In this document: piece after piece, positions 1-64,000 of the stretch
Layout of the letters: every line of letters starts with the position of its first letter
Position numbering within the stretch: position 1 is the first letter of the stretch
Origin: Belliella baltica DSM 15883
GTDB taxonomy: Bacteria; Bacteroidota; Bacteroidia; Cytophagales; Cyclobacteriaceae
DNA length: 64,000 nt
Reading direction: 5' to 3'
Assembly (NCBI RefSeq): GCF_000265405.1
Contig: NC_018010.1
Location: forward strand, 2,315,501 to 2,379,500
The notes under the pieces: model-generated
Seen by the model: the letters and a program-made list of their open reading frames with translations, nothing else
Told to the model about the DNA's origin: nothing
The model's database searches: none
Program-made: the position numbers and the translations under genes

Positions 1-237
1 TCTATTCTATCAAATTTGGGAGGTGTTTGTAGAATCAGATCCTACTATCCCTTGGAAGGAAAGGGACTTTCTACTGTCGAGGATATCAATTCAAATCCTT
101 TTTACCAAACTCCAGAAATCAAACCTGCATTAATCAAAGATCAAAGTCAGCTTGGAACTACCAACCTGAAACCGATTTATGAATACGATCTCCAAACTGT
201 CAAAGGAAAGGAATATGTCATTTCTTTAAAAAAGTAG
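1..237 (+). CDS. C-terminal end of a probable GH95 alpha-L-fucosidase-like protein (5' end outside window)
   Basis: The reading frame is open from base 1 to the TAA at 237, so this is the last ~78 residues of a gene that begins upstream of the window; the TTG at 16 is internal and not a start. The tail carries a glycine-rich LGGVCRIRSYYPL strand and a NPFYQTPEI segment that I associate with the C-terminal beta-domain of GH95 enzymes (1,2-alpha-L-fucosidase / alpha-L-galactosidase). That assignment rests on memory of the family, as no catalytic residue is in view. It is followed after 15 bp by the CE6-like esterase, so it is probably the upstream member of the same polysaccharide-degradation operon. 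Another secreted beta-sandwich enzyme remains possible. Confidence 0.5.
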   Translation, partial: SILSNLGGVCRIRSYYPLEGKGLSTVEDINSNPFYQTPEIKPALIKDQSQLGTTNLKPIYEYDLQTVKGKEYVISLKK

Positions 238-252
238 CCAAAATAAATCACT

Positions 253-1089
253 ATGAAACTATACCAAATTAAAGCTTTAGCAATCACTTTCTTCATGAGT
301 TTTGCGATTAATACGTTTGCCCAAGATGAAAACTTCTACATTTTTCTGAGTTTTGGACAGTCCAATATGGAAGGTTTTGCAAAGTTTGAGGAACAAGATA
401 CTGTTGAAGATGAACGATTCAAGGTCTTGCAAGCTGTGGATTGTGAGAATCTTGGTAGAAAAAAAGGGCAGTGGTACCCTGCAGTCGCTCCAATTACAAG
501 ATGTGATACAGGATTGAGTCCAGCGGATTATTTTGGCAGGACATTGACAGAGCACTTACCAAAAAACATCAAAGTTGGAATAATCAATGTATCTGTAGGA
601 GGATCGAAAATAGAGCTTTTTGATAAAGGAAATCATCAATCATACGTGGCCTCTTCACCGGACTGGCTCCAAAATACCGTGAAAAAATATGATGGAGACC
701 CTTACAGCAGACTAATCGAACTTGCAAAAATTGCCCAAAAAGATGGTGTGATCAAAGGAATTCTTCTACACCAAGGAGAATCAAATACAGGGGATCAATC
801 ATGGCCTCAAAAAGTCAAAGGAGTCTATGATACTATTCTTTCTGATTTGGGTATGGATCCGGATGCACTTCCTCTTCTTGCAGGAGAAATGGTCAGTGAG
901 GATGAAGGAGGAAAGTGTGCAAGCATGAATCCAATCATTCAAACATTACCAACAGTAATTCCTCAAGCGCATGTGATTTCTTCTGAAGACTGTGAAGCTG
1001 TAGATGATGGATTGCACTTTTCTGCTGCAGGATATAGAGAACTTGGAAAAAGATATGGAATGAAAATGTTGACCCTCTTGAATTATTGA
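253..1089 (+). CDS. Secreted CE6-like acetylxylan esterase (SGNH fold)
   Basis: This 278-residue protein starts with a signal peptide ending near TFAQ (residues 1-23). It then shows the SGNH/DUF303 block I FLSFGQSNMEG, whose Ser is the expected nucleophile, an ILLHQGESNTGD block, and a C-terminal DDGLHFSAAGYRELG block supplying the Asp/His pair. Together these fit carbohydrate esterase family 6 and sialate O-acetylesterase-like proteins. In a xylan locus the likely role is removing O-acetyl groups from xylose residues in the periplasm or outside the cell. It sits 15 bp after the GH95-like gene and ~90 bp before a GH43 gene, on the same strand. Substrate is inferred from neighbours, not visible in the sequence. 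Confidence 0.8.
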   Translation: MKLYQIKALAITFFMSFAINTFAQDENFYIFLSFGQSNMEGFAKFEEQDTVEDERFKVLQAVDCENLGRKKGQWYPAVAPITRCDTGLSPADYFGRTLTEHLPKNIKVGIINVSVGGSKIELFDKGNHQSYVASSPDWLQNTVKKYDGDPYSRLIELAKIAQKDGVIKGILLHQGESNTGDQSWPQKVKGVYDTILSDLGMDPDALPLLAGEMVSEDEGGKCASMNPIIQTLPTVIPQAHVISSEDCEAVDDGLHFSAAGYRELGKRYGMKMLTLLNY

Positions 1090-1209
1090 AATTGAATAAG
1101 ATAAACTCAAAAAATCCAAAGAGCGATAAGTAGTTGGATCATTGACTTTTCAATAATCCTAAAAAAATCATCAGTAATGAAGAATAAAGCTTATAAATAT
1201 ACCAGTAAC

Positions 1210-2952
1210 ATGAATAAACTCAAACCTACGATTTTAGCTGTTTTAATGGTTTTCTTATCCTTTTCTGAAGGATTTAGCCAAAACAAGAAAAGTAATGCAC
1301 CCGTCTTTTCTGAAGTTGTCTATGAAGGGAAAGACCAAGTTTACATAGACAATCCACTCCTGGAAGGTGAGTTTTACAATCCTCTTCTTCAAGGATGCTA
1401 CCCTGATCCTGCCATCACAAGGAAAGGAGATGATTATTTCATGGTAGTTTCTTCTTTTGTAATGTTTCCGGGAGTACCGATTTTCCACTCCAAAGACTTG
1501 GTGAATTGGACTCAGATAGGGCATGTTTTGGATAGAAAATCTCAGCTCAAAGTACAGGATGCTGCAATTGCAATGGGTGTTTTTGCTCCAGATATCAAGT
1601 ATAATCCATATAACGATACATTTTACATGATCACAACTCAGTTTGCTGGTGATTTCGGGAATATAGTTGTGAAAACAAAAGATCCATTTCAAGGCTGGAG
1701 TGATCCTATCAAATTAAAATTTGATGGAATTGATCCTGGAATTTTCTTTGATGATAATGGGAAAGCTTACGTTGTGCACAACGACGCACCAAATAGAGGC
1801 GAAGAAAGATATGATGGACACCGCGTTATCAAAATCTGGGAGTATGATTTGGAAAATGATCAAGTTGTCGCAGGTACAGATAAAATAATTGTTGATGGGG
1901 GAGTTGATCCTTCAAAAAATCCAATCTGGATTGAGGCTCCTCATCTTTACAAAAAAGACGGGATGTATTATTTGATGTGTGCTGAAGGCGGAACTGGCGG
2001 AAATCACAGTGAAGTGATTTTCAAAAGCGATAATCCGATGGGGCCTTTTATCCCAGCACCTTCTAATCCAATCTTGACACAACGTTATTTTGGAAATAAT
2101 AGAAACAATAAAGTCGATTGGGCAGGTCATGCGGATTTGGTTTTAGGGCCTGATGATAAATATTATGGGGTGTTTTTAGGAATAAGACCGAATGATAAAA
2201 ACAGGGTAAATACAGGTAGAGAGACTTTTATTCTACCAGTTGATTGGTCAGGAGAATGGCCGGTATTCGAAAATGGCTTAATTCCAATGGAGCCAAAATT
2301 GAAAATGCCAGCAGGAGTTACAGAGAATAAGACTGGTCAGGATGGCTTTTTTCCGAATGGAAACTTTGTTTACACAGAAAAATTTGATTCTGAAAAACTT
2401 GATTTCAGATGGATCGGATTGAGAGGTCCAAGGGAAGATTTTATTGAGTTCACGAAAAATGGGCTCCAAATCAATCCATTCAATGTCAACATCAAAGAAG
2501 TGAAGCCTACATCGACTTTGTTCTACAGACAGCAGCACAAAAAGTTTGAATTCAACATGACGATGGATTACCAACCACAATCCGAAAAAGACCTTGCAGG
2601 AATAGTTTGTGCTCAAAGTGAAGCGTTCAATTATGTTTTTGGAATTACCAAGGTCGGAAATGATTACATGTTGCTTCTTCAAAGAACTGAAGCCAAAGGA
2701 AGAGGTAGAGATCGAAAAGTGAGTTCGGAGATCTTGGCGAGCGCTAAAATTGACCTTTCTAAAACTATTTCACTCCAGGTGAAGGCTGATGGAGATAATT
2801 ATGAATTTGGCTATTCTACAGATGGAAATACCTTCAAAAATCTAGGAGGTCAAGTTTCAGGCGATATTCTTTCTACAAATGTTGCAGGTGGATTTACTGG
2901 TAATTTGATTGGATTGTATGCAACTACTGCTAATGATGCGATAGTAGAATAG
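1210..2952 (+). CDS. Secreted GH43 beta-xylosidase / alpha-L-arabinofuranosidase with C-terminal GH43_C2-type domain
   Basis: I prefer the ATG at 1210 over that at 1177, because it places a clean signal peptide (MNKLKPTILAV to EGFSQ) at the N-terminus; 11 further in-frame residues precede it. The five-blade propeller motifs are clear: catalytic base Asp in GCYPDPAIT, the pKa-tuning Asp in FDGIDPGIF, and the general acid Glu in WIEAPHLYK. The last ~190 residues form a beta-sandwich of the kind found at the C-terminus of GH43 beta-xylosidases; it stops just after a GLYATTAND strand, where many relatives continue a few residues to a WFxY motif, so the end may be slightly short. It likely releases xylose or arabinose from xylan oligosaccharides. 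Confidence 0.85.
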   Translation: MNKLKPTILAVLMVFLSFSEGFSQNKKSNAPVFSEVVYEGKDQVYIDNPLLEGEFYNPLLQGCYPDPAITRKGDDYFMVVSSFVMFPGVPIFHSKDLVNWTQIGHVLDRKSQLKVQDAAIAMGVFAPDIKYNPYNDTFYMITTQFAGDFGNIVVKTKDPFQGWSDPIKLKFDGIDPGIFFDDNGKAYVVHNDAPNRGEERYDGHRVIKIWEYDLENDQVVAGTDKIIVDGGVDPSKNPIWIEAPHLYKKDGMYYLMCAEGGTGGNHSEVIFKSDNPMGPFIPAPSNPILTQRYFGNNRNNKVDWAGHADLVLGPDDKYYGVFLGIRPNDKNRVNTGRETFILPVDWSGEWPVFENGLIPMEPKLKMPAGVTENKTGQDGFFPNGNFVYTEKFDSEKLDFRWIGLRGPREDFIEFTKNGLQINPFNVNIKEVKPTSTLFYRQQHKKFEFNMTMDYQPQSEKDLAGIVCAQSEAFNYVFGITKVGNDYMLLLQRTEAKGRGRDRKVSSEILASAKIDLSKTISLQVKADGDNYEFGYSTDGNTFKNLGGQVSGDILSTNVAGGFTGNLIGLYATTANDAIVE

Positions 2953-3007
2953 AAACGAGTGAAAGTATCCGATTATACATTTTAAAATTAATCAAAATGA
3001 CCTAATT

Positions 3008-3952
3008 ATGCTGAATACACTTAGATCACTAGGAATATCTTCCATTTTAGTCTTTTTAATTTTCTGCACAAAATCTACAATAGCTCAGGATGGAACCATT
3101 TATCCACTTGCAACTCCCGATGAACCTAATGCTATTCCTTTAGGTACGGGTGGAGTCGATGATCAGCCCGCATTAGAGTCTTGGTTCAAGCAATGGGGCG
3201 ATCCAATGGCTCGTAATATCACAGTTGCAACACTAACTCCATTTTTACCAGAACCAGGAAAAGCAAATGGTGCGACTGTAATCGTAGCTCCCGGAGGAGG
3301 CTTCAGATGGCTGTCATTGAAAAACGAAGGGTGGGAAGTGGCAGAAGCTTTGGCAGCACAAGGAATCACGGCTTTTGTGCTCAAGTACAGACTTCATCCA
3401 ACTCCAGAATCCTTGGACGACTTTAGAAATTCCATGAACAGAACTTCCGATGCAGCAGCTAATCCTGCACAAAACGAAGAACCACGACCTCGTCTAGTAC
3501 AGCGAGACCTTTCTGACCAACTCGAAGATGCTGAGGCTGCTTATGCGATGATTGTAGAAAGAGCTGAAGAGTGGGGAGTGGATACGGATAGAATAGGTAT
3601 GATTGGTTTTTCGGCTGGCGCTGGACTTACTATGCACTGTACTTTGAACTCTAAATCTATGAAATTGGCCTTTATAGGACCTATTTATGGCGGTATGGGA
3701 TCAGTGGTGGTGCCAAAAAATGCACCGCCAATGTTCAATGTGATCGCAAGTGATGATTTCCTCTTCAGGGGGCAGTTTGGGATCATCGATTCCTGGTACA
3801 AAGCAGGTGTACCTGTAGAGTTTCACCTTTATCAAAATGGTGGTCACGGTTTCGGATTGGGAAATCCCAACCGGACAAGTAACCGCTGGTTTGATGCCTT
3901 TATTCACTGGCTGGATGTCAATAGCTTTCTTGAAGCTAAGTCATCGGAGTGA
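3008..3952 (+). CDS. Secreted alpha/beta-hydrolase, probable xylan esterase
   Basis: The 314-residue product has a signal peptide (residues ~1-26, ending IAQ). An oxyanion-hole strand APGGGFRWL is followed by the nucleophile elbow GFSAGAG, an acid residue in ASDDFLF and the catalytic His in GGHGFG, in the normal order for an alpha/beta-hydrolase. Such BD-FAE/acetyl-xylan-esterase-like proteins are common in Bacteroidota xylan loci and act on acetylated or feruloylated xylan. It lies between two GH43 genes, with gaps of ~55 and ~70 bp, so co-transcription is likely. Which ester it cleaves cannot be read from the sequence. Confidence 0.75.
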   Translation: MLNTLRSLGISSILVFLIFCTKSTIAQDGTIYPLATPDEPNAIPLGTGGVDDQPALESWFKQWGDPMARNITVATLTPFLPEPGKANGATVIVAPGGGFRWLSLKNEGWEVAEALAAQGITAFVLKYRLHPTPESLDDFRNSMNRTSDAAANPAQNEEPRPRLVQRDLSDQLEDAEAAYAMIVERAEEWGVDTDRIGMIGFSAGAGLTMHCTLNSKSMKLAFIGPIYGGMGSVVVPKNAPPMFNVIASDDFLFRGQFGIIDSWYKAGVPVEFHLYQNGGHGFGLGNPNRTSNRWFDAFIHWLDVNSFLEAKSSE

Positions 3953-4023
3953 TGGGGGCATAGGATTTACCTTTAGTTAATAAGAAAAAATAGAAATATT
4001 AATCTCACGAATAAACCTATTCT

Positions 4024-6126
4024 ATGAAAAAGTTATCGCTTTTCTACAAAGCAAAAGACCTATTGAATCTAGCACTTGGATTGGTCATGTTCTCTGTATC
4101 TGTTTCATGTGCCCAAGAAGAATCCCAGACAATTTTGGTTCAAGATGGGAAATACGTCCATACTGTTGCTGGTAATCCATACCTCCCTTTGTGGGAGCAT
4201 GTTCCTGACGGAGAGCCCCGAGTATTTGAAGACCCAGATAATCCTGGGAAATATAGAGCATACATTATTGGATCACACGATCTAAGATTTACAAGTTATT
4301 GTGGTCCTGATATCAGGATGTGGTCAGCACCTGTAGAAGATTTGACAAGCTGGAGAGATGAAGGGGCGATTTTCACTTATGAAATAGATGGTCAGTGGGA
4401 TGTGATGTATGCACCAGATTTGGTTGAAGTCAAAAGAAAAGATGGAGCCAAAGAATATTATTTATATCCGCATAGTAGAGGACCTGGAAGAGAAGCGATG
4501 GTTGCCAAAGGCTCAAGACCAGATGGCCCTTTTACACCAATCAACATGACAGAAGATGGAAAGCGAACTGTCGAAGGTAGTATTTTGGGATTTGATCCTG
4601 CTGTCTATATTGAAAACATTGATGATCCAAACGATCCTGATTTTGAAATCGGTTTTAGAGCTTATGCATTTTGGGGGTTTCAGAGATCTATGGCAGCAGA
4701 ATTGGATCAGAATACTATGTATTCCATCAGACCTGGTACTGAAGTGATTCCTTATTTTCTCCCTGCTAGTAATAGATATGGTTCTTTAAGAGATCCAGAA
4801 GGAACTCAATATCCAAATATCTACGAAGAAGAAGATTTGGGTACATTCAATTTCTTTGAAGCTTCTTCTATCCGAAAAGTCGGAAATAAATATATTACAG
4901 TTTTTAGTGGCTATTCAGGCCCTGACTATGGTGTGAGCAGTACAAACTCTACTTTGAGATATGCAGTTGGGGATTCTCCACTCGGTCCATGGAAAAGTGG
5001 AGGTGTATTGGTGGATTCAAGAGGGCCAGTTTTAAATGAAGATGGAACGAGTATCATTCTTACCAACGGTGGGCACAATACCCATGGAAGTATCGAAGAG
5101 ATCAATGGGCAATGGTATGTGTTTTACCATAAGCCACCTAGAGGATTTGGTTTTGCCCGTCAGCCTGTAGTTGCACCTATCAGTATTGAAGTGGATAAGA
5201 AACCCGTTGCAGAAGGTGGAGGTGCCAGAATTAGAGCCTATGATCCTTATGCCGAAAACAAACAATGGACTGCCAAAGACAGCCAAGGCAGAGAATACAA
5301 AGGTGCTGAGGTGACTTCTGAAGGTTTCCATATGTATGGTTTAGATCCATATCAGTATTATTCAGCAGGCTATGCCGCTTATCTTTCTGATATCAGTATA
5401 CAGCAGGATTCTTGGGACATTTGGGACAATCACATGCCGATTACGCAAGTCAAAGACGGACACATTATTGGTTACAAATACTTTGGTTTTGGAGGTCTTG
5501 CTGAAGATAAAAATGGACTCAAAGCATTTGAAGGAACAAAAGCGGGAAATCAAACAGCTTTCAATCTTTTCCTTACTCCAAAGACAGACAAAGCTTTCAA
5601 AGTCAATGTTTGGATAGATGGTCCTTATGCAAATGATACTTGGAAAGGTACTAAGATCGCTGTGATCGAGGTGCCAGCTAATTCTAAGCAAGAAGCAACT
5701 CAGTTTACAATCGATGTCGCACAATATGTGGATCAATTGGATAAAAAGAACGCGATCTTTTTAGTAGCTGAAGCTGGAAGCGATGAAGGCTTGTTTGAAT
5801 TACTTGGATTAGGATTTAGTGCTAAGGGTAAGGAATTGAAAAGACCTGTAGCACCGAAAATCAGCATATCTGTGAATGGTGAAGCTGTAGAAGTCCCAGA
5901 AACACCCGTAAGATCCACAAATGAAAATGGCATCCTTGGTTATGGTCTTTATGAAGTGAATGCAAGCCTTCCAGCCGGATCGGATTCAAATCCTAAAGTA
6001 ACTGCCAAATCTGATAATCCATCTGTGAAAATCTCAATTGAACAGGCTGAAAGTGAAGAAGGAGAAGCAACAGTTACTTGTGATTACAGAGGAGTAATCA
6101 AAACTTACAAAGTCAGATTCATTTAA
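4024..6126 (+). CDS. GH43-family glycosidase, probable lipoprotein, with C-terminal beta-domains
   Basis: This 700-residue protein has a signal sequence with a candidate lipobox (VSVSC, Cys29), suggesting a lipid-anchored cell-surface or periplasmic enzyme. The N-terminal ~370 residues have GH43-like propeller segments: EPRVFEDPDNPGKYRAY, GQWDVMYAPDLVEV, LGFDPAVYIEN, and FFEASSIRKVGNKYI with a plausible acid Glu. The ~200 residues after the propeller look like a carbohydrate-binding or jelly-roll domain, and the last ~85 residues like a small Ig-type domain ending KTYKVRF. It may be an arabinofuranosidase or xylosidase acting on substituted xylan. The propeller is more divergent than in the other GH43 proteins here, so the family call is firm but the activity is open. 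Confidence 0.7.
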   Translation: MKKLSLFYKAKDLLNLALGLVMFSVSVSCAQEESQTILVQDGKYVHTVAGNPYLPLWEHVPDGEPRVFEDPDNPGKYRAYIIGSHDLRFTSYCGPDIRMWSAPVEDLTSWRDEGAIFTYEIDGQWDVMYAPDLVEVKRKDGAKEYYLYPHSRGPGREAMVAKGSRPDGPFTPINMTEDGKRTVEGSILGFDPAVYIENIDDPNDPDFEIGFRAYAFWGFQRSMAAELDQNTMYSIRPGTEVIPYFLPASNRYGSLRDPEGTQYPNIYEEEDLGTFNFFEASSIRKVGNKYITVFSGYSGPDYGVSSTNSTLRYAVGDSPLGPWKSGGVLVDSRGPVLNEDGTSIILTNGGHNTHGSIEEINGQWYVFYHKPPRGFGFARQPVVAPISIEVDKKPVAEGGGARIRAYDPYAENKQWTAKDSQGREYKGAEVTSEGFHMYGLDPYQYYSAGYAAYLSDISIQQDSWDIWDNHMPITQVKDGHIIGYKYFGFGGLAEDKNGLKAFEGTKAGNQTAFNLFLTPKTDKAFKVNVWIDGPYANDTWKGTKIAVIEVPANSKQEATQFTIDVAQYVDQLDKKNAIFLVAEAGSDEGLFELLGLGFSAKGKELKRPVAPKISISVNGEAVEVPETPVRSTNENGILGYGLYEVNASLPAGSDSNPKVTAKSDNPSVKISIEQAESEEGEATVTCDYRGVIKTYKVRFI

Positions 6127-6200
6127 GCTATCCAAAAAGTGATTCAAACTGAGGAAGGTGTCAGTGCTGTTCAATAATTCATTTTTAAAAAGAAAAGTAA

Positions 6201-8177
6201 ATGGAAATTTCAAAAAAGAGCAAGTTGAAAGTAGGAATTTTAAGCATGTTGATAGCAATTAGCTTTTTTGCACTAACTACATTTTCTTTTGCCCAAGAGT
6301 CTGGTATTGTTCAAAGTCCTAATGGAAATGTGAATTTAAGCATCTATATAGATGGAGGTGAGTTGATGTATTCTATTAATTATGGTGAAAAACTGATTTT
6401 GGATAATTCTCCATTGGGTCTTGTGACTAATGAAGGTGACTTTACCTCAGATTTGACTTTCGTCAAGTTCTCGGAAAATAAAATTGAACAGAGCTACAAG
6501 CAGGATAGAATCAAAAAATCTTTTATTACCTACAAAGCCAATACGCTTACCTACACAGTAAAAAATGGAGATGGAAAGGAAATTTCAGTCCATTTTCAAG
6601 TCAGTGACAATGACATTGCTTTCCGATATGAATTACCAAAATGGGGAGATACAAGAGCAACAGTAGTAAAAGAAGAAATAACTGGGTTTAAATTTCCTGC
6701 CTCAACTACCGCTTTTGTGTCGCCGATGATGACACCAATGACAGGATTTGCAAGGACAGCTCCAAGTTACGAAAGTGGCTACAGTGTTGATATGCCAATA
6801 GAAAAAACAACAGCTAAGTTCGGCTACGTATTTCCAGCCCTTTTCCAAACACAAGAAAAAGCTTGGGTTTTGATTTCAGAAACTGGCGTGGGAAGTAACT
6901 ACAATGGATCGCATTTGAGCAGTTTTAAAGATGGGATTTACACTGTTGAATATCCTCAAATGGAGCAAAACAATGGATTTGGAGATACAGGTGCACAAAT
7001 TGGACTTCCGGGATATACACCTTGGAGGACGATCACAGTGGGAGAGACCTTAAAGCCGATTATTGAGACAACCGTAACATTTGATGTTGTGGAGCCATTG
7101 TATGAAGCATCTCAGCCTTATCAATATGGAAAAGGAACTTGGAGTTGGATTGTTTGGCAGGACAACAGCATGAATTATGAAGACCAAGTCAAATACATTG
7201 ATTTGGCAGCTGCTATGGATTTTGAATACATTTTGATTGATGCTTGGTGGGATGAAAGAATCGGTTACGACCGCATGGAGGATTTGATCAAATATGCCAA
7301 TTCCAAGAATGTTGATGTCTTCTTATGGTATAATTCTAACGGTACCGCCAATGATGCATTTCAGACTCCTTTGAACAAAATGAATACCTCATTTGCTCGA
7401 AAAAAAGAAATGAAATGGCTGAAAGAAGTAGGTGTCAAAGGCTTGAAAGTTGACTTTTTTGGAGGAGACAAGCAAGAGACGATGCGCCTTTACGAAGATA
7501 TCTTGGTCGAGGCCAATGATTATGGTTTGATGGTTATTTTTCATGGAGCAACCCTTCCAAGAGGTTGGGAGAGAATGTATCCGAATTTTGTAGGAAGTGA
7601 AGCTGTGTTGGCTTCAGAAATGTTGGTTTTTGTTCAAGATACGAGAGAGAAAGAAGCATTTTATGCAACTCTTCATCCATTTATCAGAAATGCTGTTGGA
7701 AGCATGGAGTTCGGTGGGGTATTGTTGAATAAATTTCTAAATAAAGGAAATCAAAGGGGTCAAGAACGCTTGACGACTGATATTTTCCAATTAGCAACGG
7801 GTGTGCTTTTTCAAAATCCGGTACAGATGTTTGGGTTGACACCGAATAATCTCACTGAAGTTCCAGAGTTTGAATTAGACTTTTTGAGAAAACTCCCGAC
7901 TACATGGGATGAAACAATTTTCATTGATGGCTATCCTGGAAAGTACACTGTGATCGCAAGGAGAAGCGGTGAACATTGGTACATCGCAGGTGTCAATGCG
8001 GAAGAAAGTGTCAAGACTTTGGCTATCAACCTAGAAATGCTGAAAGGGAAGAAAGTCTCTTTATACAACGATGACCAAAATAAACAGCCAAAACTAGACA
8101 TAATCGAAATTGGGAAGGATGGTTCATATTCAGTTTCCATTCAACCAAAAGGAGGTTTTGTGATCACGAATCACTAA
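6201..8177 (+). CDS. Secreted GH97 glycosidase, retaining type (alpha-galactosidase / beta-L-arabinopyranosidase group)
   Basis: The 658-residue protein has a signal peptide ending FSFAQ, an N-terminal beta-supersandwich (residues ~28-290) and a TIM barrel with the line YILIDAWWDERIGYDR. GH97 splits into inverting alpha-glucosidases and retaining alpha-galactosidases. Here the KVDFFGGDKQ motif gives an Asp (D418) at the nucleophile position, and E467 in the GSEAV motif is the likely acid/base, which fits the retaining group. Retaining GH97 enzymes remove terminal galactose from substituted arabinoxylans in Bacteroides loci. The gene sits in the middle of a one-strand run of xylan enzymes, 74 bp after a GH43 gene. 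Galactose versus arabinopyranose specificity cannot be decided. Confidence 0.85.
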   Translation: MEISKKSKLKVGILSMLIAISFFALTTFSFAQESGIVQSPNGNVNLSIYIDGGELMYSINYGEKLILDNSPLGLVTNEGDFTSDLTFVKFSENKIEQSYKQDRIKKSFITYKANTLTYTVKNGDGKEISVHFQVSDNDIAFRYELPKWGDTRATVVKEEITGFKFPASTTAFVSPMMTPMTGFARTAPSYESGYSVDMPIEKTTAKFGYVFPALFQTQEKAWVLISETGVGSNYNGSHLSSFKDGIYTVEYPQMEQNNGFGDTGAQIGLPGYTPWRTITVGETLKPIIETTVTFDVVEPLYEASQPYQYGKGTWSWIVWQDNSMNYEDQVKYIDLAAAMDFEYILIDAWWDERIGYDRMEDLIKYANSKNVDVFLWYNSNGTANDAFQTPLNKMNTSFARKKEMKWLKEVGVKGLKVDFFGGDKQETMRLYEDILVEANDYGLMVIFHGATLPRGWERMYPNFVGSEAVLASEMLVFVQDTREKEAFYATLHPFIRNAVGSMEFGGVLLNKFLNKGNQRGQERLTTDIFQLATGVLFQNPVQMFGLTPNNLTEVPEFELDFLRKLPTTWDETIFIDGYPGKYTVIARRSGEHWYIAGVNAEESVKTLAINLEMLKGKKVSLYNDDQNKQPKLDIIEIGKDGSYSVSIQPKGGFVITNH

Positions 8178-8218
8178 ACCGGATAAAATTTTAAATATTT
8201 GATTTAAAGCCATTTACT

Positions 8219-9583
8219 ATGAAACTTAATCTTAAGCCATTTTTTCTTTTTTGTATCATGTTGCTTCAGTTTGGAAATAGCTATGGGCAAAACCCAATTA
8301 TCCAAACCTCCTTCACTGCAGATCCTGCACCGATGGTTTACAATGACAAAGTCTATCTCTACACATCCCATGATGAAGATGAATCGACTTGGTTTACAAT
8401 GAACGATTGGCGACTGTACACCACTGAAGATATGGTCAATTGGACTGATCACGGAGCTGTTTTGTCATACAAAGAATTTGCTTGGGGAAAAATGAATGCA
8501 TGGGCACCACAATGCACCGAACGTGATGGGAAATTCTACATGTATGTTCCAATTACTGATAAAAATAATCAAAATGGAATTGGTGTAGCTGTTTCTGATA
8601 GCCCCTATGGGCCTTTTATCGATCCTTTGGGCAAGCCACTGATCAGTAATTCCAGTGCAGATATTGATCCCACTGTATTTGTTGATGATGATGGACAGGC
8701 GTATTTGATGTGGGGGAATCCAGTTTGCTACTTTGCAAAACTCAACGAAGACATGATTTCTCTCGATGGCGAAGTTGGTCAATTTCCCAATACAATTGAA
8801 TCCTTCGGAAAAAGAAAGGCTGATGATCCCAAAAGACCTACAACTTATGAAGAAGGCCCTTGGCTTTACAAGCGAAATGATTTGTATTATTTACTTTTTG
8901 CCGCTGGAGAACTTCCAGAGCATCTGGGTTATTCGACAAGTGATAGCCCAACTGGTCCATGGAAATATCAAGGAGTGCTGATGCCCGCTGAAGGTAAGAG
9001 TTTTACGAATCATCCCGGGATCATCGATTACAAAGGCAAAACCTATCTTTTTTACCACAACGGAGCACTGCCGGGTGGGAGTGGATTCAATAGGTCTGTT
9101 GCTGTGGAAGAAGTTACTTTCAATGATGATGGAACCATAGTGCCGATGAAAATGACAGAAGGCATAACTAAAAGTCTTGGCTCAATCAATCCTTATGTGA
9201 AGAATGAAGCAGAAACAATAGCTTGGTCAGAAGGTGTAAAAGCAAAGCAAAATGAGGTAGTTGGAAATTTCATTATTGCCACAAGAAATGAAGCCTATAC
9301 CAAAGTTGCTGGAGTTGATTTCCGATCAGAGGGCGCTTCAAAGTTCTCGGCAAGGTTAGGGACCATCCACAATGGTGATGTGAATATGGAGGTAAGGCTT
9401 GATGGTAAAGATGGGAAGTTGTTAGCTAGTGTAAGAGTCCCACTTACAGGGGGAGATGATAGGTGGGCATTGATCAATACCGATATTGAAAATGTGTCAG
9501 GAGTTCATGATTTATACTTTGTATTTAAAGGAAAAGCACAAAGCAATATCATGTATTTTGACTATTGGAGTTTTTCTAAATGA
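8219..9583 (+). CDS. Secreted GH43 arabinofuranosidase/xylosidase with C-terminal CBM6
   Basis: A signal peptide (residues ~1-24, ending SYGQ) leads into a GH43 propeller of ~310 residues: base Asp in [17 protein letters not shown], pKa-modulating Asp in [11 protein letters not shown], and acid Glu in [16 protein letters not shown]. The last ~125 residues, beginning near [13 protein letters not shown] and ending [10 protein letters not shown], have the order of a carbohydrate-binding module of family 6. That architecture matches arabinoxylan arabinofuranohydrolases of the XynD type and related beta-xylosidases. It follows the GH97 gene by 41 bp. It probably acts on surface-bound arabinoxylan, with the CBM6 keeping it on xylan chains. 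Confidence 0.85.
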
Positions 9584-9653
9584 TGAAAAAAGAGAAGTTT
9601 GATAGACTTCAAAAATATTACGATTAAATATGTTTAAAGTAAATGTTACGCTG

Positions 9654-10787
9654 ATGAAAAAATGTAGAATTAATTTTTGGACCATAATTATATTTTCAGT
9701 TTACACCTTCGGCTGTAATTCTACGGAGGAGATTGATCCTATTATTGAGGACCCAAAAGATCAAAATGATGACAAGGAGGAAGAAGTTGTTGCCATTCCA
9801 TTGAAAGAATTATTTAAGGATTATTTTCCAATCGGTGCAGCGATTACTCCTCAGCATGCAGACCTTGCGACCATTCATGGAGAGGCATTGGTCAAACATT
9901 TTAATAGTGTGACTGCCGAAAATGTAATGAAGCCAGAATCTTTGCAGCGGAATAAAGGGGTCTATACTTGGGAAGGAGCAGATAGGATTGTTCAGTTTGC
10001 TAAAAACAACAATCTGCAAGTAAGGGGGCATACTTTGACTTGGCATTCACAATCTCCTGATTGGATGTTTTATGATGAAAATGGAGAACTTTTGTCAAGG
10101 GAAGTTGCTTCAGCACAATTAGAAGAGCATATCACAACTGTTATGTCAAGGTACAAGGGCGATGTTTATGCTTGGGATGTTGTCAATGAAGCAATGTCTG
10201 ACTGGGATCCAAATGGGGAAATAATCTATAGAGAAGATTCTCCTTGGTATAAAATTTTTGGACCATCTTACATTGATTCAGCCTTTGTCTTTGCCCACAG
10301 AGCAGATCCGGAAGCGAAGCTATTTTATAATGATTACAATTCCATTTTCAGTTGGAAGCGAAATAAGATTTATGATCTAGTCAAGAGGTTAAAAGATAAC
10401 AATATACCAATCGATGGAGTAGGACTACAAGGTCACTGGATGATAGAGACCTCAGAACAGGATATCAGGACTACATTAGATTTATTTAGAGGACTCGGTG
10501 TAGAAATTCAAATTACAGAATTGGATCTTCCTGTATATTTATCCAGTAATGAAGAAGGTTCTATGGTTTATACAGAAACCTTTTCACAAAGACAAAAGCA
10601 GACTTATAGCATGATTTTTCAAGTTTTATTGGACTACAAAGATGTCATCACAGGAGTTACATTTTGGGGAATTGGCGATGACGCATCTTGGCTCGATCAG
10701 CCTGGAAGAAAGGCTTTTCCTTTTTTACTCGATGAAAATTTACAGCCTAAGCCTGCTTATTTTGAAGTTCAAAAGTTGCTAAATTAA
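9654..10787 (+). CDS. GH10 endo-1,4-beta-xylanase, probable lipoprotein
   Basis: The frame is open from 9630, but the ATG at 9654 gives a proper lipoprotein signal (MKKCRINFW to FGCNS); the Cys after FG is the likely lipidation site, followed by an acidic linker (EEIDP.., DDKEEE). The GH10 barrel follows: HTLTWHSQSPDWM, the acid/base Glu in WDVVNEAM (residue ~179 from this start), WMQGH-like GLQGHW, the nucleophile Glu in ITELDLP (~289) and GVTFWGIGDDASWL. Length and motif spacing are normal for a single-domain GH10. Lipid anchoring after an acidic stretch suggests display on the cell surface, where it would cut the xylan backbone into oligosaccharides. Confidence 0.93.
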   Translation: MKKCRINFWTIIIFSVYTFGCNSTEEIDPIIEDPKDQNDDKEEEVVAIPLKELFKDYFPIGAAITPQHADLATIHGEALVKHFNSVTAENVMKPESLQRNKGVYTWEGADRIVQFAKNNNLQVRGHTLTWHSQSPDWMFYDENGELLSREVASAQLEEHITTVMSRYKGDVYAWDVVNEAMSDWDPNGEIIYREDSPWYKIFGPSYIDSAFVFAHRADPEAKLFYNDYNSIFSWKRNKIYDLVKRLKDNNIPIDGVGLQGHWMIETSEQDIRTTLDLFRGLGVEIQITELDLPVYLSSNEEGSMVYTETFSQRQKQTYSMIFQVLLDYKDVITGVTFWGIGDDASWLDQPGRKAFPFLLDENLQPKPAYFEVQKLLN

Positions 10788-10910
10788 CATAGGAAAAGAT
10801 CACGAGCTTAGTAAGAGTCATTTAATAATAAGAGATTAGAGAATTATACAGCTGGTATCTGTTCAAATTAAGTAAGAGATAGATTGAACTTAAAACTTAA
10901 ATTCAAAGAG

Positions 10911-12392
10911 ATGTCAAAAGAAGAGAATCAATCGAAACCTACAGAAAAGAAAGACAGAAGGGATTTTCTCAAGAAAAGTGCCTTAGCAATTGGTGCTTTT
11001 CATATTATCCCGAGTCATGTTTTATTTTCCAAATCAGAAATTAGAAATAAAGCTGGTGAAATTGTCCAAATGGCTTCCAAAGTGCCAAGTGATCGTGTCA
11101 ATCTGGCTTGTATTGGAATTGGTAATAGAGGAGAACAAGTGATCAACGATTTTGGTAGAACAGGTTTATCAAATGTTGTGGCACTCTGTGATGTAGATAT
11201 GGGTGCTCCGCATACAGTAAATATTCTCGAAAAGCATTCCAAAGCAAAACGGTATAAGGATTTTAGAGTTCTTTTTAATCAAAGTGAAGTTGAATTTGAT
11301 GCCGCTGTGATTTGTACACCGGATTTTTCGCATTTCCCTATCACCATGCATGCAATGGCTTCTGGAAAACCTGTGTATGTCGAGAAACCTATGGCAAGGA
11401 CATTTCAAGAAGTAGAGTTGATGATGAAGGCTGCCAAGAAATATGGTGTAGTGACCCAAATGGGTAATCAAGGTCATTCGGAAGCTAATTCATTTCAATT
11501 CAAATCTTGGGTAGATGCTGGAATCATCAAAGATGTTCACGCCATTACTTGCCATATGAATAGCCGAAGAAGATGGCATGGTTGGGATACTTCCAATACA
11601 AGCTATCCAAAGGCAGAGCCAATACCAGAAACACTTGATTGGGATCTTTGGCTGACAACAGCCGAACATCATGATTACAATAAGGATTTTGCAAATGGAC
11701 AGTGGAGGTGCTGGTACGAATTCGGAATGGGAGCTTTGGGAGATTGGGGTGCACATATCATGGATAGTTTCCATAGATATTTAGATTTAGGACTTCCAGA
11801 AGAAATCAATGCAGTAAAATTGGATGGACATAATCCACTCTTTTATCCTCAAGCCACTACACTTGATTTTAAATTTCCAAAAAGAGATGAAATGCCAGCT
11901 GTAAATGTAACTTGGTATGATGGATTGGAAAATTTACCTCCAATTCCTGAGGGTTACGGAAGTTCAGAGTTGAGTGATGATATCCCTGCGGCAGGCACTG
12001 GTCAAATTGAAAAAAGGACCCTGAATCCAGGAAAAATCATCTATAGCAAAGATTTGACTTTCAAGGGAGGATCACATGGAAGTACACTTTCTATCATTCC
12101 AGAAGTAGCTGCCAATGACATGAAAGGAAACTTACCTGAAGTTCCCGAGAGTAGCTCCAACCATTTTGCAAACTTCCTTTTAGCTTGTAAAGGCGAAGAA
12201 AAAACAAGGTCGCCTTTTGAAATCTCAGGACCATTAAGCCAAATATTTTCACTTGGTGTCTTGGCTCAACAGATGAATACTAACCTGAAATTTGATAGAA
12301 AAAACAAGGTAATTACCAATAACAAAGTGGCAAATGAGCTGCTGAATGGTACTCCACCAAGAAAAGGTTGGGAAGAGTATTACAAAATATGA
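10911..12392 (+). CDS. Tat-exported Gfo/Idh/MocA-family oxidoreductase
   Basis: The ATG at 10911, preceded by AAAGAG, is better than the TTG at 10884. The 493-residue product opens with a twin-arginine signal (DRRDFLKKSALAIGAFH). A Rossmann start (VNLACIGIGNRGEQVI) and the classic VYVEKPMARTFQEVE motif, with the Lys expected in the active site, mark the Gfo/Idh/MocA family. A C-terminal alpha/beta domain of ~330 residues completes it. Tat export suggests the protein folds with bound NAD(P) in the cytoplasm before export. Proteins of this type recur in Bacteroidota polysaccharide loci and may modify or hydrolyse sugars by a redox cycle; the substrate is unknown. Confidence 0.8.
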   Translation: MSKEENQSKPTEKKDRRDFLKKSALAIGAFHIIPSHVLFSKSEIRNKAGEIVQMASKVPSDRVNLACIGIGNRGEQVINDFGRTGLSNVVALCDVDMGAPHTVNILEKHSKAKRYKDFRVLFNQSEVEFDAAVICTPDFSHFPITMHAMASGKPVYVEKPMARTFQEVELMMKAAKKYGVVTQMGNQGHSEANSFQFKSWVDAGIIKDVHAITCHMNSRRRWHGWDTSNTSYPKAEPIPETLDWDLWLTTAEHHDYNKDFANGQWRCWYEFGMGALGDWGAHIMDSFHRYLDLGLPEEINAVKLDGHNPLFYPQATTLDFKFPKRDEMPAVNVTWYDGLENLPPIPEGYGSSELSDDIPAAGTGQIEKRTLNPGKIIYSKDLTFKGGSHGSTLSIIPEVAANDMKGNLPEVPESSSNHFANFLLACKGEEKTRSPFEISGPLSQIFSLGVLAQQMNTNLKFDRKNKVITNNKVANELLNGTPPRKGWEEYYKI

Positions 12393-12498
12393 TTGATATA
12401 GCTTTAGCAAGAGTTTAAACTTTGATTATGTTTTCAATCAAAATAAACTTATGCCTATAAACAAAAGGATAATCTTATTCCTAAACTCACAAAACACT

Positions 12499-13335
12499 AT
12501 GAAAAGTCTAAAATTACCAGCCATTTTGTTCATTGCATTGATATCAAATTTTTCATTTGCACAAGATTCGAATATCATCGCACCAAATGGATTTGATAAA
12601 CCTCAAGAAGGGATTTCCAAAGGAGAGGTTAAAAAAATCTCTTATCCATCCACAACAGTTGGAAAAGACAGAGTTGCAAACATTTATTTTCCGCCAGGGT
12701 ATGTTGCTACTCAGGAATACCCGGTACTTTATTTATTGCATGGAATAGGAGGGGATGAAAGGGAATGGCTAGATCAAGGACACCCAGAAATCATCTTGGA
12801 CAATCTCTATGCGGAGAATAAGGTAAAGCCAATGATTATCGTCATGCCCAATGGTCGCGCCATGAAAAATGACCGCGCTGAAGGAAATATTTTCGGAGAG
12901 GAGCAAGTAAAAGCTTTTGCTACTTTCGAACAGGATCTGATGGTTGATTTGATTCCTTTTATAGAGAAAAATTACAAAGTGAAATCTGGAGTTGAAAATA
13001 GGGCAGTTGCCGGATTATCGATGGGTGGAGGACAATCCTTGAACTTTGGATTGAATCATCCGGAAGATTTTGCTTGGATTGGTTCATTTTCACCGGCTCC
13101 AAATACAAAACAAGGTGAGGGTTTACTTCCCAAACCTGAGGCAACTAAGGCAAACTTGAAGTTGTTGTTTTTGAGTTGTGGAGATCAGGATAATTTGATG
13201 AATGTCTCGAATAGAACACATGATTTTCTGAATGAACAGGGAATAGAACATATCTACAGAATCATTCCAGACCACTACCATAATTTCGAGTATTGGAAAA
13301 ATGAGTTGTATTATTTTGCGCAGTTGATATTTTAG
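12499..13335 (+). CDS. Secreted CE1-like feruloyl / acetylxylan esterase
   Basis: The ATG at 12499 gives a clean signal peptide (MKSLKLPAILFIALISNFSFAQ), while the upstream ATG at 12451 adds 16 residues with no signal character. The esterase D / CE1 layout is clear: PVLYLLHGIGGDEREW oxyanion region, the nucleophile elbow AGLSMGGGQS, an acid in SCGDQDNLM and the catalytic His in DHYHNFEYWKN. Such domains also occur in XynY/XynZ feruloyl esterases of cellulosomes. It is the last gene of the + strand block, ~105 bp after the oxidoreductase. It probably removes ferulate esterified to arabinosyl groups of xylan. Confidence 0.85.
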   Translation: MKSLKLPAILFIALISNFSFAQDSNIIAPNGFDKPQEGISKGEVKKISYPSTTVGKDRVANIYFPPGYVATQEYPVLYLLHGIGGDEREWLDQGHPEIILDNLYAENKVKPMIIVMPNGRAMKNDRAEGNIFGEEQVKAFATFEQDLMVDLIPFIEKNYKVKSGVENRAVAGLSMGGGQSLNFGLNHPEDFAWIGSFSPAPNTKQGEGLLPKPEATKANLKLLFLSCGDQDNLMNVSNRTHDFLNEQGIEHIYRIIPDHYHNFEYWKNELYYFAQLIF

Positions 13336-13564
13336 GAAATTATTTGCTATCTGAATTTTTTAAATATGATAATCCGCTTTCACACCAATAGCCAAAAAAA
13401 TAATATACCCATGATAATTAAATCATTTGTTGTTATTGACTTTTCCGAATTATTCGCTACAATTTATTTGTCTAATTTACTTACGGATGTCACTTCGTAC
13501 ATCAATCATAGTGCAATAGCGTAGGCTGTTTTTATGAATTACTGTTTTTAATTCCTATCCTAGT

Positions 13565-14098
13565 TCAAAATTTAAATTTAGAAATCAATAAGATAGGATT
13601 GTCTCCTTCTTCAAGGGTCTTTAAAATTTCTTTCATCCTTGCTGGGTAGGCAGAAGTATCCAATTTATTCATGAAAATAAATGCAGGGTCAACAGTTGCA
13701 ATGAAAGAATCGTCAGAGACATGAGTAAATGCGAAATTCTGAGTGAAAGTAATATCATTTTCAAAATTCATGAACTCAATTAATACAGATTTATCAGACT
13801 TTTTATTTTTAATCCCAAAATACGGAGTTGCTTTGTTAAAGAAAAAAACCAGTTGATGAGTTGAGTTTTCAAGATATAACTGATTGATAGCATAATTGGA
13901 TAATTTCCCTTCCAATTCAGAATCATCTATTTCTTTATTTGAAAGATTTTTTTGTAATGAAAAAGAGTTTTCACCATGATCCAATACCAAATATGGACTT
14001 GGTATTTGGGACTCAATTTTATAAATGGTATCATTTAAAAACCTTCTGTACAACAACGTCCCGTCTCTAGCTTTAATAGGGGATAAAGTATTAATTGG
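13565..14098 (-). pseudogene. 3' remnant of a 6-bladed beta-propeller protein gene
   Basis: The frame is open from a TGA at 14099-14101 down to the stop at 13565, with only a TTG (14056) available as start. The sequence LSPIKARDGTLLYRRFLND, followed by TIYKI, is a beta-propeller blade that should lie inside a longer protein, and the end EEGDNPILLISKFKF resembles the C-terminus of the Bacteroidota 6-bladed beta-propeller family (normally ~350-400 aa). No signal peptide or N-terminal blades are found upstream, where 14102-14142 is short and non-coding before hipA's end. I read it as a truncated remnant. A short expressed protein cannot be excluded. Confidence 0.55.
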
Positions 14099-14142
14099 TC
14101 AACAAATCTACTTTTGTATGGAAAAAATAAACTTTAAATAGT

Positions 14143-15381
14143 TTATGAATTTACTAATTCCACAATCGAACTTTTCACAAGTTTAATATTCGATTTACTT
14201 ACTCCATAGAATTTAGCTAAGGGTTCCCATTGATTTAAGGCAGATTTTGTTTGCTCAATGATTTCTTCAATTTTATTTTTTGAAATCTTTGCATCCAAAC
14301 CAAGTTTTACCAAATGGTTGATGCTTGGTTTTTTACCTTCTCCCATAACCATGGTACTTTGTTCTCCACCGGGCCCACTTGAAAAGGTAAGGTCATAAGC
14401 TGGAGCAAATTTCCAATTCCTTGAGGAATCCATCAAAAAACTAAAGTTTTTCGCATGATCATCTCTGTTATGAGACAATACATTGAAAATAGCTAAGCGA
14501 TAAATTTTCTCAACCTCACGGAAATCTTTGGTAATCTGTCCTGTTAAATTAAGAAGGTCTTCGTAATCAAGTGAAGGAGTTCTGAAATCACTGTGGAGTA
14601 AACCACTTACTGTATGCATGTGAAATCTTTTATCTTTTTCTCTATCAAAACGCTTGATCGCAAAAAATCCTGGTCCTTTTAAAGAAGGAAATAAATGTAC
14701 TTCAGGCAGAAAAACACCTGCTGCTTTTGCCATCTTGGCGTATATAAATTCAATTGCTCCTGAGTCATCTCCATCTTGGGAATTTGGGAACTTTACTAGC
14801 CAAGGCTCAAAGTCTTTTTCAATTGATTGAGCACCGAAAGCAATATTTTTGAAAGATGAATCAACTCCGATGAGTGCTTTTGGACGAGCGCCTGCTGAGG
14901 ATCCGTTTAATGAAAGCAATTCGCTTATAACTTCTTCCGAACTTCCTTTCAAAACTTCTTCTGTTTGATATGCCAAATGGTCCAAATCAATTCTTTCATT
15001 GATATCCTCAGGAGTATTACTTGGCTCATAAACCAAAGCTCCCATGCCATAAAGACCTACATGAGCCAATTTATCCAAAGGTGAAAAATCTTCTGGTATA
15101 AATCCCTGAGATCTAACCATTCTGTCAAAGAGCAATCTACCCCAGCCATCTGGAAGACTATCACTAAAAACTCCCGCCAATCCGTCAAATGGACGGTTTG
15201 GTAATTCTATTACTCCACTTCTCAGTGGCAGACGAAATGGGGAGATTTCCATACCCTTCTGTACAAATTTCATATCGTACTCGAAGTAGATGGTTTGATC
15301 ACGGATAGCAAGTCTTCCAACAGGATCTATTCCAGTACCAAAATCAATTCCAACCTTAATTTCTGAAATTTGAGCTGTCAT
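14143..15381 (-). CDS. hipA: HipA-family serine/threonine kinase toxin
   Basis: This 412-residue protein has the HipA couple and kinase domains: N-terminal GRLAIRDQTIYFEYD and the LPDGWGR motif, the flexible phosphorylation/P-loop SSAGARPKAL, the catalytic block LSHNRDDHAKNFSFL (Asp of HRD-like loop) and FAPAYDLTF, the metal-binding region. HipA toxins phosphorylate glutamyl-tRNA synthetase and cause growth arrest; that target is family knowledge and not shown here. Its ATG overlaps the end of the upstream antitoxin gene by 4 bp (ATGA), typical of a translationally coupled toxin-antitoxin operon. All key residues appear intact, so the toxin is probably functional. Confidence 0.9.
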   Translation of the reverse strand: MTAQISEIKVGIDFGTGIDPVGRLAIRDQTIYFEYDMKFVQKGMEISPFRLPLRSGVIELPNRPFDGLAGVFSDSLPDGWGRLLFDRMVRSQGFIPEDFSPLDKLAHVGLYGMGALVYEPSNTPEDINERIDLDHLAYQTEEVLKGSSEEVISELLSLNGSSAGARPKALIGVDSSFKNIAFGAQSIEKDFEPWLVKFPNSQDGDDSGAIEFIYAKMAKAAGVFLPEVHLFPSLKGPGFFAIKRFDREKDKRFHMHTVSGLLHSDFRTPSLDYEDLLNLTGQITKDFREVEKIYRLAIFNVLSHNRDDHAKNFSFLMDSSRNWKFAPAYDLTFSSGPGGEQSTMVMGEGKKPSINHLVKLGLDAKISKNKIEEIIEQTKSALNQWEPLAKFYGVSKSNIKLVKSSIVELVNS

Positions 15382-15686
15382 TTTTTATGTCCTCTTTTTC
15401 TCTCAACTTGATTCCGCTCTTTTAAAACATCATCAATAGATGCAAATTTCGATTTTTGTGGTTTTAGTGTATTTACAATTTCTTCCAGTCCACCCACAAC
15501 CAATAAAAGTTTTAGAAGAGATTCGAGAGAGATCATTCCTTTTTGTTCAAATTTACGCAATGTAGCAAGTGGTACCCCTGATCGCTCCGCTAAACCTTCT
15601 TGGGTTAATTCCAAAAGCAATCTCCTTTCTCTGATATTTGCTGCTATTTTTTGCTGTGCTTTTGAAGGGGATATAAGTGATATCAT
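15378..15686 (-). CDS. hipB: HipB-like XRE-family antitoxin
   Basis: The 102-residue product has a helix-turn-helix in residues ~10-65 (IRERRLLLELTQEGLAERSG, then VPLATLRKFEQKG), the XRE fold used by HipB antitoxins. The C-terminal tail is basic (QVERKRGHKK). HipB binds its own promoter and neutralises HipA; a 5-bp-type inverted repeat typical of HipB operators was not firmly identified, but the 130 bp upstream (15690-15850) are AT-rich and contain TATTAGGATGTTACTAACAC, a candidate region for autoregulation. It overlaps hipA by 4 bp. Confidence 0.88.
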   Translation of the reverse strand: MISLISPSKAQQKIAANIRERRLLLELTQEGLAERSGVPLATLRKFEQKGMISLESLLKLLLVVGGLEEIVNTLKPQKSKFASIDDVLKERNQVERKRGHKK

Positions 15687-15853
15687 TTTATTACTTATTT
15701 TGATATTAGGATGTTACTAACACTATAATATCACAAATATATCTTTTTTCTTTAAGAATTTAAAAAGTATAAGAATCGATAAGAACGAAATGCCTAAGTT
15801 TTTTTAGAATAAAAACTTTTGGGGTTGGCTTAAAAATATTAGTCAGTTCTTCT

Positions 15854-17761
15854 CTATTCCAAATGCACCAATGCCAGCGTTTCCCAGCCATTCAGGTCTG
15901 TATTGTGACCGACTTTTTCCATCGCTTGGGAGATTTTATTTTTGAATGCCCAGCAGGTTTCTCTTCTCAATTCGAGAATCTCAGAAAGCTCGTTGAGAGT
16001 AAGGTCAACGTCTTTTCTATTTGAGAGATAAAGAATGTAAAACGCTTTTTCTATAGGGAATTTAAGCTTGTGAAATAAAGTGTCCACAGTAGGAGATTCA
16101 TAGTAATTGCAATTCCTACATCTTTTTCCATGGTTTGGTCCTTCTGTAAATTTATTGTATTCGCATTTCTTACAATGATATTTATCTTTCCATTTCAATT
16201 CGGATAGAAATTTGAGACAAGTATCTTTATCTGGAAAAACATTCTTAAAATCGTCAAATCCGAGCCCTTTCATTAGGGCCAAATCCTTGGTTACTTCTTC
16301 AACACTTGATCTTAGTTTCTCATTGTTTTCTTGCAGATAATTATTCAATTGAGTTACCTGAGAATTCAGCTCCTGTAATTTCACATTTGTAGTCTGCAGC
16401 TCAACATTTTTTTGCGCAAGGTCAGCAGCCATTTTTTCTATTTTCTCTGTTCTGGCTCTTACTTTTTCTTTGAGTTTTGAATTCAATTCCTGTGTGAGTT
16501 GATTGTTTTTCTCTAGAGCGATAGTTTTCTCAGCATTTGCTTCCAAAAATTGGTTTTGAAGAAATTTAAGCTGATTGAAAATTGAGAAAGAAAATAGAAT
16601 CATCTCAGCAAAAATCACAGGGTAAACGAAATACCAGTTAAGTACAGGGTTGTCAAACAATTGAATACTTCTTGAATAAGAATAGACTATCACGAGAAAC
16701 AAACATAAATAAGCAAAAACATAAGACCAAGAATAAATCTTTGCCTTGATCAAAGAATATAATCCTAATGAAAAAGGAACCAACAAAATGATAATCGTGA
16801 TAACGATATAATGGATGTAATTTAACTCGAAAATAAATAGTTGATTGACAAAAAGAAGTAGCTTGAGCATGATAGCCCAAACAGTAAGCTTCATAACATT
16901 TTTGTTTTTTGTGTATTTCTGAATGTATCGTTCTGAGAATAATAATGTAGCAAGGATGATGATCAACTCGATTACTTTCTCATTATTCAGCTTATTGACC
17001 CAAGGTGAGTTTGGCCAGAGATATTGAAATCCTAACCCATCTCTTCCAAGCGAAAACCATATACAAGCAATAATCAAACAGGGGAAGTAGAGATAAAGCG
17101 TGTCTCTTAGTCTGTAAAAAAGATACAGGTTGAAGGTCAAAATAATTACTAAAACTCCATAATATATTCCCAAAAGAAAGTATTCATTGAGAGAATGTGA
17201 CAAGAATTTTTCATTAGTTCTAAGATGAAAGCTAAACTCTTGGTTGTAGCTTCTTTTGACTTTTAAAAAGTATGTTTTTGTCTCCGATGGTCTAAGATCT
17301 AGGAAATAGTTAAAGTTTTTATGTTTTACATTTCTTTCATTAAACGGTCTTTCAAATCCTGCCGTCGATGGTTCAAATGTCCCATCTGGCCTTGGAAAAT
17401 AAAAAGTGATGTTTTTGATATCAAATCCCCACGATTCTAGATACCAAGAGTGATTATGTATTGATTGATTGTTGTTGATAGTAATTCGTAGCCAAATATG
17501 AGAATCTAAATAATCAAATAGTACATGTGGATCGGTGACACGTCGAAAATGATCTTCAAAATTACTACTGGCTATTTCATCGATAGCATATTTGGAAGTA
17601 GTATCTAGAAAATAGTCAAAGTGTGTTGTAATATGAATTTGTGAACTACTATCATTTAGTTGTATCACTGAACCCGATTCAGTTTTTGCATACAACTTAG
17701 TCGTGAAAATGACTATGAAGAATATTAGCAATTTGATACGATATCTATTCTTATTATTCAA
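15854..17761 (-). CDS. 7TMR-DISM membrane sensor with C-terminal IS1595-type zinc-ribbon domain
   Basis: The 635-residue protein has a signal peptide (residues ~6-25), an extracytoplasmic 7TMR-DISMED2-like beta domain (~30-170, with WLRITINNNQS and SWYLESWGFD), seven hydrophobic helices (~190-395, 7TMR-DISM), a long coiled coil (~405-495, rich in E/K/Q/N with AMAADLAQKN-like heptads) and a C-terminal ~135 residues with two CxxC pairs (C530/C533 and C548/C551). That last part matches the N-terminal region of the IS1595 transposase at 34.9 kb without the DDE catalytic core. It starts at TTG; there is no ATG before an in-frame stop. It is probably a membrane sensor passing signals to a DNA- or protein-binding zinc domain. 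Location beside xylanase genes suggests, but does not prove, a regulatory role there. Confidence 0.8.
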   Translation of the reverse strand: MNNKNRYRIKLLIFFIVIFTTKLYAKTESGSVIQLNDSSSQIHITTHFDYFLDTTSKYAIDEIASSNFEDHFRRVTDPHVLFDYLDSHIWLRITINNNQSIHNHSWYLESWGFDIKNITFYFPRPDGTFEPSTAGFERPFNERNVKHKNFNYFLDLRPSETKTYFLKVKRSYNQEFSFHLRTNEKFLSHSLNEYFLLGIYYGVLVIILTFNLYLFYRLRDTLYLYFPCLIIACIWFSLGRDGLGFQYLWPNSPWVNKLNNEKVIELIIILATLLFSERYIQKYTKNKNVMKLTVWAIMLKLLLFVNQLFIFELNYIHYIVITIIILLVPFSLGLYSLIKAKIYSWSYVFAYLCLFLVIVYSYSRSIQLFDNPVLNWYFVYPVIFAEMILFSFSIFNQLKFLQNQFLEANAEKTIALEKNNQLTQELNSKLKEKVRARTEKIEKMAADLAQKNVELQTTNVKLQELNSQVTQLNNYLQENNEKLRSSVEEVTKDLALMKGLGFDDFKNVFPDKDTCLKFLSELKWKDKYHCKKCEYNKFTEGPNHGKRCRNCNYYESPTVDTLFHKLKFPIEKAFYILYLSNRKDVDLTLNELSEILELRRETCWAFKNKISQAMEKVGHNTDLNGWETLALVHLE

Positions 17762-17846
17762 CTTTTCTAAATTTTAGTAGATAATCTTCATGTATATTTC
17801 TTTTCTTATTACCTTCAAGATTCGGTTTTATATTCTTTGTTTCTCT

Positions 17847-18965
17847 TTATTTCTCGGCTACTTTGATCAAAGCATCAATGATGTCTTTTTTTTCTTTAAA
17901 GTCTTTATCTATCAATAGTGGATAAGCCGTCCTTCCTGGCATAGGCCAGTTATTGAGCCAACTCCCACCATCATGCACTCCCCAAAATGTAACTCGAGTT
18001 ATCTTATCTTCATGTTTTTTGAAAAGCTCAAATAACTCCTTGTATCGTTGAACCAACTGCTTTTGAACTTCCTCAGGTAATCCTTCTTTGTAAATATTAT
18101 ATTTTTCGTCTGCGGGAAAGGTAGCATCGATATCTGCGCCATGTCTGTTGACAGGATTTGGCAGCACATCAATATCCACTTCTGTAAACATGACCTTGAA
18201 GCCAGCTTCTGCAATTTTTACGATTGAAGCTTCGATGATTTCGATGCTAGGAGATTCTAATCCGTAATGCCCTTGCATGCCAATTCCATCGATTCTAATT
18301 CCTTCTTCTCTAAGTTCTTTTGCCAGTTCAATGGCTGCATCTCTTTTTTCTGGCTTCCACATATTGTAATCGTTGTAGTACAACTCTGTGTTTGGATCAA
18401 TTTCATTTGCTTTGATAAATGCTCTTTTGATAAAATCTTTTCCAGCTGCATTGTACCATTTTGAAGTCCTGTATTGTCCATCATCAAAAAACGCTTCGTT
18501 GACTACATCATAGCCATGAACTTTTCCTTTGTACCTGCTGACTACATTTGAAATATGATCTTCCATTCTCAGCAGCAAAGCTTCTTTTGAAAGAAGTTCG
18601 CCATTTTCATCTTCATAAACCCAATTTGGAGTCTGATTATGCCAAACAAGTGTATGTCCTACTACTCGCGCATCTAATTTTTCAGCCAACTCAACCAAAT
18701 TGTCCATAGGACCAAAATTATATTCCTCCAATCTTGGGTGAATGGAACCCCATTTCATTAAGTTTTCGGGAGTGAGGCTATTGAAGTGTTTATCTAAAAT
18801 TGGGTAAGCTCTTTTTTCTGTTCCACTAGCTTCTCTAACTCCTATTGCTGCTCCAATATCGAAGAATTGTTCATAGCTCTTTTTCAAAGATTGACTACTA
18901 ACCGTGTCAAAACTGAGTAAAAGTGTAAGGCTAAATAAAAGTGATTTTATGTGAAATGGTTTCAT
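17847..18965 (-). CDS. Secreted GH10 endo-1,4-beta-xylanase
   Basis: This 372-residue enzyme has a signal peptide ending VSSQ and no lipobox, so it should be periplasmic or secreted, unlike the lipoprotein GH10 at 9.65 kb. Barrel motifs are complete: HFNSLTPENLMKW, GHTLVWHNQTPNWV, the acid/base Glu in GYDVVNEAFFD, IGMQGHYGLE, the nucleophile Glu in MFTEVDIDVLP and VTFWGVHDGGSWLNNWP. It is the distal gene of the lacI-GH67-SDR-GH10 group on the - strand. It may cut imported glucuronoxylan oligosaccharides in the periplasm, providing substrate for GH67. Confidence 0.93.
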   Translation of the reverse strand: MKPFHIKSLLFSLTLLLSFDTVSSQSLKKSYEQFFDIGAAIGVREASGTEKRAYPILDKHFNSLTPENLMKWGSIHPRLEEYNFGPMDNLVELAEKLDARVVGHTLVWHNQTPNWVYEDENGELLSKEALLLRMEDHISNVVSRYKGKVHGYDVVNEAFFDDGQYRTSKWYNAAGKDFIKRAFIKANEIDPNTELYYNDYNMWKPEKRDAAIELAKELREEGIRIDGIGMQGHYGLESPSIEIIEASIVKIAEAGFKVMFTEVDIDVLPNPVNRHGADIDATFPADEKYNIYKEGLPEEVQKQLVQRYKELFELFKKHEDKITRVTFWGVHDGGSWLNNWPMPGRTAYPLLIDKDFKEKKDIIDALIKVAEK

Positions 18966-18991
18966 TTGGTTCTTTTTATGATTTGCTTATT

Positions 18992-19741
18992 TTAAAATCC
19001 AATTGAGTTTCCTCCATCTACAGCTAGGCTTGTTCCAGTCACATAAGAAGAGGAGCTAGTAGCAAAATAATAAACTGCCTCAGCCACATCTTCCGGAGCT
19101 CCCATTTTCCCCATGGGTGTTCTTCCCAATACTTTATTTTTTCGTTCTGGATCTGAATCCAATGCTTTTGAAGACATCGCAGTGACTATAAAACCAGGTG
19201 CTACACAATTCACTCTTATTCCTAATGGAGATAATTCTACGGCCATAGCTTTGGTCATGCCTTCGATTGCATTTTTTGCTGCCGTGTAGGCAATTACTTT
19301 TGGAATGCCATATTTAGCTGTCATGGATGAAATCATTACAATAGATCCAAGTCCCTGTTTTACCATCACTTTACTCACTTCCCTACTTATTGCAAATACA
19401 GAAAATACATTCGTATTCATCACTTTGTAGAAATCTTCATTAGTAACTTCAAGGAAGTTTTTCTTCATATTGATTCCAGCATTATTGACCAAAATATCAA
19501 TCTGACCAAATTCACTTTTGATGCTTTCGATGAGCTCTGGAATTTTCTCTAAATCACTCAAATCAAATGCAATAGTATGTGCTAAATCACCTAGTTCAGC
19601 TTTTACATCATCGAGTTTTTGCTGATCTCTACCAATGATGATGGTTTTGATTCCTTCCTTGACAAATTTTTGACTGGTCGCCAAACCGAGTCCTGATGCA
19701 CCACCTGTGACAATCGCTATTTTTTGAGTATGTTGATTCAT
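18992..19741 (-). CDS. Short-chain dehydrogenase/reductase (sugar acid SDR)
   Basis: The 249-residue protein has the Rossmann glycine motif TGGASGLG, the NNAG strand motif, a catalytic Ser in VMISSMTAKYG, the YTAAK active-site Tyr/Lys pair and a C-terminal VDGGNSIGF. It is a classical SDR of the gluconate 5-dehydrogenase / KduD / glucose dehydrogenase type, cytoplasmic. Lying between GH67 and GH10 genes, it may reduce or oxidise a product of glucuronate or xylose metabolism. The better candidate for fructuronate reductase is the SDR at 33.9 kb. It is 237 bp from GH67 and 26 bp from the GH10 gene. Confidence 0.82.
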   Translation of the reverse strand: MNQHTQKIAIVTGGASGLGLATSQKFVKEGIKTIIIGRDQQKLDDVKAELGDLAHTIAFDLSDLEKIPELIESIKSEFGQIDILVNNAGINMKKNFLEVTNEDFYKVMNTNVFSVFAISREVSKVMVKQGLGSIVMISSMTAKYGIPKVIAYTAAKNAIEGMTKAMAVELSPLGIRVNCVAPGFIVTAMSSKALDSDPERKNKVLGRTPMGKMGAPEDVAEAVYYFATSSSSYVTGTSLAVDGGNSIGF

Positions 19742-19978
19742 TCAAGTACTGTTTTATTGCTTAATTTTAAATTTTAGATAAAGTTGGGAATTTAGGCCCA
19801 AGACGAAAGATTCAAGATATAGGACACAAGATGTGATAATAGTTAATAACAAACTCTTGAATAGTAAATTCATGGAAACCTATATCTCAACAGAGTTTAT
19901 CTCTGTCCCATAATCTTTTAATCTTTAATCCGCCACTGCGGACAAGTTCTTCTAATCCCCTAACCTTCTAACTAAATC

Positions 19979-22105
19979 TTAAATCCCCGGCACATTCTTC
20001 GGTTTGTAATTCATATAATATTCTAAATTATGCTTCGGAGATTCTACACCAGATGGTAAAGGCATTTTCGAAAATTGACCAAAATAGAGTAGACAGGCAT
20101 CACGCCACCAAGCGGCTTCTTCGGCTTGAATTTTCATAAAAGACAAAGTATGTTCAAATCGCTCCTGATCAATTTTTCCTTTCATGGATTCCCAAAGCTT
20201 GACATTTGCTCTAGCTTCATCTACTCCTTTTTGATAGTGAAGGGCAAGATTGTTCCAAAGATTTTCTCCATTTTGAAGTTTGTGTTCCCAAGGAACATGA
20301 TGAAACCATAACAAGTATTTTTCAGGAATGGAATTGATATTTCCCCAAACTGATTGCAGATTCTCTGAATATTGTCCAAGCGCATTGCTACCTGACTTGG
20401 TTCTGTCAAATCCAACTCCCGATTCAGAAGCTTGATGATAATAAGTAGAAGTCCAATCTGCTCTTGATCCACCCGTCACCCATGGCCCCGGGCCATAATG
20501 ATGGCTTTCGGCCATAATATGATGCAAACCAAGTGGAGTCATATAATTGACCACCATTTCTCGTGACTCAAGCATCATTTCTTTTACAGGAGTAATGAAA
20601 GTATCGTCATTATTAAATGTTAGTCTGAGCCAATCGTCTGCTATTTTTTCAGAATTTTCGTAAGGATTCCATGCAAGTTTTCCATAAGCATACCAATTGG
20701 CTTGGTGAAAATGATGTCCAGTCCAATTCCTATCTGTACCGATGTTGGCAACTCCTGCCATGGCAGAAAGTGAATGTCCATCCAAACTCCCATCTACAAT
20801 TTTCGCAACTTCCCTTCCTTTACCATTTACAAAAGTGTCTTCTTTCAATACCTCCTCATACATCGGTGCGAGAAATGCCAAGTGTGTATCGTGTCCCAAA
20901 TACTCTTGGGTAATCTGGAATTCCATCATCAATGGAGTGTTAGGCATTGCTCCAAACATCGGATGAAAAGGTTCTCTAGGCTGAAAGTCAATTGCACCAT
21001 TTTTAACTTGAACAATGACATTGTTTCTGAACTCACCATCTATGGGTTTGAATTCATTATATGCTTGCTTATGTCTATCATCGGGAGTGTTTTCACTGTA
21101 AACAAATGCTCTCCACATCACAATTCCACCAAACGGAGCTACTGCATCTGCAAGCATATTCGCTCCATCTGCTTGTGTTCTTCCATAATTGTGTGGGCCA
21201 GGCTGCCCTTCAGAATCAGCCTTTACAACGAAACCACCAAAGTCAGGAATGTAATCATAAACTTCCTTGGCTTTTTCTTTCCACCAATTTTGAACGACTT
21301 CATTTAATGGATCTGCAGTTTTTAATCTTCCCAGTTCAATTGGGGATGAAAATCTTGCAGTGAGATATACTTTGATGCCATAAGGTCTAAAGGCGTCTGC
21401 TAGAGCTTTTACTTTTTCTAAATATTCTGTAGTCAAGACTAGAGAATTTGCATTGACATTGGTCAAAACGGTTCCGTTGATACCAATAGAGGCATTTGCT
21501 CGAGCATAATCGAGATATTGTTGATCAATGTGACGTGGAAGTCTATGCCAATTCCAAATGCTGAATCCTGAATATCCTCTCTCAACAGTTCTGTCCAAAT
21601 TGTCCCAGTGATTAAGCACACGATGCTTAATTTTTGGCGATTGAAAAATACCTTCTTTTGGAACTTCAGATCCTTTTTGGATCAATTGAAGATAATAAAA
21701 AGTGCCATAAAGCAAACCAATATCCGTATTTGCAAGAATTAATGTTTCTGAATTTTCACTTTTAGAAATTGAAAATCCATCCTCACCTAAAGCTGTAATT
21801 TTTTCTTTATTAATTTGAAAAGTAGTTAAATTTAAATCAGATAATTTTGAGATAATCAGTTTCGGATTCTCTTGGTTTTCAGCTGGCTCGAAATTAAAAA
21901 ATCCTTTCCCAGCTCTTTTGATTTCATCATTAATGATTGCTAATGTTGGGGAAGTTGCATTGATCTGATACTTCGCAATTCCTTCTTTTTGCCAACTTTC
22001 CGCATTTTCAATAGGATAATATTGCATCCATAATTTATACCCATCATTAGCAAGGACGAATGATGAGAGAAACAGGAAGAAAATACTAAAAGGTAAAAAT
22101 TTCAT
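19979..22105 (-). CDS. GH67 alpha-glucuronidase
   Basis: This 708-residue protein carries a signal peptide (ending VLAND) and the three GH67 parts: N-terminal domain (YKLWMQYYPIENAESW), catalytic barrel (SGFSIWNWHRLPRHIDQQYL, YGRTQADGANMLADA, FVVKADSEGQPGPHNYGRT) and the helical C-terminal domain (LWFHHVPWEHKLQNG). GH67 removes 4-O-methyl-glucuronate from the non-reducing terminal xylose of xylo-oligosaccharides. Length is normal for the family. It lies 33 bp downstream of the LacI gene on the same strand, so the two are likely co-transcribed from the promoter at 23.27 kb. The GH115 at 25 kb complements it by attacking internal residues. Confidence 0.95.
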   Translation of the reverse strand: MKFLPFSIFFLFLSSFVLANDGYKLWMQYYPIENAESWQKEGIAKYQINATSPTLAIINDEIKRAGKGFFNFEPAENQENPKLIISKLSDLNLTTFQINKEKITALGEDGFSISKSENSETLILANTDIGLLYGTFYYLQLIQKGSEVPKEGIFQSPKIKHRVLNHWDNLDRTVERGYSGFSIWNWHRLPRHIDQQYLDYARANASIGINGTVLTNVNANSLVLTTEYLEKVKALADAFRPYGIKVYLTARFSSPIELGRLKTADPLNEVVQNWWKEKAKEVYDYIPDFGGFVVKADSEGQPGPHNYGRTQADGANMLADAVAPFGGIVMWRAFVYSENTPDDRHKQAYNEFKPIDGEFRNNVIVQVKNGAIDFQPREPFHPMFGAMPNTPLMMEFQITQEYLGHDTHLAFLAPMYEEVLKEDTFVNGKGREVAKIVDGSLDGHSLSAMAGVANIGTDRNWTGHHFHQANWYAYGKLAWNPYENSEKIADDWLRLTFNNDDTFITPVKEMMLESREMVVNYMTPLGLHHIMAESHHYGPGPWVTGGSRADWTSTYYHQASESGVGFDRTKSGSNALGQYSENLQSVWGNINSIPEKYLLWFHHVPWEHKLQNGENLWNNLALHYQKGVDEARANVKLWESMKGKIDQERFEHTLSFMKIQAEEAAWWRDACLLYFGQFSKMPLPSGVESPKHNLEYYMNYKPKNVPGI

Positions 22106-22138
22106 TTTGTGGTTTATAGGTTGTTGTTCAATGTATGA

Positions 22139-23176
22139 TCAGGATTTCGGCTTTTTCAAAGACGATTCTCTGATGATCAATTCTGATCTAAGCGTAATTT
22201 TATTGGTATTTTGAAGTGTTGTTGTATCAGGTTCTTCTAAATGGTTAATGAGGTTTTTCATCGCTACTTCTCCCATTTCATATCCTGGATAATTGATTGT
22301 AGTAATTTTCGGCTCAACTAATCTTGAGATAATTTCATTGTTGAAGCCGACCAAAGCCATGTCTTGTGGAACTCGAATGCCATTCATTTTTAGATGATTG
22401 AGACAGCTAGCGGCACAAGCATCATTAGAAACAAAAAGCCCATCGGGTAGTGGGTCCATTTTTAAGATTTGGCTGACAATCTCTTCTCCAGCTTCCTCAT
22501 TAATATCGGACAACACGATGACCAGATTGTCTTCAAAAGGAATGTTTTTGTCAATTAAGGCATATTTGTACCCTTTGAGCCTTTCTGCATAAACACTCAC
22601 TTCGGTACTTCCTAAGACATGTACAATTCTTCGGCAACCTTGATCTATCAGGTGATTTGTAGCAATTTGTGCCGATTGAATATTGTCTATCGAAACACCC
22701 GTACTAATATCAGTATTTGCAATTCTATCATAAAAAATAACTGGAATCCCTTTTTTGTAGAAGGGTGAAAAATGCTCCAAATTCTCAGCACCACTTGCCA
22801 AAGAAATCAAAAGCCCATCAACTCTACTATTGAACATTGACTTTGTATTTGCAATTTCCTTTTCACTTGATTCCAAAGATTGACTTATGACCAAGTTAAA
22901 CCCTGCTTCACTCGCTACTTTTTCCATTCCAGCAAGTACAGAAGCTTGGAAGTTACTTTTTAAGCTAGGAACAATTACCCCAATGTTATTACTTCTTTTG
23001 CTTCTTAGGTTTGCTGCAAAAATATTCGATTGATAACCTAATTCAGATGCAGCATCGAAGATTTTCTTTTTTGTCTTCTCTTTTACAGCAGGATGATTGT
23101 TCAATGCCCTACTTACAGTCGTAGGGGAAACTCCTAAGCCTTTTGCTATATCGTATATCGTTATTTCTTTCTCCAT
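22139..23176 (-). CDS. LacI-family transcriptional regulator of the xylan/glucuronate genes
   Basis: The 345-residue protein starts with a LacI HTH (ITIYDIAKGLGVSPTTVSRA then LNNHPAV) and a hinge helix (FAANLRSKRSNNIGVIVP), followed by a periplasmic-binding-like sensor core (GLLISLASGAENL, GIPVIFYDRI, PDGLFVSNDACA, VGFNNEIISRLVEP). LacI proteins bind palindromes with a central CG, and two TGAAATCGGTT sites lie in its upstream gap and one beside a GH43 gene. It heads the operon lacI-GH67-SDR-GH10. The likely effector is a xylose- or glucuronate-derived sugar, inferred from the neighbours. Confidence 0.9.
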   Translation of the reverse strand: MEKEITIYDIAKGLGVSPTTVSRALNNHPAVKEKTKKKIFDAASELGYQSNIFAANLRSKRSNNIGVIVPSLKSNFQASVLAGMEKVASEAGFNLVISQSLESSEKEIANTKSMFNSRVDGLLISLASGAENLEHFSPFYKKGIPVIFYDRIANTDISTGVSIDNIQSAQIATNHLIDQGCRRIVHVLGSTEVSVYAERLKGYKYALIDKNIPFEDNLVIVLSDINEEAGEEIVSQILKMDPLPDGLFVSNDACAASCLNHLKMNGIRVPQDMALVGFNNEIISRLVEPKITTINYPGYEMGEVAMKNLINHLEEPDTTTLQNTNKITLRSELIIRESSLKKPKS

Positions 23177-23262
23177 GAATGATCTTAATCTTATGACAAA
23201 TGTTCAGTTCTTTGTAAGATAATAAACATTCATTTTTCTAAGACATAAAAATAGGTATCGTT

Positions 23263-23292
23263 CAAAAGTATTCTTTTTATGATTTATTTCAA
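23263..23292 (-). promoter_or_regulatory. Bacteroidota-type promoter of the lacI-GH67 operon
   Basis: On the - strand the -33 box TTTG (TTG at 23290-23292) and the -7 box TACTTTTG (23263-23270) are separated by exactly 19 bp, matching the Bacteroidota TTG-N19-TAnnTTTG consensus. The start point would be near 23257, about 80 nt ahead of the lacI ATG. The operator at 23303 lies just upstream of the -33 box. Confidence 0.65.
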
Positions 23293-23302
23293 AGCTTTTT
23301 TA

Positions 23303-23316
23303 TGAAATCGGTTGTA
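23303..23316 (+). promoter_or_regulatory. LacI-family operator 1 (TGAAATCGGTTGTA)
   Basis: A half-palindromic TGAAA-TCGG-TTgta site with the central CG expected for LacI-family regulators. It lies upstream of the lacI promoter and shares 11 bases with operator 2 at 23583 and operator 3 at 32219. Confidence 0.6.
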
Positions 23317-23582
23317 TTTATATTTTTTATGTTTTAAGAATTTCGCTATTCTCTTTTCCGAAATTATCAACAGACTTCTTTCAAAAGCCAAGTTTATTAA
23401 AGTTATACTTTTGATATTAAGGTTTTTAACTGTAAAAACCTTAATAAAATAGAGAAAAATGGAAATTCTAACTAATTGAATAATGAGTTGATTTTCTTTT
23501 AAAAATAGTATTTCTATGATCTGAAAGGATCAAGTTTTTATTTCTAAATCTTGACACTTTTAAGAAAATTTTGATAAAAAAA

Positions 23583-23597
23583 TGAAATCGGTTGCAT
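23583..23597 (+). promoter_or_regulatory. LacI-family operator 2 (TGAAATCGGTTGCAT)
   Basis: Second copy of the operator, 280 bp from operator 1 and ~385 bp upstream of uxuA. The 280-bp spacing would allow DNA looping between the two sites. It probably controls the rightward uxuA-GH115-xylB-xylA genes. Confidence 0.6.
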
Positions 23598-23599
23598 TT

Positions 23600-23968
23600 T
23601 TATTTATTTTTTCTCAAGTTTATAATTCGAAAGTGAAATGCTTCTCAACTTATTTGTTGGGAATTAGTTTTTGAAGAATTCATAAAGATGTAATTCAAAA
23701 CAAAAGCCAAATGCATATCATTTCTTTGGATCAAACTTTGGTGCATGCTGCAATTTGAATTTCAAAATGCAGCTGTTATACATAGTTCAATAAATATTAG
23801 GGTTTATTATTCATTACCGGAGTTCCTTCTGGGAACTTCCGGTTTTATTTATGTCCAAAAAATATAAACTCTTCACTTTTACTTTTTAAAGTTCGGTGAA
23901 TTGATTTTTGGTCAGTTTAAACAAGAATATCTAAGAAAAGCTCGTATTAATTGAAGTGAAAATAGTGA
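23600..23968 (+). other. Long non-coding leader ahead of uxuA with a terminator-like stem-loop
   Basis: The gap 23177-23968 has no gene. After the operator at 23583, ~220 bp of AT-rich sequence lead into an inverted repeat at 23816-23842 (ACCGGAGTTCC, loop TTCT, GGAACTTCCGGT with one bulged A) followed by TTTTATTT. The structure is an intrinsic terminator in the + direction with no gene in front of it. It could end a small RNA, act as an attenuator in the uxuA 5' leader, or be left over from a deleted gene such as a transporter. Confidence 0.5.
23816..23850 (+). terminator. Stem-loop with T-tract, no coding gene upstream
   Basis: An 11-12-bp stem (ACCGGA-GTTCC with GGAACTTCCGGT) closed by TTCT and followed by TTTTATTT. 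See the leader entry for possible roles. Confidence 0.65.
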
Positions 23969-25144
23969 ATGAGAAATAGTCTAATTCAATCTTGGCGTTG
24001 GTACGGATCCAATGACCCTGTTAGTCTTCAGGATATCCGTCAAGCTGGAGCTACTGCGGTGGTATCAGCACTCCATCATGTGCCTCATGGTGATATTTGG
24101 GAATTAGATGATATTTTGGAACGAAAAAAAATCATCGAAGCAGCAGGTCTAAAATGGTTAGTTGTCGAATCAGTCCCTGTTCATGAAGCGATTAAAACAA
24201 ATAGTGCCGAAGCGCCAAAATTTTTAGAAAATTATAAAATATCTCTCAAGAATCTAGCTAAAGCGGGCTTAAAAATAATCTGCTATAATTTCATGCCTGT
24301 CTTAGATTGGACGAGAACTGACCTGAACTTTGCTTTACCAAATGGAGCAAAAGCTTTATGTTTAGATTGGGCTGATTTGGCCTATTTTGATATTTACATG
24401 CTCAAAAGAGAAGGAGCAGAAGCAGATTACTCCAATCAGGTGATTTCTATTTTGAACAAAAGATTGGATACTTACACTCCTGAAAAAGTAGCTGCTTTAA
24501 ATGAAATAATCTGCATGGGGGTTCCCACAGAAGGAAGTGTGAATTTGGAACAGCTTCATGAAAGCTTGGCTATTTATGAGAATATAGGAAAGGACGGATT
24601 GAGAAAAAATCTCGCATTATTTTTAGAGGCTATTGCCGATGTTTGTGAGTCCTATGATTTGAAAATGACGATTCATCCAGATGATCCGCCTTTTCCAATT
24701 TTGGGATTACCGAGAATAGCTTCGAATCATGAAGATCTCAAATGGATCTTGAATGCTGTAGATCGACCTTTCAATGGCATTTGTTTTTGCACCGGTTCTT
24801 TGGGAGCAGGTGCATTCAATGATATTCCGAAAATTCTTCATGATTTAGGCGATCGCGTTTATTTTGCCCATTTGAGAAATGTTAAGAAGGACCATTTTGG
24901 GAATTTTCATGAATCGGATCATTTGGATGGTGATGTAGATATGTTTGCTGTTATGAAAGAATTGATCAAATTCAACGAAAACAGAATTGAGCCTATACCA
25001 TTTAGACCAGACCATGGTCATCAAATGCTAGATGATTTACATAAAGTGACAAATCCGGGGTATTCTGCGATCGGAAGATTAAAAGGCCTTGCAGAGTTAA
25101 GAGGTTTGGAAATGGGGATAAAGAGAATGATGCTAGATGGCTAG
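23969..25144 (+). CDS. uxuA: Mannonate dehydratase
   Basis: This 391-residue cytoplasmic enzyme converts D-mannonate to 2-keto-3-deoxygluconate in glucuronate breakdown. UxuA motifs include SWRWYGSNDPVSL at the N-terminus, ALHHVPHGDIWELDDI, YNFMPVLDWTRTDL, MTIHPDDPPFPILGLPRI, FCTGSLGAG and FAHLRNVK, which include the metal-binding His/Cys/Asp residues. It is the first gene of the + strand group with GH115, xylB and xylA, 42 bp ahead of GH115, and is preceded by a LacI-type operator. It would work with the UxuB-type SDR at 33.9 kb; a glucuronate isomerase (UxaC) is not in the window. Confidence 0.95.
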   Translation: MRNSLIQSWRWYGSNDPVSLQDIRQAGATAVVSALHHVPHGDIWELDDILERKKIIEAAGLKWLVVESVPVHEAIKTNSAEAPKFLENYKISLKNLAKAGLKIICYNFMPVLDWTRTDLNFALPNGAKALCLDWADLAYFDIYMLKREGAEADYSNQVISILNKRLDTYTPEKVAALNEIICMGVPTEGSVNLEQLHESLAIYENIGKDGLRKNLALFLEAIADVCESYDLKMTIHPDDPPFPILGLPRIASNHEDLKWILNAVDRPFNGICFCTGSLGAGAFNDIPKILHDLGDRVYFAHLRNVKKDHFGNFHESDHLDGDVDMFAVMKELIKFNENRIEPIPFRPDHGHQMLDDLHKVTNPGYSAIGRLKGLAELRGLEMGIKRMMLDG

Positions 25145-25186
25145 ACTAACAAAAAACTGATTTCCAATTAACCTTAAACCTAACCA

Positions 25187-28039
25187 ATGAACCAGTATTT
25201 TAAAAGCTTATTTATTTTTCACCTCTTCATTTTTATGTGGAGTTCAATTTATGCGCAATCAAATATTCCTCAATTTGTATCTACGCATTCCTCTTTAAAC
25301 AGCTTTCCGTTGGTTGAAGGAACTGCTGCGCCAATTATCTTCGATGGAACTGATGAGGGGATACTTTTGGCAGTTGAAAATTTACAAAAGGATATTCAAG
25401 CTGTTTCAGGTAAAAGCGCTGATCTGAAAAGGGGGATAGAAGCGGAAAATACGGTTTTGATCATTGGGCAGTTGGGCGAAAGTATTTTGATTGATGAATT
25501 GGTTAAAAAGGGAAGGATCGAAATTTCTCATCTAGCAAACAAATGGGAGACATTTCAAATTCAAACCATACAAAATCCACTTCCAGGAATTGATCAAGCT
25601 TTAGTAATCGTAGGAAGCGATAAAAGAGGAACGATTTTCGGCATTTATGAGCTTTCAAAGCAAATCGGGGTTTCCCCTTGGAATTGGTGGGCAGATGTTC
25701 CTGTAAAGGAAAAGTCTGCTATTTTTATTCATCATGGGATTTATTCCAAAGGAACACCAGCAGTAAAATACAGAGGGATTTTTATCAATGACGAGGCACC
25801 TGCTTTATCGGGTTGGACACAAGAAAAATTTGGTGGTTTTAACCATAAATTTTACGGTCACGTTTTCGAGTTGATTTTAAGATTGCAGGGTAATTATCTA
25901 TGGCCAGCCATGTGGGGTCGCGCTTTTTATGATGATGATCCTTTGAATGGGCCTTTGGCTGATAAATATGGTATTGTGATTGGTACTTCACATCACGAAC
26001 CTTTGATGCGAGCTCATGCTGAATGGTCAAAGTACGGTGAAGGAGATTGGAATTACCAGACCAATAAGAAAGTCTTGCAGGATTTTTGGAAAACTGGCAT
26101 GGAAAGACAGGGGAGTATGGAAGCTACTGTTTCGCTCGGTATGAGAGGTGATGGTGATGAGCCCATGAGTGAAGAAAATAATATAGCATTGCTTGAAGAA
26201 ATTGTTGCGGATCAACGAAGAATCATAGAAGAAGTAACTGGGAAACCAGCTTCTGAAACTCCACAATTTTGGGCATTGTATAAAGAAGTTCAAGAGTACT
26301 ATGATAAAGGAATGCGAGTTCCTGATGATGTCACACTGCTGTTATGTGATGACAACTGGGGCAATGTCCGCAAACTTCCTGCTATTGGAGCAAAAGACCG
26401 AAAAGGTGGTTATGGGATGTATTATCACTTTGATTATGTTGGTGGTCCGAGAAATTACAAGTGGATCAATACGAATCCGTTGCCAAAAATTTGGGAGCAG
26501 ATGAACCGGACCTATCAACATGGAGTGGATGAACTTTGGGTAGTCAATGTCGGAGATATCAAGCCAATGGAGATGCCAATTTCTTTTTTCTTGGATTTTG
26601 CATGGAATCCCGATGCGATGCCTTCCACTTCGATTTCGCAGTACACCAAGGATTGGGTAGGAAATCAGTTCGGATCGGAGTATGCATCAGAGATTGCTCA
26701 GCTTGTTTCAGGATTTGGAAAATTGAGTGGGAGAAGAAAGCCGGAACTATTGAATCATAAAACATATAGTGTTCATTTTTATAATGAAATGTCTTCTGTT
26801 TCGGAAGAATGGAAGGAACTTGAAATATTGAGTGATTTTGTAAAATCAAAACTCGCGATTACTTATCACGACGCTTATTACCAATTGGTAGAACATCCAA
26901 TCAAAGCATCTGCAAATCTTCACCGACTTTATGAAAGTACGGCTTTAAATGAATTGTATCATGCGCAAGGCCGAAATCTAACGAATAAGAAAGCTGACGA
27001 AGTCAAAACTTATTTTGAAAATGATGCTTTGATTTCAGCATTTTATAATAACTCACTTGCCGATGGAAAATGGTCACACATGATGGATCAGACCCATATT
27101 GGTTACACAAGTTGGCAAGAACCCCGAACGAATGTAATTCCACAGATAGATTACCTAGAAGTGCCGGAGAAAGGATCACTAGGTGTTTCAATTTCAGAAA
27201 GCACAGCATTTTTCCCGGAAAGTAAATCACTCAAATCAGTGACTTTATCTCCTTTTGACAATCAAAAAGTGAAACTGGAGCTGTTCAACAGAGGTGAATC
27301 ATCTATTGATTTCAAAATCAACAATAAGTCAAAATGGTTAAAAACCAGCTTAGAATCAGGAGAAATAGAAACACAGGTTGATGTTGTGCTTGAAGTTGAT
27401 TGGTCACTCGCTCCAAAAGGAAAATCCATAGCTGAATTTGAAATAAGAAGTGGAAAAGATAAGGTAAAGGTGGAAGTTCCGATTCATAGTTATGAAATTG
27501 AGGAATCATTTAAAGGATTCGTGCCTTCATTCGGAGTCCTCGCAATGGAAGCGGATCACTTTTCTTCTAAATACGAAGAGAATCCAGTTAGATGGCAGGT
27601 TGTAGAGGACTTGGGTAAAACTGGCAACTCAATAATGGCTACTCCGGAAATTGCTTTTACGGAATCAGATACGATACAGGGTAGCTATTTGACATATGAT
27701 GTTTGGTTTGAAGAAGCCGGGGAATATGAAGTAAATGTTTTGACAGGTCCTACTTTAAACTATTTGAATGCTGAGAAAGGAATTCAATATGGACTTGCAG
27801 CCAATGAAGGTGAACCGATTTTGGTCTCGATTCATGAAAACGAAAGACAAAGAAGATGGGATACTTGGGTTTCCAACTCAATTAATGTGACGAAAAGAAA
27901 GCTGAATTTTCAAAAAGGTCACAATCAGCTCAAATTGTATATGGTCAATCCAGGAGTAGTTTTCCAGAAAATAATCATAGATGCTGGAGGTTTGCAAGAA
28001 AGCAATCTTGGACCAAAAGAGAGTTTCTTTAAGTATTAA
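25187..28039 (+). CDS. GH115 alpha-glucuronidase
   Basis: The 950-residue protein has a signal peptide (ending SIYAQ), an N-terminal GH-accessory domain (~45-170), a large catalytic region with the GH115 lines KYRGIFINDEAPAL, GNYLWPAMWGRAFYDDD, TSHHEPLMRAHAEW, MRGDGDEPMSE, LLLCDDNWGNVRKLP and WVVNVGDIKPMEMPISFFLD, and C-terminal beta domains with GVLAMEADHFSSKYE. Unlike GH67, GH115 removes (methyl)glucuronate from internal as well as terminal xylose residues of polymeric xylan. It follows uxuA by 42 bp and precedes xylB by 54 bp, so release of the uronic acid and its breakdown are co-expressed. Length is normal. Confidence 0.95.
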   Translation: MNQYFKSLFIFHLFIFMWSSIYAQSNIPQFVSTHSSLNSFPLVEGTAAPIIFDGTDEGILLAVENLQKDIQAVSGKSADLKRGIEAENTVLIIGQLGESILIDELVKKGRIEISHLANKWETFQIQTIQNPLPGIDQALVIVGSDKRGTIFGIYELSKQIGVSPWNWWADVPVKEKSAIFIHHGIYSKGTPAVKYRGIFINDEAPALSGWTQEKFGGFNHKFYGHVFELILRLQGNYLWPAMWGRAFYDDDPLNGPLADKYGIVIGTSHHEPLMRAHAEWSKYGEGDWNYQTNKKVLQDFWKTGMERQGSMEATVSLGMRGDGDEPMSEENNIALLEEIVADQRRIIEEVTGKPASETPQFWALYKEVQEYYDKGMRVPDDVTLLLCDDNWGNVRKLPAIGAKDRKGGYGMYYHFDYVGGPRNYKWINTNPLPKIWEQMNRTYQHGVDELWVVNVGDIKPMEMPISFFLDFAWNPDAMPSTSISQYTKDWVGNQFGSEYASEIAQLVSGFGKLSGRRKPELLNHKTYSVHFYNEMSSVSEEWKELEILSDFVKSKLAITYHDAYYQLVEHPIKASANLHRLYESTALNELYHAQGRNLTNKKADEVKTYFENDALISAFYNNSLADGKWSHMMDQTHIGYTSWQEPRTNVIPQIDYLEVPEKGSLGVSISESTAFFPESKSLKSVTLSPFDNQKVKLELFNRGESSIDFKINNKSKWLKTSLESGEIETQVDVVLEVDWSLAPKGKSIAEFEIRSGKDKVKVEVPIHSYEIEESFKGFVPSFGVLAMEADHFSSKYEENPVRWQVVEDLGKTGNSIMATPEIAFTESDTIQGSYLTYDVWFEEAGEYEVNVLTGPTLNYLNAEKGIQYGLAANEGEPILVSIHENERQRRWDTWVSNSINVTKRKLNFQKGHNQLKLYMVNPGVVFQKIIIDAGGLQESNLGPKESFFKY

Positions 28040-28093
28040 GAGAATAGAGATAAAGTTGTTGCAATAGGCAAAAACTAGATTAATTATCAAAAA

Positions 28094-29587
28094 ATGAGAA
28101 AGTTATTAATTGGATATGATATAGGGAGTTCTTCGGTAAAGGCAACATTACTCGATGCAGATACTGGTAGAGCTGTTGCGTCAGAAGGTCTTCCAAAGGT
28201 AGAAATGCCTATTCATGCACCTCAGAAAGATTGGGCTGAACAAGATCCGCAGATGTGGTGGAAAAACATTGTGGAGACGACGCAATCAATCGTCAAATCT
28301 GCTAATGTTCAAAAAGGTGAAATCAAAGCCATCGGGATTTCCTATCAGATGCATGGCCTTGTTCTCGTCGATCAAAATCAAAACGTGATCAGGCCTTCGA
28401 TTATTTGGTGTGACAGTAGAGCTGTGAACTATGGAAATTCAGCTTTTGAAGCCTTGGGATCAGATTATTGCCTTCCTCATTTGTTGAATTCACCTGGTAA
28501 TTTCACTGCTTCCAAATTGAAATGGGTTAAAGAAAACGAACCGGAAAATTATTCAAAAATCCACAAGATCATGCTTCCGGGAGATTATATTGCCATGAAG
28601 CTTTCAGGTGAAATTCTTACTTCTGAGTCAGGATTGTCTGAAGGGATTTTTTGGGATTTCAAGGAAAATGGACTTGCGCAGAATCTTTTGGATCATTATG
28701 GAATTGACAAAGGACTTCTTCCTGAGGCAGTTCCTTCTTTCTCGAATCAAGGAAAAGTAAACGCAGATAGTGCAGAGATCTTGGGAATAGAAGCAGGTAT
28801 TCCAATTACTTACCGTGCGGGAGATCAACCAAATAATGCATTTTCACTCAATGTGCTCAAAGACGGCGAACTCGCAACGACAGCAGGAACTTCTGGAACC
28901 GTTTATGGAGTAGCAAACAAGCCGCTTTACGATCCTCAATCTCGCGTCAATACCTTTGTCCATGTGAATCATTCTAAGGAAAATCCAAGCTACGGTGTAC
29001 TTCTTTGCATCAATGGAACAGGGATTTTGAATTCTTGGGTGAAGAAATTATTGAGTGGTGATAACATTTCATACCCTCAGATGAATGCGTTAGCTGCGGA
29101 AGTTCCGATTGGAGCAGAAGGCTTGAGCTTTATACCATTTGGCAATGGCGTAGAGCGAATCATGGAAAACAAGCATGTTGGAGCTCATTTGAATGGATTG
29201 AACTTGTTGAATCATGATCATAGACATGTGCTTCGTGCGACGCAAGAAGGAATTGTTTCCTCTTTGACTTATGGTTTTAATATCATGAAATCAATGGGAC
29301 TGAATCTCAATACCGTGAAAGCAGGTCATGCGAATATGTTTTTGAGTCCATTATTCAGAGAAGCATTTGTCAATATGAATGAAGTAGCTCTAGAACTTTA
29401 TGATACAGATGGCTCGCAAGGTGCTGCACGAGGAGCTGGAATTGGAGCAGGTATTTTTGGAATAGAGGATGCATTTGTTGGGCTGGAAAAACTTGCTTCG
29501 CTGGAACCAGAAAAAGCTAAAATTCAAAGCTATCAAGAAGTCTATATGAAATGGCAGGAAGCTTTAAAAGGCGTTTTGAAATCTTAA
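28094..29587 (+). CDS. xylB: Xylulokinase
   Basis: This 497-residue FGGY-family kinase phosphorylates D-xylulose to xylulose 5-phosphate. It has the N-terminal phosphate-binding strand LIGYDIGSSSVKATL, the catalytic-region motif SYQMHGLVLVDQNQ, IIWCDSRAVNYG, the AGDQPNNAFSLN line and the C-terminal HANMFLSPLFREAF and GAARGAGIGAG motifs. It sits between GH115 and xylose isomerase, 46 bp before xylA, the usual order xylB-xylA in Bacteroidota. The product enters the pentose phosphate pathway. Confidence 0.95.
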   Translation: MRKLLIGYDIGSSSVKATLLDADTGRAVASEGLPKVEMPIHAPQKDWAEQDPQMWWKNIVETTQSIVKSANVQKGEIKAIGISYQMHGLVLVDQNQNVIRPSIIWCDSRAVNYGNSAFEALGSDYCLPHLLNSPGNFTASKLKWVKENEPENYSKIHKIMLPGDYIAMKLSGEILTSESGLSEGIFWDFKENGLAQNLLDHYGIDKGLLPEAVPSFSNQGKVNADSAEILGIEAGIPITYRAGDQPNNAFSLNVLKDGELATTAGTSGTVYGVANKPLYDPQSRVNTFVHVNHSKENPSYGVLLCINGTGILNSWVKKLLSGDNISYPQMNALAAEVPIGAEGLSFIPFGNGVERIMENKHVGAHLNGLNLLNHDHRHVLRATQEGIVSSLTYGFNIMKSMGLNLNTVKAGHANMFLSPLFREAFVNMNEVALELYDTDGSQGAARGAGIGAGIFGIEDAFVGLEKLASLEPEKAKIQSYQEVYMKWQEALKGVLKS

Positions 29588-29632
29588 AATCAAATTATAA
29601 AATAAAATATCAAAAATTAAATCTACAATCCA

Positions 29633-30946
29633 ATGTCAAAAACTTATTTCCCAAATATTGACAAAATCAAATTTGAAGGGAGGGAGTCTCAAAACCCTTT
29701 TGCCTTCAAATTCTATGATGAAAATACAGTTGTCGCAGGAAAATCCATGAAGGAGCATTTCAAATTTGCGATTGCTTACTGGCATTCATTCTGTGGAACT
29801 GGTGGTGATCCATTTGGACCTGGAACAATCGTTCATCCTTGGGATGCTAGCGAGGATGCTGTCCAAAGAGCAAAAGATAAAATGGATGCTGCATTTGAAT
29901 TTTTTGTGAAAATCGGGGCGCCTTATTATTGTTTCCATGATGTTGACCTGATAGACGAAGGTGATTCCATTGAGGAATACGAAGAGCGCATGAAAATCAT
30001 CACAGATTATGCTTTGGAAAAGCAAAAGGAAACAGGAGTAAAGTTACTTTGGGGTACTGCAAATGTGTTTTCAAATCCAAGATATATGAATGGTGCTTCT
30101 ACCAATCCTGACTTTGATGTTTTGGCTTGGGCAGGTACACAAGTGAAAAATGCAATAGATGCCACGATCAAACTTGGTGGTGAGAATTATGTGTTCTGGG
30201 GTGGTAGAGAAGGATATATGTCCTTATTGAATACGGATATGAAGCGTGAAACTTCCCATTTGGCACAATTTCTTACCATGGCTAGAGATTATGCTAGATC
30301 TAAAGGTTTCAAAGGAAACTTCCTGATAGAGCCTAAGCCTATGGAGCCAACAAAACATCAGTATGATTACGATGCTGCTACTGTAGTTGGTTTCTTGAGA
30401 CAACATGGGTTAGATAAAGATTTCAAATTGAATTTGGAAGTGAATCACGCAACTTTGGCGGGACATACTTTTCAGCATGAGTTACAGGTAGCAGTTGATT
30501 CAGGGATGTTGGGAAGTGTAGATGCCAACAGAGGAGATTACCAAAACGGCTGGGATACAGATCAATTTGCAATCAATCTTCAAGAGCTTACCGAGTCAAT
30601 GCTTGTCATCCTTGAAGGCGGCGGAATCGATGGAGGAGGAGTGAATTTTGATGCAAAAATAAGAAGAAACTCAACTGATATGGAGGATCTTTTCCATGCA
30701 CACATTGGAAGTATGGATGCTTTCGCAAGGTCATTGATCATTGCAGACGAAATCTTACAGAAATCTGACTACAAATCTTTAAGAAAAGAGAGATATGCGT
30801 CATTTGATGTCGGTAAAGGAAATGAGTTCGAAAATGGCAAACTTACCCTTGAAGACCTTAGAACACATGCACTTGCTGTTGGTGAACCTAAGAAAACAAG
30901 TGGAAAGCAAGAGAGATATGAGAATATCTTGAATCAGTTTATTTAA
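29633..30946 (+). CDS. xylA: Xylose isomerase
   Basis: The 437-residue enzyme converts D-xylose to D-xylulose. Class II xylose isomerase motifs are complete: [30 protein letters not shown], the metal-binding [37 protein letters not shown], and [19 protein letters not shown], with catalytic His in FHDVD and the Glu/Asp metal ligands. It is the last gene of the uxuA-GH115-xylB-xylA group and is followed by a strong terminator at 30971. No sugar transporter gene follows. Confidence 0.97.
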
Positions 30947-30968
30947 GTTGATCCGAAATTTATTAGTA

Positions 30969-31004
30969 AAAAGCCCTTTCAAAGTGATTTGAAAGGGCTT
31001 TTAT
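30969..31004 (+). terminator. Terminator after xylA
   Basis: AAAAGCCCTTTCAAA, a short loop and TTTGAAAGGGCTTTT form a long stem with runs of A before and T after, so it can stop transcription from either side: xylA (+) and the GH43 gene ending at 31068 (-). Confidence 0.85.
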
Positions 31005-31067
31005 TTAGTTGTACTGTTAACTTTTTAACTAATTACCAATCAACTTTTTCTTATACAAGTGATTATC

Positions 31068-32168
31068 TTATTTCAATATTGGTTCGATAGTATTAATAGA
31101 ACCATCAGCATTGTGAGTCAATTCAGTCATTTTTAAATTTCTCAAATGCGTTTCTCCAGATATTTCTGTGTCATGGTAGAAAATGTACCATTTTTCATCC
31201 ACTTGAACGATTGAATGATGATTTGTCCAGCCTTGGACAGGCTTCAAAATCACACCTTGGTAGGTAAATGGACCATAAGGAGAATCTCCAATGCCATAAG
31301 CGATGTTATGTGTGTCTCCGGTGGAATAAGAGAAATAATATTTGTCATTATGCTTATGAACCCAAGCTGCTTCAAAGAATCTTCTCTCATGATCACCAGC
31401 TAAAATCGGTGAGCCATCTTGATCTAAAATTTCAATTTGTCTAGGCGCTTCACCAAATTCTAACATATCACCACTAAGTTTGGCGACCATTGGGCTGATT
31501 GCAGGCTCGTCATCAGCAGGTTCATCATCATAAGGTGAATCCCCTGTCGACAAGTACTCACCAGTTCTCCATTTCTGCAGTTGACCTCCCCAGATTCCTC
31601 CCCAGTAAATAAAGTAATCATTGCCATCTTGAAATACAGCTGGATCAATACTGTAGGATCCTTTCATTGGTTCAGGTTGCGCTGTGAAAGGTCCAGTTGG
31701 GCTATCACTTACTGCAACTCCTAGATGAAAAATATCATCATAATCTTTCGCAGGGAAGTATAAATAATATTTCCCATCTTTTTGAGCGGCATCGGGTGCC
31801 CACATTTGTCTTTTTGCCCAAGGAACATCATCCACATCCAGCGCAATGCCATGATCCACAGGTTCTGAATCGATAGTTTCCATGCTGAAAACATGATAAT
31901 CTCTCATGTTAAAATGAGCTCCTGAATCGTCCTCTTCCACTACTGATTCCACATCATGGGAAGGGTAGATGTAAATTTTTCCATCGAAAACATGTGCAGA
32001 AGGATCAGCTGTGTATATATGGCTGATCAATGGTGGGGATAAGAAAGTGCTTTTTTCTTCTTCTACAATCACAGTTTCTTCTGCACTTTCTTGTTTTCCA
32101 CAAGAGGAAAACAACAAGAGAGAAGCAGTTGACATAGCGATCAAACTTCTTGTTGATTTTAGGTTCAT
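31068..32168 (-). CDS. GH43 arabinofuranosidase/beta-xylosidase, lipoprotein
   Basis: This 366-residue protein begins with a lipoprotein signal (LLLFSSCGKQ; Cys in the SSC lipobox). The propeller shows the base Asp in YTADPSAHVFDGKIYIY, the Asp in GSYSIDPAVFQDG and the acid Glu in RRFFEAAWVHKHNDKYYFSY, all in GH43 order; there is no additional module. It is transcribed alone and towards xylA. A LacI-type operator overlaps its putative -7 box (32231), so it belongs to the same regulon as the GH67 operon. It probably removes arabinose or xylose from oligosaccharides at the cell surface or in the periplasm. Confidence 0.85.
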   Translation of the reverse strand: MNLKSTRSLIAMSTASLLLFSSCGKQESAEETVIVEEEKSTFLSPPLISHIYTADPSAHVFDGKIYIYPSHDVESVVEEDDSGAHFNMRDYHVFSMETIDSEPVDHGIALDVDDVPWAKRQMWAPDAAQKDGKYYLYFPAKDYDDIFHLGVAVSDSPTGPFTAQPEPMKGSYSIDPAVFQDGNDYFIYWGGIWGGQLQKWRTGEYLSTGDSPYDDEPADDEPAISPMVAKLSGDMLEFGEAPRQIEILDQDGSPILAGDHERRFFEAAWVHKHNDKYYFSYSTGDTHNIAYGIGDSPYGPFTYQGVILKPVQGWTNHHSIVQVDEKWYIFYHDTEISGETHLRNLKMTELTHNADGSINTIEPILK

Positions 32169-32218
32169 AGGTAGATTGATTTTAAGTATGTTTTATTAAA
32201 AATCTAAAATATGATAAA

Positions 32219-32238
32219 TGAAATCGGTTTCAAAATTA
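32219..32238 (-). promoter_or_regulatory. LacI-family operator 3 overlapping a -7 promoter box
   Basis: TGAAATCGGTTTCA at 32219-32232 is the most palindromic of the three operators (arms TGAAA/TTTCA). On the - strand it follows directly on TAATTTTG (32231-32238), which fits the TAnnTTTG -7 box, so the start point lies inside the operator. A TTG at the right distance upstream is not evident. Repression by the LacI protein encoded at 22.1 kb is a direct prediction. Confidence 0.6.
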
Positions 32239-32305
32239 AAAATGATAATATTTGGGGTGATTTTTATGAATATTCTTTATTCAAACCAAGTGGGGTAAAT
32301 TTGAT

Positions 32306-32725
32306 CTAATTGGAGTCGCCTTTTTGAAATATATCATAGGATTCTCTAATCCATTTTATTATTTGTGGAGCCACTTCTTCAAGGGATGAAATTCGAATAT
32401 GACATTCATCTCTATTGTGATATTTGGTGTTTTTGAAAATTAAAGGACTTTGAATTGGATCAGTTGAATAGAATTTGATGTTTAAGACTTTTTGCATAGG
32501 TTTTATGACCAAAAATGTCTGGGTATTGACAAATACAATACAGTTTTTTGTAGTGCTGATATGTGTATTTTCCCAATCAGCAACGTGAGATAATATTTTG
32601 TCAAAAATGAAAATTAATTCTTTGTTTTTCCCCTCAAAAAGTGAATCTAAGTCCTGATTTACGCAAGAGTGATATTGATTAGAAAATCTTAGTCTTCTTT
32701 CGCATTTTGGACAGATCCAAGTCAT
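32306..32725 (-). CDS. DUF5655-domain protein with N-terminal zinc ribbon
   Basis: The 139-residue product starts with a small zinc-ribbon-like segment (WICPKCERRLRFSNQYHSC) followed by a ~110-residue alpha/beta domain (LFIF.. KNCIVFVNTQTFLVIKPMQ, HNRDECHIRISSLEE, IIKWIRESYDIF) that resembles DUF5655. Function is unknown. It is the last of four - strand genes (SDR, pentapeptide, DUF1801, this one), 45 bp from the DUF1801 gene, and related small proteins often travel together. Cytoplasmic, no signal peptide. Confidence 0.7.
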   Translation of the reverse strand: MTWICPKCERRLRFSNQYHSCVNQDLDSLFEGKNKELIFIFDKILSHVADWENTHISTTKNCIVFVNTQTFLVIKPMQKVLNIKFYSTDPIQSPLIFKNTKYHNRDECHIRISSLEEVAPQIIKWIRESYDIFQKGDSN

Positions 32726-32770
32726 AAATAATTGATTTGAGTTTTTTGAATGTTTATTTTTTTGTGAATT

Positions 32771-33202
32771 CTATCCTAGTTTCCCATATTTTTTTTGTAG
32801 AAAATCCATAGTAGAAAGAACCATTTTTTTCAGGATTTCTGGATCTATATCTGAAAGTTTTTTAACATAAATGCAACCTTTTCCCATTTTAAATTTTCCT
32901 AGCTTATTTAACAAATCATCCTGATTTGCACCTCCAGAATATATATAGAGTGAAATAGCAGTTTTTCTTGGAGAAAATCCCACCAAAGGCCAATCGCCTT
33001 CTTGCTTACTTCTTTCTGATTTATAGTGGTATTTACCAAATCCGATGATAGAAGGTCCCCACATCTTTGGTTCAAAACCTGTAACTTTTTCCATCAAGTC
33101 TAGAAGTATAAGGCTGTCCGTAATTTTCTGTTCTGAATTAGCAAATTCATGAATAAACTTCTTGACATTTGCATCGTTTTCTTGTGTTTTAAGCTCAGCC
33201 AT
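32771..33202 (-). CDS. DUF1801 (YdhG-like) domain protein
   Basis: This 143-residue cytoplasmic protein has the DUF1801 sequence pattern: MWGPSIIGFGKYHYKSERSK, WPLVGFSPRKTAISLYI and LGKFKMGKGCIYVKKLSDID, plus the helical C-terminus. The fold is known from YdhG-type proteins, and the biochemical role is unknown. It is flanked by the pentapeptide-repeat gene upstream and the DUF5655 gene downstream. Confidence 0.85.
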   Translation of the reverse strand: MAELKTQENDANVKKFIHEFANSEQKITDSLILLDLMEKVTGFEPKMWGPSIIGFGKYHYKSERSKQEGDWPLVGFSPRKTAISLYIYSGGANQDDLLNKLGKFKMGKGCIYVKKLSDIDPEILKKMVLSTMDFLQKKYGKLG

Positions 33203-33316
33203 GGTATTTCTATTAATTTTAAAACATTAATTTAAGATTAATTTTCTCCTTATAAAAAGGCAAGCATGTATGACTTTAAAATCCTTATTTTTAGTCATTC
33301 GAAAATGATAAATTTC

Positions 33317-33889
33317 CTATTCAATTATTAAGTCATATTTTCCTAATAAGCCTGATAATCCATTTAAAGAAAAGCGAGCTTTTTTGATTTTATTATTTTC
33401 AGGATCAATGCTAAAATTGTAGGCAGTAGAAAAATTAGCCTTTTCGAGAATCGTATTTTCGAATATTGCTTGGCCTAGGTCACAATTTTCAAATGTAGCC
33501 CCAGAAAGATCCGTTGATCCAAAATCAACATGCTGCAAATTACAATTACTGAATTTCGTCTTTTTGATCTTTAGATTGTAAAAAGAACTATTTGCCAGCT
33601 GGCAATTGTCAAAAGAAAAATCAAGTCCAATGCTTTCACAACTGTCAAACCTTATTCCTAACATTTTACATTCTGAGAATTTAACCTCAATGAATGCTGT
33701 TTTATCTGTTTTTACGAGGGATAAATTACAGTTGACAAACTTACAGTCCAAAAATCTATAGTGAGAGAGCTTGATTGACGAAAAATTACAATTTAGAAAT
33801 TGACAGCCATCATATTCACCTTTTGATAAAGGTTTGTCGATAAAATTAATATTACTGAATTTTTGATCTTGGAAGTAGGTAGGAGACAT
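33317..33889 (-). CDS. Pentapeptide-repeat protein
   Basis: The 190-residue protein consists almost wholly of A(D/N)LXX-like repeats (NCNFS, DCKFV, NCNLS, NLKIK, NCNLQ, DFGST, NCDLG, ANFST), which fold as a right-handed square beta-helix. Some members such as Qnr and MfpA mimic DNA and protect gyrase, but many have no known role. The family usually spans 180-220 residues when alone. It starts 18 bp after the UxuB-type SDR on the - strand, so it may share that gene's transcript. Confidence 0.85.
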   Translation of the reverse strand: MSPTYFQDQKFSNINFIDKPLSKGEYDGCQFLNCNFSSIKLSHYRFLDCKFVNCNLSLVKTDKTAFIEVKFSECKMLGIRFDSCESIGLDFSFDNCQLANSSFYNLKIKKTKFSNCNLQHVDFGSTDLSGATFENCDLGQAIFENTILEKANFSTAYNFSIDPENNKIKKARFSLNGLSGLLGKYDLIIE

Positions 33890-33907
33890 GATTCTTATAC
33901 GACTAAT

Positions 33908-34753
33908 TTAAACTCCTGAGTAAGCTGTAAATCCACCATCTACAGGAACTATAATTCCTGTTACAAAAGCCGACTTTGGATCCAAAAGCCAAAGTAATGT
34001 AGAATTCAAATCTTCTGGTTTACCAAATCTTCCCAAAGGAGTATTTTGAATAATTTGTTGACCTCTTGGAGTCAATGACCCATCAGGATTCGTTAACAAA
34101 GTTCTATTTTGGTTAGCCAAAAAGAATCCTGGAGCGATTGCATTGACACGTATTCCCATTTGAGAAAAATGTACAGCAAGCCATTCCGTGAAATTTGAGA
34201 TAGCAGCTTTTGCACTTCCATAGGAAAGTACTTTTGATAAGGGTTTTATTGCAGCAACTGATGAAATATTTATAATTGTGCATTCAGCCCTTCCAATCAT
34301 TTCTTTTGAAAAAACCTGCGTGGGAAGCAAGGTTCCGAGCATATTTAAGTCAAAAACGTATTTGAAACCTTCTAAATCTAGATCAAAAAAAGTCTTCAGT
34401 GATTTGTTTTCCAAATCTCCCTCTTCCATGATAGGCTTTGTCGTAGTTCCATTTGGATGGTTTCCGCCTGCTCCATTGATCAAAAAATCACAAGGTCCAA
34501 GTTTTTCTTTTATTTCAAAATTTGCCTGTTCCAGTTCCTCTTTGTTGAGTACATCTGCTTTGATTCCAATAGCTTTTGCGCCTAGTTTATTCAATTCAGA
34601 TGCGAAATTTTGAGCCTTTTCAAGGTTTCTTCCAAGTATTGCAATCTTGACGCCTTGATCGGCTAAAGCCTTAGCTAAAGCCTGACATAATGTTCCATAT
34701 CCACCAGTGATTACTGCTACTTTGCCCGCAAGGCTTGATTGCTGTTGGTTCAT
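33908..34753 (-). CDS. uxuB: D-mannonate oxidoreductase, SDR type (fructuronate reductase)
   Basis: This 281-residue SDR carries ITGGYGTLCQALA (NAD-binding), INGAGGNHPNGTT, the active-site SYGSAK, and the C-terminal APGFFLANQNRTLLTNPDG and PVDGGFTAYSGV lines. These are the hallmarks I know from SDR-type UxuB (Bacillus YjmF-like), which reduces D-fructuronate to D-mannonate, the substrate of UxuA at 24 kb. It therefore completes the glucuronate branch of this locus. An IS1595 element is inserted only ~53 bp upstream of the start codon, so its native promoter may be lost or replaced. Confidence in SDR is very high, and in UxuB specifically good. Confidence 0.8.
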   Translation of the reverse strand: MNQQQSSLAGKVAVITGGYGTLCQALAKALADQGVKIAILGRNLEKAQNFASELNKLGAKAIGIKADVLNKEELEQANFEIKEKLGPCDFLINGAGGNHPNGTTTKPIMEEGDLENKSLKTFFDLDLEGFKYVFDLNMLGTLLPTQVFSKEMIGRAECTIINISSVAAIKPLSKVLSYGSAKAAISNFTEWLAVHFSQMGIRVNAIAPGFFLANQNRTLLTNPDGSLTPRGQQIIQNTPLGRFGKPEDLNSTLLWLLDPKSAFVTGIIVPVDGGFTAYSGV

Positions 34754-34805
34754 GTTGATGAGTTTTTGATTACAATTTGAGTTAAATTTAAAAGCTTATT
34801 AGAGA

Positions 34806-35845
34806 ATATGAATATCCGCCTACGTACAAGTAGGCAAATTTTATACTTTGACAATACGTGTCAATAACTTTCAGGGCTGTATTTTAAGTGTTTAATTGGC
34901 TTGAAATAAAGAAAGAAGCCATGACTATCCTACAATTCAATGAAAGATATCCAGATGAGGCAAGTTGCATTCATTTCTTTAAGGAACAAAGAGAAAGGGA
35001 AGGCATTATTTGTAAGAAATGTAAGTCCAGAGAACACTACTGGCTTAATTCTCTCAATATGTTTCAATGTAAACATTGTGAATTTAGGACAGGCCTGAAG
35101 AATGGTACCGTTATGGAAAACAGCAAGTTGCCATTAAGGATCTGGTTGCTTGCAATGACACTTGTAAGTGCAACCAAGAAGGGGTTTAGCTGCCTGGAAC
35201 TCCAGAGGCAGATGGGGCATAGTAGATACGAGACTGTTTTCAGGCTGTACCACAAGCTCCGAGAAGCAATGGGTAAACGTGATAGCCAATATAAACTAGA
35301 GGATATGGTTGAATATGATGAGGCTTTTGTAAGCAAGGCAACAAAATCTTCGGAAAGGATGAAGCTGAAGAAAGGACGCGGAAGTCAAAAACAAGCTTCC
35401 GTTGCTGTCATGGCTGAATCATCTATTCTTGAAGACTTAATTACCGGAGAAAAGGACAAAAGCTGCAGATATTTCAAGATGGTCAAAATAGATAACTTGA
35501 AGGCAAAAACAGCCGAAAAACTGATAAAAGGCCTGATTGACAAGAAAGCTGTGGTTCAGACTGATGAAAGTACGACTTATTCTAACCTAGAAGATTGTAT
35601 CGATGTCCATGTAAGCGAACTATCCTCCACAAAAGAAGGTAAGTTCAATCTCAAATGGGTACATATAGCAATAAGTAACCTCAAAAGAGATCTGCAGAAG
35701 TACCATATGGTTTCAGAAAAGATGCTTCAAAACTATCTCAATGAATTCTGTTACAAACTAAACCGAAGATACTTTGGTGAAAAACTATTTGACAGATTGG
35801 TTATTGCAAGCATTTGCCCCTACTTGTATACAAGCGGATAATCAT
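34806..35845 (+). mobile_element. IS1595-family insertion sequence with target duplication
   Basis: The element spans the transposase and imperfect terminal inverted repeats: left ATGAATATCCGCCTACGTAC (from 34808) and right, read inward, ATGATTATCCGCTTGTATAC. Both sides are flanked by the direct repeat ATTAGAGA(AT) (34798-34807 and 35846-35855), which fits the 8-bp duplication usual for the family. The transposase stop codon (35839-35841) lies inside the right inverted repeat. The element is apparently complete at about 1.04 kb. Confidence 0.85.
34921..35841 (+). CDS. IS1595-family transposase
   Basis: The 306-residue protein from the ATG at 34921 (an in-frame start at 34888 is less likely) has an N-terminal zinc ribbon (CKKC at residues 31-34, CKHC at 50-53), a helical DNA-binding segment (LPLRIWLLAMTLVSATKKG) and the DDE-type core: EYDEAFVSK, VVQTDESTTYSNL and a later Glu in LNEFCYKLNRR. 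The reading frame is intact. Its N-terminal ~115 residues are the counterpart of the domain fused to the membrane sensor at 15.9 kb. Confidence 0.9.
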   Translation: MTILQFNERYPDEASCIHFFKEQREREGIICKKCKSREHYWLNSLNMFQCKHCEFRTGLKNGTVMENSKLPLRIWLLAMTLVSATKKGFSCLELQRQMGHSRYETVFRLYHKLREAMGKRDSQYKLEDMVEYDEAFVSKATKSSERMKLKKGRGSQKQASVAVMAESSILEDLITGEKDKSCRYFKMVKIDNLKAKTAEKLIKGLIDKKAVVQTDESTTYSNLEDCIDVHVSELSSTKEGKFNLKWVHIAISNLKRDLQKYHMVSEKMLQNYLNEFCYKLNRRYFGEKLFDRLVIASICPYLYTSG

Positions 35846-35920
35846 ATTAGAGAATAAAGATTAGAAATTTTAATGAATTTTGGAATAGTTCATTAAACTG
35901 TGTCTAAGGTTTAATCTTTC

Positions 35921-35972
35921 TTTCAGCCTACTGTCTTAGTTGCCTTAAGGCAACTAAGACAGTAGGCTGAAA
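35921..35972. repeat. 52-bp perfect palindrome between the IS256 transposase and the element's left end
   Basis: Two 26-base arms, TTTCAGCCTACTGTCTTAGT plus TGCCTT, mirror each other without a loop, immediately after the transposase stop (35975). It probably acts as a terminator preventing read-through across the IS end. See the matching finding. Confidence 0.9.
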
Positions 35973-35974
35973 AT

Positions 35975-37213
35975 TCAGTTTTTTTGTGGCACCCTATCCG
36001 GGTACAGCTCCATGATTTCACGCTGGATGGAAGTCCATCCCCTTGCATTTTTCTTCCATGACTTTTCGTTCCGACTGATCGATAAATAGAGCTGCTTTAA
36101 CAGTGCTGTTTCCGATGCCCATGCAGCTTTGCTTTTTATCAGTTTTCGCATGATCCGATGTAGGGCCTCTACCGGATTTGTTGTATAGATCATCTTCCGC
36201 ATCCCTACAGGAAAATCCAGGAATGCCATCAGCTCAGTCCAGTTGTCACGCCATTGCCGTACTATATACTTATATTTCTTGCCCCATGTGGCTTCAAAGG
36301 CTGACAATGCTGTTTTCGCACCTTCTTCAGTGGTGGAGGTGTATACCTGACGTAAGTCCTTTATTAAAGCCTTCTTATCAGCTTCATCCACATATTTCAG
36401 CGAATTCCTCATTTGATGAACAATGCACTTTTGGACAACTGAAGCAGGGAACACTTCCTGAATCTGTTCGGAAAATCCCTGTAGATCATCCGTGCAGACC
36501 ACCAAAATATCGGCTACTCCTCTTGATTTAAGATCTTCCATTACCAGGCCCCATTTTTTAGCTCCTTCTCCGCCCGAGTTGATGTAAAGACCTAATACGT
36601 CCCTATTCCCTTCCCAATCCACCGAATATACTGTATAGAAGGCGCTACTGATGTATTTGCCCTCCTGGCGTACTTTGAAGTGTATGGCATCCAGGTACAC
36701 GATGGGATAAAAGCTTTGAAGGCTTCTTGTACGCCATTCCTGAATCTCAGGGAGCACCTTATCGGTAATCTGGGAGATACGGCCTGCTGAGATACTCACC
36801 CCGTAAATCTCCTCCAGCAGACGTCTTACGTCTTCCACTGAATTACCCTGCGCATACAGCGCCAGTATCTGATCATCAAGGCCGCTGCTCAGTTCACGTT
36901 CACGTTTGCCTACCAGTTCGGGCTCAAAGTCTCCATTACGGTCTCTGGGAGTAGAAATATCCAGAAAACCGGCATCGCTCACCACTCGCTTGGGAGTCCT
37001 GCCATTACGCTTATTAACATGGCCAGAGGCCCGCTCTTCTAATAGAAAACTCTCAATCTCTCCCTCAAGCATGGTATTCACCATTTGTTGTAAAATCTCA
37101 CTAAAGGGGCTCTCTTTGCCCAGCAAGCCCTTCTTGCTGTATAACCGCTCTTTTAGACGGTCACTCATCTTTGGATCATTTAATAAATCCTCAATTGTCT
37201 TTTTCTTGTTCAT
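35975..37213 (-). CDS. IS256-family transposase
   Basis: The ATG at 37213 is preferred over the GTG at 37237. The 412-residue protein has the MULE/IS256 features: SPRD-like FLDISTPRDRNGDFEP, GNSVEDVRRLLEEIYGVSIS, the catalytic Asp in PIVYLDAIHFKVR, the second Asp in VVCTDDLQGF, CIVHQMRNSLKYV and the catalytic Glu in YTTNPVEALHRIMRK. No frameshift or stop is present, so the element should be mobile. Confidence 0.93.
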   Translation of the reverse strand: MNKKKTIEDLLNDPKMSDRLKERLYSKKGLLGKESPFSEILQQMVNTMLEGEIESFLLEERASGHVNKRNGRTPKRVVSDAGFLDISTPRDRNGDFEPELVGKRERELSSGLDDQILALYAQGNSVEDVRRLLEEIYGVSISAGRISQITDKVLPEIQEWRTRSLQSFYPIVYLDAIHFKVRQEGKYISSAFYTVYSVDWEGNRDVLGLYINSGGEGAKKWGLVMEDLKSRGVADILVVCTDDLQGFSEQIQEVFPASVVQKCIVHQMRNSLKYVDEADKKALIKDLRQVYTSTTEEGAKTALSAFEATWGKKYKYIVRQWRDNWTELMAFLDFPVGMRKMIYTTNPVEALHRIMRKLIKSKAAWASETALLKQLYLSISRNEKSWKKNARGWTSIQREIMELYPDRVPQKN

Positions 37214-37339
37214 CTTGTGTAAAGTTAGCAGACACACTTAAATGAACAGTCTCTGAATTTTATTTTTTTATCTACTATAAATAGTTTTTCAATCATCAAA
37301 AAGTAATCTCCTACTTTCATAAAATCCGTACATTGCTAT

Positions 37340-38422
37340 ATGATCTTAAGATTTGGGTGCTTGTTTTTATTCTTTTTATTCACTTGTACTTTGTTTGCAC
37401 AAGAAGATTCAATTTCTACAAAGCCTGTAATTTCAGTTTTACCTTTGGTATATTACACCCCTGAGACTTCTTGGTCTTTTGGTGTAGGAGCAGTTGGGAA
37501 TTTTAAAATTGGTAACCCTTTACTTGAAACTTATAAAAGTCAGATAGCCTTGGGTGGAGCATATACGTTATTCAACCAATTTTTAGCATATGGAAGTTGG
37601 AGGGTTTTTACAACTGAAAATAAACAGCTTTTTGCAGGAGAAATTGGTTGGTATCGTTATGTTTATTTTTTCTATGGAATAGGCCCAAATGTTCAAGAAA
37701 TAGACAGAGAGCGATTTGATGCCACTTTTCCAAGGTTGAGATTTGATTATTTGAGAAAATTAAGAACTAATCTGTATCTCGGACTTCGCTATCATTTTGA
37801 CGATTTTGAAATCACTTCAATTGAAGAAGGCGGAATATTGGATAATCAAAATATCAGAGGAAGAGAAGGAGGGAGGATCAGTGGCTTGGGGCCTATGATC
37901 TATTATGATTCCCGTGACAGCCAAATTTATCCTACAAAAGGATTTTTTGCAGAAGCGAGTTTCCAAACATTTCACAATTCAATCGGTAGTGAATTTAATT
38001 TTAATCGCTGGCTGGTAGATTTTCGAAGTGTACATTCAATCCGTAAAAAATCTGTATTTGTCTGGAATGTTTATGGGGAGTTTATAACTGGTCAGCCTCC
38101 TTTTTTCGGATTACCACTAGTTGGAGGCAATCGGCTTTTAAGAGGGTTGTTTGAAGGGAAATTTAGAGATGAACGACTTGCCTTAGTTCAAGCTGAGTAT
38201 AGATGGAGGTTTTTACCCCGTTGGGGAGCAGCGGCTTTTTCGGGTATTGGAAATGTCTTTTCAAAAGAAAATCTGTTTCAAATCGACCAAAGTAAGTTCA
38301 CTTATGGAATTGGTGGAAGGTTTCAGCTGAGCAAAAAGGAAAAGCTAAACCTAAGGCTCGATATTGCTAGTTCCCCAAATGAAGATTTGAGAATTTACCT
38401 GACTTTTGGCGAAGCTTTTTAA
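37340..38422 (+). CDS. BamA/Omp85-type outer-membrane beta-barrel protein
   Basis: This 360-residue protein has a signal peptide ending TLFAQ and is otherwise built of amphipathic beta strands. The Omp85 barrel features are GLGPMIYYDSRDSQIYPTKGF, the lid-loop-like motif LRGLFEGKFRDE (counterpart of VRGY/RGF) and a C-terminal strand ending in a Phe (YLTFGEAF). It lacks POTRA domains, so it is a surface-antigen (PF01103) type of porin-like protein and not BamA. It stands alone, transcribed away from the IS256 element. Confidence 0.8.
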   Translation: MILRFGCLFLFFLFTCTLFAQEDSISTKPVISVLPLVYYTPETSWSFGVGAVGNFKIGNPLLETYKSQIALGGAYTLFNQFLAYGSWRVFTTENKQLFAGEIGWYRYVYFFYGIGPNVQEIDRERFDATFPRLRFDYLRKLRTNLYLGLRYHFDDFEITSIEEGGILDNQNIRGREGGRISGLGPMIYYDSRDSQIYPTKGFFAEASFQTFHNSIGSEFNFNRWLVDFRSVHSIRKKSVFVWNVYGEFITGQPPFFGLPLVGGNRLLRGLFEGKFRDERLALVQAEYRWRFLPRWGAAAFSGIGNVFSKENLFQIDQSKFTYGIGGRFQLSKKEKLNLRLDIASSPNEDLRIYLTFGEAF

Positions 38423-38494
38423 AACTAGAGTTGGGCTACTTTTTCTGTTATAAATTTAAACACCTTAAATAATTAGAGAATTTCTTAATTATTT

Positions 38495-38737
38495 TCAGCT
38501 TTCTCTCTCTTTGGTTCGAATGTAGAGATCTTCGACTTTTTTTCTCGCCCAATCTGTCTTACGGAGAAACTTTAAACTTGAATTGATAGAAGGATTATTA
38601 TTGAAGCTGTTGATGTTGATTTTTGCACCTAGACTATTCCAACCATAGTAATTTACCAAGTACTCTAGCATATCAATCAATCTTACACCATGTAAAGGAT
38701 TATTTATTTGATTTGATTCTCTATTATTATCATTCAT
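38495..38737 (-). CDS. VF530-family (DUF2132) protein
   Basis: The 80-residue product has the VF530 signature: NPLHGVRLIDMLEYLVNYYG, WNSLGAKININSFNNNPSI and SSLKFLRKTDWARKKVEDLY. The family is named after a Vibrio protein of known structure, suggested to bind DNA; the function is not settled. It lies 71 bp beyond the end of clpC on the same strand and probably has its own transcript, separated by a stem-loop. Confidence 0.85.
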   Translation of the reverse strand: MNDNNRESNQINNPLHGVRLIDMLEYLVNYYGWNSLGAKININSFNNNPSINSSLKFLRKTDWARKKVEDLYIRTKERES

Positions 38738-38754
38738 GGAGCAAATTTAAACAA

Positions 38755-38790
38755 AAAAAGCAGCTAGAATTTCTAACTGCTTTTGTTTTA
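38755..38790 (-). terminator. Terminator after clpC
   Basis: On the - strand, CAG-TTAGAA and TTCTAG-CTG pair imperfectly and are followed by a long T-tract (complement of the A run at ~38755). Base counts at the stem are approximate. Confidence 0.5.
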
Positions 38791-38808
38791 TTTTGATCAA
38801 GCTTGATT

Positions 38809-41340
38809 TTATTCAGCTTTTTCTTTTTTGTTTACTGTTATACTAAGTTCTTCACCTTCTCCAGAATAATCCGCCATTATGATGTCTCCTTCAGACAATT
38901 CTCCTTTAAGGATTTCTTCTGCCAAGGCATCTTCTAGATATTTTTGAATAGCTCTATTTAGAGGTCTAGCACCATACTGTTGATCATATCCTTTCTCTGC
39001 CAAGAAATCTTTAGCAGGCTCAGTCAATTCAATTTTATACCCTAGATCAGTAATTCTACTAAATAATTTAGTCAAGCTGATGTCAATGATTTTATGGATA
39101 TGTGATTTGTCTAGTGAATTAAACACTACTACATCATCCAATCTGTTCAAGAATTCAGGACTAAAGGCTTTCTTTAAAGCGCTTTGAATTGTAGATTTCA
39201 TTACTTCATCCATATTATCAGATTTGGCTTTATTTGCAAAACCGATTCCTGCACCAAAATCTTTCAGATCTCTCACTCCGATATTTGATGTCATAATTAT
39301 GATTGTATTTCTGAAATCAACTCTTCTTCCTAATCCATCAGTCAAAATCCCATCGTCCAAGACTTGAAGAAGAATATTAAAAACGTCCGGGTGGGCTTTT
39401 TCAATTTCATCCAAAAGAACAACCGAATATGGTTTTCTTCTGACTTTCTCCGTCAATTGACCACCTTCTTCGTATCCTACATATCCTGGAGGTGCTCCAA
39501 CCAATCTCGATACACTGAATTTCTCCATGTATTCGGACATGTCAATTCTAACCAAGGAATCTTCTTTGTCAAAAAGATAAGTTGCGAGCATTTTGGCTAA
39601 CTCTGTTTTTCCTACACCTGTAGGGCCAAGGAAAATAAAAGAACCGATTGGTTTCTTAGGATCTTTCAACCCAACTCTAGTTCTTTGAATAGCTTTAGTT
39701 AACTTTTTGATTGCATCTTCCTGACCTACGACTTTCCCCTTAAGCTCTTCAGCCATATTGAGTAGTTTTGCACCTTCTTTTTGTGCAATCCTTTTAGCAG
39801 GGATTCCAGTCATCATCGCTATTACTTCAGCTACATTGTCTTCTTCAACTTTGTACCTTTTGGATTTGCTTTCTTCCTCCCACTTCAATTTTGCAGTTTC
39901 CAATTGCTCTAAGAGTTTTTTCTCTTTATCTCGCAATTGTGCAGCCTCTTCGTATTTCTGACTTTTTACGACTCTGTTTTTCTCTACTTTGATTTGCTCA
40001 ACTTCTTCTTCCAATTTGAGGATATCCTCTGGTACGTGGATATTATTGATGTGCACGCGAGCCCCTGCTTCATCCAAAATATCAATAGCTTTGTCAGGCA
40101 AGAATCTATCTGAAATATATCTATCTGATAATTTTACACAGGCCTCAATTGCTGCATCTGTATAGATCACGTTGTGGTGATCTTCGTACTTATCTTTGAT
40201 ATTATTTAAAATCATAACCGTCTCCTCGGGGGAGGTTGCATCGACCATGACCATTTGGAATCTTCTGGCAAGCGCACCATCTTTTTCAATGTATTGCCTG
40301 TATTCATCAAGAGTAGTAGCTCCGATACATTGGATTTCTCCACGAGCTAAAGCAGGTTTGAACATATTCGATGCGTCAAGAGAGCCACTTGCTCCTCCTG
40401 CACCTACGATAGTATGAAGTTCATCTATAAATAAGATTACATTTGGAGATTTTTCAAGCTCGTTCATCACAGCTTTCATTCTCTCTTCAAATTGACCTCT
40501 ATATTTTGTGCCTGCTACCAAAGATGCAAGATCTAATGTAACTACTCGTTTATTGAATAAGACACGCGAAACTTTCTTTTGAATAATTCTCAAAGCCAAG
40601 CCTTCAGCTATTGCCGTTTTTCCAACACCAGGCTCGCCAATTAGGATTGGGTTATTTTTCTTTCTTCTGGATAAGATTTGAGCAACTCGCTCAATTTCTT
40701 TTTCTCTACCTATGATTGGGTCTAGTTTGTCATCCTCAGCCATTTTGGTCAAATCTCTACCGAAATTATCTAATACTGGAGTTCTTGACTTTTCAGACCC
40801 TGGCTTGGAAGAGCTAGAGGAACCACTTCCCGAAGATGAACCAAATAGCTTACTTCCATCTTCATCAGGATCATCAGCTTCAGCTTTTGACCTTGGTCCT
40901 GAATCAGTCTGAAATTCTAACATTTCTTTTACTGAATCGTAATTGGTATCAAATTTCTGTAAGATTTGAGTAGCAATGTTATCTTCATCACGCAAAATTG
41001 ATAAGAGCAAATGTTCCGTTCCTATCAACGCGCTTTTGAAAATTTTAGCTTCTAAATAAGTGATTTTTAATACCTTTTCTGATTGCCTAGTCAATGGTAT
41101 ATTGGCAAGGTTTTTTACGTTATGGTTTGCAGTACCTTTTACAGCACGCTCCACGGAATTCCTCAACTCGTCTAGAGGTACTCCCAACTTTTTCAATATG
41201 GAAACAGCCACGCCTTCACCCTCACGAATCATACCCAGCAAGAGGTGCTCTGTACCAATGTAATCATGACCCAAGCGCAAAGCCTCTTCGCGACTTAGTG
41301 AGATCACCTCTTTGACTCTGTTCGAAAATTTTGCTTCCAT
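38809..41340 (-). CDS. clpC: ATP-dependent Clp protease ATP-binding subunit ClpC
   Basis: The 843-residue Hsp100 protein has two Clp N-terminal repeats (~1-145: [20 protein letters not shown] and [17 protein letters not shown]), a Gly/Ser linker (~165-185), the first AAA+ module with Walker [14 protein letters not shown] and [13 protein letters not shown], a middle UVR-type coiled coil, and the second AAA+ module ([25 protein letters not shown]) ending in the Clp C-terminal domain. It unfolds substrates for ClpP. A T-rich ClpP-docking loop fits the class. The gene is single, with a short upstream gap to the WbqC gene. Confidence 0.97.
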
Positions 41341-41420
41341 TTATATCCTTTCTAAATGATTTGAAATCTAATCTAATGTTACCGATTTTGTTTTAAAAAC
41401 ACAATCCTTTTGCTGATTGT

Positions 41421-42041
41421 TCAATGATTTTTTTGTGACTTGATCAAAATATCTTTTGATTCAGGTCCCATGCAAAATAATAAATCAATCACACTCAAGT
41501 TGGGAACAAAGTCTAAGCCAAACAACTGACTGTATGGAAGTGCTTCATAGATGTCTCTTTCTGAGTATGCTGATTTAGCATTAATTACGCCTCTGAGGTC
41601 TTTTTTTTCAATTTTTTCGATACCATAATCATAAGTATTTACTGATATGTCAAGTTGCAATAATTTCAGACAAACTGTCAGTAATTCTTTATTGAATTCT
41701 GTTAATAAGTCAAAATTTTCCCTGAAGACTTTTTCAATATATGGAAAATAAAACTCAAAAAATGGAGCTTTTCCATAAGCACTTTGAATTCCTCGAAGAT
41801 GAACGTTCATCCACTTTTGGCTGTAATCAATTTTTATTTGACTTGTTTTTATTTTTTTGTTGCCACCAATCACAGGAATACTCAAGGTTTCAACTTTATT
41901 GGCCAATCTGATTTGAGCTCTATTTCTGTAGGTTTGTTTTTGGTAATTTTCATTCAAATCGAGGAGGATTTCCTTTTCATTTAAAATTGCAACGAAGTAT
42001 TCGATAGGTGGTAAATAAAACAATTCGCTAATGATTGCCAT
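41421..42041 (-). CDS. WbqC-family protein
   Basis: This 206-residue cytoplasmic protein has the WbqC-like start (LFYLPPIEYFVAILNEKEI), a conserved YRNRAQIRLANKVETLSIPV stretch and WMNVHLRGIQSAYGKAPFFEFY. Members are found in polysaccharide and lipid clusters and near lepB in Bacteroidota; the enzymatic role is unknown. It is the second gene of the clpC-region on the - strand, 55 bp downstream of the YciO/TsaC-like gene. Confidence 0.85.
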   Translation of the reverse strand: MAIISELFYLPPIEYFVAILNEKEILLDLNENYQKQTYRNRAQIRLANKVETLSIPVIGGNKKIKTSQIKIDYSQKWMNVHLRGIQSAYGKAPFFEFYFPYIEKVFRENFDLLTEFNKELLTVCLKLLQLDISVNTYDYGIEKIEKKDLRGVINAKSAYSERDIYEALPYSQLFGLDFVPNLSVIDLLFCMGPESKDILIKSQKNH

Positions 42042-42096
42042 AGACTCAAGCTAACTAATTTGATTTTTCTGTAATTCTGAAAACGAAATGAGCGGA

Positions 42097-42726
42097 TTAT
42101 AGGATATCGTCAACATTTCCCAATCCTTCCCTGATAATTTCAATTTCATCATTGGTACAGTCTAAGATTGTAGAACCTACATTATTTCCATAGCCTCCGT
42201 CAATGACCACATCTACTAGATTTTCATATTTCTCAAAGATCAATTCTGGATCTGTGCTGTATTCAATTACGTCATCTTCGTCTCTGATGGATGTAGTCAG
42301 AATTGGTTGACCCAATTCCTTAACTAACAAGCGAGGAATTGTATGGTCTGGAACACGAATGCCAATGGTCTTCTTATTACTATTGAGGATTTTTGGGACT
42401 GAATTATTTGCCTCAAGGATAAATGTAAAAGGTCCTGGAAGTGCTTTTTTCATCATCTTGAAGACAGGAGTGCTTAGTGCCCTTGTATATTCCGCAATGT
42501 TACTCAGGTCATAACAAATAAATGAAAAATTGTGTTTTTTTGCTTTAATCCCTTTGATTTGACATATTCTTTCAACGGCGCGCTGATTATGAATGTCGCA
42601 GCCCATTCCGTACACAGTATCAGTAGGATAGATGATCACACCACCGTTCCGAAGTATTTCAACTATCTTTTGAACCTTTTTTGGATCAGGGTTTTCTGGA
42701 TAAAGTTTAATAAATTCAGCTGCCAT
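42097..42726 (-). CDS. L-threonylcarbamoyladenylate synthase family protein (YciO/TsaC type)
   Basis: The 209-residue protein has the YrdC fold: IIYPTDTVYGMGCDIHN, the KGIKAKKHNFSFICYDLSNI loop, LPGPFTFIL, IGIRVPDHTIPRLLV and EYSTDPELI. This pattern is closer to YciO than to TsaC, although both belong to the family that makes threonylcarbamoyl-AMP for tRNA t6A. It is cytoplasmic, next to the Nudix gene (40 bp). The exact sub-family would need a tree. Confidence 0.85.
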   Translation of the reverse strand: MAAEFIKLYPENPDPKKVQKIVEILRNGGVIIYPTDTVYGMGCDIHNQRAVERICQIKGIKAKKHNFSFICYDLSNIAEYTRALSTPVFKMMKKALPGPFTFILEANNSVPKILNSNKKTIGIRVPDHTIPRLLVKELGQPILTTSIRDEDDVIEYSTDPELIFEKYENLVDVVIDGGYGNNVGSTILDCTNDEIEIIREGLGNVDDIL

Positions 42727-42766
42727 GATTTTAAAGTTTTGAGTTTAGGGTAATCCTAGGTATTAC

Positions 42767-43189
42767 TTATTTGCTGATTTTTTGAAGAGAACAGTATTTG
42801 TTTAGTATAAATTTCATAATTGGAATATCTGCAGCAGCCCAATCAAGCTGATCTATTTCACAAATAGGAACCCATCGAATTTCTTTATGCTCTTTAAGCT
42901 TAAAATTACCACTCTTATAGCCACAAATAAAAGGGATTAGTTCAATTTCTTTCTTCTGAGGATAGGTATGATAATGACTTTCAAGTCTCTCCAAAATATT
43001 TATTTCGATGTTGAGTTCTTCTTTAATCTCTCGGATGATACAGGCAGACTCTGTTTCCCTTTCTTCAATTTTTCCACCTGGAAACTCCCAGAGCAAGGGG
43101 TGAGACATGTTTTTACTTCTTTGAGCACAGAGAACCTGTTTGTTTTCGAAGATGATGGCACAGGTTACTCGAATAGCTGATTGCATCAA
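42767..43189 (-). CDS. Nudix hydrolase (MutT-like)
   Basis: The 140-residue protein contains the Nudix box GGKIEERETESACIIREIKE followed by ELNIE, matching GX5EX7REUXEEXGU with one relaxed position. The N-terminal CAIIFENKQVLCAQRSKNM and the C-terminal EIRWVPICEIDQLDW strands complete the fold. Such enzymes hydrolyse oxidised nucleotides (8-oxo-dGTP) or CTP analogues. It starts 42 bp before the divergent mltG gene and probably shares regulatory DNA with it. Confidence 0.9.
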   Translation of the reverse strand: MMQSAIRVTCAIIFENKQVLCAQRSKNMSHPLLWEFPGGKIEERETESACIIREIKEELNIEINILERLESHYHTYPQKKEIELIPFICGYKSGNFKLKEHKEIRWVPICEIDQLDWAAADIPIMKFILNKYCSLQKISK

Positions 43190-43263
43190 TTTATGATTTT
43201 AGTGAGTCTGATGAACAAAATTCCCTATTTTTGCGCCTTATCAAAGTGATTTCTATTAAAATT

Positions 43264-44307
43264 ATGCTTGAGGATAAAAAAACAAAATATTATCTCATCG
43301 CCGTCATCACATTCTCGGTACTCTTGACTTCATTGTCTTTCTATTTTTATCAGGCTTTTTTTAGTCCCAATACCCTTTTGGAAAAGGAAGAACCCTATAT
43401 GCTCCAAATCCCAAGCAATGCTACCTTCAAAATGGTGTCTGACAGCTTGTATAAAGATGAAAAAATTCATGATGTAATCACCTTTAGTTTTGTAGCCAAA
43501 GTGCTAGGATATCAAGAATCTGTCAAGACTGGACTTTACAAAATTATTCCCAAAATGAGTAATTTGAATCTTGTTCGACTTCTTAGGTCAGGTGAGCAAA
43601 CTCCCGTAAGGCTGACATTCAATAATGTGCGTACCAAAGAAGATTTGGCAGAAAAGATTACCAGTAATTTAGAACTTACTGAACAACAATTTTATGATTT
43701 GTTGATCGACTCAGTAAACATTAGGAAGTTTGGTTTTGACGAAGAGAATATCATGGGAATGTTTATTCCTAATACTTATGAAGTGTGGTGGAATACTAGT
43801 GCGGAAAAGCTATTCGATAGAATGTACACTGAGTATGAGAAGTTTTGGACCGATGAGCGAAAAGAAAAGGCAAGACTTCTTGGATTGACTCAGCAGGAAG
43901 TTTCCACGCTTGCGTCGATTGTGCAGGCAGAAACGCAAAAAGCTGATGAAAGACCAAAAGTAGCAGGCGTGTATCTCAATAGATTACGAATTAATATGCC
44001 TTTGCAAGCAGATCCGACTTTGGTGTTTGCATCGGGAGACTTTAGTTTAAAGCGTGTTTTGAATGTTCATAAAGAACTTGATAGCCCTTATAATACCTAT
44101 AAAAATCTTGGCCTACCTCCTGGGCCGATCAATCTTCCTGAAATATCTGCCTTGAATGCAGTTTTGAATTTTGAGAAACACGATTATCTTTATTTCTGTG
44201 CAAAAGACGATTTTTCTGGCTATCATGCTTTTGCAACAAATTATAATGAGCATTTAAACAATGCACGAAAGTATCAAGTCGCATTGAACCGAGCTAAAAT
44301 TTATTAA
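43264..44307 (+). CDS. mltG: Endolytic transglycosylase MltG (YceG-like)
   Basis: The ATG at 43264 gives an N-terminal cytoplasmic tail and one membrane helix (~residues 8-30), as in MltG. The domain has LQIPSNATFKMVSDSL, the active-site region STLASIVQAETQKADERPKV with the catalytic Glu, VYLNRLRINMPLQADPTL and the end HDYLYFCAKDDFSGYHAFA. MltG cleaves nascent peptidoglycan strands. It is the first of three closely packed + strand genes: YbgC starts 1 bp after its stop, and BrkB follows. Confidence 0.95.
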   Translation: MLEDKKTKYYLIAVITFSVLLTSLSFYFYQAFFSPNTLLEKEEPYMLQIPSNATFKMVSDSLYKDEKIHDVITFSFVAKVLGYQESVKTGLYKIIPKMSNLNLVRLLRSGEQTPVRLTFNNVRTKEDLAEKITSNLELTEQQFYDLLIDSVNIRKFGFDEENIMGMFIPNTYEVWWNTSAEKLFDRMYTEYEKFWTDERKEKARLLGLTQQEVSTLASIVQAETQKADERPKVAGVYLNRLRINMPLQADPTLVFASGDFSLKRVLNVHKELDSPYNTYKNLGLPPGPINLPEISALNAVLNFEKHDYLYFCAKDDFSGYHAFATNYNEHLNNARKYQVALNRAKIY

Positions 44308-44308
44308 A

Positions 44309-44716
44309 ATGTTCCAAGCTGAAACACAAATCAGAGTGCGGTATGCAGAAACAGATCAAATGGGATATGTTTACTATGGGAATTATGCCATGTACTTTGA
44401 AGTTGGAAGAGTAGAAGCATTACGATCCGCCGGTTTTTCTTATAAGAAAATGGAAGAAGATGGTATCATGATGCCTGTTTTAGAACAAACAACAAAGTAC
44501 CTGAGGCCTGGAAAATATGATGAGCTTTTGACGATCAAAACGACTATCAATGAAATGCCAGGGATTAGGATCGCATTTGAGTATGAGGTTTTTAATGAAC
44601 AAAGGGAATTGATCACAATTGGCAAGACAATTCTAACTTTTTTAAAAAAAGACACTCATAGACCAAGCAGACCACCTCAATATTTACTAGATTTATTAAA
44701 ACCATATTTTGAATAA
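44309..44716 (+). CDS. ybgC: YbgC/FadM-like acyl-CoA thioesterase
   Basis: The 135-residue hot-dog-fold protein has the signature RVRYAETDQMGYVYYGNY, with the Asp of the active site, followed by YFEVGRVEALRSAG, MMPVLEQTTKYLRPGKYDE and KTILTFLKKDTHRPSRPP. YbgC-type thioesterases hydrolyse acyl-CoA, possibly working with Tol-Pal. It lies 1 bp from the mltG stop codon, so the genes are translationally linked. Cytoplasmic, normal length. Confidence 0.92.
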   Translation: MFQAETQIRVRYAETDQMGYVYYGNYAMYFEVGRVEALRSAGFSYKKMEEDGIMMPVLEQTTKYLRPGKYDELLTIKTTINEMPGIRIAFEYEVFNEQRELITIGKTILTFLKKDTHRPSRPPQYLLDLLKPYFE

Positions 44717-44724
44717 TTTTTTCA

Positions 44725-45675
44725 GTGAAAAAAAGAATCAGACTTCTATCTATCAAATTTACCCGAGAGGCAAAAAAACTCAGACATATCCATTTCGGAA
44801 ATCCTGATCAAAACCTCTATAATGTTGGGAAAATTTTCTTGGAGCAGATTAGAAAAGATGAAATTATCGAAAGAGCAGGGTCAGTTGCCTTTAGTTTTAC
44901 TGTAGCGATGTTCCCTTTACTCTTATTTCTTCTCAACATCATACCTTATATTGGATTCTTTTTTGAGAATGTGACTACGCAAAATATTTTGTTATTTATA
45001 GCTGAAATCATTCCTCCTAGCATTTATTCAGAAGCTGAATCCACAATCATGGATATTGTCAGCAGACCAAGACAAAGCTTACTTTCGCTGGGTTTCTTTC
45101 TTGCATTATTTTTAGCAACTAATGGTGTGATTTCCTTGATGAGTGCATTTAATGCTGTCTATAAAACCAAGGAAAACAGAACTTTTTGGCAAACAAGGCT
45201 GATTGCAGTTGGGATTATAATGGTTTTGGTGCTTACTATTTGTGGTGCAGTTGTTATAATGGTTTTGGGAAGTAGTGTTTTGTATAGAATTTCAGATTGG
45301 GAGTTTGTATCTAGCAATCTATATTATTATTTGCTGGCTTTTTTTAGGTTTTTCACCTTATTAGCTGTTTTTATGATTGCTACTGCTTACATTTTTCGTT
45401 TTGCGCCAGCCGTTCACGATAAATGGAAATTCTTTTCTACAGGTTCCACAACAGCTGGCTTTTTGATCACTGCAAGTTTTTATCTATTTTCTTTCTACCT
45501 CAATAATTTCGCGACTTACAACAAGCTCTATGGTTCCATCGGGACAATGTTGGCAGTGATGCTTTGGCTATTCATTACATCCTTGATCATCTTGGTTTGT
45601 TTTGAAATCAATGTTTCCCTAGACAAAGCAGCAAAAAAGAAAATGGTGACAAGAGCTTTAGAAAATACCTTATAA
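44725..45675 (+). CDS. YihY/BrkB-family inner-membrane protein
   Basis: This 316-residue protein starts with GTG and has six hydrophobic segments (for example at ~55-75, 85-110, 145-165, 210-230, 240-265, 275-300) and the family's GSVAFSFTVAMFPLLLFLL and TNGVISLMSAFNAVYKTKENR lines. BrkB/YihY members are integral membrane proteins of unclear function, once linked to ribonuclease BN. It is the third gene of the mltG-ybgC-yihY group. Confidence 0.9.
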   Translation: MKKRIRLLSIKFTREAKKLRHIHFGNPDQNLYNVGKIFLEQIRKDEIIERAGSVAFSFTVAMFPLLLFLLNIIPYIGFFFENVTTQNILLFIAEIIPPSIYSEAESTIMDIVSRPRQSLLSLGFFLALFLATNGVISLMSAFNAVYKTKENRTFWQTRLIAVGIIMVLVLTICGAVVIMVLGSSVLYRISDWEFVSSNLYYYLLAFFRFFTLLAVFMIATAYIFRFAPAVHDKWKFFSTGSTTAGFLITASFYLFSFYLNNFATYNKLYGSIGTMLAVMLWLFITSLIILVCFEINVSLDKAAKKKMVTRALENTL

Positions 45676-45775
45676 GAGATTTGAGAAGCGAGATCCAAGA
45701 AGAAAGAACTAACAAAATGCATATCAGAAAAATAATATAAAATTTCCTCCTTCAGACTTTCTATTTTGTCCTTTC

Positions 45776-46564
45776 TTAACAGCCTTCTAAATTCAATCTT
45801 GCTATTTCACTACCTTTATTAGAGGCCATTATCAAGTCTTGGCAGGCTGTTGGGATTTTTAGTGTTTTTTTACAGATTCCTCTTCTTGCTAAAGCTTCTA
45901 TATGATTAGGGTTGATTTTCAGTAATTCTTCAAAATCTTCTAAAGCCCAAGCTACATAACCAATGGTCATTCTGACTAAACCTCTGTTGTATAATGCAGC
46001 ATGATTTGAAGGGTCATAATTCAAGCACATGTTAAATGAACCCGCTGCACCTAATACATCTCCAATCTGAGATCTAGCCATTCCTTGATAAAAATAAACT
46101 CGTGCATCTTTTGGTTTTAATTCCTTTGCAATAGAGAAAAACTCATCTGCACTTTTGAAATTTTCATTCATAATCATCGCTCTACCAAGCAGATAAATAA
46201 TTTCAAAGTCATTTTCATCATATTTCGCAGCGATAAGCAAGTGTTTTTCTGCATTCAAATAGTCTTCTTGATTCCAATATAATTTACCAATCCCTGCATG
46301 TGCTTGCGCATATCTGGGGTCAATACTTATGATTCGCTTATAATCTTCCAATGCCTCTTCATAACGTTCCAGTTCTTCATAGGCTCTTGCTCTCAAGTGG
46401 AGAGAATTGATATCAGTAACGTTTATAAATAAAGTTTGAGAAAATTCTCTTATGGCCTTTTCATATTCTCCATTATTGAAATGAATTTCCCCTTCAGAAA
46501 AACTTCCGAAACAGGATGAAGTCAATAAAGCAAGGCAGGCTAAGTATTTGGTAATCTTTTTCAT
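45776..46564 (-). CDS. TPR-repeat lipoprotein
   Basis: The ATG at 46564 gives a lipoprotein signal (MKKITKYLACLALLTSSCFG). The body is six or so tetratricopeptide repeats (HFNNGEYEKAIREFSQTL, RAYEELERYEEALEDYKRII, GKLYWNQEDYLNAEKHLLIA, ARSQIGDVLGAAGSFNMC, GYVAWALEDFEELLKINP) that make a helical scaffold. It is probably in the periplasm or outer membrane and mediates protein contacts. It is transcribed singly, opposite to the neighbouring genes. Confidence 0.85.
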   Translation of the reverse strand: MKKITKYLACLALLTSSCFGSFSEGEIHFNNGEYEKAIREFSQTLFINVTDINSLHLRARAYEELERYEEALEDYKRIISIDPRYAQAHAGIGKLYWNQEDYLNAEKHLLIAAKYDENDFEIIYLLGRAMIMNENFKSADEFFSIAKELKPKDARVYFYQGMARSQIGDVLGAAGSFNMCLNYDPSNHAALYNRGLVRMTIGYVAWALEDFEELLKINPNHIEALARRGICKKTLKIPTACQDLIMASNKGSEIARLNLEGC

Positions 46565-46693
46565 AAAAAACAATTTTATCAAAACTAATAAAATAGACGA
46601 TTAATTAAAAAAGAAATTCAAATTTTTTAAATCTCTACAATCCAAGTTCATAATACGGCTCGTATATCATCAAAATCTTAAAATTATTGAGCC

Positions 46694-47119
46694 ATGTTTA
46701 AAAGAATTATTATTGGATGCCTAGTCCTTTTTTCAGCTTTGGTTGTGACTTTAGCTGTGCACATTTATTTGGTTACTCAACCTAAGGGTAACGAAGGACC
46801 AAATTTAGCCATGAGTAGGATTGACTTTGATTCACAGTTGGATTCACTTGAGGCTGTAAAAATCAAAACTTATACAAGTCTGATGGATGGCGTCAGGGAT
46901 GTCAGAGTGAATTTAGCTTCAGGTCATCTAGTCTGCTTGTATGACAGAAATAAGCAAGCTCCTCAAGATATCGTAGAATCGATCAGCAAAGATTTTTTGG
47001 TTCAAGCAAGCCTTTTTCAGCCATCTGATGAAATGCTAGCGCAAAGCTGCCCTGCCATTAATAAAAGTTCACTTACCTACAAACTTGGAGCCTTCTTCCA
47101 GAGGACCTTTGAAAATTAA
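46694..47119 (+). CDS. Small membrane protein with degenerate HMA-like domain
   Basis: This 141-residue protein has one N-terminal membrane helix (IIIGCLVLFSALVVTLAV) and an ~80-residue domain with the beta-alpha-beta order of heavy-metal-associated domains: IKTYTSLMDGVRDVRVNLASG, HLVCLYDRNKQAPQDIVESI. The metal-binding CxxC that should sit in the first loop is missing. It precedes the tandem globin-like lipoprotein by 17 bp, which suggests the two act together. The HMA-like reading is an inference from sequence pattern. Confidence 0.6.
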   Translation: MFKRIIIGCLVLFSALVVTLAVHIYLVTQPKGNEGPNLAMSRIDFDSQLDSLEAVKIKTYTSLMDGVRDVRVNLASGHLVCLYDRNKQAPQDIVESISKDFLVQASLFQPSDEMLAQSCPAINKSSLTYKLGAFFQRTFEN

Positions 47120-47136
47120 ACTAAAACCAAATTTTA

Positions 47137-48219
47137 ATGATTATGAAAAAAGTAAATTACTGGTTCGCCAGTGTCTTGATTGGAACGGTGGCTACATTTT
47201 CATCATGTAATGATGATGATGATCAGCCAATGATGATGGATGATTCGTTTTATGCAGTGCAGTTGGGTGGTGAAACACGAGTTTCGGATCCTAACAATCC
47301 AGGTCAATTGGTAGAACAAGGTTTTCTAAACCTGAGAACGGTTGTAACTAACACCGTTTTGACTATTGCTACAAATGAAGATGGGAAGTATGATGCTTTA
47401 CAACCTTATTTCAGTGTATTACTAAGTGAGGTTGGGGCAGGTCAAACATCTGGGTTTACTACTTTGGTAAGTGATTTTACGGAGTTTTTTGCAGAAGCAA
47501 CTGGTTCTAAAAACTTTATGTATAGTGGCTTAGATATGGAAGCAGCACATGATCCTACCAGAAACTCAAGAATGAATGGTCGAATCAACAATGCTGATTA
47601 TGACTTATTTATTCAAGCAGTAGTAGAAGGTGCAGCGCAAGCAAATATTACCTCTAGTGAAGTAATCGGTCCAGTGGGACAATTATTGGAATCTGTTAGA
47701 GAACCAATTGTTCAAAGAGCTGATGATGAAGGTTTGGATTTATATACTAGACTCGGAGGAAATGTTTTAGTAGATGTGTCTGCCGAAGGTGACCCTGAAA
47801 GATTGGTTGAAGCTGGATATGCACCATTAGAAGCAGTTGTCACAAGTACAGTATTGATTATTGCTACAAATGAAGGTGGTAAGTATGATGCCTTACAACC
47901 TTATTTCTCAGTTTTATTAGCTGAAGTAGGGGCTGGAAATTTTTCAGGCTTTACAACTTTGGTAACAGACTTCTCTGAATTCTTAGCAGAAGCTATTGGT
48001 TCTGTAAATATCGAATACTCTGGTTTGAATATGGTTGATGCTCACAATCCTGCTGTCAATTCAAGAATGACAGGTTTAGTATCTGCTGAAGACTATGATT
48101 TGTTTATTGGAGCAGTAGTAGAAGGAGCAGTAGAAAACAATGTGCCTGAAAGCGTAATAGGAGAATTTGGAGCTTTATTGACAAGTCCAGGTTTGAAAGA
48201 TGCTATCGTACAGAGATAA
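47137..48219 (+). CDS. Lipoprotein with two tandem truncated-hemoglobin-like domains
   Basis: The 360-residue protein has a lipoprotein signal (ATFSSCNDDDDQ) and two ~155-residue repeats (residues ~40-195 and ~200-360) that are about 50-60% identical by eye. Each holds VVT.TVL.IATNE.GKYDALQPYF, FTTLV.DF.EF.AEA.GS, and the line YSGL.M..AH followed by NSRM, DYDLFI..VVEGA, ending IVQR. LYTRLGG at the start of repeat 2 and Y.G..M..AH match group-1 truncated hemoglobins, where the His is the proximal heme ligand. The B10 Tyr region is not conserved. It is followed by a terminator at 48246. Function in heme, oxygen or NO handling in the periplasm or outer membrane is inferred. Confidence 0.65.
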   Translation: MIMKKVNYWFASVLIGTVATFSSCNDDDDQPMMMDDSFYAVQLGGETRVSDPNNPGQLVEQGFLNLRTVVTNTVLTIATNEDGKYDALQPYFSVLLSEVGAGQTSGFTTLVSDFTEFFAEATGSKNFMYSGLDMEAAHDPTRNSRMNGRINNADYDLFIQAVVEGAAQANITSSEVIGPVGQLLESVREPIVQRADDEGLDLYTRLGGNVLVDVSAEGDPERLVEAGYAPLEAVVTSTVLIIATNEGGKYDALQPYFSVLLAEVGAGNFSGFTTLVTDFSEFLAEAIGSVNIEYSGLNMVDAHNPAVNSRMTGLVSAEDYDLFIGAVVEGAVENNVPESVIGEFGALLTSPGLKDAIVQR

Positions 48220-48245
48220 GTAAAAATCATATCGGTTTTAATTAG

Positions 48246-48282
48246 AAAAAGGTCAGCTTTGAGATAAAGCTGGCCTTTTTTT
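48246..48282 (+). terminator. Terminator after the globin-like lipoprotein gene
   Basis: AAAAAGGTCAGCTTT, loop GAGAT, and AAAGCTGGCCTTTTTTT make a 15-bp stem with a T-run. Confidence 0.85.
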
Positions 48283-48305
48283 GTCATTTGTAACTCATGA
48301 TTTGC

Positions 48306-48543
48306 CTTTACGTCGTTCATCCTTACGTGACTTTCCCTTCATCGTAAGTTTCCTAGCTCGGTGGGTTGAAACCCTCTGTTAAGAAGTCGGTCGTGCCGTT
48401 GGCACTGGAAAGCAGGTATATCGGATAAAAGTGGGATTTGCAATCAGCTCCGTAGGAGCGACCGATATAATAATCATGGATTTCAATCCATGATTTGAAT
48501 GAAATAAGGTAATCCAGAAGTCACGCAGTGACGAGCGATATAT
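48306..48543 (+). repeat. Hairpin-rich dispersed repeat, copy R1
   Basis: First of three copies of a ~235-bp repeat. It contains short palindromes GTGCCGTTGGCAC, GCTCCGTAGGAGC, CATGGATTTCAATCCATG and GTCACGCAGTGAC in the same order as copies R2 and R3. It lies just upstream of the exporter genes. Confidence 0.85.
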
Positions 48544-49251
48544 TTTGTGATCAGTGAATTGTATAAAATTTAGCTCTTTTAGCTTCAAGAATTATATTGT
48601 TTTATACTTTAAAATGAATTTTATTAAATATAAGATTTTGTATCCTCGCGATTTTCGGGGCAACCATTTTATGGTTGAAAAGATTAAAAATTTGATTTGT
48701 CTTAAGTCTAAACAACTTATAAACAATTTTTTTTTAAAAATTCAGTCTAAATCTATCCTATAGCCTAATAATAATAATAGTCTTTTACTACTTATTGTAA
48801 AATAGAAATGATTATTAAGTAAAAATTATTAGTAATTATTTGAATAAGAATAATATTTTAGATTTAAATCAATACCGAAATGAAACCTAGTTTTTTAATT
48901 TAAAATTAGGCAGTTAACAAAATTATATTTTGGTTTTAAACTGATTTCACCGTGTTGAAATTTAATTTATTAAGTCAATAATTAAACTTTTTTTGGTAAT
49001 TAACTTTAGGTTATTTATAATTGACACATTATTAAATATAATTTATTTAGGTTATGGGAGGTTTTCAAATTGTTTTATCGGTAAAAAATCTGTTTAATTC
49101 AAGATTTTTATTTTACAAATTTCGCTACTGGTTTATATTTTTATCAAGTTTATTTCAACTTAGAAACCATTCGTAACCTACTTTCAAGGTATAGTAAATT
49201 TTATCTGTTAAACATTTTCTGATTTTTCTGATCTATTAAAATTTTACAAAT
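48544..49251 (+). other. AT-rich gap upstream of the exporter genes, no gene seen
   Basis: About 700 bp of very AT-rich DNA without a credible ORF. A 40-codon open frame at 49054 has no start context or coding signal. It contains only minor palindromes, such as CAACCATTTTATGGTTG at ~48662. It presumably holds the promoter of the exporter operon, but no TTG-N19-TAnnTTTG match was found. Confidence 0.5.
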
Positions 49252-50427
49252 ATGAATACGAAGATTTTTCCAACAGCTATTATCAATCAATCTGTTGAAG
49301 TTTATGATTCACATATTAGTGTACGATCCAGAGCAATTTATCTTTTGTTTCTCGGGATTTTATTTGCTGGGATCATCGCAATGCCTTTGATCTATGTGGA
49401 TGTTGCTGTACAGTCTAGGGGGACTTTTCAGTCAGCTTTGCAGCGCAATTCTCTGATGAGCTCGGTAAGTGGAAGATTGGAAATATGGAATCTGAAAGAA
49501 AACCAAAAGGTTAAAAAGGGAGATGTTTTGGCGGTTATAAGGGGCGAGGTTTTGAACCTTGAAATGCAAGGCTTGGAGGAAAGATTGACTGTTTTGGACG
49601 AATTTATCCATGATCTCAATAAACTCCTAAAGTTAGATTTATCAACTTATGTTATGGAGCCGGTATCACTGAGGTCAAAATTCTATCAAGCTATATTGCT
49701 TGAGTATCAAACGAAATTTAACAACCAAGATGCTGCAGTGCAGAAACTAGAGAGGGATTTCGAAAGAGCACAAACACTGTTTGATGGCAATGCCTTGGCT
49801 TTTGCAGATTATGATGTGGCTGATGTACAATATAAACAGGCAAAATCACAACTTGATTTGATTCGCAAACAACAAAGAAATCTATGGGAGCAGGAACTGG
49901 TCAACCATCAGAATGAAAGAGTTCGCTTGCTTAACCAAAAAAGTGTCTTTTCAGAACAAATGGATCAATATAAAGTCATCGCAGGTACCAACAGGACTTT
50001 GATTAATGTATTGAACCTTAATAAGGGTGATTTTGTCCATCCCCAACAAAAATTAGCAGAAATCTCTCCCGATACGACATTGTTGGCAGTGACCTACATC
50101 TCTCCTATGGATATTGCCTTTATCGAAAAAGGGCAAGAAGTGAGTTTCCAAATTGATGCCTACAACTACAACCAGTGGGGAATTGCTACAGGAAAAGTAG
50201 TAGATATTGCTGATGATCTATCATTATTGAATGAAAGAGAAGCTGGTTTTTTGGTTACCTGTGCTTTAGACAATCCATCTTTAATTTTATCCAATGGTCA
50301 GGAGGGTTATGTAAAAAAAGGAATGACTTATAATGCCAGATTTGTAATTGCTCGGAGGTCCTTATTCCAATTATTATATGATAAAGTAGATAATTGGCTC
50401 AACCCCCAAGTTCAAAGCTTAAATTAA
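49252..50427 (+). CDS. HlyD-family membrane-fusion (adaptor) protein of a peptide exporter
   Basis: The 391-residue protein has a membrane helix at residues ~26-50 (YLLFLGILFAGIIAMPLIYV), a lipoyl-like half (SGRLEIWNLKENQKVKKGDV), a long helical hairpin (~110-240 with LDEFIHDLNKLLKLDL and QKLERDFERAQTLF) and the closing lipoyl/beta-barrel half (GDFVHPQQKLAEISPDTTL, GQEVSFQIDAYNYNQWG). That layout is the HlyD/AcrA type that links an inner-membrane ABC exporter to an outer-membrane channel. It is followed after 12 bp by the C39-peptidase ABC transporter. A TolC-like gene is not present in the window. Confidence 0.92.
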   Translation: MNTKIFPTAIINQSVEVYDSHISVRSRAIYLLFLGILFAGIIAMPLIYVDVAVQSRGTFQSALQRNSLMSSVSGRLEIWNLKENQKVKKGDVLAVIRGEVLNLEMQGLEERLTVLDEFIHDLNKLLKLDLSTYVMEPVSLRSKFYQAILLEYQTKFNNQDAAVQKLERDFERAQTLFDGNALAFADYDVADVQYKQAKSQLDLIRKQQRNLWEQELVNHQNERVRLLNQKSVFSEQMDQYKVIAGTNRTLINVLNLNKGDFVHPQQKLAEISPDTTLLAVTYISPMDIAFIEKGQEVSFQIDAYNYNQWGIATGKVVDIADDLSLLNEREAGFLVTCALDNPSLILSNGQEGYVKKGMTYNARFVIARRSLFQLLYDKVDNWLNPQVQSLN

Positions 50428-50439
50428 TTTTTTACAACA

Positions 50440-52590
50440 ATGGGAATAAAAATCAAACAAAGAGATATTACTGATTGTGGTGCTGCATGTCTGGCCTCAG
50501 TAGCTGCATTTTACAAATTGGAGATGCCAGTAGCCAAAATCCGTCAGATGGCTTCGACTGACCAAAAGGGAACTAATATCCTTGGGTTGATTGAAGCTGC
50601 AACCAAGATGGGCTTCTCAGCAAAAGGTGTAAAAGGTGATTTTGATGCCTTGAAAGATGTTCCGATGCCTGTTATTGCTCATGTGATCGTAAAAAAGGTC
50701 TTACACCATTTTGTAGTCTTATATAAAGTAAATGATAAGACTGTGGAGTATATGGATCCTGGTGATGGACAAATGCACAAGGTCAGCCCAGATGCTTTCA
50801 AAGAGATGTGGACAGGGGTACTTGTCCTTCTTATGCCCAATGATGAATTCAAAGCAATTAGTGAAAAAGTAAGCACATGGAGTAGGTTTTGGTTTTTGGT
50901 CAGACCACATAAAGGTGTGATGGTACAATCTCTGGTTGGAGCAGTATTATATACTATTTTGGGACTGTCAACTTCTATCTATGTGCAAAAGATCATTGAC
51001 CATGTTTTTATAGGAAGAAATACCAATTTGCTGAATTTATTGTCAATTGGGATGATTGCTCTCCTATTGATGCAAATAGTAATCGGTGTTTACAAAACCC
51101 TATTTATCATCAAGGTAGGTCAACGGATCGATGCCAGGTTGATTTTGGGTTATTATAAGCATTTACTCACATTGCCTCAGCGTTTTTTTGACACCATGCG
51201 TGTAGGTGAAATTATTTCAAGAGTAAATGATGCAGTGAAAATCAGAGCATTTATCAACGACGTTTCTATTGGCTTTTTGGTCAATATTTTTATCGTCTTA
51301 TTTTCTTTTGCATTGATGTTTACTTTCTATTGGAAATTGGCTTTGGTTATGTTGCTGGTCATTCCACTTTATACGATCATATACTTGGTGACCAATAGTT
51401 TGAATAAAAAAATTGAAAGAAGACTGATGGAAGAATCAGCAGAGTTAGAATCTCAGCTCGTAGAATCCATTACCTCGGCGGGTACAATCAAAAGATTTGG
51501 GGCTGAAGACCATGCCAATATCAAAACAGAGGTGAGGTTTGTCTCTTTGTTGAGGACAGTTTATCAATCAGGAATGAACAACATCTTCTCGGGGACATCT
51601 TCGGAAGTAGTCTCGAGGCTCTTTACCATTATTCTTCTCTGGGTGGGTGCAGGCTATGTCCTGAAAAATGAAATTACGCCTGGTGAACTAATGTCTTTTT
51701 ACGCATTGACAGGCTACCTTACTGGTCCGATTTCTAGTTTGATCGGTATGAACAAGACAATTCAGAATGCTCTGATAGCAGCAGATAGGCTTTTTGAAAT
51801 CATGGATCTTGAGGTAGAGAGTTCTAAAGATTCATTTCCTATCAAAAAGGAAAATGTGGGCGATATCACTTTCAAAAACGTGAAATTTAGATATGGGTCA
51901 AGAGCTAATGTGTTTGATGATCTAAACTTGACATTCCCAAAAGGGAAGATTTCGGGTGTTGTAGGTGAAAGTGGTTCTGGCAAGAGTACCTTGGTATCCT
52001 TACTTCAGAATCTTTACCCTCTTCAATCGGGTAATATCCATATCGGGGAACATGATATCAAATTTATCGACAATGTCAGTTTGAGACAAATAGTCTCTGT
52101 GGTGCCTCAGCGCATAGACCTTTTTGCTGGAAATGTCTTGGAAAATGTCGCTTTGGGGGATTATCAACCCGATATGCAGAAGATAGTCGGTATATGCAAT
52201 AAGCTGGGAATGATGGGTTTTATAGAAAACCTTCCCAATGGTTTTGGTACTTATTTGGGAGAAAATGGTGCGTCCCTCTCAGGAGGGCAAAAGCAAAGAG
52301 TAGCCTTAGCAAGAGCGCTGTATAAAGATCCAGAAGTTTTGATTTTAGATGAAGCAACAGCTTCCCTAGATCCTGACTCGGAGCAGTTTGTACAGCAAAC
52401 TATCCGAATGCTCGCCACAGAAGGCAAGACTATCATCTTTATTACTCACAGGTTGGCGGCTGTGCAGGATTTTGATCGCTTATATGTGCTAGATAAAGGG
52501 AAACTAATCGAAGAAGGAACCCATACAGAGTTGTTAATGCAGGAAGGAAAATATTACCAAATGATCAGAAAACAGCTTTTGGTGCTATAA
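50440..52590 (+). CDS. C39-peptidase-containing ABC exporter for double-glycine peptides
   Basis: The 716-residue protein has an N-terminal C39 peptidase (Cys13 in TDCGAACLASVAAFY, His90 in LHHFVVLY, Asp106 in EYMDPGDG, all in place), a six-helix transmembrane domain (~160-435) and an ATPase (Walker A GESGSGKST, signature LSGGQKQRVALARALY, Walker B VLILDEATAS). Such transporters remove leader peptides that end in GG and export the mature peptide. The three small GG-leader peptides at 53.2-56.2 kb are its obvious substrates. It overlaps nothing and lies 12 bp after the HlyD gene. Confidence 0.95.
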   Translation: MGIKIKQRDITDCGAACLASVAAFYKLEMPVAKIRQMASTDQKGTNILGLIEAATKMGFSAKGVKGDFDALKDVPMPVIAHVIVKKVLHHFVVLYKVNDKTVEYMDPGDGQMHKVSPDAFKEMWTGVLVLLMPNDEFKAISEKVSTWSRFWFLVRPHKGVMVQSLVGAVLYTILGLSTSIYVQKIIDHVFIGRNTNLLNLLSIGMIALLLMQIVIGVYKTLFIIKVGQRIDARLILGYYKHLLTLPQRFFDTMRVGEIISRVNDAVKIRAFINDVSIGFLVNIFIVLFSFALMFTFYWKLALVMLLVIPLYTIIYLVTNSLNKKIERRLMEESAELESQLVESITSAGTIKRFGAEDHANIKTEVRFVSLLRTVYQSGMNNIFSGTSSEVVSRLFTIILLWVGAGYVLKNEITPGELMSFYALTGYLTGPISSLIGMNKTIQNALIAADRLFEIMDLEVESSKDSFPIKKENVGDITFKNVKFRYGSRANVFDDLNLTFPKGKISGVVGESGSGKSTLVSLLQNLYPLQSGNIHIGEHDIKFIDNVSLRQIVSVVPQRIDLFAGNVLENVALGDYQPDMQKIVGICNKLGMMGFIENLPNGFGTYLGENGASLSGGQKQRVALARALYKDPEVLILDEATASLDPDSEQFVQQTIRMLATEGKTIIFITHRLAAVQDFDRLYVLDKGKLIEEGTHTELLMQEGKYYQMIRKQLLVL

Positions 52591-52766
52591 TGATGATCGT
52601 TAAGCGTTAAACGTTAAGCGTTTAACAATTAACCTTTTAACCAATAATGAAAGTTTAGAGGCTTAGAGTTTAGAAGTTTAGAAAAAGGTTTTTGCAAGCC
52701 TAACCTTCTAACCTTCCAACTTTACAACCTTTTAACTATTTAACCAATAACTAAATTATCTAAATC

Positions 52767-53129
52767 ATGGAATTTATCAGACAAATAGAGAGATTACAGC
52801 TGCTAAACAAGCTAGTAAGAGAGCAGAGGACAGGAAGTCCGGAGGAATTTGCGGAGAGATTGGGGGTGAGTAGAGCGAAGCTGTATTTGATGCTTGATGA
52901 ATTAAGAGATGAAGGGGTTGAGATTAGGTTTTCAAAGCGTTCAAATTCATTTGTTTATGAGAATTGTAACGGAGTATCAGTGGTTTTTTCTCTTAAGGTT
53001 CTTGGATCAGATGAAGTTCGGAATATCTCTGCTGGAAAAATTTCAAATTATTTTCCAGCGTCTAAAATATTAGACGGAACTATCATTTCTTTGATATATG
53101 ATCAATCAGCAAAAAGACATGCTAGCTAA
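52767..53129 (+). CDS. HTH-domain protein, probable regulator of the peptide locus
   Basis: The 120-residue protein has an N-terminal winged-helix/HTH (FIRQIERLQLLNKLVREQRT and PEEFAERLGVSRAKLYLMLDEL, then GVEIRFSKRSNSFVY) and a ~55-residue C-terminal part with no known domain. It lies between the exporter and the first peptide gene. Its final residues and stop codon (AKRHAS) fall in a sequence shared with the upstream leader of peptide 3, so the C-terminus may have been altered by recombination. A role in controlling the peptide genes is inferred from position. Confidence 0.75.
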   Translation: MEFIRQIERLQLLNKLVREQRTGSPEEFAERLGVSRAKLYLMLDELRDEGVEIRFSKRSNSFVYENCNGVSVVFSLKVLGSDEVRNISAGKISNYFPASKILDGTIISLIYDQSAKRHAS

Positions 53130-53212
53130 TTCAATTTGCTTGGGAGAGATTGGGAGTTCCTAATGCCCGGAAAAGGTTGGGAAAAAATGAAAATTTATTT
53201 AGATTATGGAAA
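53119..53212 (+). repeat. Duplicated upstream leader, copy 1 (before peptide 1)
   Basis: From ATGCTAGCTAATTC to the start of peptide 1, ~90% identical to 55920-56013 ahead of peptide 3. It holds ATTGGG-AGTT-CCTAAT, a hairpin that stays paired in copy 2 (ATTGGG-AGCA-CCCAAT), followed by GCCCGGAAAAG and ATGAAAATTTATTTAGAT. Confidence 0.8.
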
Positions 53213-53370
53213 ATTTAAGAGAACTGAGTTTTGAGGAGATGGTGGAGGTAGATGGAGGCTTTATTTTATGGTCACCTTCTATATCCATGACAGAATTCGT
53301 TTACGGAATTAGTGAAACATTTAGTGAAACTTTTGAACAAGTCAGAAAAACAGTAAAATATGAGAAATAA
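53206..53370 (+). CDS. Double-glycine leader peptide 1 (54 aa)
   Basis: A 54-codon gene too short for an ordinary gene caller. It begins MENLRELSFEEMVEVDGG, which fits the leader consensus xLxxxELxxxxGG and aligns with the other two peptides here. Cleavage after GG would leave a 36-residue core (FILWSPSISMTEF..., ending KYEK) that is acidic and aromatic in the first half. It is 77 bp downstream of the HTH gene, preceded by leader copy 1, and its stop overlaps the start region of peptide 2. Function is probably a secreted bacteriocin or signalling peptide. Confidence 0.75.
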   Translation: MENLRELSFEEMVEVDGGFILWSPSISMTEFVYGISETFSETFEQVRKTVKYEK

Positions 53371-53374
53371 TAAT

Positions 53375-53542
53375 ATGAAAGATCTAACAAACTTCGAATT
53401 AATTAATTTGAATGGAGGAGAAGATGTTTCCTTCGCAAGAAAAGCCGGTAGAATTGCTGGAGAACTCTTAGCTGTAACAGCAGCTTGGACGATTTTCGTA
53501 GCCGATGCTACTGTTGATGTTATAAAAACAGTTTTAAAATAA
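53375..53542 (+). CDS. Double-glycine leader peptide 2 (55 aa)
   Basis: I choose the ATG at 53375 (the ATG at 53360 adds RNNN and overlaps peptide 1). The leader MKDLTNFELINLNGG precedes a 40-residue core starting EDVSFARKAGRIAGELL and ending VDVIKTVLK. The core is amphipathic and rich in Ala, Val and Ile, like pore-forming class II bacteriocins. It is followed by a terminator at 53550. It is very probably exported and cleaved by the C39-type ABC transporter. Confidence 0.8.
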   Translation: MKDLTNFELINLNGGEDVSFARKAGRIAGELLAVTAAWTIFVADATVDVIKTVLK

Positions 53543-53549
53543 AAATAAA

Positions 53550-53590
53550 ATTGAGGTTTAAGTTCAATTTAAATGAGCTTAAACCTCAAT
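53550..53590 (+). terminator. Stem-loop after peptide 2
   Basis: A 13-bp perfect stem (ATTGAGGTTTAAG with CTTAAACCTCAAT) with a 15-nt AT-rich loop, directly after the peptide 2 stop codon. The T-tract is weak (TTTACATAACCTTTTT), so it may protect the RNA or end it. Confidence 0.7.
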
Positions 53591-53848
53591 TTACATAACC
53601 TTTTTAGTAAGTAATTTCTCATTTTAAGTTTAAATTAAGAAATATGTTGTTAATTGTTTTAACATAAACATATACATTAAACTTGCCAAGAAAGAAATAA
53701 TTGCGTTTTTTCAGTTTATATTTACAATAATCGATATTTAAACAATTTAATTTAAAGTAAGAATTAAAATTGAAACCTAAGGAATCGTTAAAGAAGCTAG
53801 ATACCACAATTTTATATTAATTCTGCTAATAATTATTTAATAAATCAA
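53591..53848 (+). other. AT-rich gap between peptide 2 and the first CPBP gene
   Basis: About 260 bp with no credible ORF and only small palindromes (for example GTTAATTGTTTTAAC). It probably contains the promoter of the CPBP gene at 53849; no clear consensus box was found. Confidence 0.45.
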
Positions 53849-54505
53849 ATGTTCATAATTATAAAAGATTTTGGAAGGTTTTTGGTTTCTAAAAAAGAAT
53901 CAAATCAAATACTTCTTTCTAATTTTAAATTCTTAGCGAATGCATTATTCTTAAAGTGGATAATTTTTTCAGTTTTTTTGTTATTAAATTTTTTAGTATT
54001 CAACCAATCACTACCGAAGAGTAATTCTGTTTTTGGTGAGGATAATATAATAAAAATCTTTTTAAATGTGGTTATATTAGCTCCCATATTAGAAGAGTTA
54101 GTTTTTCGTTATCACATTGGGAATAAGTTAAAACATATTGTTTTTTCAGCAATTGCTTCTATTATATTGTTTTACGATAGTTTAATAGTCCTTTCGGTCT
54201 TACTTTTATTTTTCCTGATACTTTCATTTTTTTTAAAAAATAAAATAAAAGTTAAAAATTTAATTTTAGTTTATACTTCTTCAATTATGTTTGGAGTTTT
54301 ACATGTAACCTTTACAGAAAATTTTTACTTGCTCGAGAATCTCACAAATTCAATATTTGTATTCATCACCAAATTTTTTGGAGGCCTTCTTTTTTGTTAT
54401 GTTTTTGATAAAAAAGGAATCTTTTTATCCATCATACTACACATGCTATGGAATCTTGTTCCCTTTTTACTTTTTTTTCTAAGAAATCGAATTCTAGAGT
54501 TTTGA
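53849..54505 (+). CDS. CPBP-family intramembrane metalloprotease 1
   Basis: This 218-residue, highly hydrophobic protein has ~6 helices and the CPBP (Abi/Rce1) motifs: EELVFRYHIG (EExxxR), IMFGVLHVTF (FxxxH) and ILHMLWNLVPF (HxxxN). Catalytic residues are intact. CPBP proteins in bacteriocin clusters often give immunity or help process peptides. It follows peptide 2 by ~300 bp. It has lower GC than the surrounding genes, as do many accessory genes here. Confidence 0.85.
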   Translation: MFIIIKDFGRFLVSKKESNQILLSNFKFLANALFLKWIIFSVFLLLNFLVFNQSLPKSNSVFGEDNIIKIFLNVVILAPILEELVFRYHIGNKLKHIVFSAIASIILFYDSLIVLSVLLLFFLILSFFLKNKIKVKNLILVYTSSIMFGVLHVTFTENFYLLENLTNSIFVFITKFFGGLLFCYVFDKKGIFLSIILHMLWNLVPFLLFFLRNRILEF

Positions 54506-54707
54506 ATTGATGTTTTTTTTCTAAATGATAAAATATCCGAAAATAAATTCAGTATTGTACTATTATGAAATATCAATGATTCCGAATTTACGGAAACACC
54601 CAGAGGGATGGTTATTTTAGGCATTACGTAGCATGCCCCTACTAATCGGAGTAGTAATGAAAATCAATTTTAAACACATAAAATTTCCACTTTAAGACCT
54701 TAAAAAT

Positions 54708-55355
54708 ATGACACAAACCTTTACCAAACTCAAAACCTTTCTTAAATCTCCATATCATAAGGATTCTTATGAAAAAATAAAGGGTAAAGAATTTTTGCAT
54801 TTGCTTTTGATAGCATTTGCCATTGTAATTCCATATGCATTTGTTTTGGATTTGGCAGGAATAGATCAGTTTGACCATAAGATGGAATTTTTGTTGAAGG
54901 AGAATAAATGGCTTGTAGCTGTACTGGCTATTGTAATTGCTCCTTTGCTCGAAGAACCGATTTATAGGTTACATCTAGATTTTAAAAAGTCATCTATTTG
55001 GTGGGGGTTGGTACTTTCTTTACTGTTAATCAGTGAAGTTTGGATTCCTGTAGCATTGCTTTGGGTGTACTTATTGTTTTTGATGTATAAAGTGAATAAA
55101 GGTGATTCACTAAATCTAAAATATAGTGTTTTTATTTCCTCAGCATTATTTGGATTAGTTCATTTAATGAATTTCACGGACTTTGATTATGCACAATATT
55201 TCTATTGGGTGCCATTTATGGTAGGTGCTCAGTTTTTGATTGGTCTTGTTCTGAGTTACATCAGACTAAACTATGGCATGAAGTGGGCGATTATTTTCCA
55301 TGGAGTATATAATGCTATCTTGATCATACCAGCAGTATATTTTTATGAAGTTTGA
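54708..55355 (+). CDS. CPBP-family intramembrane metalloprotease 2
   Basis: The 215-residue protein has about six membrane helices with the motifs LLEEPIYRLHLD (EExxxR), ALFGLVHLMNF (FxxxH) and IIFHGVYNAI (HxxxN), so the catalytic residues of the family are present. It is separated by ~200 bp from the first CPBP gene; no peptide gene is seen in that gap. It ends immediately before repeat copy R2. Immunity or peptide processing is the likely role. Confidence 0.85.
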   Translation: MTQTFTKLKTFLKSPYHKDSYEKIKGKEFLHLLLIAFAIVIPYAFVLDLAGIDQFDHKMEFLLKENKWLVAVLAIVIAPLLEEPIYRLHLDFKKSSIWWGLVLSLLLISEVWIPVALLWVYLLFLMYKVNKGDSLNLKYSVFISSALFGLVHLMNFTDFDYAQYFYWVPFMVGAQFLIGLVLSYIRLNYGMKWAIIFHGVYNAILIIPAVYFYEV

Positions 55356-55361
55356 GCCTGC

Positions 55362-55595
55362 TATATCGTCCGTCCCTACGGGACTTTTTCCGAGTCGCAA
55401 GTTTCGTGAGTCGGTGGGTTGAAACCCACCGTTAAGATGTCGGTCGTGCCGCTGGCACTGGAAGGCTGGTATATCGGATGAAAGTGAGATTTGCTTTCAG
55501 CTCCATAGGTGCGGCCGAAATATTAGTCATGGATTTCAATCCATGATTTGAATGAAATAAGGTAATCCAGAAGTCACGTAGTGACGAGCGATATG
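55362..55595 (+). repeat. Hairpin-rich dispersed repeat, copy R2
   Basis: Second copy of the ~235-bp repeat, the most regular one: CGTCCCTACGGGAC, GGTGGGTTGAAACCCACC, GTGCCGCTGGCAC, CATGGATTTCAATCCATG and GTCACGTAGTGAC follow in series. It starts 6 bp after the CPBP 2 gene's stop. Confidence 0.85.
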
Positions 55596-55919
55596 GATTG
55601 TTATTAGTGAATTATCGTTTTCTTTAGCCTTTCGATATTCGGGACAGGCATTACTGAGCCGGAAAGGAGCACCAGTTTACTCCGTTTATCAATGGTTTTT
55701 AGCCATTGTTTTATTATGTAACCTTTTCTTAGTTGTCTGACATTAGAGACTTGTTTGATTATCAGAAGCTACTAATTTTAAAAAATAAATATCAATAATA
55801 AACTACTGCCCTGTAAGGGCAAGAGCTCCTAACAATGGGTGCAGCCCATTGCACAAGATCCTGCTATTATCAGTAATGCCCTGAAAGGGCATCTGAATAA
55901 TCATGTTTTAGAGATTTCT
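55596..55919 (+). repeat. Intergenic stretch with GCCCTGAAAGGGC-type palindromes
   Basis: No gene. At 55808-55820 (GCCCTGTAAGGGC), 55833-55851 (CAATGGGTGCAGCCCATTG) and 55878-55890 (GCCCTGAAAGGGC) are short palindromes of the kind that form REP-like arrays in Bacteroidota. A hairpin CAATGGTTTTTAGCCATTG lies at ~55690. Confidence 0.6.
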
Positions 55920-56013
55920 ATGCTAGCTAATTCGATTTGCTTATGAGAGATTGGGAGCACCCAATGCCCGGAAAAGATTGGGGAAGAATGAAAATTTATT
56001 TAGATTATGGAAA
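55920..56013 (+). repeat. Duplicated upstream leader, copy 2 (before peptide 3)
   Basis: Counterpart of 53119-53212: ATGCTAGCTAATTC to the start codon region, with the hairpin ATTGGG-AGCA-CCCAAT followed by GCCCGGAAAAG and ATGAAAATTTATTTAGAT. The peptide gene reads on directly from it. Confidence 0.8.
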
Positions 56014-56192
56014 AGTTTAAGGAATTAAACAAAAATGAATTGATGGAGATTTATGGAGGGAAAGTTGATTATTATGAATATTCTTGGACTGGAACTAACA
56101 ATCCTATTATTTATACAGCAGAAGCAGTTGTAAATGGAGGTAAGGCCATTGCAAATGCAGGCATTTGGATTTGGAATCAATTAGTAGATTAA
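56007..56192 (+). CDS. Double-glycine leader peptide 3 (61 aa)
   Basis: A 61-codon gene whose leader MEKFKELNKNELMEIYGG has the same consensus as the other two (EL then Ile/Leu/Val, x, GG). The 43-residue core begins KVDYYEYSWTGTNNP and ends GIWIWNQLVD, with two aromatic-rich ends and a small-residue middle (AEAVVNGGKAIANAG). It probably belongs with the CPBP gene at 56273, which lies 80 bp downstream, and is exported by the shared ABC transporter. Confidence 0.8.
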   Translation: MEKFKELNKNELMEIYGGKVDYYEYSWTGTNNPIIYTAEAVVNGGKAIANAGIWIWNQLVD

Positions 56193-56272
56193 TTGAAAAC
56201 AATTCAGAAATTCATAATTGTGCGCATCGGTGCTTTACGGTGCGCACATTCTCTTATCGAAAAAAATCATAA

Positions 56273-57055
56273 ATGAAAAATAATTTTCCTTCTAAAATCT
56301 TGCATAGTGCTGAATTAATCGTGGTTCCTTTCTTTATTTCAGCAATAATTTGTATGCCTTTTTTGTTTTTTGGTATTGAAGATTCAATTTATGGATTTAC
56401 ACTTTTTATTATTTATGGAATAACAATAGTTCTTTATGCTTGGATAAGGAACAAAAGAAAGTGGCCTTTTGATTTTAGTTTTAGGTTACCTAGCATCCGA
56501 TGGATTGCTTATTCTTTGTTATTTATTGTTACCATGATTCTGGCTATTAGTCATCCTCTGAACTATTTGATTAACCTTTTATTACAGAATAAAAACAAAG
56601 GTATGGCAATGGAATTATTTTCAATCTTCTCATTTGGAGCTGTTTTTATTGGTCCAATAGTAGAGGAATTGATATTTCGGGGTATTATCCTTAATGGACT
56701 TAGAGATAAATATGGAAGTAATTTAGCCTTGACTATTTCTAGTATTTTATTTGCCATTATTCATATTCAACCTGCTCAGATAATTACAGCTTTATTGATG
56801 GGACTGGTTTTTGGTTATATATTTATCAAGACAAATAGTTTGGGTTTAGTAATTCTGTTACATTCTGTAGCCAACCTGACGAGTATATTAATTGGGGAGT
56901 TTTTGAAAATTGATACTTCCATAGACAACTTGGAAAGTTATATGATTTATGGAAAATGGACTTTCTTCATTATTGGGATCTCTGTTTTGATTTGTGTTTA
57001 TTTGTTTTTGAAATATTGGAGAAGGAGCGGTGAATTGGAATTTAGCAGAAAGTGA
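56273..57055 (+). CDS. CPBP-family intramembrane metalloprotease 3
   Basis: The 260-residue protein has ~7 hydrophobic segments. The motifs VEELIFRGIILNGL, SILFAIIHIQP and ILLHSVANLTS give all three catalytic elements of the family. It is longer than the other two at the N-terminus. It pairs with peptide 3 and is followed by repeat copy R3. Immunity or processing is the likely role. Confidence 0.87.
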   Translation: MKNNFPSKILHSAELIVVPFFISAIICMPFLFFGIEDSIYGFTLFIIYGITIVLYAWIRNKRKWPFDFSFRLPSIRWIAYSLLFIVTMILAISHPLNYLINLLLQNKNKGMAMELFSIFSFGAVFIGPIVEELIFRGIILNGLRDKYGSNLALTISSILFAIIHIQPAQIITALLMGLVFGYIFIKTNSLGLVILLHSVANLTSILIGEFLKIDTSIDNLESYMIYGKWTFFIIGISVLICVYLFLKYWRRSGELEFSRK

Positions 57056-57077
57056 AGATTGATTTTTTTAGAGCAAT

Positions 57078-57316
57078 AATCGTCCATCCCTACGAGACTT
57101 TCACCGAGTCGCAAGTTTCGTGGCTAAGTGTGTTGAAACCCACCGTTAAGATTTCGGTCGTGCCGCTGGCACTGGAAAGTCTGGGATATTTCTTAAGATA
57201 AGAGGGAGTTTCCGTATCAGCTCCGTAGGAACGACCGATATATTAATCATGGATTTCAATTCTTGACAATGAGGTAGCCATGCTATTCAGAAGTCACGTA
57301 GTGACGACCGATATAG
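57078..57316 (+). repeat. Hairpin-rich dispersed repeat, copy R3
   Basis: Third and most diverged copy of the ~235-bp repeat, with CGTCCATCCCTACGAGAC, TGTGTTGAAACCCACC, GTGCCGCTGGCAC and GTCACGTAGTGAC. The middle palindrome CATGGATTTCAAT has lost its second arm. It follows CPBP 3 by 22 bp. Confidence 0.8.
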
Positions 57317-57336
57317 TTTTTGATCAATCAGCAAAA

Positions 57337-57365
57337 AAAGCGAGGCAATTTAATTTGCCTCGCTT
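57337..57365. terminator. Bidirectional terminator between CPBP 3 and hisB
   Basis: AAAGCGAGGCAA, TTTAA(T) loop, TTGCCTCGCTTT with A-run on one side and TTTATTT on the other, so it stops both the + strand peptide module and the - strand his operon. Confidence 0.85.
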
Positions 57366-57387
57366 TATTTAAATTATTTTCCTCGCC

Positions 57388-58482
57388 TTACAAAACCCCC
57401 TTCGTACTCGGAAGTTGATTCAAGGCATTGAGATCTCTTTTTACGGCCATTTTGATGGCTCTTGCCATGGATTTGAAGATCGCTTCGATTTTGTGGTGTT
57501 CGTTTGAACCTTCGGCTTTGATATTCAGGTTACATTTGGCTGTGTCGGAGAAGGATTTGAAGAAATGGTAGAACATCTCCGTAGGCATTTCTCCAATTTT
57601 TTCTCTTTTGAATTCTGCTTCCCAAACCATCCAAGGACGTCCGCCAAAGTCTATTGCACATTGTGCCAACACATCGTCCATCGGCAAAAGGAAACCATAA
57701 CGATAGATGCCCTTTTTGTCTCCAAGCGCCTTTAAATAAGCTTCACCAAGTGCCAAGGCTGTATCTTCAATCGTATGATGCTCGTCGATGTGCAAGTCCC
57801 CTTTGACCTGAATATCCAAATCAGTACCGCCATGCTTGCCCAGTTGCTCTAGCATGTGGTCAAAGAAATGCAAACCTGTGCTGATATTGCACTTGCCTGT
57901 TCCATCCAAATTGAGGCTGATTTTGATGTCAGTCTCTGAAGTTTTTCTATCTACTGATGCTTTTCTCGCTGGAAGTCTGAGGAATTCATAGATTTCATCC
58001 CAAGAAGTAGTGCAGAAGTCTGCGTCTTCAAAAGCTTCTCCAATGAAAATGGATTTGGTTCCAAGGTTTTTTGCGAGTTGAACATCTGTTTTCCTATCTC
58101 CGATCACATAGGAATTGGCTAGGTCATAGTCGCCGTTTTGATAAGCTGTGAGCATACCGATCCCTGGTTTACGAGTAGGTAAGTTTTCGTGTTCAAATGA
58201 CTTATCGATATGCACAGCCGTAAAAATGATGCCTTCTCCTTCGAGGGTCTTCATCATTTTGTTTTGGGCTGGCCAAAAGGTGTCTTCTGGAAAAGAATCC
58301 GTACCTAAGCCATCTTGATTGGTGACCATGATTAGTTCAAAATCACATTCCTCAGCTATTTTCCTGAGATTGCTCAATGCTTTGGGGTAGAATTCTAATT
58401 TCTCCAAGCTGTCAACTTGGAAGTCAGTAGGGGGCTCGATGATGATGGTGCCATCACGATCAATAAATAATGCTTTCTTCAT
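57388..58482 (-). CDS. hisB: Bifunctional histidinol-phosphatase / imidazoleglycerol-phosphate dehydratase
   Basis: The 364-residue protein joins a HAD phosphatase (FIDRDGTI DxD motif, [18 protein letters not shown]; residues ~1-165) to an IGPD domain ([69 protein letters not shown]). The fusion is usual in Bacteroidota and gammaproteobacteria. It overlaps hisC by 4 bp and is the last gene of the operon in this window; the customary hisH-A-F-I genes do not follow. Confidence 0.97.
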
Positions 58483-59531
58483 GGCTTGTATTGCACTAGA
58501 GCTTTTAATAAAGCTTCGTTTTCAGTTCTTGTTCCAACAGAAATTCTCAAACAGTCTTCGCAAAGGACTACCTTGGATCTATCTCTGATGATGATGGTTT
58601 GTTCGATTAAGTATTCGTAAATTTTTCTAGCTCCCTCGGTCTTGATCAGAAGAAAATTCGCGTGAGAAGGATAGATTGTAGATACAAAAGGGAATTTTTC
58701 TAGTTCAGTTTTAAGGAACGCTCTTTCTGCTAGCGTATCTTTAACTATTCTTTGAATTGCACTTGCATTATCCAAAGCTTCTAATACCTTTTCTTGGGTA
58801 AGTCCAGAGATATTGTATGGAGGTTTGATCAAATTCAGGATTTTGATGATTTCTACTGATGCAAAAGCCATCCCAATTCGCAAAGAAGCAAGTCCCCAAG
58901 CTTTGGAGAAAGTCTGCATCACCAAGAGGTTTGGATAATTCGCTAATTCTGTCGTGAAACTTGGTTCATCACTGAAATCAATATATGCTTCATCAACTAC
59001 TACCAAGCCCTGGAAATTATTCAGAATCTGATGGATATCTGATCTTTTGACTTTGTTGCCACTTGGGTTATTTGGTGAGCAAATGAAGATGATTTTTGTG
59101 TTTTCATTGACTGCCTCCAGAATGGCATCAGGTCTGAGTTGATAGTCAGGAGTAAGGTTTACTTTCTGAATAGCGATATCGTTGATCCCTGCACTAACTT
59201 CATACATGCCATAAGTAGGAGGAAGCAAGATGATGTTATCAATACCCGGCCTACAAAATGCGCGCATCAACAAATCTATCGCTTCATCACTGCCATTTCC
59301 CAAGAAAATTTGATTGGCTTCTACACCTTTGACTACAGCTAACTTCTGTTTGATATCCAGTTGATAAGGATCAGGATATCTGTTGAATTTCCCATCAGCC
59401 ATCGAGCCAAATGGATTTTCATTGGCATCAAGAAATATCCCAGCTTTTCCCGAATACTCATCACGAGCGGAAGAGTAAGGCTTGATTTTGCTGATGTGTG
59501 GACGAAGTAATTTTTCTAGATCGAAAGCCAT
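58479..59531 (-). CDS. hisC: Histidinol-phosphate aminotransferase
   Basis: This 350-residue fold-type I aminotransferase has [45 protein letters not shown] and the PLP-binding Lys in [14 protein letters not shown]. It converts imidazole-acetol phosphate to histidinol phosphate. It shares one base with the hisD stop and 4 bp with hisB, so it is translated in a coupled operon. Confidence 0.96.
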
Positions 59532-60829
59532 CAGGAATTTTCTTTTAGATAATTTAGACGGATGGTAACTGCATTCTTGTGGGCTTCTAAGAGTTCGTTT
59601 TCAGCCATGATTTCTATGGTCGGACCGATATTCTGAATTCCCTTCGCAGTGATTTTTTGATAGGTTATTTTTTTGGTAAAGCTGTCTAATGAAACTCCAC
59701 TGTAATTTCTCGCATAACCATAAGTTGGTAGCGTATGGTTGGTTCCAGAAGCATAATCTCCGGCGGATTCTGGAGTGAAGTTTCCGATGAAAACAGATCC
59801 TGCATTTTTGATTCTATTCACAACTTCTTCTTCATCCTCTTCTTTGACACAGATGATCAAATGCTCAGGAGCATATTCATTGATCAAGTCAATGGCTTTG
59901 TCCTGATTGTTAATCACCACCGCTACAGAATTGCCCAATGCTTTTTTGGCGATTTCTTTTCTAGATAGTTTTTCTACTTGAAGATCGACTTCTTGCATCA
60001 CTTTTTGAGCAACTTTTTCAGATGAAGCGACCAAGATTACTTGGGAATCAACTCCATGTTCGGCTTGTGAAAGCAAATCTGAAGCAACAAAGGCAGGAAT
60101 AGCAGATTCATCTGCGTAAACTAACACCTCAGAAGGTCCGGCAGGCATATCTATCGCAACTCCTTTTTTTACAGCCAATTGCTTGGCAGCAGTTACATAT
60201 TGATTTCCTGGACCAAAGATTTTGTCTACTGCAGGAACAGACTCTGTTCCATAAGTCATGGCAGCTACTGCTTGAGCACCACCAACTTTGACGATTTTGT
60301 CAATTCCGATTAGGTCGGCAGTATAAAGTATAGCAGGGTGAATATTACCTTCTTTGTTGGGAGGTGTGCAAAGTACAATTTCCTCGCAACCTGCAATATT
60401 CGCAGGAATACCAAGCATCAAAACAGTGGAAAAAAGTGGTGCTGTACCTCCTGGAATGTATAAGCCGACTTTTTGAATTCCGACAGTTTTACGCATACAG
60501 GTTACACCTTCCATGGTATCCATAACCAAGTCAGGACTCTGTTGTGCTTCGTGAAATTTATCAATATTTTCCTTCGCCTGCAAAATGGCTTTTTGCAAAT
60601 CTTCGGAAACTAGTGCCTTGGCAGCACTGATTTCTTCTCTGCTTGCCAAAAGGTTTTTGATGGTGACATGATCATATTCTAAAGCAAATTTTTTCAATGC
60701 CTTATCGCCTTGTCTTTTTACTTTACGCATGATCGGCTTGACAATTTTTTCTATGTCTTTGGATTTTTGAACTGGTCTTGCCAATTCTGATTTCCATTCT
60801 CCTTTTACAGGATTGACTAAAATTTTCAT
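59531..60829 (-). CDS. hisD: Histidinol dehydrogenase
   Basis: The 432-residue enzyme carries out the last two steps of histidine synthesis. Motifs include [81 protein letters not shown] with the zinc-binding Gln/His, and [19 protein letters not shown]. It lies 62 bp after hisG. Confidence 0.97.
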
Positions 60830-60891
60830 GTTTTTGAATTTAGGTTTGAGATAAAAATCAAATTGAAATTGAATTCTTCTCTTTTACTTTA

Positions 60892-61752
60892 TTAAAGCAC
60901 CATTTTTTCAATAGGAACTACAAGAATTCCTTCTGCACCTGCCGCTCTCAGTTCTTCTATATTTTCCCAAAACTGATCTTCGCTCAAAACTGAGTGTACT
61001 GATGACCAGCCTTCTTGTGCCAAAGGCAAGATCGTCGGGCTTCTCATGCCAGGAATTAGAGAAATGATTTTATCCAAAGATTTGTTTGGAGCGTTAAGCA
61101 AAACATATTTATTGCTTTTACCAGTCTGAACAGCATTCATTCTGAACAATAATTTGTCAACAATGGCTCTCTTTTCTTCAGGTAAATATTTGTTTGAAAT
61201 CAAAACTGCTTCAGATTTAAAAATCTGCTCTACTTCCTTCAAGCCATTCATCATCAAAGTAGAACCCGAGCTTACGATATCGCAAATTCCTTCTGCAAGT
61301 CCAATACTTGGAGCAATTTCTACTGAGCCTGAAATCTCATGAATTTCCGCTTTGATATTTTTTGATTTCAAATAATCTCCTAGAATCTTTGGATAAGAGG
61401 TGGCGATATTTTTTCCGTCAAAATAATTGATTCCTGGGTAGTCTTCTCCTTTTGGGATGGCAAGAGAAAGTCTGCATTTAGAAAAACCGAGTTTCTTCAA
61501 TACTTGAACTTCTTTGTCTTTTTCTACTAATTCGTTTTCTCCAACGATTCCTAAATCAGCAACGCCATCAGAGACATAGCCAGGAATATCGTCATCTCTC
61601 AAAAAGAGAAATTCTATGGGGAAATTGGTGGAGGTGGACTTTAGTTTTCCTGTTCCATTATAAAACTTGATACCACATTCTTTTATGAGGCTTAATGAAT
61701 CTTCGCTGAGTCTTCCGCTTTTTTGAACGGCAATACGGATAATATTTTCCAT
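60892..61752 (-). CDS. hisG: ATP phosphoribosyltransferase (long form)
   Basis: The 286-residue enzyme catalyses the first step of histidine synthesis and is the feedback-controlled one. It has the start IRIAVQKSGRLSEDSLSLI, GIVGENELVE, the PRPP-binding region EGICDIVSSGSTLMMNGL and a ~70-residue ACT-like C-terminal domain (MRSPTILPLAQEGW), as in HisG_L. It is preceded by a histidine-codon leader at 61861-61944 and a canonical promoter. Confidence 0.97.
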   Translation of the reverse strand: MENIIRIAVQKSGRLSEDSLSLIKECGIKFYNGTGKLKSTSTNFPIEFLFLRDDDIPGYVSDGVADLGIVGENELVEKDKEVQVLKKLGFSKCRLSLAIPKGEDYPGINYFDGKNIATSYPKILGDYLKSKNIKAEIHEISGSVEIAPSIGLAEGICDIVSSGSTLMMNGLKEVEQIFKSEAVLISNKYLPEEKRAIVDKLLFRMNAVQTGKSNKYVLLNAPNKSLDKIISLIPGMRSPTILPLAQEGWSSVHSVLSEDQFWENIEELRAAGAEGILVVPIEKMVL

Positions 61753-61789
61753 GTATGCAATATACGTTTAGTAATACAAAACAAATAAA

Positions 61790-61875
61790 TGATTTGGACG
61801 ATAGGGCTGTATAAATATATCAACAGCCTTCCTTGGGCGATATGTAATTGATTTTCCTCCTTAGGAGGAATGATG
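61790..61875 (-). promoter_or_regulatory. Putative his attenuator hairpins
   Basis: On the - strand, TTCCTCC-TAA-GGAGGAA forms a 7-bp hairpin with the leader's stop codon in its loop (61855-61871), and GGCTGT-(12 nt)-ACAGCC a second stem (61804-61828), followed by TATCGTCC and a T-rich run. Together with the His leader peptide they fit transcription attenuation, although the T-tract after the second stem is modest. Confidence 0.5.
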
Positions 61876-61944
61876 GATATGATGAACAGTACCAGCATGA
61901 GCTGTCGCTAAAAATAATTCGATATGGAGTAAATTGCTGTTCAT
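61861..61944 (-). CDS. hisL: his operon leader peptide (27 aa, six His)
   Basis: A 28-codon frame (ATG at 61944, TAA at 61861) encodes a short peptide starting MNSNLLHIELF and ending TVHHIHHSS, with six histidine codons, all CAT, four of them clustered just before the stop (HHIHH). The ATG is about 5 nt from the predicted transcription start, so the mRNA is almost leaderless here. Clustered His codons upstream of hisG are the hallmark of ribosome-mediated attenuation. No SD sequence is seen. Confidence 0.75.
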   Translation of the reverse strand: MNSNLLHIELFLATAHAGTVHHIHHSS

Positions 61945-61953
61945 TTATGCATG

Positions 61954-61983
61954 CAAAGTTAAATACCAAATCTTAACAAGCAA
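61954..61983 (-). promoter_or_regulatory. Canonical Bacteroidota promoter of the his operon
   Basis: TTTG (TTG at 61981-61983) and TAACTTTG (61954-61961) are separated by 19 bp, a full match to TTG-N19-TAnnTTTG. Transcription should begin near 61949, just ahead of the leader ATG at 61944. Confidence 0.75.
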
Positions 61984-62041
61984 AAGTTGGAGAATGTTTT
62001 TCTTATTATTTTGGATAAATGGGCAACTTTTTCTCTAATTA

Positions 62042-62614
62042 TCAATAATACAGACTCAAAAGGCCGAAAAGAAAACCGATGATACTTCCGAGACTGATTT
62101 CTTGCATCGAATGTCTTCCCAAGGTAAGCCTTGACCAACCTATACAAATCCCAAATAACAAAAACCCTAATCCAAGAATCATAGAAATTTCAAAAAACTT
62201 TGGGACAATAAATAGGGCTATTGCCAAATGAAGGGAGGCTTTGATTTTGAAGTTTACCAAAGCCATCGAAATAAGCATCCCCAAAAAAGAAGCAGTGGTG
62301 ACAAGGACTACTTTTGGAAAATGAAGTATCACAAATAGAATCAAACAGATTGTAAAGAGAAGGATACTGAATGGATAAAATCCCCGTCTTTGTTTCTGAT
62401 CTGAGACATCAAAGTTACTGTAGGTTCCCCTTTTGGTCTTGATGTAATTATGGATTAATATGGGAAAAGTAACAACTGACAAAATAGCGATCGATATGAT
62501 GACAGCGGTATTTTTTTCCAAATCATAAAAACTTATAAAAATCACATAAAGCGAGCCTACTAAAAGGGGATGCCCGATGATTGAAATAAGTTTTGCAATT
62601 TGAAGCTTGGTCAT
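62042..62614 (-). CDS. PAP2-like membrane protein
   Basis: I take the ATG at 62614; an upstream start at 62644 overlaps the neighbouring gene more. The ~190-residue protein has six hydrophobic helices. Near the C-terminus, KASLHLAIALF and the line GWSRLTLGRHSMQEISLGSI (SRxxxxxH type) resemble the catalytic motifs 2 and 3 of PAP2 phosphatases. Typical PAP2 proteins dephosphorylate lipid phosphates, but motif 1 is not well defined, so activity is uncertain. It overlaps the VOC gene stop by 4 bp (ATGA). Confidence 0.7.
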   Translation of the reverse strand: MTKLQIAKLISIIGHPLLVGSLYVIFISFYDLEKNTAVIISIAILSVVTFPILIHNYIKTKRGTYSNFDVSDQKQRRGFYPFSILLFTICLILFVILHFPKVVLVTTASFLGMLISMALVNFKIKASLHLAIALFIVPKFFEISMILGLGFLLFGICIGWSRLTLGRHSMQEISLGSIIGFLFGLLSLYY

Positions 62615-63015
62615 GATTTTTTTATAGGTTCTATCAAATCCCATAGATTACCATAAAGATCTTCAAATACGACTACCTTCCCGAAGCTTTCAGTTGACCG
62701 ATCTCTGAAAATTTTAATATCCTGATCAAGTAAATTCTGATAATCCCGCTCAAAATCATCTGTATGAAGAAATAGAAAAACTCTTCCTCCAGTTTGGTTA
62801 CCGATGGCATTCTTTTGTTGTTCACCAGATGCTTTAGCAAGTAGAATATGGCAATTCTGATCGGTTGACCCGGGAGGAGCTATTCTTACCCATCTTTTGG
62901 TTTCTGAGATTTGTGTATCTTCTAAGAGTTGGAAGTGTAACTTTTTCGTGTAAAAGTCAATCGCATCATCATAGTCCTCTACGATTAGTGCAAATTGAGC
63001 AATGTGTTGTGCCAT
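62611..63015 (-). CDS. VOC-family (glyoxalase-like) protein
   Basis: This 134-residue protein has the two-module vicinal-oxygen-chelate pattern: QFALIVEDYDDAIDFYTKKL in the first half and GGRVFLFLHTDDFERDYQNL with FEDLYGNLWDLIEP in the second. The final Glu of the second module is the usual metal ligand, and the His in the first beta strand is not obvious. It is cytoplasmic with unknown substrate, and its stop overlaps the start of the PAP2-like gene by 4 bp. Confidence 0.88.
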   Translation of the reverse strand: MAQHIAQFALIVEDYDDAIDFYTKKLHFQLLEDTQISETKRWVRIAPPGSTDQNCHILLAKASGEQQKNAIGNQTGGRVFLFLHTDDFERDYQNLLDQDIKIFRDRSTESFGKVVVFEDLYGNLWDLIEPIKKS

Positions 63016-63148
63016 TTCTGTGGATTATAAATTAATTGCAGTTTAGGAAATCCAAATACTTATTTCTCTTCGTATTTCAATTTACAATATCGAGATTATC
63101 ATTTTTAAAATGGTAATCAGGTTTAGTTTGTGGTTCAATTTTTCGGTA

Positions 63149-63176
63149 AAAAGGTAGCTATGTTGAGCTACCTTTT
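63149..63176. terminator. Bidirectional terminator
   Basis: AAAAGGTAGCT, ATGTTG, AGCTACCTTTTT with A/T-runs on both sides. It overlaps the end of the SGNH hydrolase gene (63158). Confidence 0.75.
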
Positions 63177-63901
63177 TCTTTTATCTGAAAAAGAATCATT
63201 TCTGACATTTTTAGATAACCCAAATCTGAAGGATGAATACCATCCTCAGCAAAAAAATCAGGTTCATAAAATTGATTTTGATCAATGAAAGTCACTTCTG
63301 GAATCAATGCTGCTAGTTGCTTGACTTCCAATCCCAATACTTTCCTATGTAGCCCTAAAAAGAATCTGATTATTAGAGGAATTGCAGGGAATTGATGAAC
63401 AGGAGGGATGAGAGGGATAATTATTTTTTTACAAGAAGATGAGCTGATAAATTCCGAAATGAAAACTTTTAATTCATAACTGAATTTTGAAGGAGGGGTA
63501 AATTGGAAACAGTCATTTGCACCAATCAAGATGATGCAAGTCTCGAAATATTGTGGAACTTTATTTTTATGCTTTTGAAATCTAGCATTAAGCCCAGAAG
63601 CTTTTAGACCGTTTTTTCCAATGTTATAGACATTCCTATCTTCAAGCGAGGTTGAAATATTAGCTGCAAAGGTTTTGTAAGCTTCACTTGCTCCAACACC
63701 AGCCGCAGTAGATTCGCCAATGATTAATAGATTCGGATTTTCTTTTTTAGATAGAAATTCCAAATACTCACTTTGTGAAGGTAATTTGATTATCTTTTTT
63801 CTTAGTTTTTTTCCAGCGAATAATAAAAAGGGATAGGAAGGGATTAAAAGTAAAACCTCAAAAAAATAAAGTAATCTGGATTTTAAAAATTGACTAGTCA
63901 T
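63158..63901 (-). CDS. SGNH/GDSL hydrolase
   Basis: The 247-residue protein begins with one membrane anchor or signal (residues ~8-28). The nucleophile Ser is in LLIIGESTAAGVG (a GDS-variant block), block III is IILIGANDCFQF with GxND, and the catalytic Asp/His are in EDGIHPSDLGYLKM. This family hydrolyses esters and thioesters of many kinds, and the substrate here is unknown. It is a separate - strand gene between two terminators. Confidence 0.85.
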   Translation of the reverse strand: MTSQFLKSRLLYFFEVLLLIPSYPFLLFAGKKLRKKIIKLPSQSEYLEFLSKKENPNLLIIGESTAAGVGASEAYKTFAANISTSLEDRNVYNIGKNGLKASGLNARFQKHKNKVPQYFETCIILIGANDCFQFTPPSKFSYELKVFISEFISSSSCKKIIIPLIPPVHQFPAIPLIIRFFLGLHRKVLGLEVKQLAALIPEVTFIDQNQFYEPDFFAEDGIHPSDLGYLKMSEMILFQIKEKGSST

Positions 63902-63946
63902 AATTTTTTAAGACTTGAATCTAAGCTTTTACGATTGTAGAAAAAG

Positions 63947-63979
63947 AAACAGATCGCTGATTTTTTTAGCGATCTGTTT
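63947..63979. terminator. Terminator at right end of window
   Basis: AAACAGATCGCT, GATTTTTTT loop, AGCGATCTGTTT, a 12-bp perfect stem with T-rich flank. It probably serves a gene beyond the window (- strand) or isolates the SGNH gene's upstream region. Confidence 0.7.
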
Positions 63980-64000
63980 TGAATATTTATTGAGAGAATT

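Follow-up and report, generated by a model that had tools for sequence, protein, structure and literature searches.

A C39/HlyD peptide-export locus of Belliella baltica with putatively exchangeable bacteriocin-like cassettes and a winged-helix protein that ends in a leader-like motif and tail

The window analysed here, a stretch of 64,000 nucleotides from the genome of Belliella baltica DSM 15883, contains a peptide-export locus on its forward (+) strand, to which all features and window coordinates below refer. The locus comprises an HlyD-type adaptor, a C39-peptidase ABC exporter, a helix-turn-helix (HTH) protein, three small peptides with double-glycine (GG) leaders and three CPBP genes, and all of these genes, named in the original prediction, are confirmed. 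The membrane fusion adaptor (391 aa; 49252..50427; PF13437, 49.6 bits) precedes a 716-aa exporter (50440..52590) that unites C39 peptidase, transmembrane and ATPase domains in a single protein, with matches above cut-off to PF03412 (116.6 bits), PF00664, PF00005 and TIGR01193 (536.7 bits; cut-off 523.85). The 19 proteins scanned from 43231 to 61752 include neither a histidine kinase nor a response regulator, and modifying enzymes are likewise absent from the scanned proteins. Searches against Rfam found no family match at gathering score across 46000-58500, nor any with E ≤1 in 53050-53260.

The first two peptide genes overlap: P1 (54 aa; 53206..53370; leader ELSFEEMVEVDGG) has a predicted cleavage site after residue 18 and runs into P2 (53360..53542; leader LTNFELINLNGG). 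The third peptide, P3 (61 aa; 56007..56192), exceeds the cut-offs of PF10439 and TIGR01847; P1 and P2 stay below every family cut-off in Pfam and NCBIfam, with weak matches to TIGR03949 and NF038035. All three leaders contain L(-12), E(-8) and hydrophobic residues at -7 and -4. A hydrophobic residue at -4 is a general feature of GG leaders. The other three positions agree with the consensus as quoted in an excerpt of PMC6363468. Cutting of the three leaders by the neighbouring C39 exporter is predicted from their sequences, and the peptides, devoid of cysteine, are putatively antibacterial. P2 is likely to be the second peptide of a two-peptide pair with P1, and adjacent P1-like and P2-like ORFs are found in two related loci (L083 and L252).

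CPBP1 (218 aa; 53849..54505; PF02517, 41.4 bits; EELVFR, FGVLH, HMLWN) is the partner of P1 and P2, and CPBP3 (260 aa; 56273..57055; 78.6 bits) that of P3. Between them lies CPBP2 (215 aa; 54708..55355; 29.4 bits; EEPIYR, FGLVH, HGVYN), a separate, more conserved gene without a peptide of its own. All three proteins pass the PF02517 cut-off and contain the EExxxR, FxxxH and HxxxN patterns, and they account for three of the five PF02517 matches in the 4.2-Mb genome.

Each cassette starts with a head element of about 100 nt, which has exactly two matches in the genome, both at this locus and both found by profile and by covariance model. Element 1 (53119..53216) bridges the HTH gene and P1, overlapping the last bases of the former and the first of the latter, and element 2 (55920..56018) runs into the start of P3. 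The head element thereby defines two cassettes rather than three, P1+P2+CPBP1 and P3+CPBP3. In the locus collection, the element was located at 47 places, spread over 33 loci and with some overlap, and 30 matches are distributed over 16 of 118 family genomes; by our reading of the listing, a GG-leader ORF lies 3' of 23 of the 30. Single-sequence RNA folding of element 2 shows no stability beyond shuffled sequences (z -0.91; 39 of 200 shuffles as stable). Covariation in the head-element alignment is confined to one helix (12 cells, reached in 0 of 500 shuffles), in a count where one change shared by descent is scored once for every sequence that inherited it. A second helix, incompatible with the first, forms pairs equally often but shows no covariation beyond shuffles, and for this reason no RNA switch is claimed.

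A structured repeat of 246 nt is present in three full copies genome-wide, all within the locus. Copy A (48313..48560) lies upstream of the exporter and is 85% identical to copy B (55365..55610), whose RNA fold is more stable than that of all 200 shuffles (z -4.67); copy C occupies 57079..57326. The structured repeats said to separate the cassettes are real. A genome-wide repeat family was considered and rejected, as elsewhere in this genome the repeat has no full copy and matches just three fragments, 36 to 87 nt long. The boundary motif TGATCAATCAGCAAA occurs in the final stretch of the HTH gene (53099..53113) and again after the last repeat (57321..57335), and it also follows repeats in the related loci L006 and L083. 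In L006, a close relative with a 98% identical exporter, P3+CPBP3 stands directly behind the HTH gene and not last in the array, and the same pair is found together in L127. The idea of interchangeable cassettes served by one exporter gains ground from the head element, the confinement of the repeats to the locus and this relocation of P3+CPBP3.

As anticipated, related exporters have GG-leader ORFs nearby: one lies within 5 kb in 63 of 81 exporter loci, window included, a CPBP gene in 40 and both in 37. The strand bias is pronounced, with 87 strict GG-leader ORFs on the exporter strand versus 1 on the opposite strand (19 versus 7 for ORFs with a loose GG motif), and CPBP genes within 5 kb occupy the exporter strand in 40 of the 81 loci and the opposite strand in none. 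The seed of the CPBP profile consisted of genes from these same loci. Exporters are broken in some related loci (L083/L121 and L140) and lost in one (L269).

The HTH gene (52767..53129) encodes a 120-aa winged-HTH protein, identified by its family alignment, an AF2 model and an HTH_11 match of 22.6 bits, just below the cut-off of 25. The original prediction took it as an ordinary neighbour and overlooked its leader-like tail. The protein carries a C39-leader-like motif (53001..53036) with L79 (-12), E83 (-8), V84 (-7), I87 (-4) and A89-G90 (-2,-1), numbered by the PMC6363468 consensus, as excerpted, and followed by a tail of 30 aa (53037..53126). The G90 column is at least 90% conserved in 33 aligned members. 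The AF2 model shows a firm winged HTH, a helix at residues 81-88 and short low-confidence elements after the glycine (pLDDT <50 at residues 89-99 and 111-120), and the tail is probably disordered or flexible. When the HTH profile was searched against the sequences of solved structures, two matches with E about 0.009 resulted, and a fold search gave generic winged-HTH proteins, NiaR and BirA being the best, with none at E ≤0.001.

Tails vary in length and sequence across the family. Over 12 pairs, pN/pS is 0.13 for the HTH domain versus 0.86 for the tail, the latter value being raised because some of these pairs align unrelated tails; 10 further pairs were left out for their unlike tail lengths. 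Compared with B. aquatica, whose exporter is 98% identical, residues about 32-111 of the window protein differ as a block, so that the recognition helix and the tail change together between these close relatives. Pherotypes in other quorum systems change likewise.

The leader-like motif is associated with the export setting, defined as a C39 gene within 5 kb or a GG peptide within 3 kb of the HTH gene. Among 157 of 175 HTH ORFs (at least 60 bits, identical proteins counted once), the motif is found in 65 of 106 proteins in the export setting versus 4 of 51 elsewhere, or, by clusters, in 31 of 49 versus 3 of 38. With a C39 gene within 5 kb, 56 of 95 proteins carry it (3.9 expected from shuffled tails), versus 13 of 62 without such a gene (1.1 expected). 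For loci L139-L238, most of which were retrieved by the domain only, the contrast based on C39 is weaker (18 of 38 versus 11 of 47). Position -8, which lies outside the motif definition, is acidic in 51 of the 69 motif-bearing tails versus a background of 11%, and position -7 is hydrophobic in just 29. The spacing of the glycine from the domain is identical in 50 of the 69 tails, and 57 have GG; the remaining 12, with A at -2, include the AG of the window protein, whereas GG, GA or GS would be expected of a C39 substrate. The motif is absent from 12 of 47 exporter loci with an HTH gene, in Cyclobacterium, Lewinella/Neolewinella/Saprospiraceae and Sphingobacterium. Two exporter loci (L015 and L083) are counted as lacking an HTH gene because identical proteins were counted once, although both have one, and one locus (L274) combines an HTH gene and cassettes with no exporter within the 8 kb examined. 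The resemblance between HTH leaders and the leaders of co-located peptides does not exceed that after permutation (equalled in 370 of 2000 permutations), and a tree-corrected test of tail against export setting rests on a 73-residue tree with few supported branches, which yields just four supported independent pairs.

These features are best explained by a type I (C39/HlyD) peptide-export locus for exchangeable bacteriocin-like cassettes whose HTH protein is itself cut by the exporter, a reading that, taken as a whole, we somewhat favour. Each cassette begins with its head element and continues with one or two GG-leader peptides and a CPBP membrane protease, whose most likely role is protection of the producer; the 246-nt repeat closes the cassette in Belliella, and the array stands 3' of the HTH gene. 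The HTH protein would serve as a DNA-binding regulator that presumably binds the head element, and its C-terminal end, which bears a short tail, would mimic a GG leader. In the most likely mode of working, the C39 domain of the exporter would dock on this end and cut off the tail, which would couple export activity to cassette transcription, and the cut tail may be exported and act as a signal. The full one-protein switch, in which the C39-cut tail reports export to the cassette promoter and acts as a pheromone once exported, is put forward tentatively.

A possible but doubtful alternative accepts the array as described and regards the HTH protein as an ordinary local regulator, with a tail that is a glycine-capped helix of structural function and remains uncut. 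The AG in place of GG in the window protein, the low frequency of hydrophobic residues at -7, the non-significant leader-match permutation test and the exporter-bearing relatives without the tail are consistent with a structural tail, and the tree-corrected test, with its four supported pairs, gave no decision. However, 47 of the 51 family members away from export genes end without the motif, and the fold therefore does not need the tail. The motif is also retained where the spacing differs (19 of 69 tails), AF2 confidence drops below 50 past the glycine, and the tails are unlike in length and sequence. That the winged HTH binds leader peptides rather than DNA, in the manner of a RiPP recognition element, is improbable. 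Such elements have a fold related to the winged HTH, and a small winged-HTH protein next to a peptide exporter would suit this role. The AF2 model, however, shows helices first and then a strand hairpin, which is the order in DNA-binding winged-HTH proteins; the nearest structures are NiaR and BirA, albeit above the E threshold given, the protein has no PqqD-type family match in Pfam or NCBIfam, and the scanned proteins include no modifying enzyme.

For the CPBP proteins, producer immunity is plausible. In a set of 32 cassettes, peptide cores and CPBPs covary (Pearson 0.40, a value reached in none of 1000 permutations, kinship ignored), and the cassette CPBPs differ between cassettes and vary with the peptide cores, as immunity predicts. 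Maturation of signal peptides by the CPBPs, or at least by CPBP2, is a less probable role, for which the behaviour of a SilX mutant provides a precedent (PMC9298176, in excerpt). Of 157 HTH genes, 10 are followed within 220 nt by the start of a CPBP gene, seven of these CPBP genes being of the CPBP2 type, and no GG ORF was detected in the gap. Close relatives of CPBP2 lie directly 3' of the HTH gene in seven genera, and a processing role is therefore possible. Retention of the catalytic patterns (EExxxR in 58, FxxxH-type in 62 and HxxxN-type in 60 of 62 proteins, sought anywhere in the protein) is also in line with protease function. Against maturation, a locus of the same genus without exporter and HTH gene (L269) has kept a 215-aa CPBP that is of the CPBP2 type by score; no GG ORF was found there 3' of its four head elements. 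Decay of the whole, unused locus is very unlikely: the broken or lost exporters of the relatives mentioned above would fit it, but the exporter, peptides and CPBPs of the window are intact frames with catalytic motifs, and the pN/pS of the HTH domain is low.

The locus illustrates how bacteriocin-like loci in environmental Bacteroidota may diversify, with a fixed exporter and exchangeable cassettes that each bring a head element with them. Should the regulator itself be a substrate of the exporter, this would provide compact, kinase-free sensing of export or of neighbours. Among the matches listed, mainly from open-access literature, no title or abstract described a C39-type tail on a DNA-binding protein or, in Cytophagales, CPBP cassettes.

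Class IIb two-peptide bacteriocins are encoded by two overlapping GG-leader genes and have hydrophobic cores. P1 and P2 resemble them in both respects, but pass no family cut-off. The pneumococcal blp locus, as described in excerpts of PMC4860687, likewise combines one peptidase exporter, several GG-leader bacteriocins and CAAX/CPBP putative immunity genes, with variable content and peptides thought to work in pairs. It also contains the GG pheromone BlpC, a kinase and a response regulator, none of which was found at the Belliella locus (43231-61752); the latter differs by its small winged-HTH protein with a leader-like tail, its head element, its repeats and its Bacteroidota host. Bacteroidetocins share the phylum, the GG leader, the C39 ABC exporter and the small peptide size, but, according to excerpts of PMC6671954, their regions encode one cysteine-containing peptide, a thiol oxidoreductase and a protein with five TM segments, and an immunity protein was not identified; the Belliella locus encodes an HTH protein and CPBPs in addition to several cysteine-free peptides. 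SilX of Streptococcus anginosus is encoded by a CPBP-type gene in a region for bacteriocins and signalling, but adjoins a quorum-sensing system and is proposed to process the signal rather than to protect: in the excerpted data of PMC9298176, the mutant loses activity, which mature SilCR restores, and is not sensitive.

The HetC exporter of Nostoc (PMC10986499, in excerpt) is likewise a Gram-negative C39 exporter linked to regulation. In its working model, the N-terminal part of a cut substrate stays in the cell and acts on a regulator, and the other part is exported. HetC is presented there as having no known substrate, whereas the candidate substrate in Belliella is the DNA-binding protein itself. 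If cut as proposed, this protein would be a direct candidate for the question raised in that paper, as excerpted, whether exporters of this kind do more in Gram-negative bacteria than export toxins.

The genome of B. baltica (one contig, 4,196,595 bases) carries the locus on the + strand of the window, in the order repeat copy A (a 246-nt structured repeat), HlyD adaptor, C39-ABC exporter, HTH protein (52767-53129), head element, the GG-leader peptides P1 and P2, the PF02517 genes CPBP1 and CPBP2, repeat copy B, a second head element, P3, CPBP3 and repeat copy C. Beyond copy C lie histidine biosynthesis genes on the opposite strand, beginning with an IGPD-domain (HisB-type) gene. The original prediction of an HlyD adaptor, a C39-ABC exporter, an HTH protein, three GG peptides and three CPBP genes was correct in description and coordinates. 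Three of the five PF02517 matches in the genome lie at the locus. The exporter shares 98% identity with the Belliella aquatica protein and 93-95% with the exporters of two further Belliella, one of them a partial sequence. It is one of three C39 matches in the genome, the others being one at 107.8 bits and a partial one. A second C39/ABC system is broken into frames of 173, 76 and 129 aa (L119:6646-7834; C1 about 4027645-4028833); behind them stands a 70-aa HTH from a subfamily without tail, and a search of the stretch yielded no GG peptide. The window also contains a lipoprotein-like gene (47137-48219) with two similar halves (a 240-nt direct repeat, 71% identical), for which no Pfam match at E 0.001 was found.

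The association of exporter and GG-leader ORFs holds beyond the window. A scan of named genomes yielded 80 exporter loci, 81 with the window; on the exporter strand, 63 of these 81 have a GG ORF no more than 5 kb away, compared with 7 on the opposite strand. Strict GG-leader ORFs number 87 on the exporter strand and 1 on the other, and loose-motif ORFs 19 and 7. Over the same 5-kb range, 40/81 loci have a CPBP gene on the exporter strand and none has one on the other strand, and both gene types occur together at 37/81. When the count is restricted to the 54 loci whose sequence extends 5 kb to either side, 46 have a GG ORF, 28 a CPBP gene and 27 both. Within 5 kb, 56 CPBP genes were found (703 kb of DNA) versus 3 farther out (587 kb), a contrast in which distant CPBPs may escape detection because the profile was seeded from genes of these same loci.

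The HTH protein combines a conserved domain with a variable tail. An AF2 model (33 rows) is firm for the winged HTH (block means 91-98, residues 11-70); residues 81-88 form a helix, pLDDT drops below 50 at 89-99 and 111-120, and short low-confidence elements lie at 109-117. In a comparison of 12 related pairs, pN/pS rises from 0.13 in the domain through 0.28 in the leader to 0.86 in the tail. In the 33-member alignment, the glycine at residue 90, the second of the GG, is conserved in 90% or more, a class shared with ten HTH-domain positions. The preceding stretch (L-GSD-E-V-RN-I-S-AG in the window) keeps the C39 leader register of Leu -12, Glu -8, Leu -7 and GG, as quoted in PMC6363468. Tails that look alike by eye recur across genera, for example those with ILDG or LLDG (the window and five further loci, L009, L016, L149, L150 and L152). 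Relative to the B. aquatica locus L006, DNA identity is 87-100% at 52770-52859, 47-67% at 52860-53099 and 90-97% at 53100-53219; the recognition helix diverges together with the wing, the leader and the tail, as one block.

Defined as a hydrophobic residue at -12, another at -4 or -7, and GG or AG, the motif is present in 69 of the 157 HTH family members scoring 60 bits or more. Given this definition, 57 of the 69 have L or I at position -12 and 58 have I or V at -4, while position -2 holds G in 57 and A in the remaining 12; spacing to the domain is identical in 50. Position -8, outside the definition, is acidic in 51/69 versus 11% across these tails at large. One family member (L136:7606-9062) ends in the canonical leader MSATDMYHINGG; near it, on the other strand, are four GG-peptide ORFs, three of them proline-rich. 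A second HTH subfamily (MAGLKYYERTK...; L123, L126, L011:15299-20500) has no tail and a separate GG peptide gene behind it; in L126, and at one position in L123, its start lies 2 nt downstream of a further C39 exporter.

The tail is statistically linked to an export setting. With a C39 gene within 5 kb, 56/95 HTHs carry the motif (1000 tail shuffles: mean 3.9, at most 11); of those without, 13/62 do (mean 1.1, at most 5). Eleven of these 13 adjoin a CPBP, a GG peptide, or an exporter that is broken or undetected; of the other two, L141 runs into a contig end, and the only GG ORF at L179 is on the other strand. With the setting widened to take in a same-strand GG peptide no more than 3 kb away, the motif occurs in 65/106 versus 4/51 elsewhere (Fisher 4e-11; the four are L226, L141, L099 and L179), and by 60%-identity clusters in 31/49 versus 3/38. 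Among loci L139-L238, drawn mostly, not entirely, with a domain-only alignment, the C39-only contrast is 18/38 versus 11/47. The domain tree contains 17 tail-state changes, with too few supported pairs for a descent-free test of the link.

Several observations count against a leader that is cut. Position -7 is hydrophobic in just 29/69 motif bearers, and the window protein has AG rather than GG; position -2 may be flexible, since pneumococcal PncW has an Asp-Gly site instead (PMC4860687). An HTH gene was counted within 5 kb at 47/81 exporter loci, 35 with the motif; the 12 without it argue against tail cutting, and they include Cyclobacterium proteins whose sequence ends inside the leader. HTH leaders match those of co-located peptides no better than permuted ones do. 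At L274 a tailed HTH has no exporter match in the 8 kb examined.

The window contains two cassettes, P1+P2+CPBP1 and P3+CPBP3, because head elements stand before P1 (53119-53216, +, beginning at the HTH gene end and reaching into P1) and before P3 (55920-56018, +). A profile search detected the element 47 times, with some overlaps, in a total of 33 loci (32 distinct sequences); the alignment shows covariation in one helix, and the element matches no Rfam family. In the B. baltica genome a covariance model hits the element exactly twice, both times at the locus; across the family it gives 30 matches in 16/118 genomes, some of which supplied its sequences. In our reading, 23/30 precede a GG-leader ORF and 7/30 a decayed or no leader. 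P1+P2 resemble a two-peptide bacteriocin, since P1-like ORFs also stand beside P2-like ones in L083 and L252. P3+CPBP3 is the last cassette in the window but the first after the HTH gene at the B. aquatica locus. L274, in another genus of the family (G729), has the block HTH-head-P1-P2-CPBP1-CPBP2-partial repeat-head; no exporter match was found within the 8 kb examined, though the tailed HTH and cassettes are present. Peptide cores and CPBPs covary over 32 cassettes in 28 loci, kinship ignored (Pearson 0.40 versus a permutation maximum of 0.27; Spearman 0.24 versus 0.17).

The 246-nt repeats look like local joints of the cassette array. Their RNA fold is far more stable than shuffles (z -4.67, 0/200). 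All three full copies in the genome lie at the locus, with three partial matches (36 to 87 nt) elsewhere, and all 8 genomes of the genus searched, this one included, have matches. In G002 and G005, the majority of long copies lie on one contig, some in series about 254 nt apart. The motif TGATCAATCAGCAAA occurs at the HTH gene end, behind the last repeat of the window and behind a repeat in L006 and L083, and is absent behind copy B. In B. calami (L083:4297-20928), HlyD and ABC frames are partial (114 and 381 aa), and the cassette array holds a repeat series with a spacing of about 254 nt. L269:8193-14742 (G005, same genus) combines 12 repeat copies with four head elements and a single 215-aa CPBP; it lacks exporter and HTH and has no GG ORF behind its head elements. 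This locus is a remnant that may serve immunity only.

From the known families, P1-P3 are predicted to be cut and exported by the C39 exporter. In the most likely working, an inference from the genes, motifs, cassettes, repeats and statistical link shown above, the exporter would also recognise the end of the HTH protein and cut off its tail, which may serve as a signal; such cutting would tie export to cassette expression via the head element. In pneumococcus, CPBP proteins encoded beside peptides of this kind are putative immunity proteins (PMC4860687), though for one CPBP protein, SilX, a role in signal processing was proposed (PMC9298176). In 10 cases a CPBP gene begins no more than 220 nt behind an HTH gene, and 7 of these are of the CPBP2 type, so the partner of CPBP2 may be the HTH tail rather than a bacteriocin. 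Against this link, L269 keeps a CPBP of like score without exporter or HTH.

The locus works like the blp locus, and is not classed as blp because no kinase or response regulator was found among 19 proteins scanned around it. It differs from the bacteroidetocin regions as described in the available text of PMC6671954. The available portion of a Bacteroidales RiPP cluster survey reports one HTH gene in one cluster and mentions no tail (PMC10352776), and that of a graspetide survey lists an HTH family of another kind (PMC8939145). The HetC paper offers a verbal proposal that, once a C39 substrate has been cut, its N-terminal piece might stay inside and act on a regulator (PMC10986499); the HTH protein of the window would be a concrete candidate of a kind related to that proposal.
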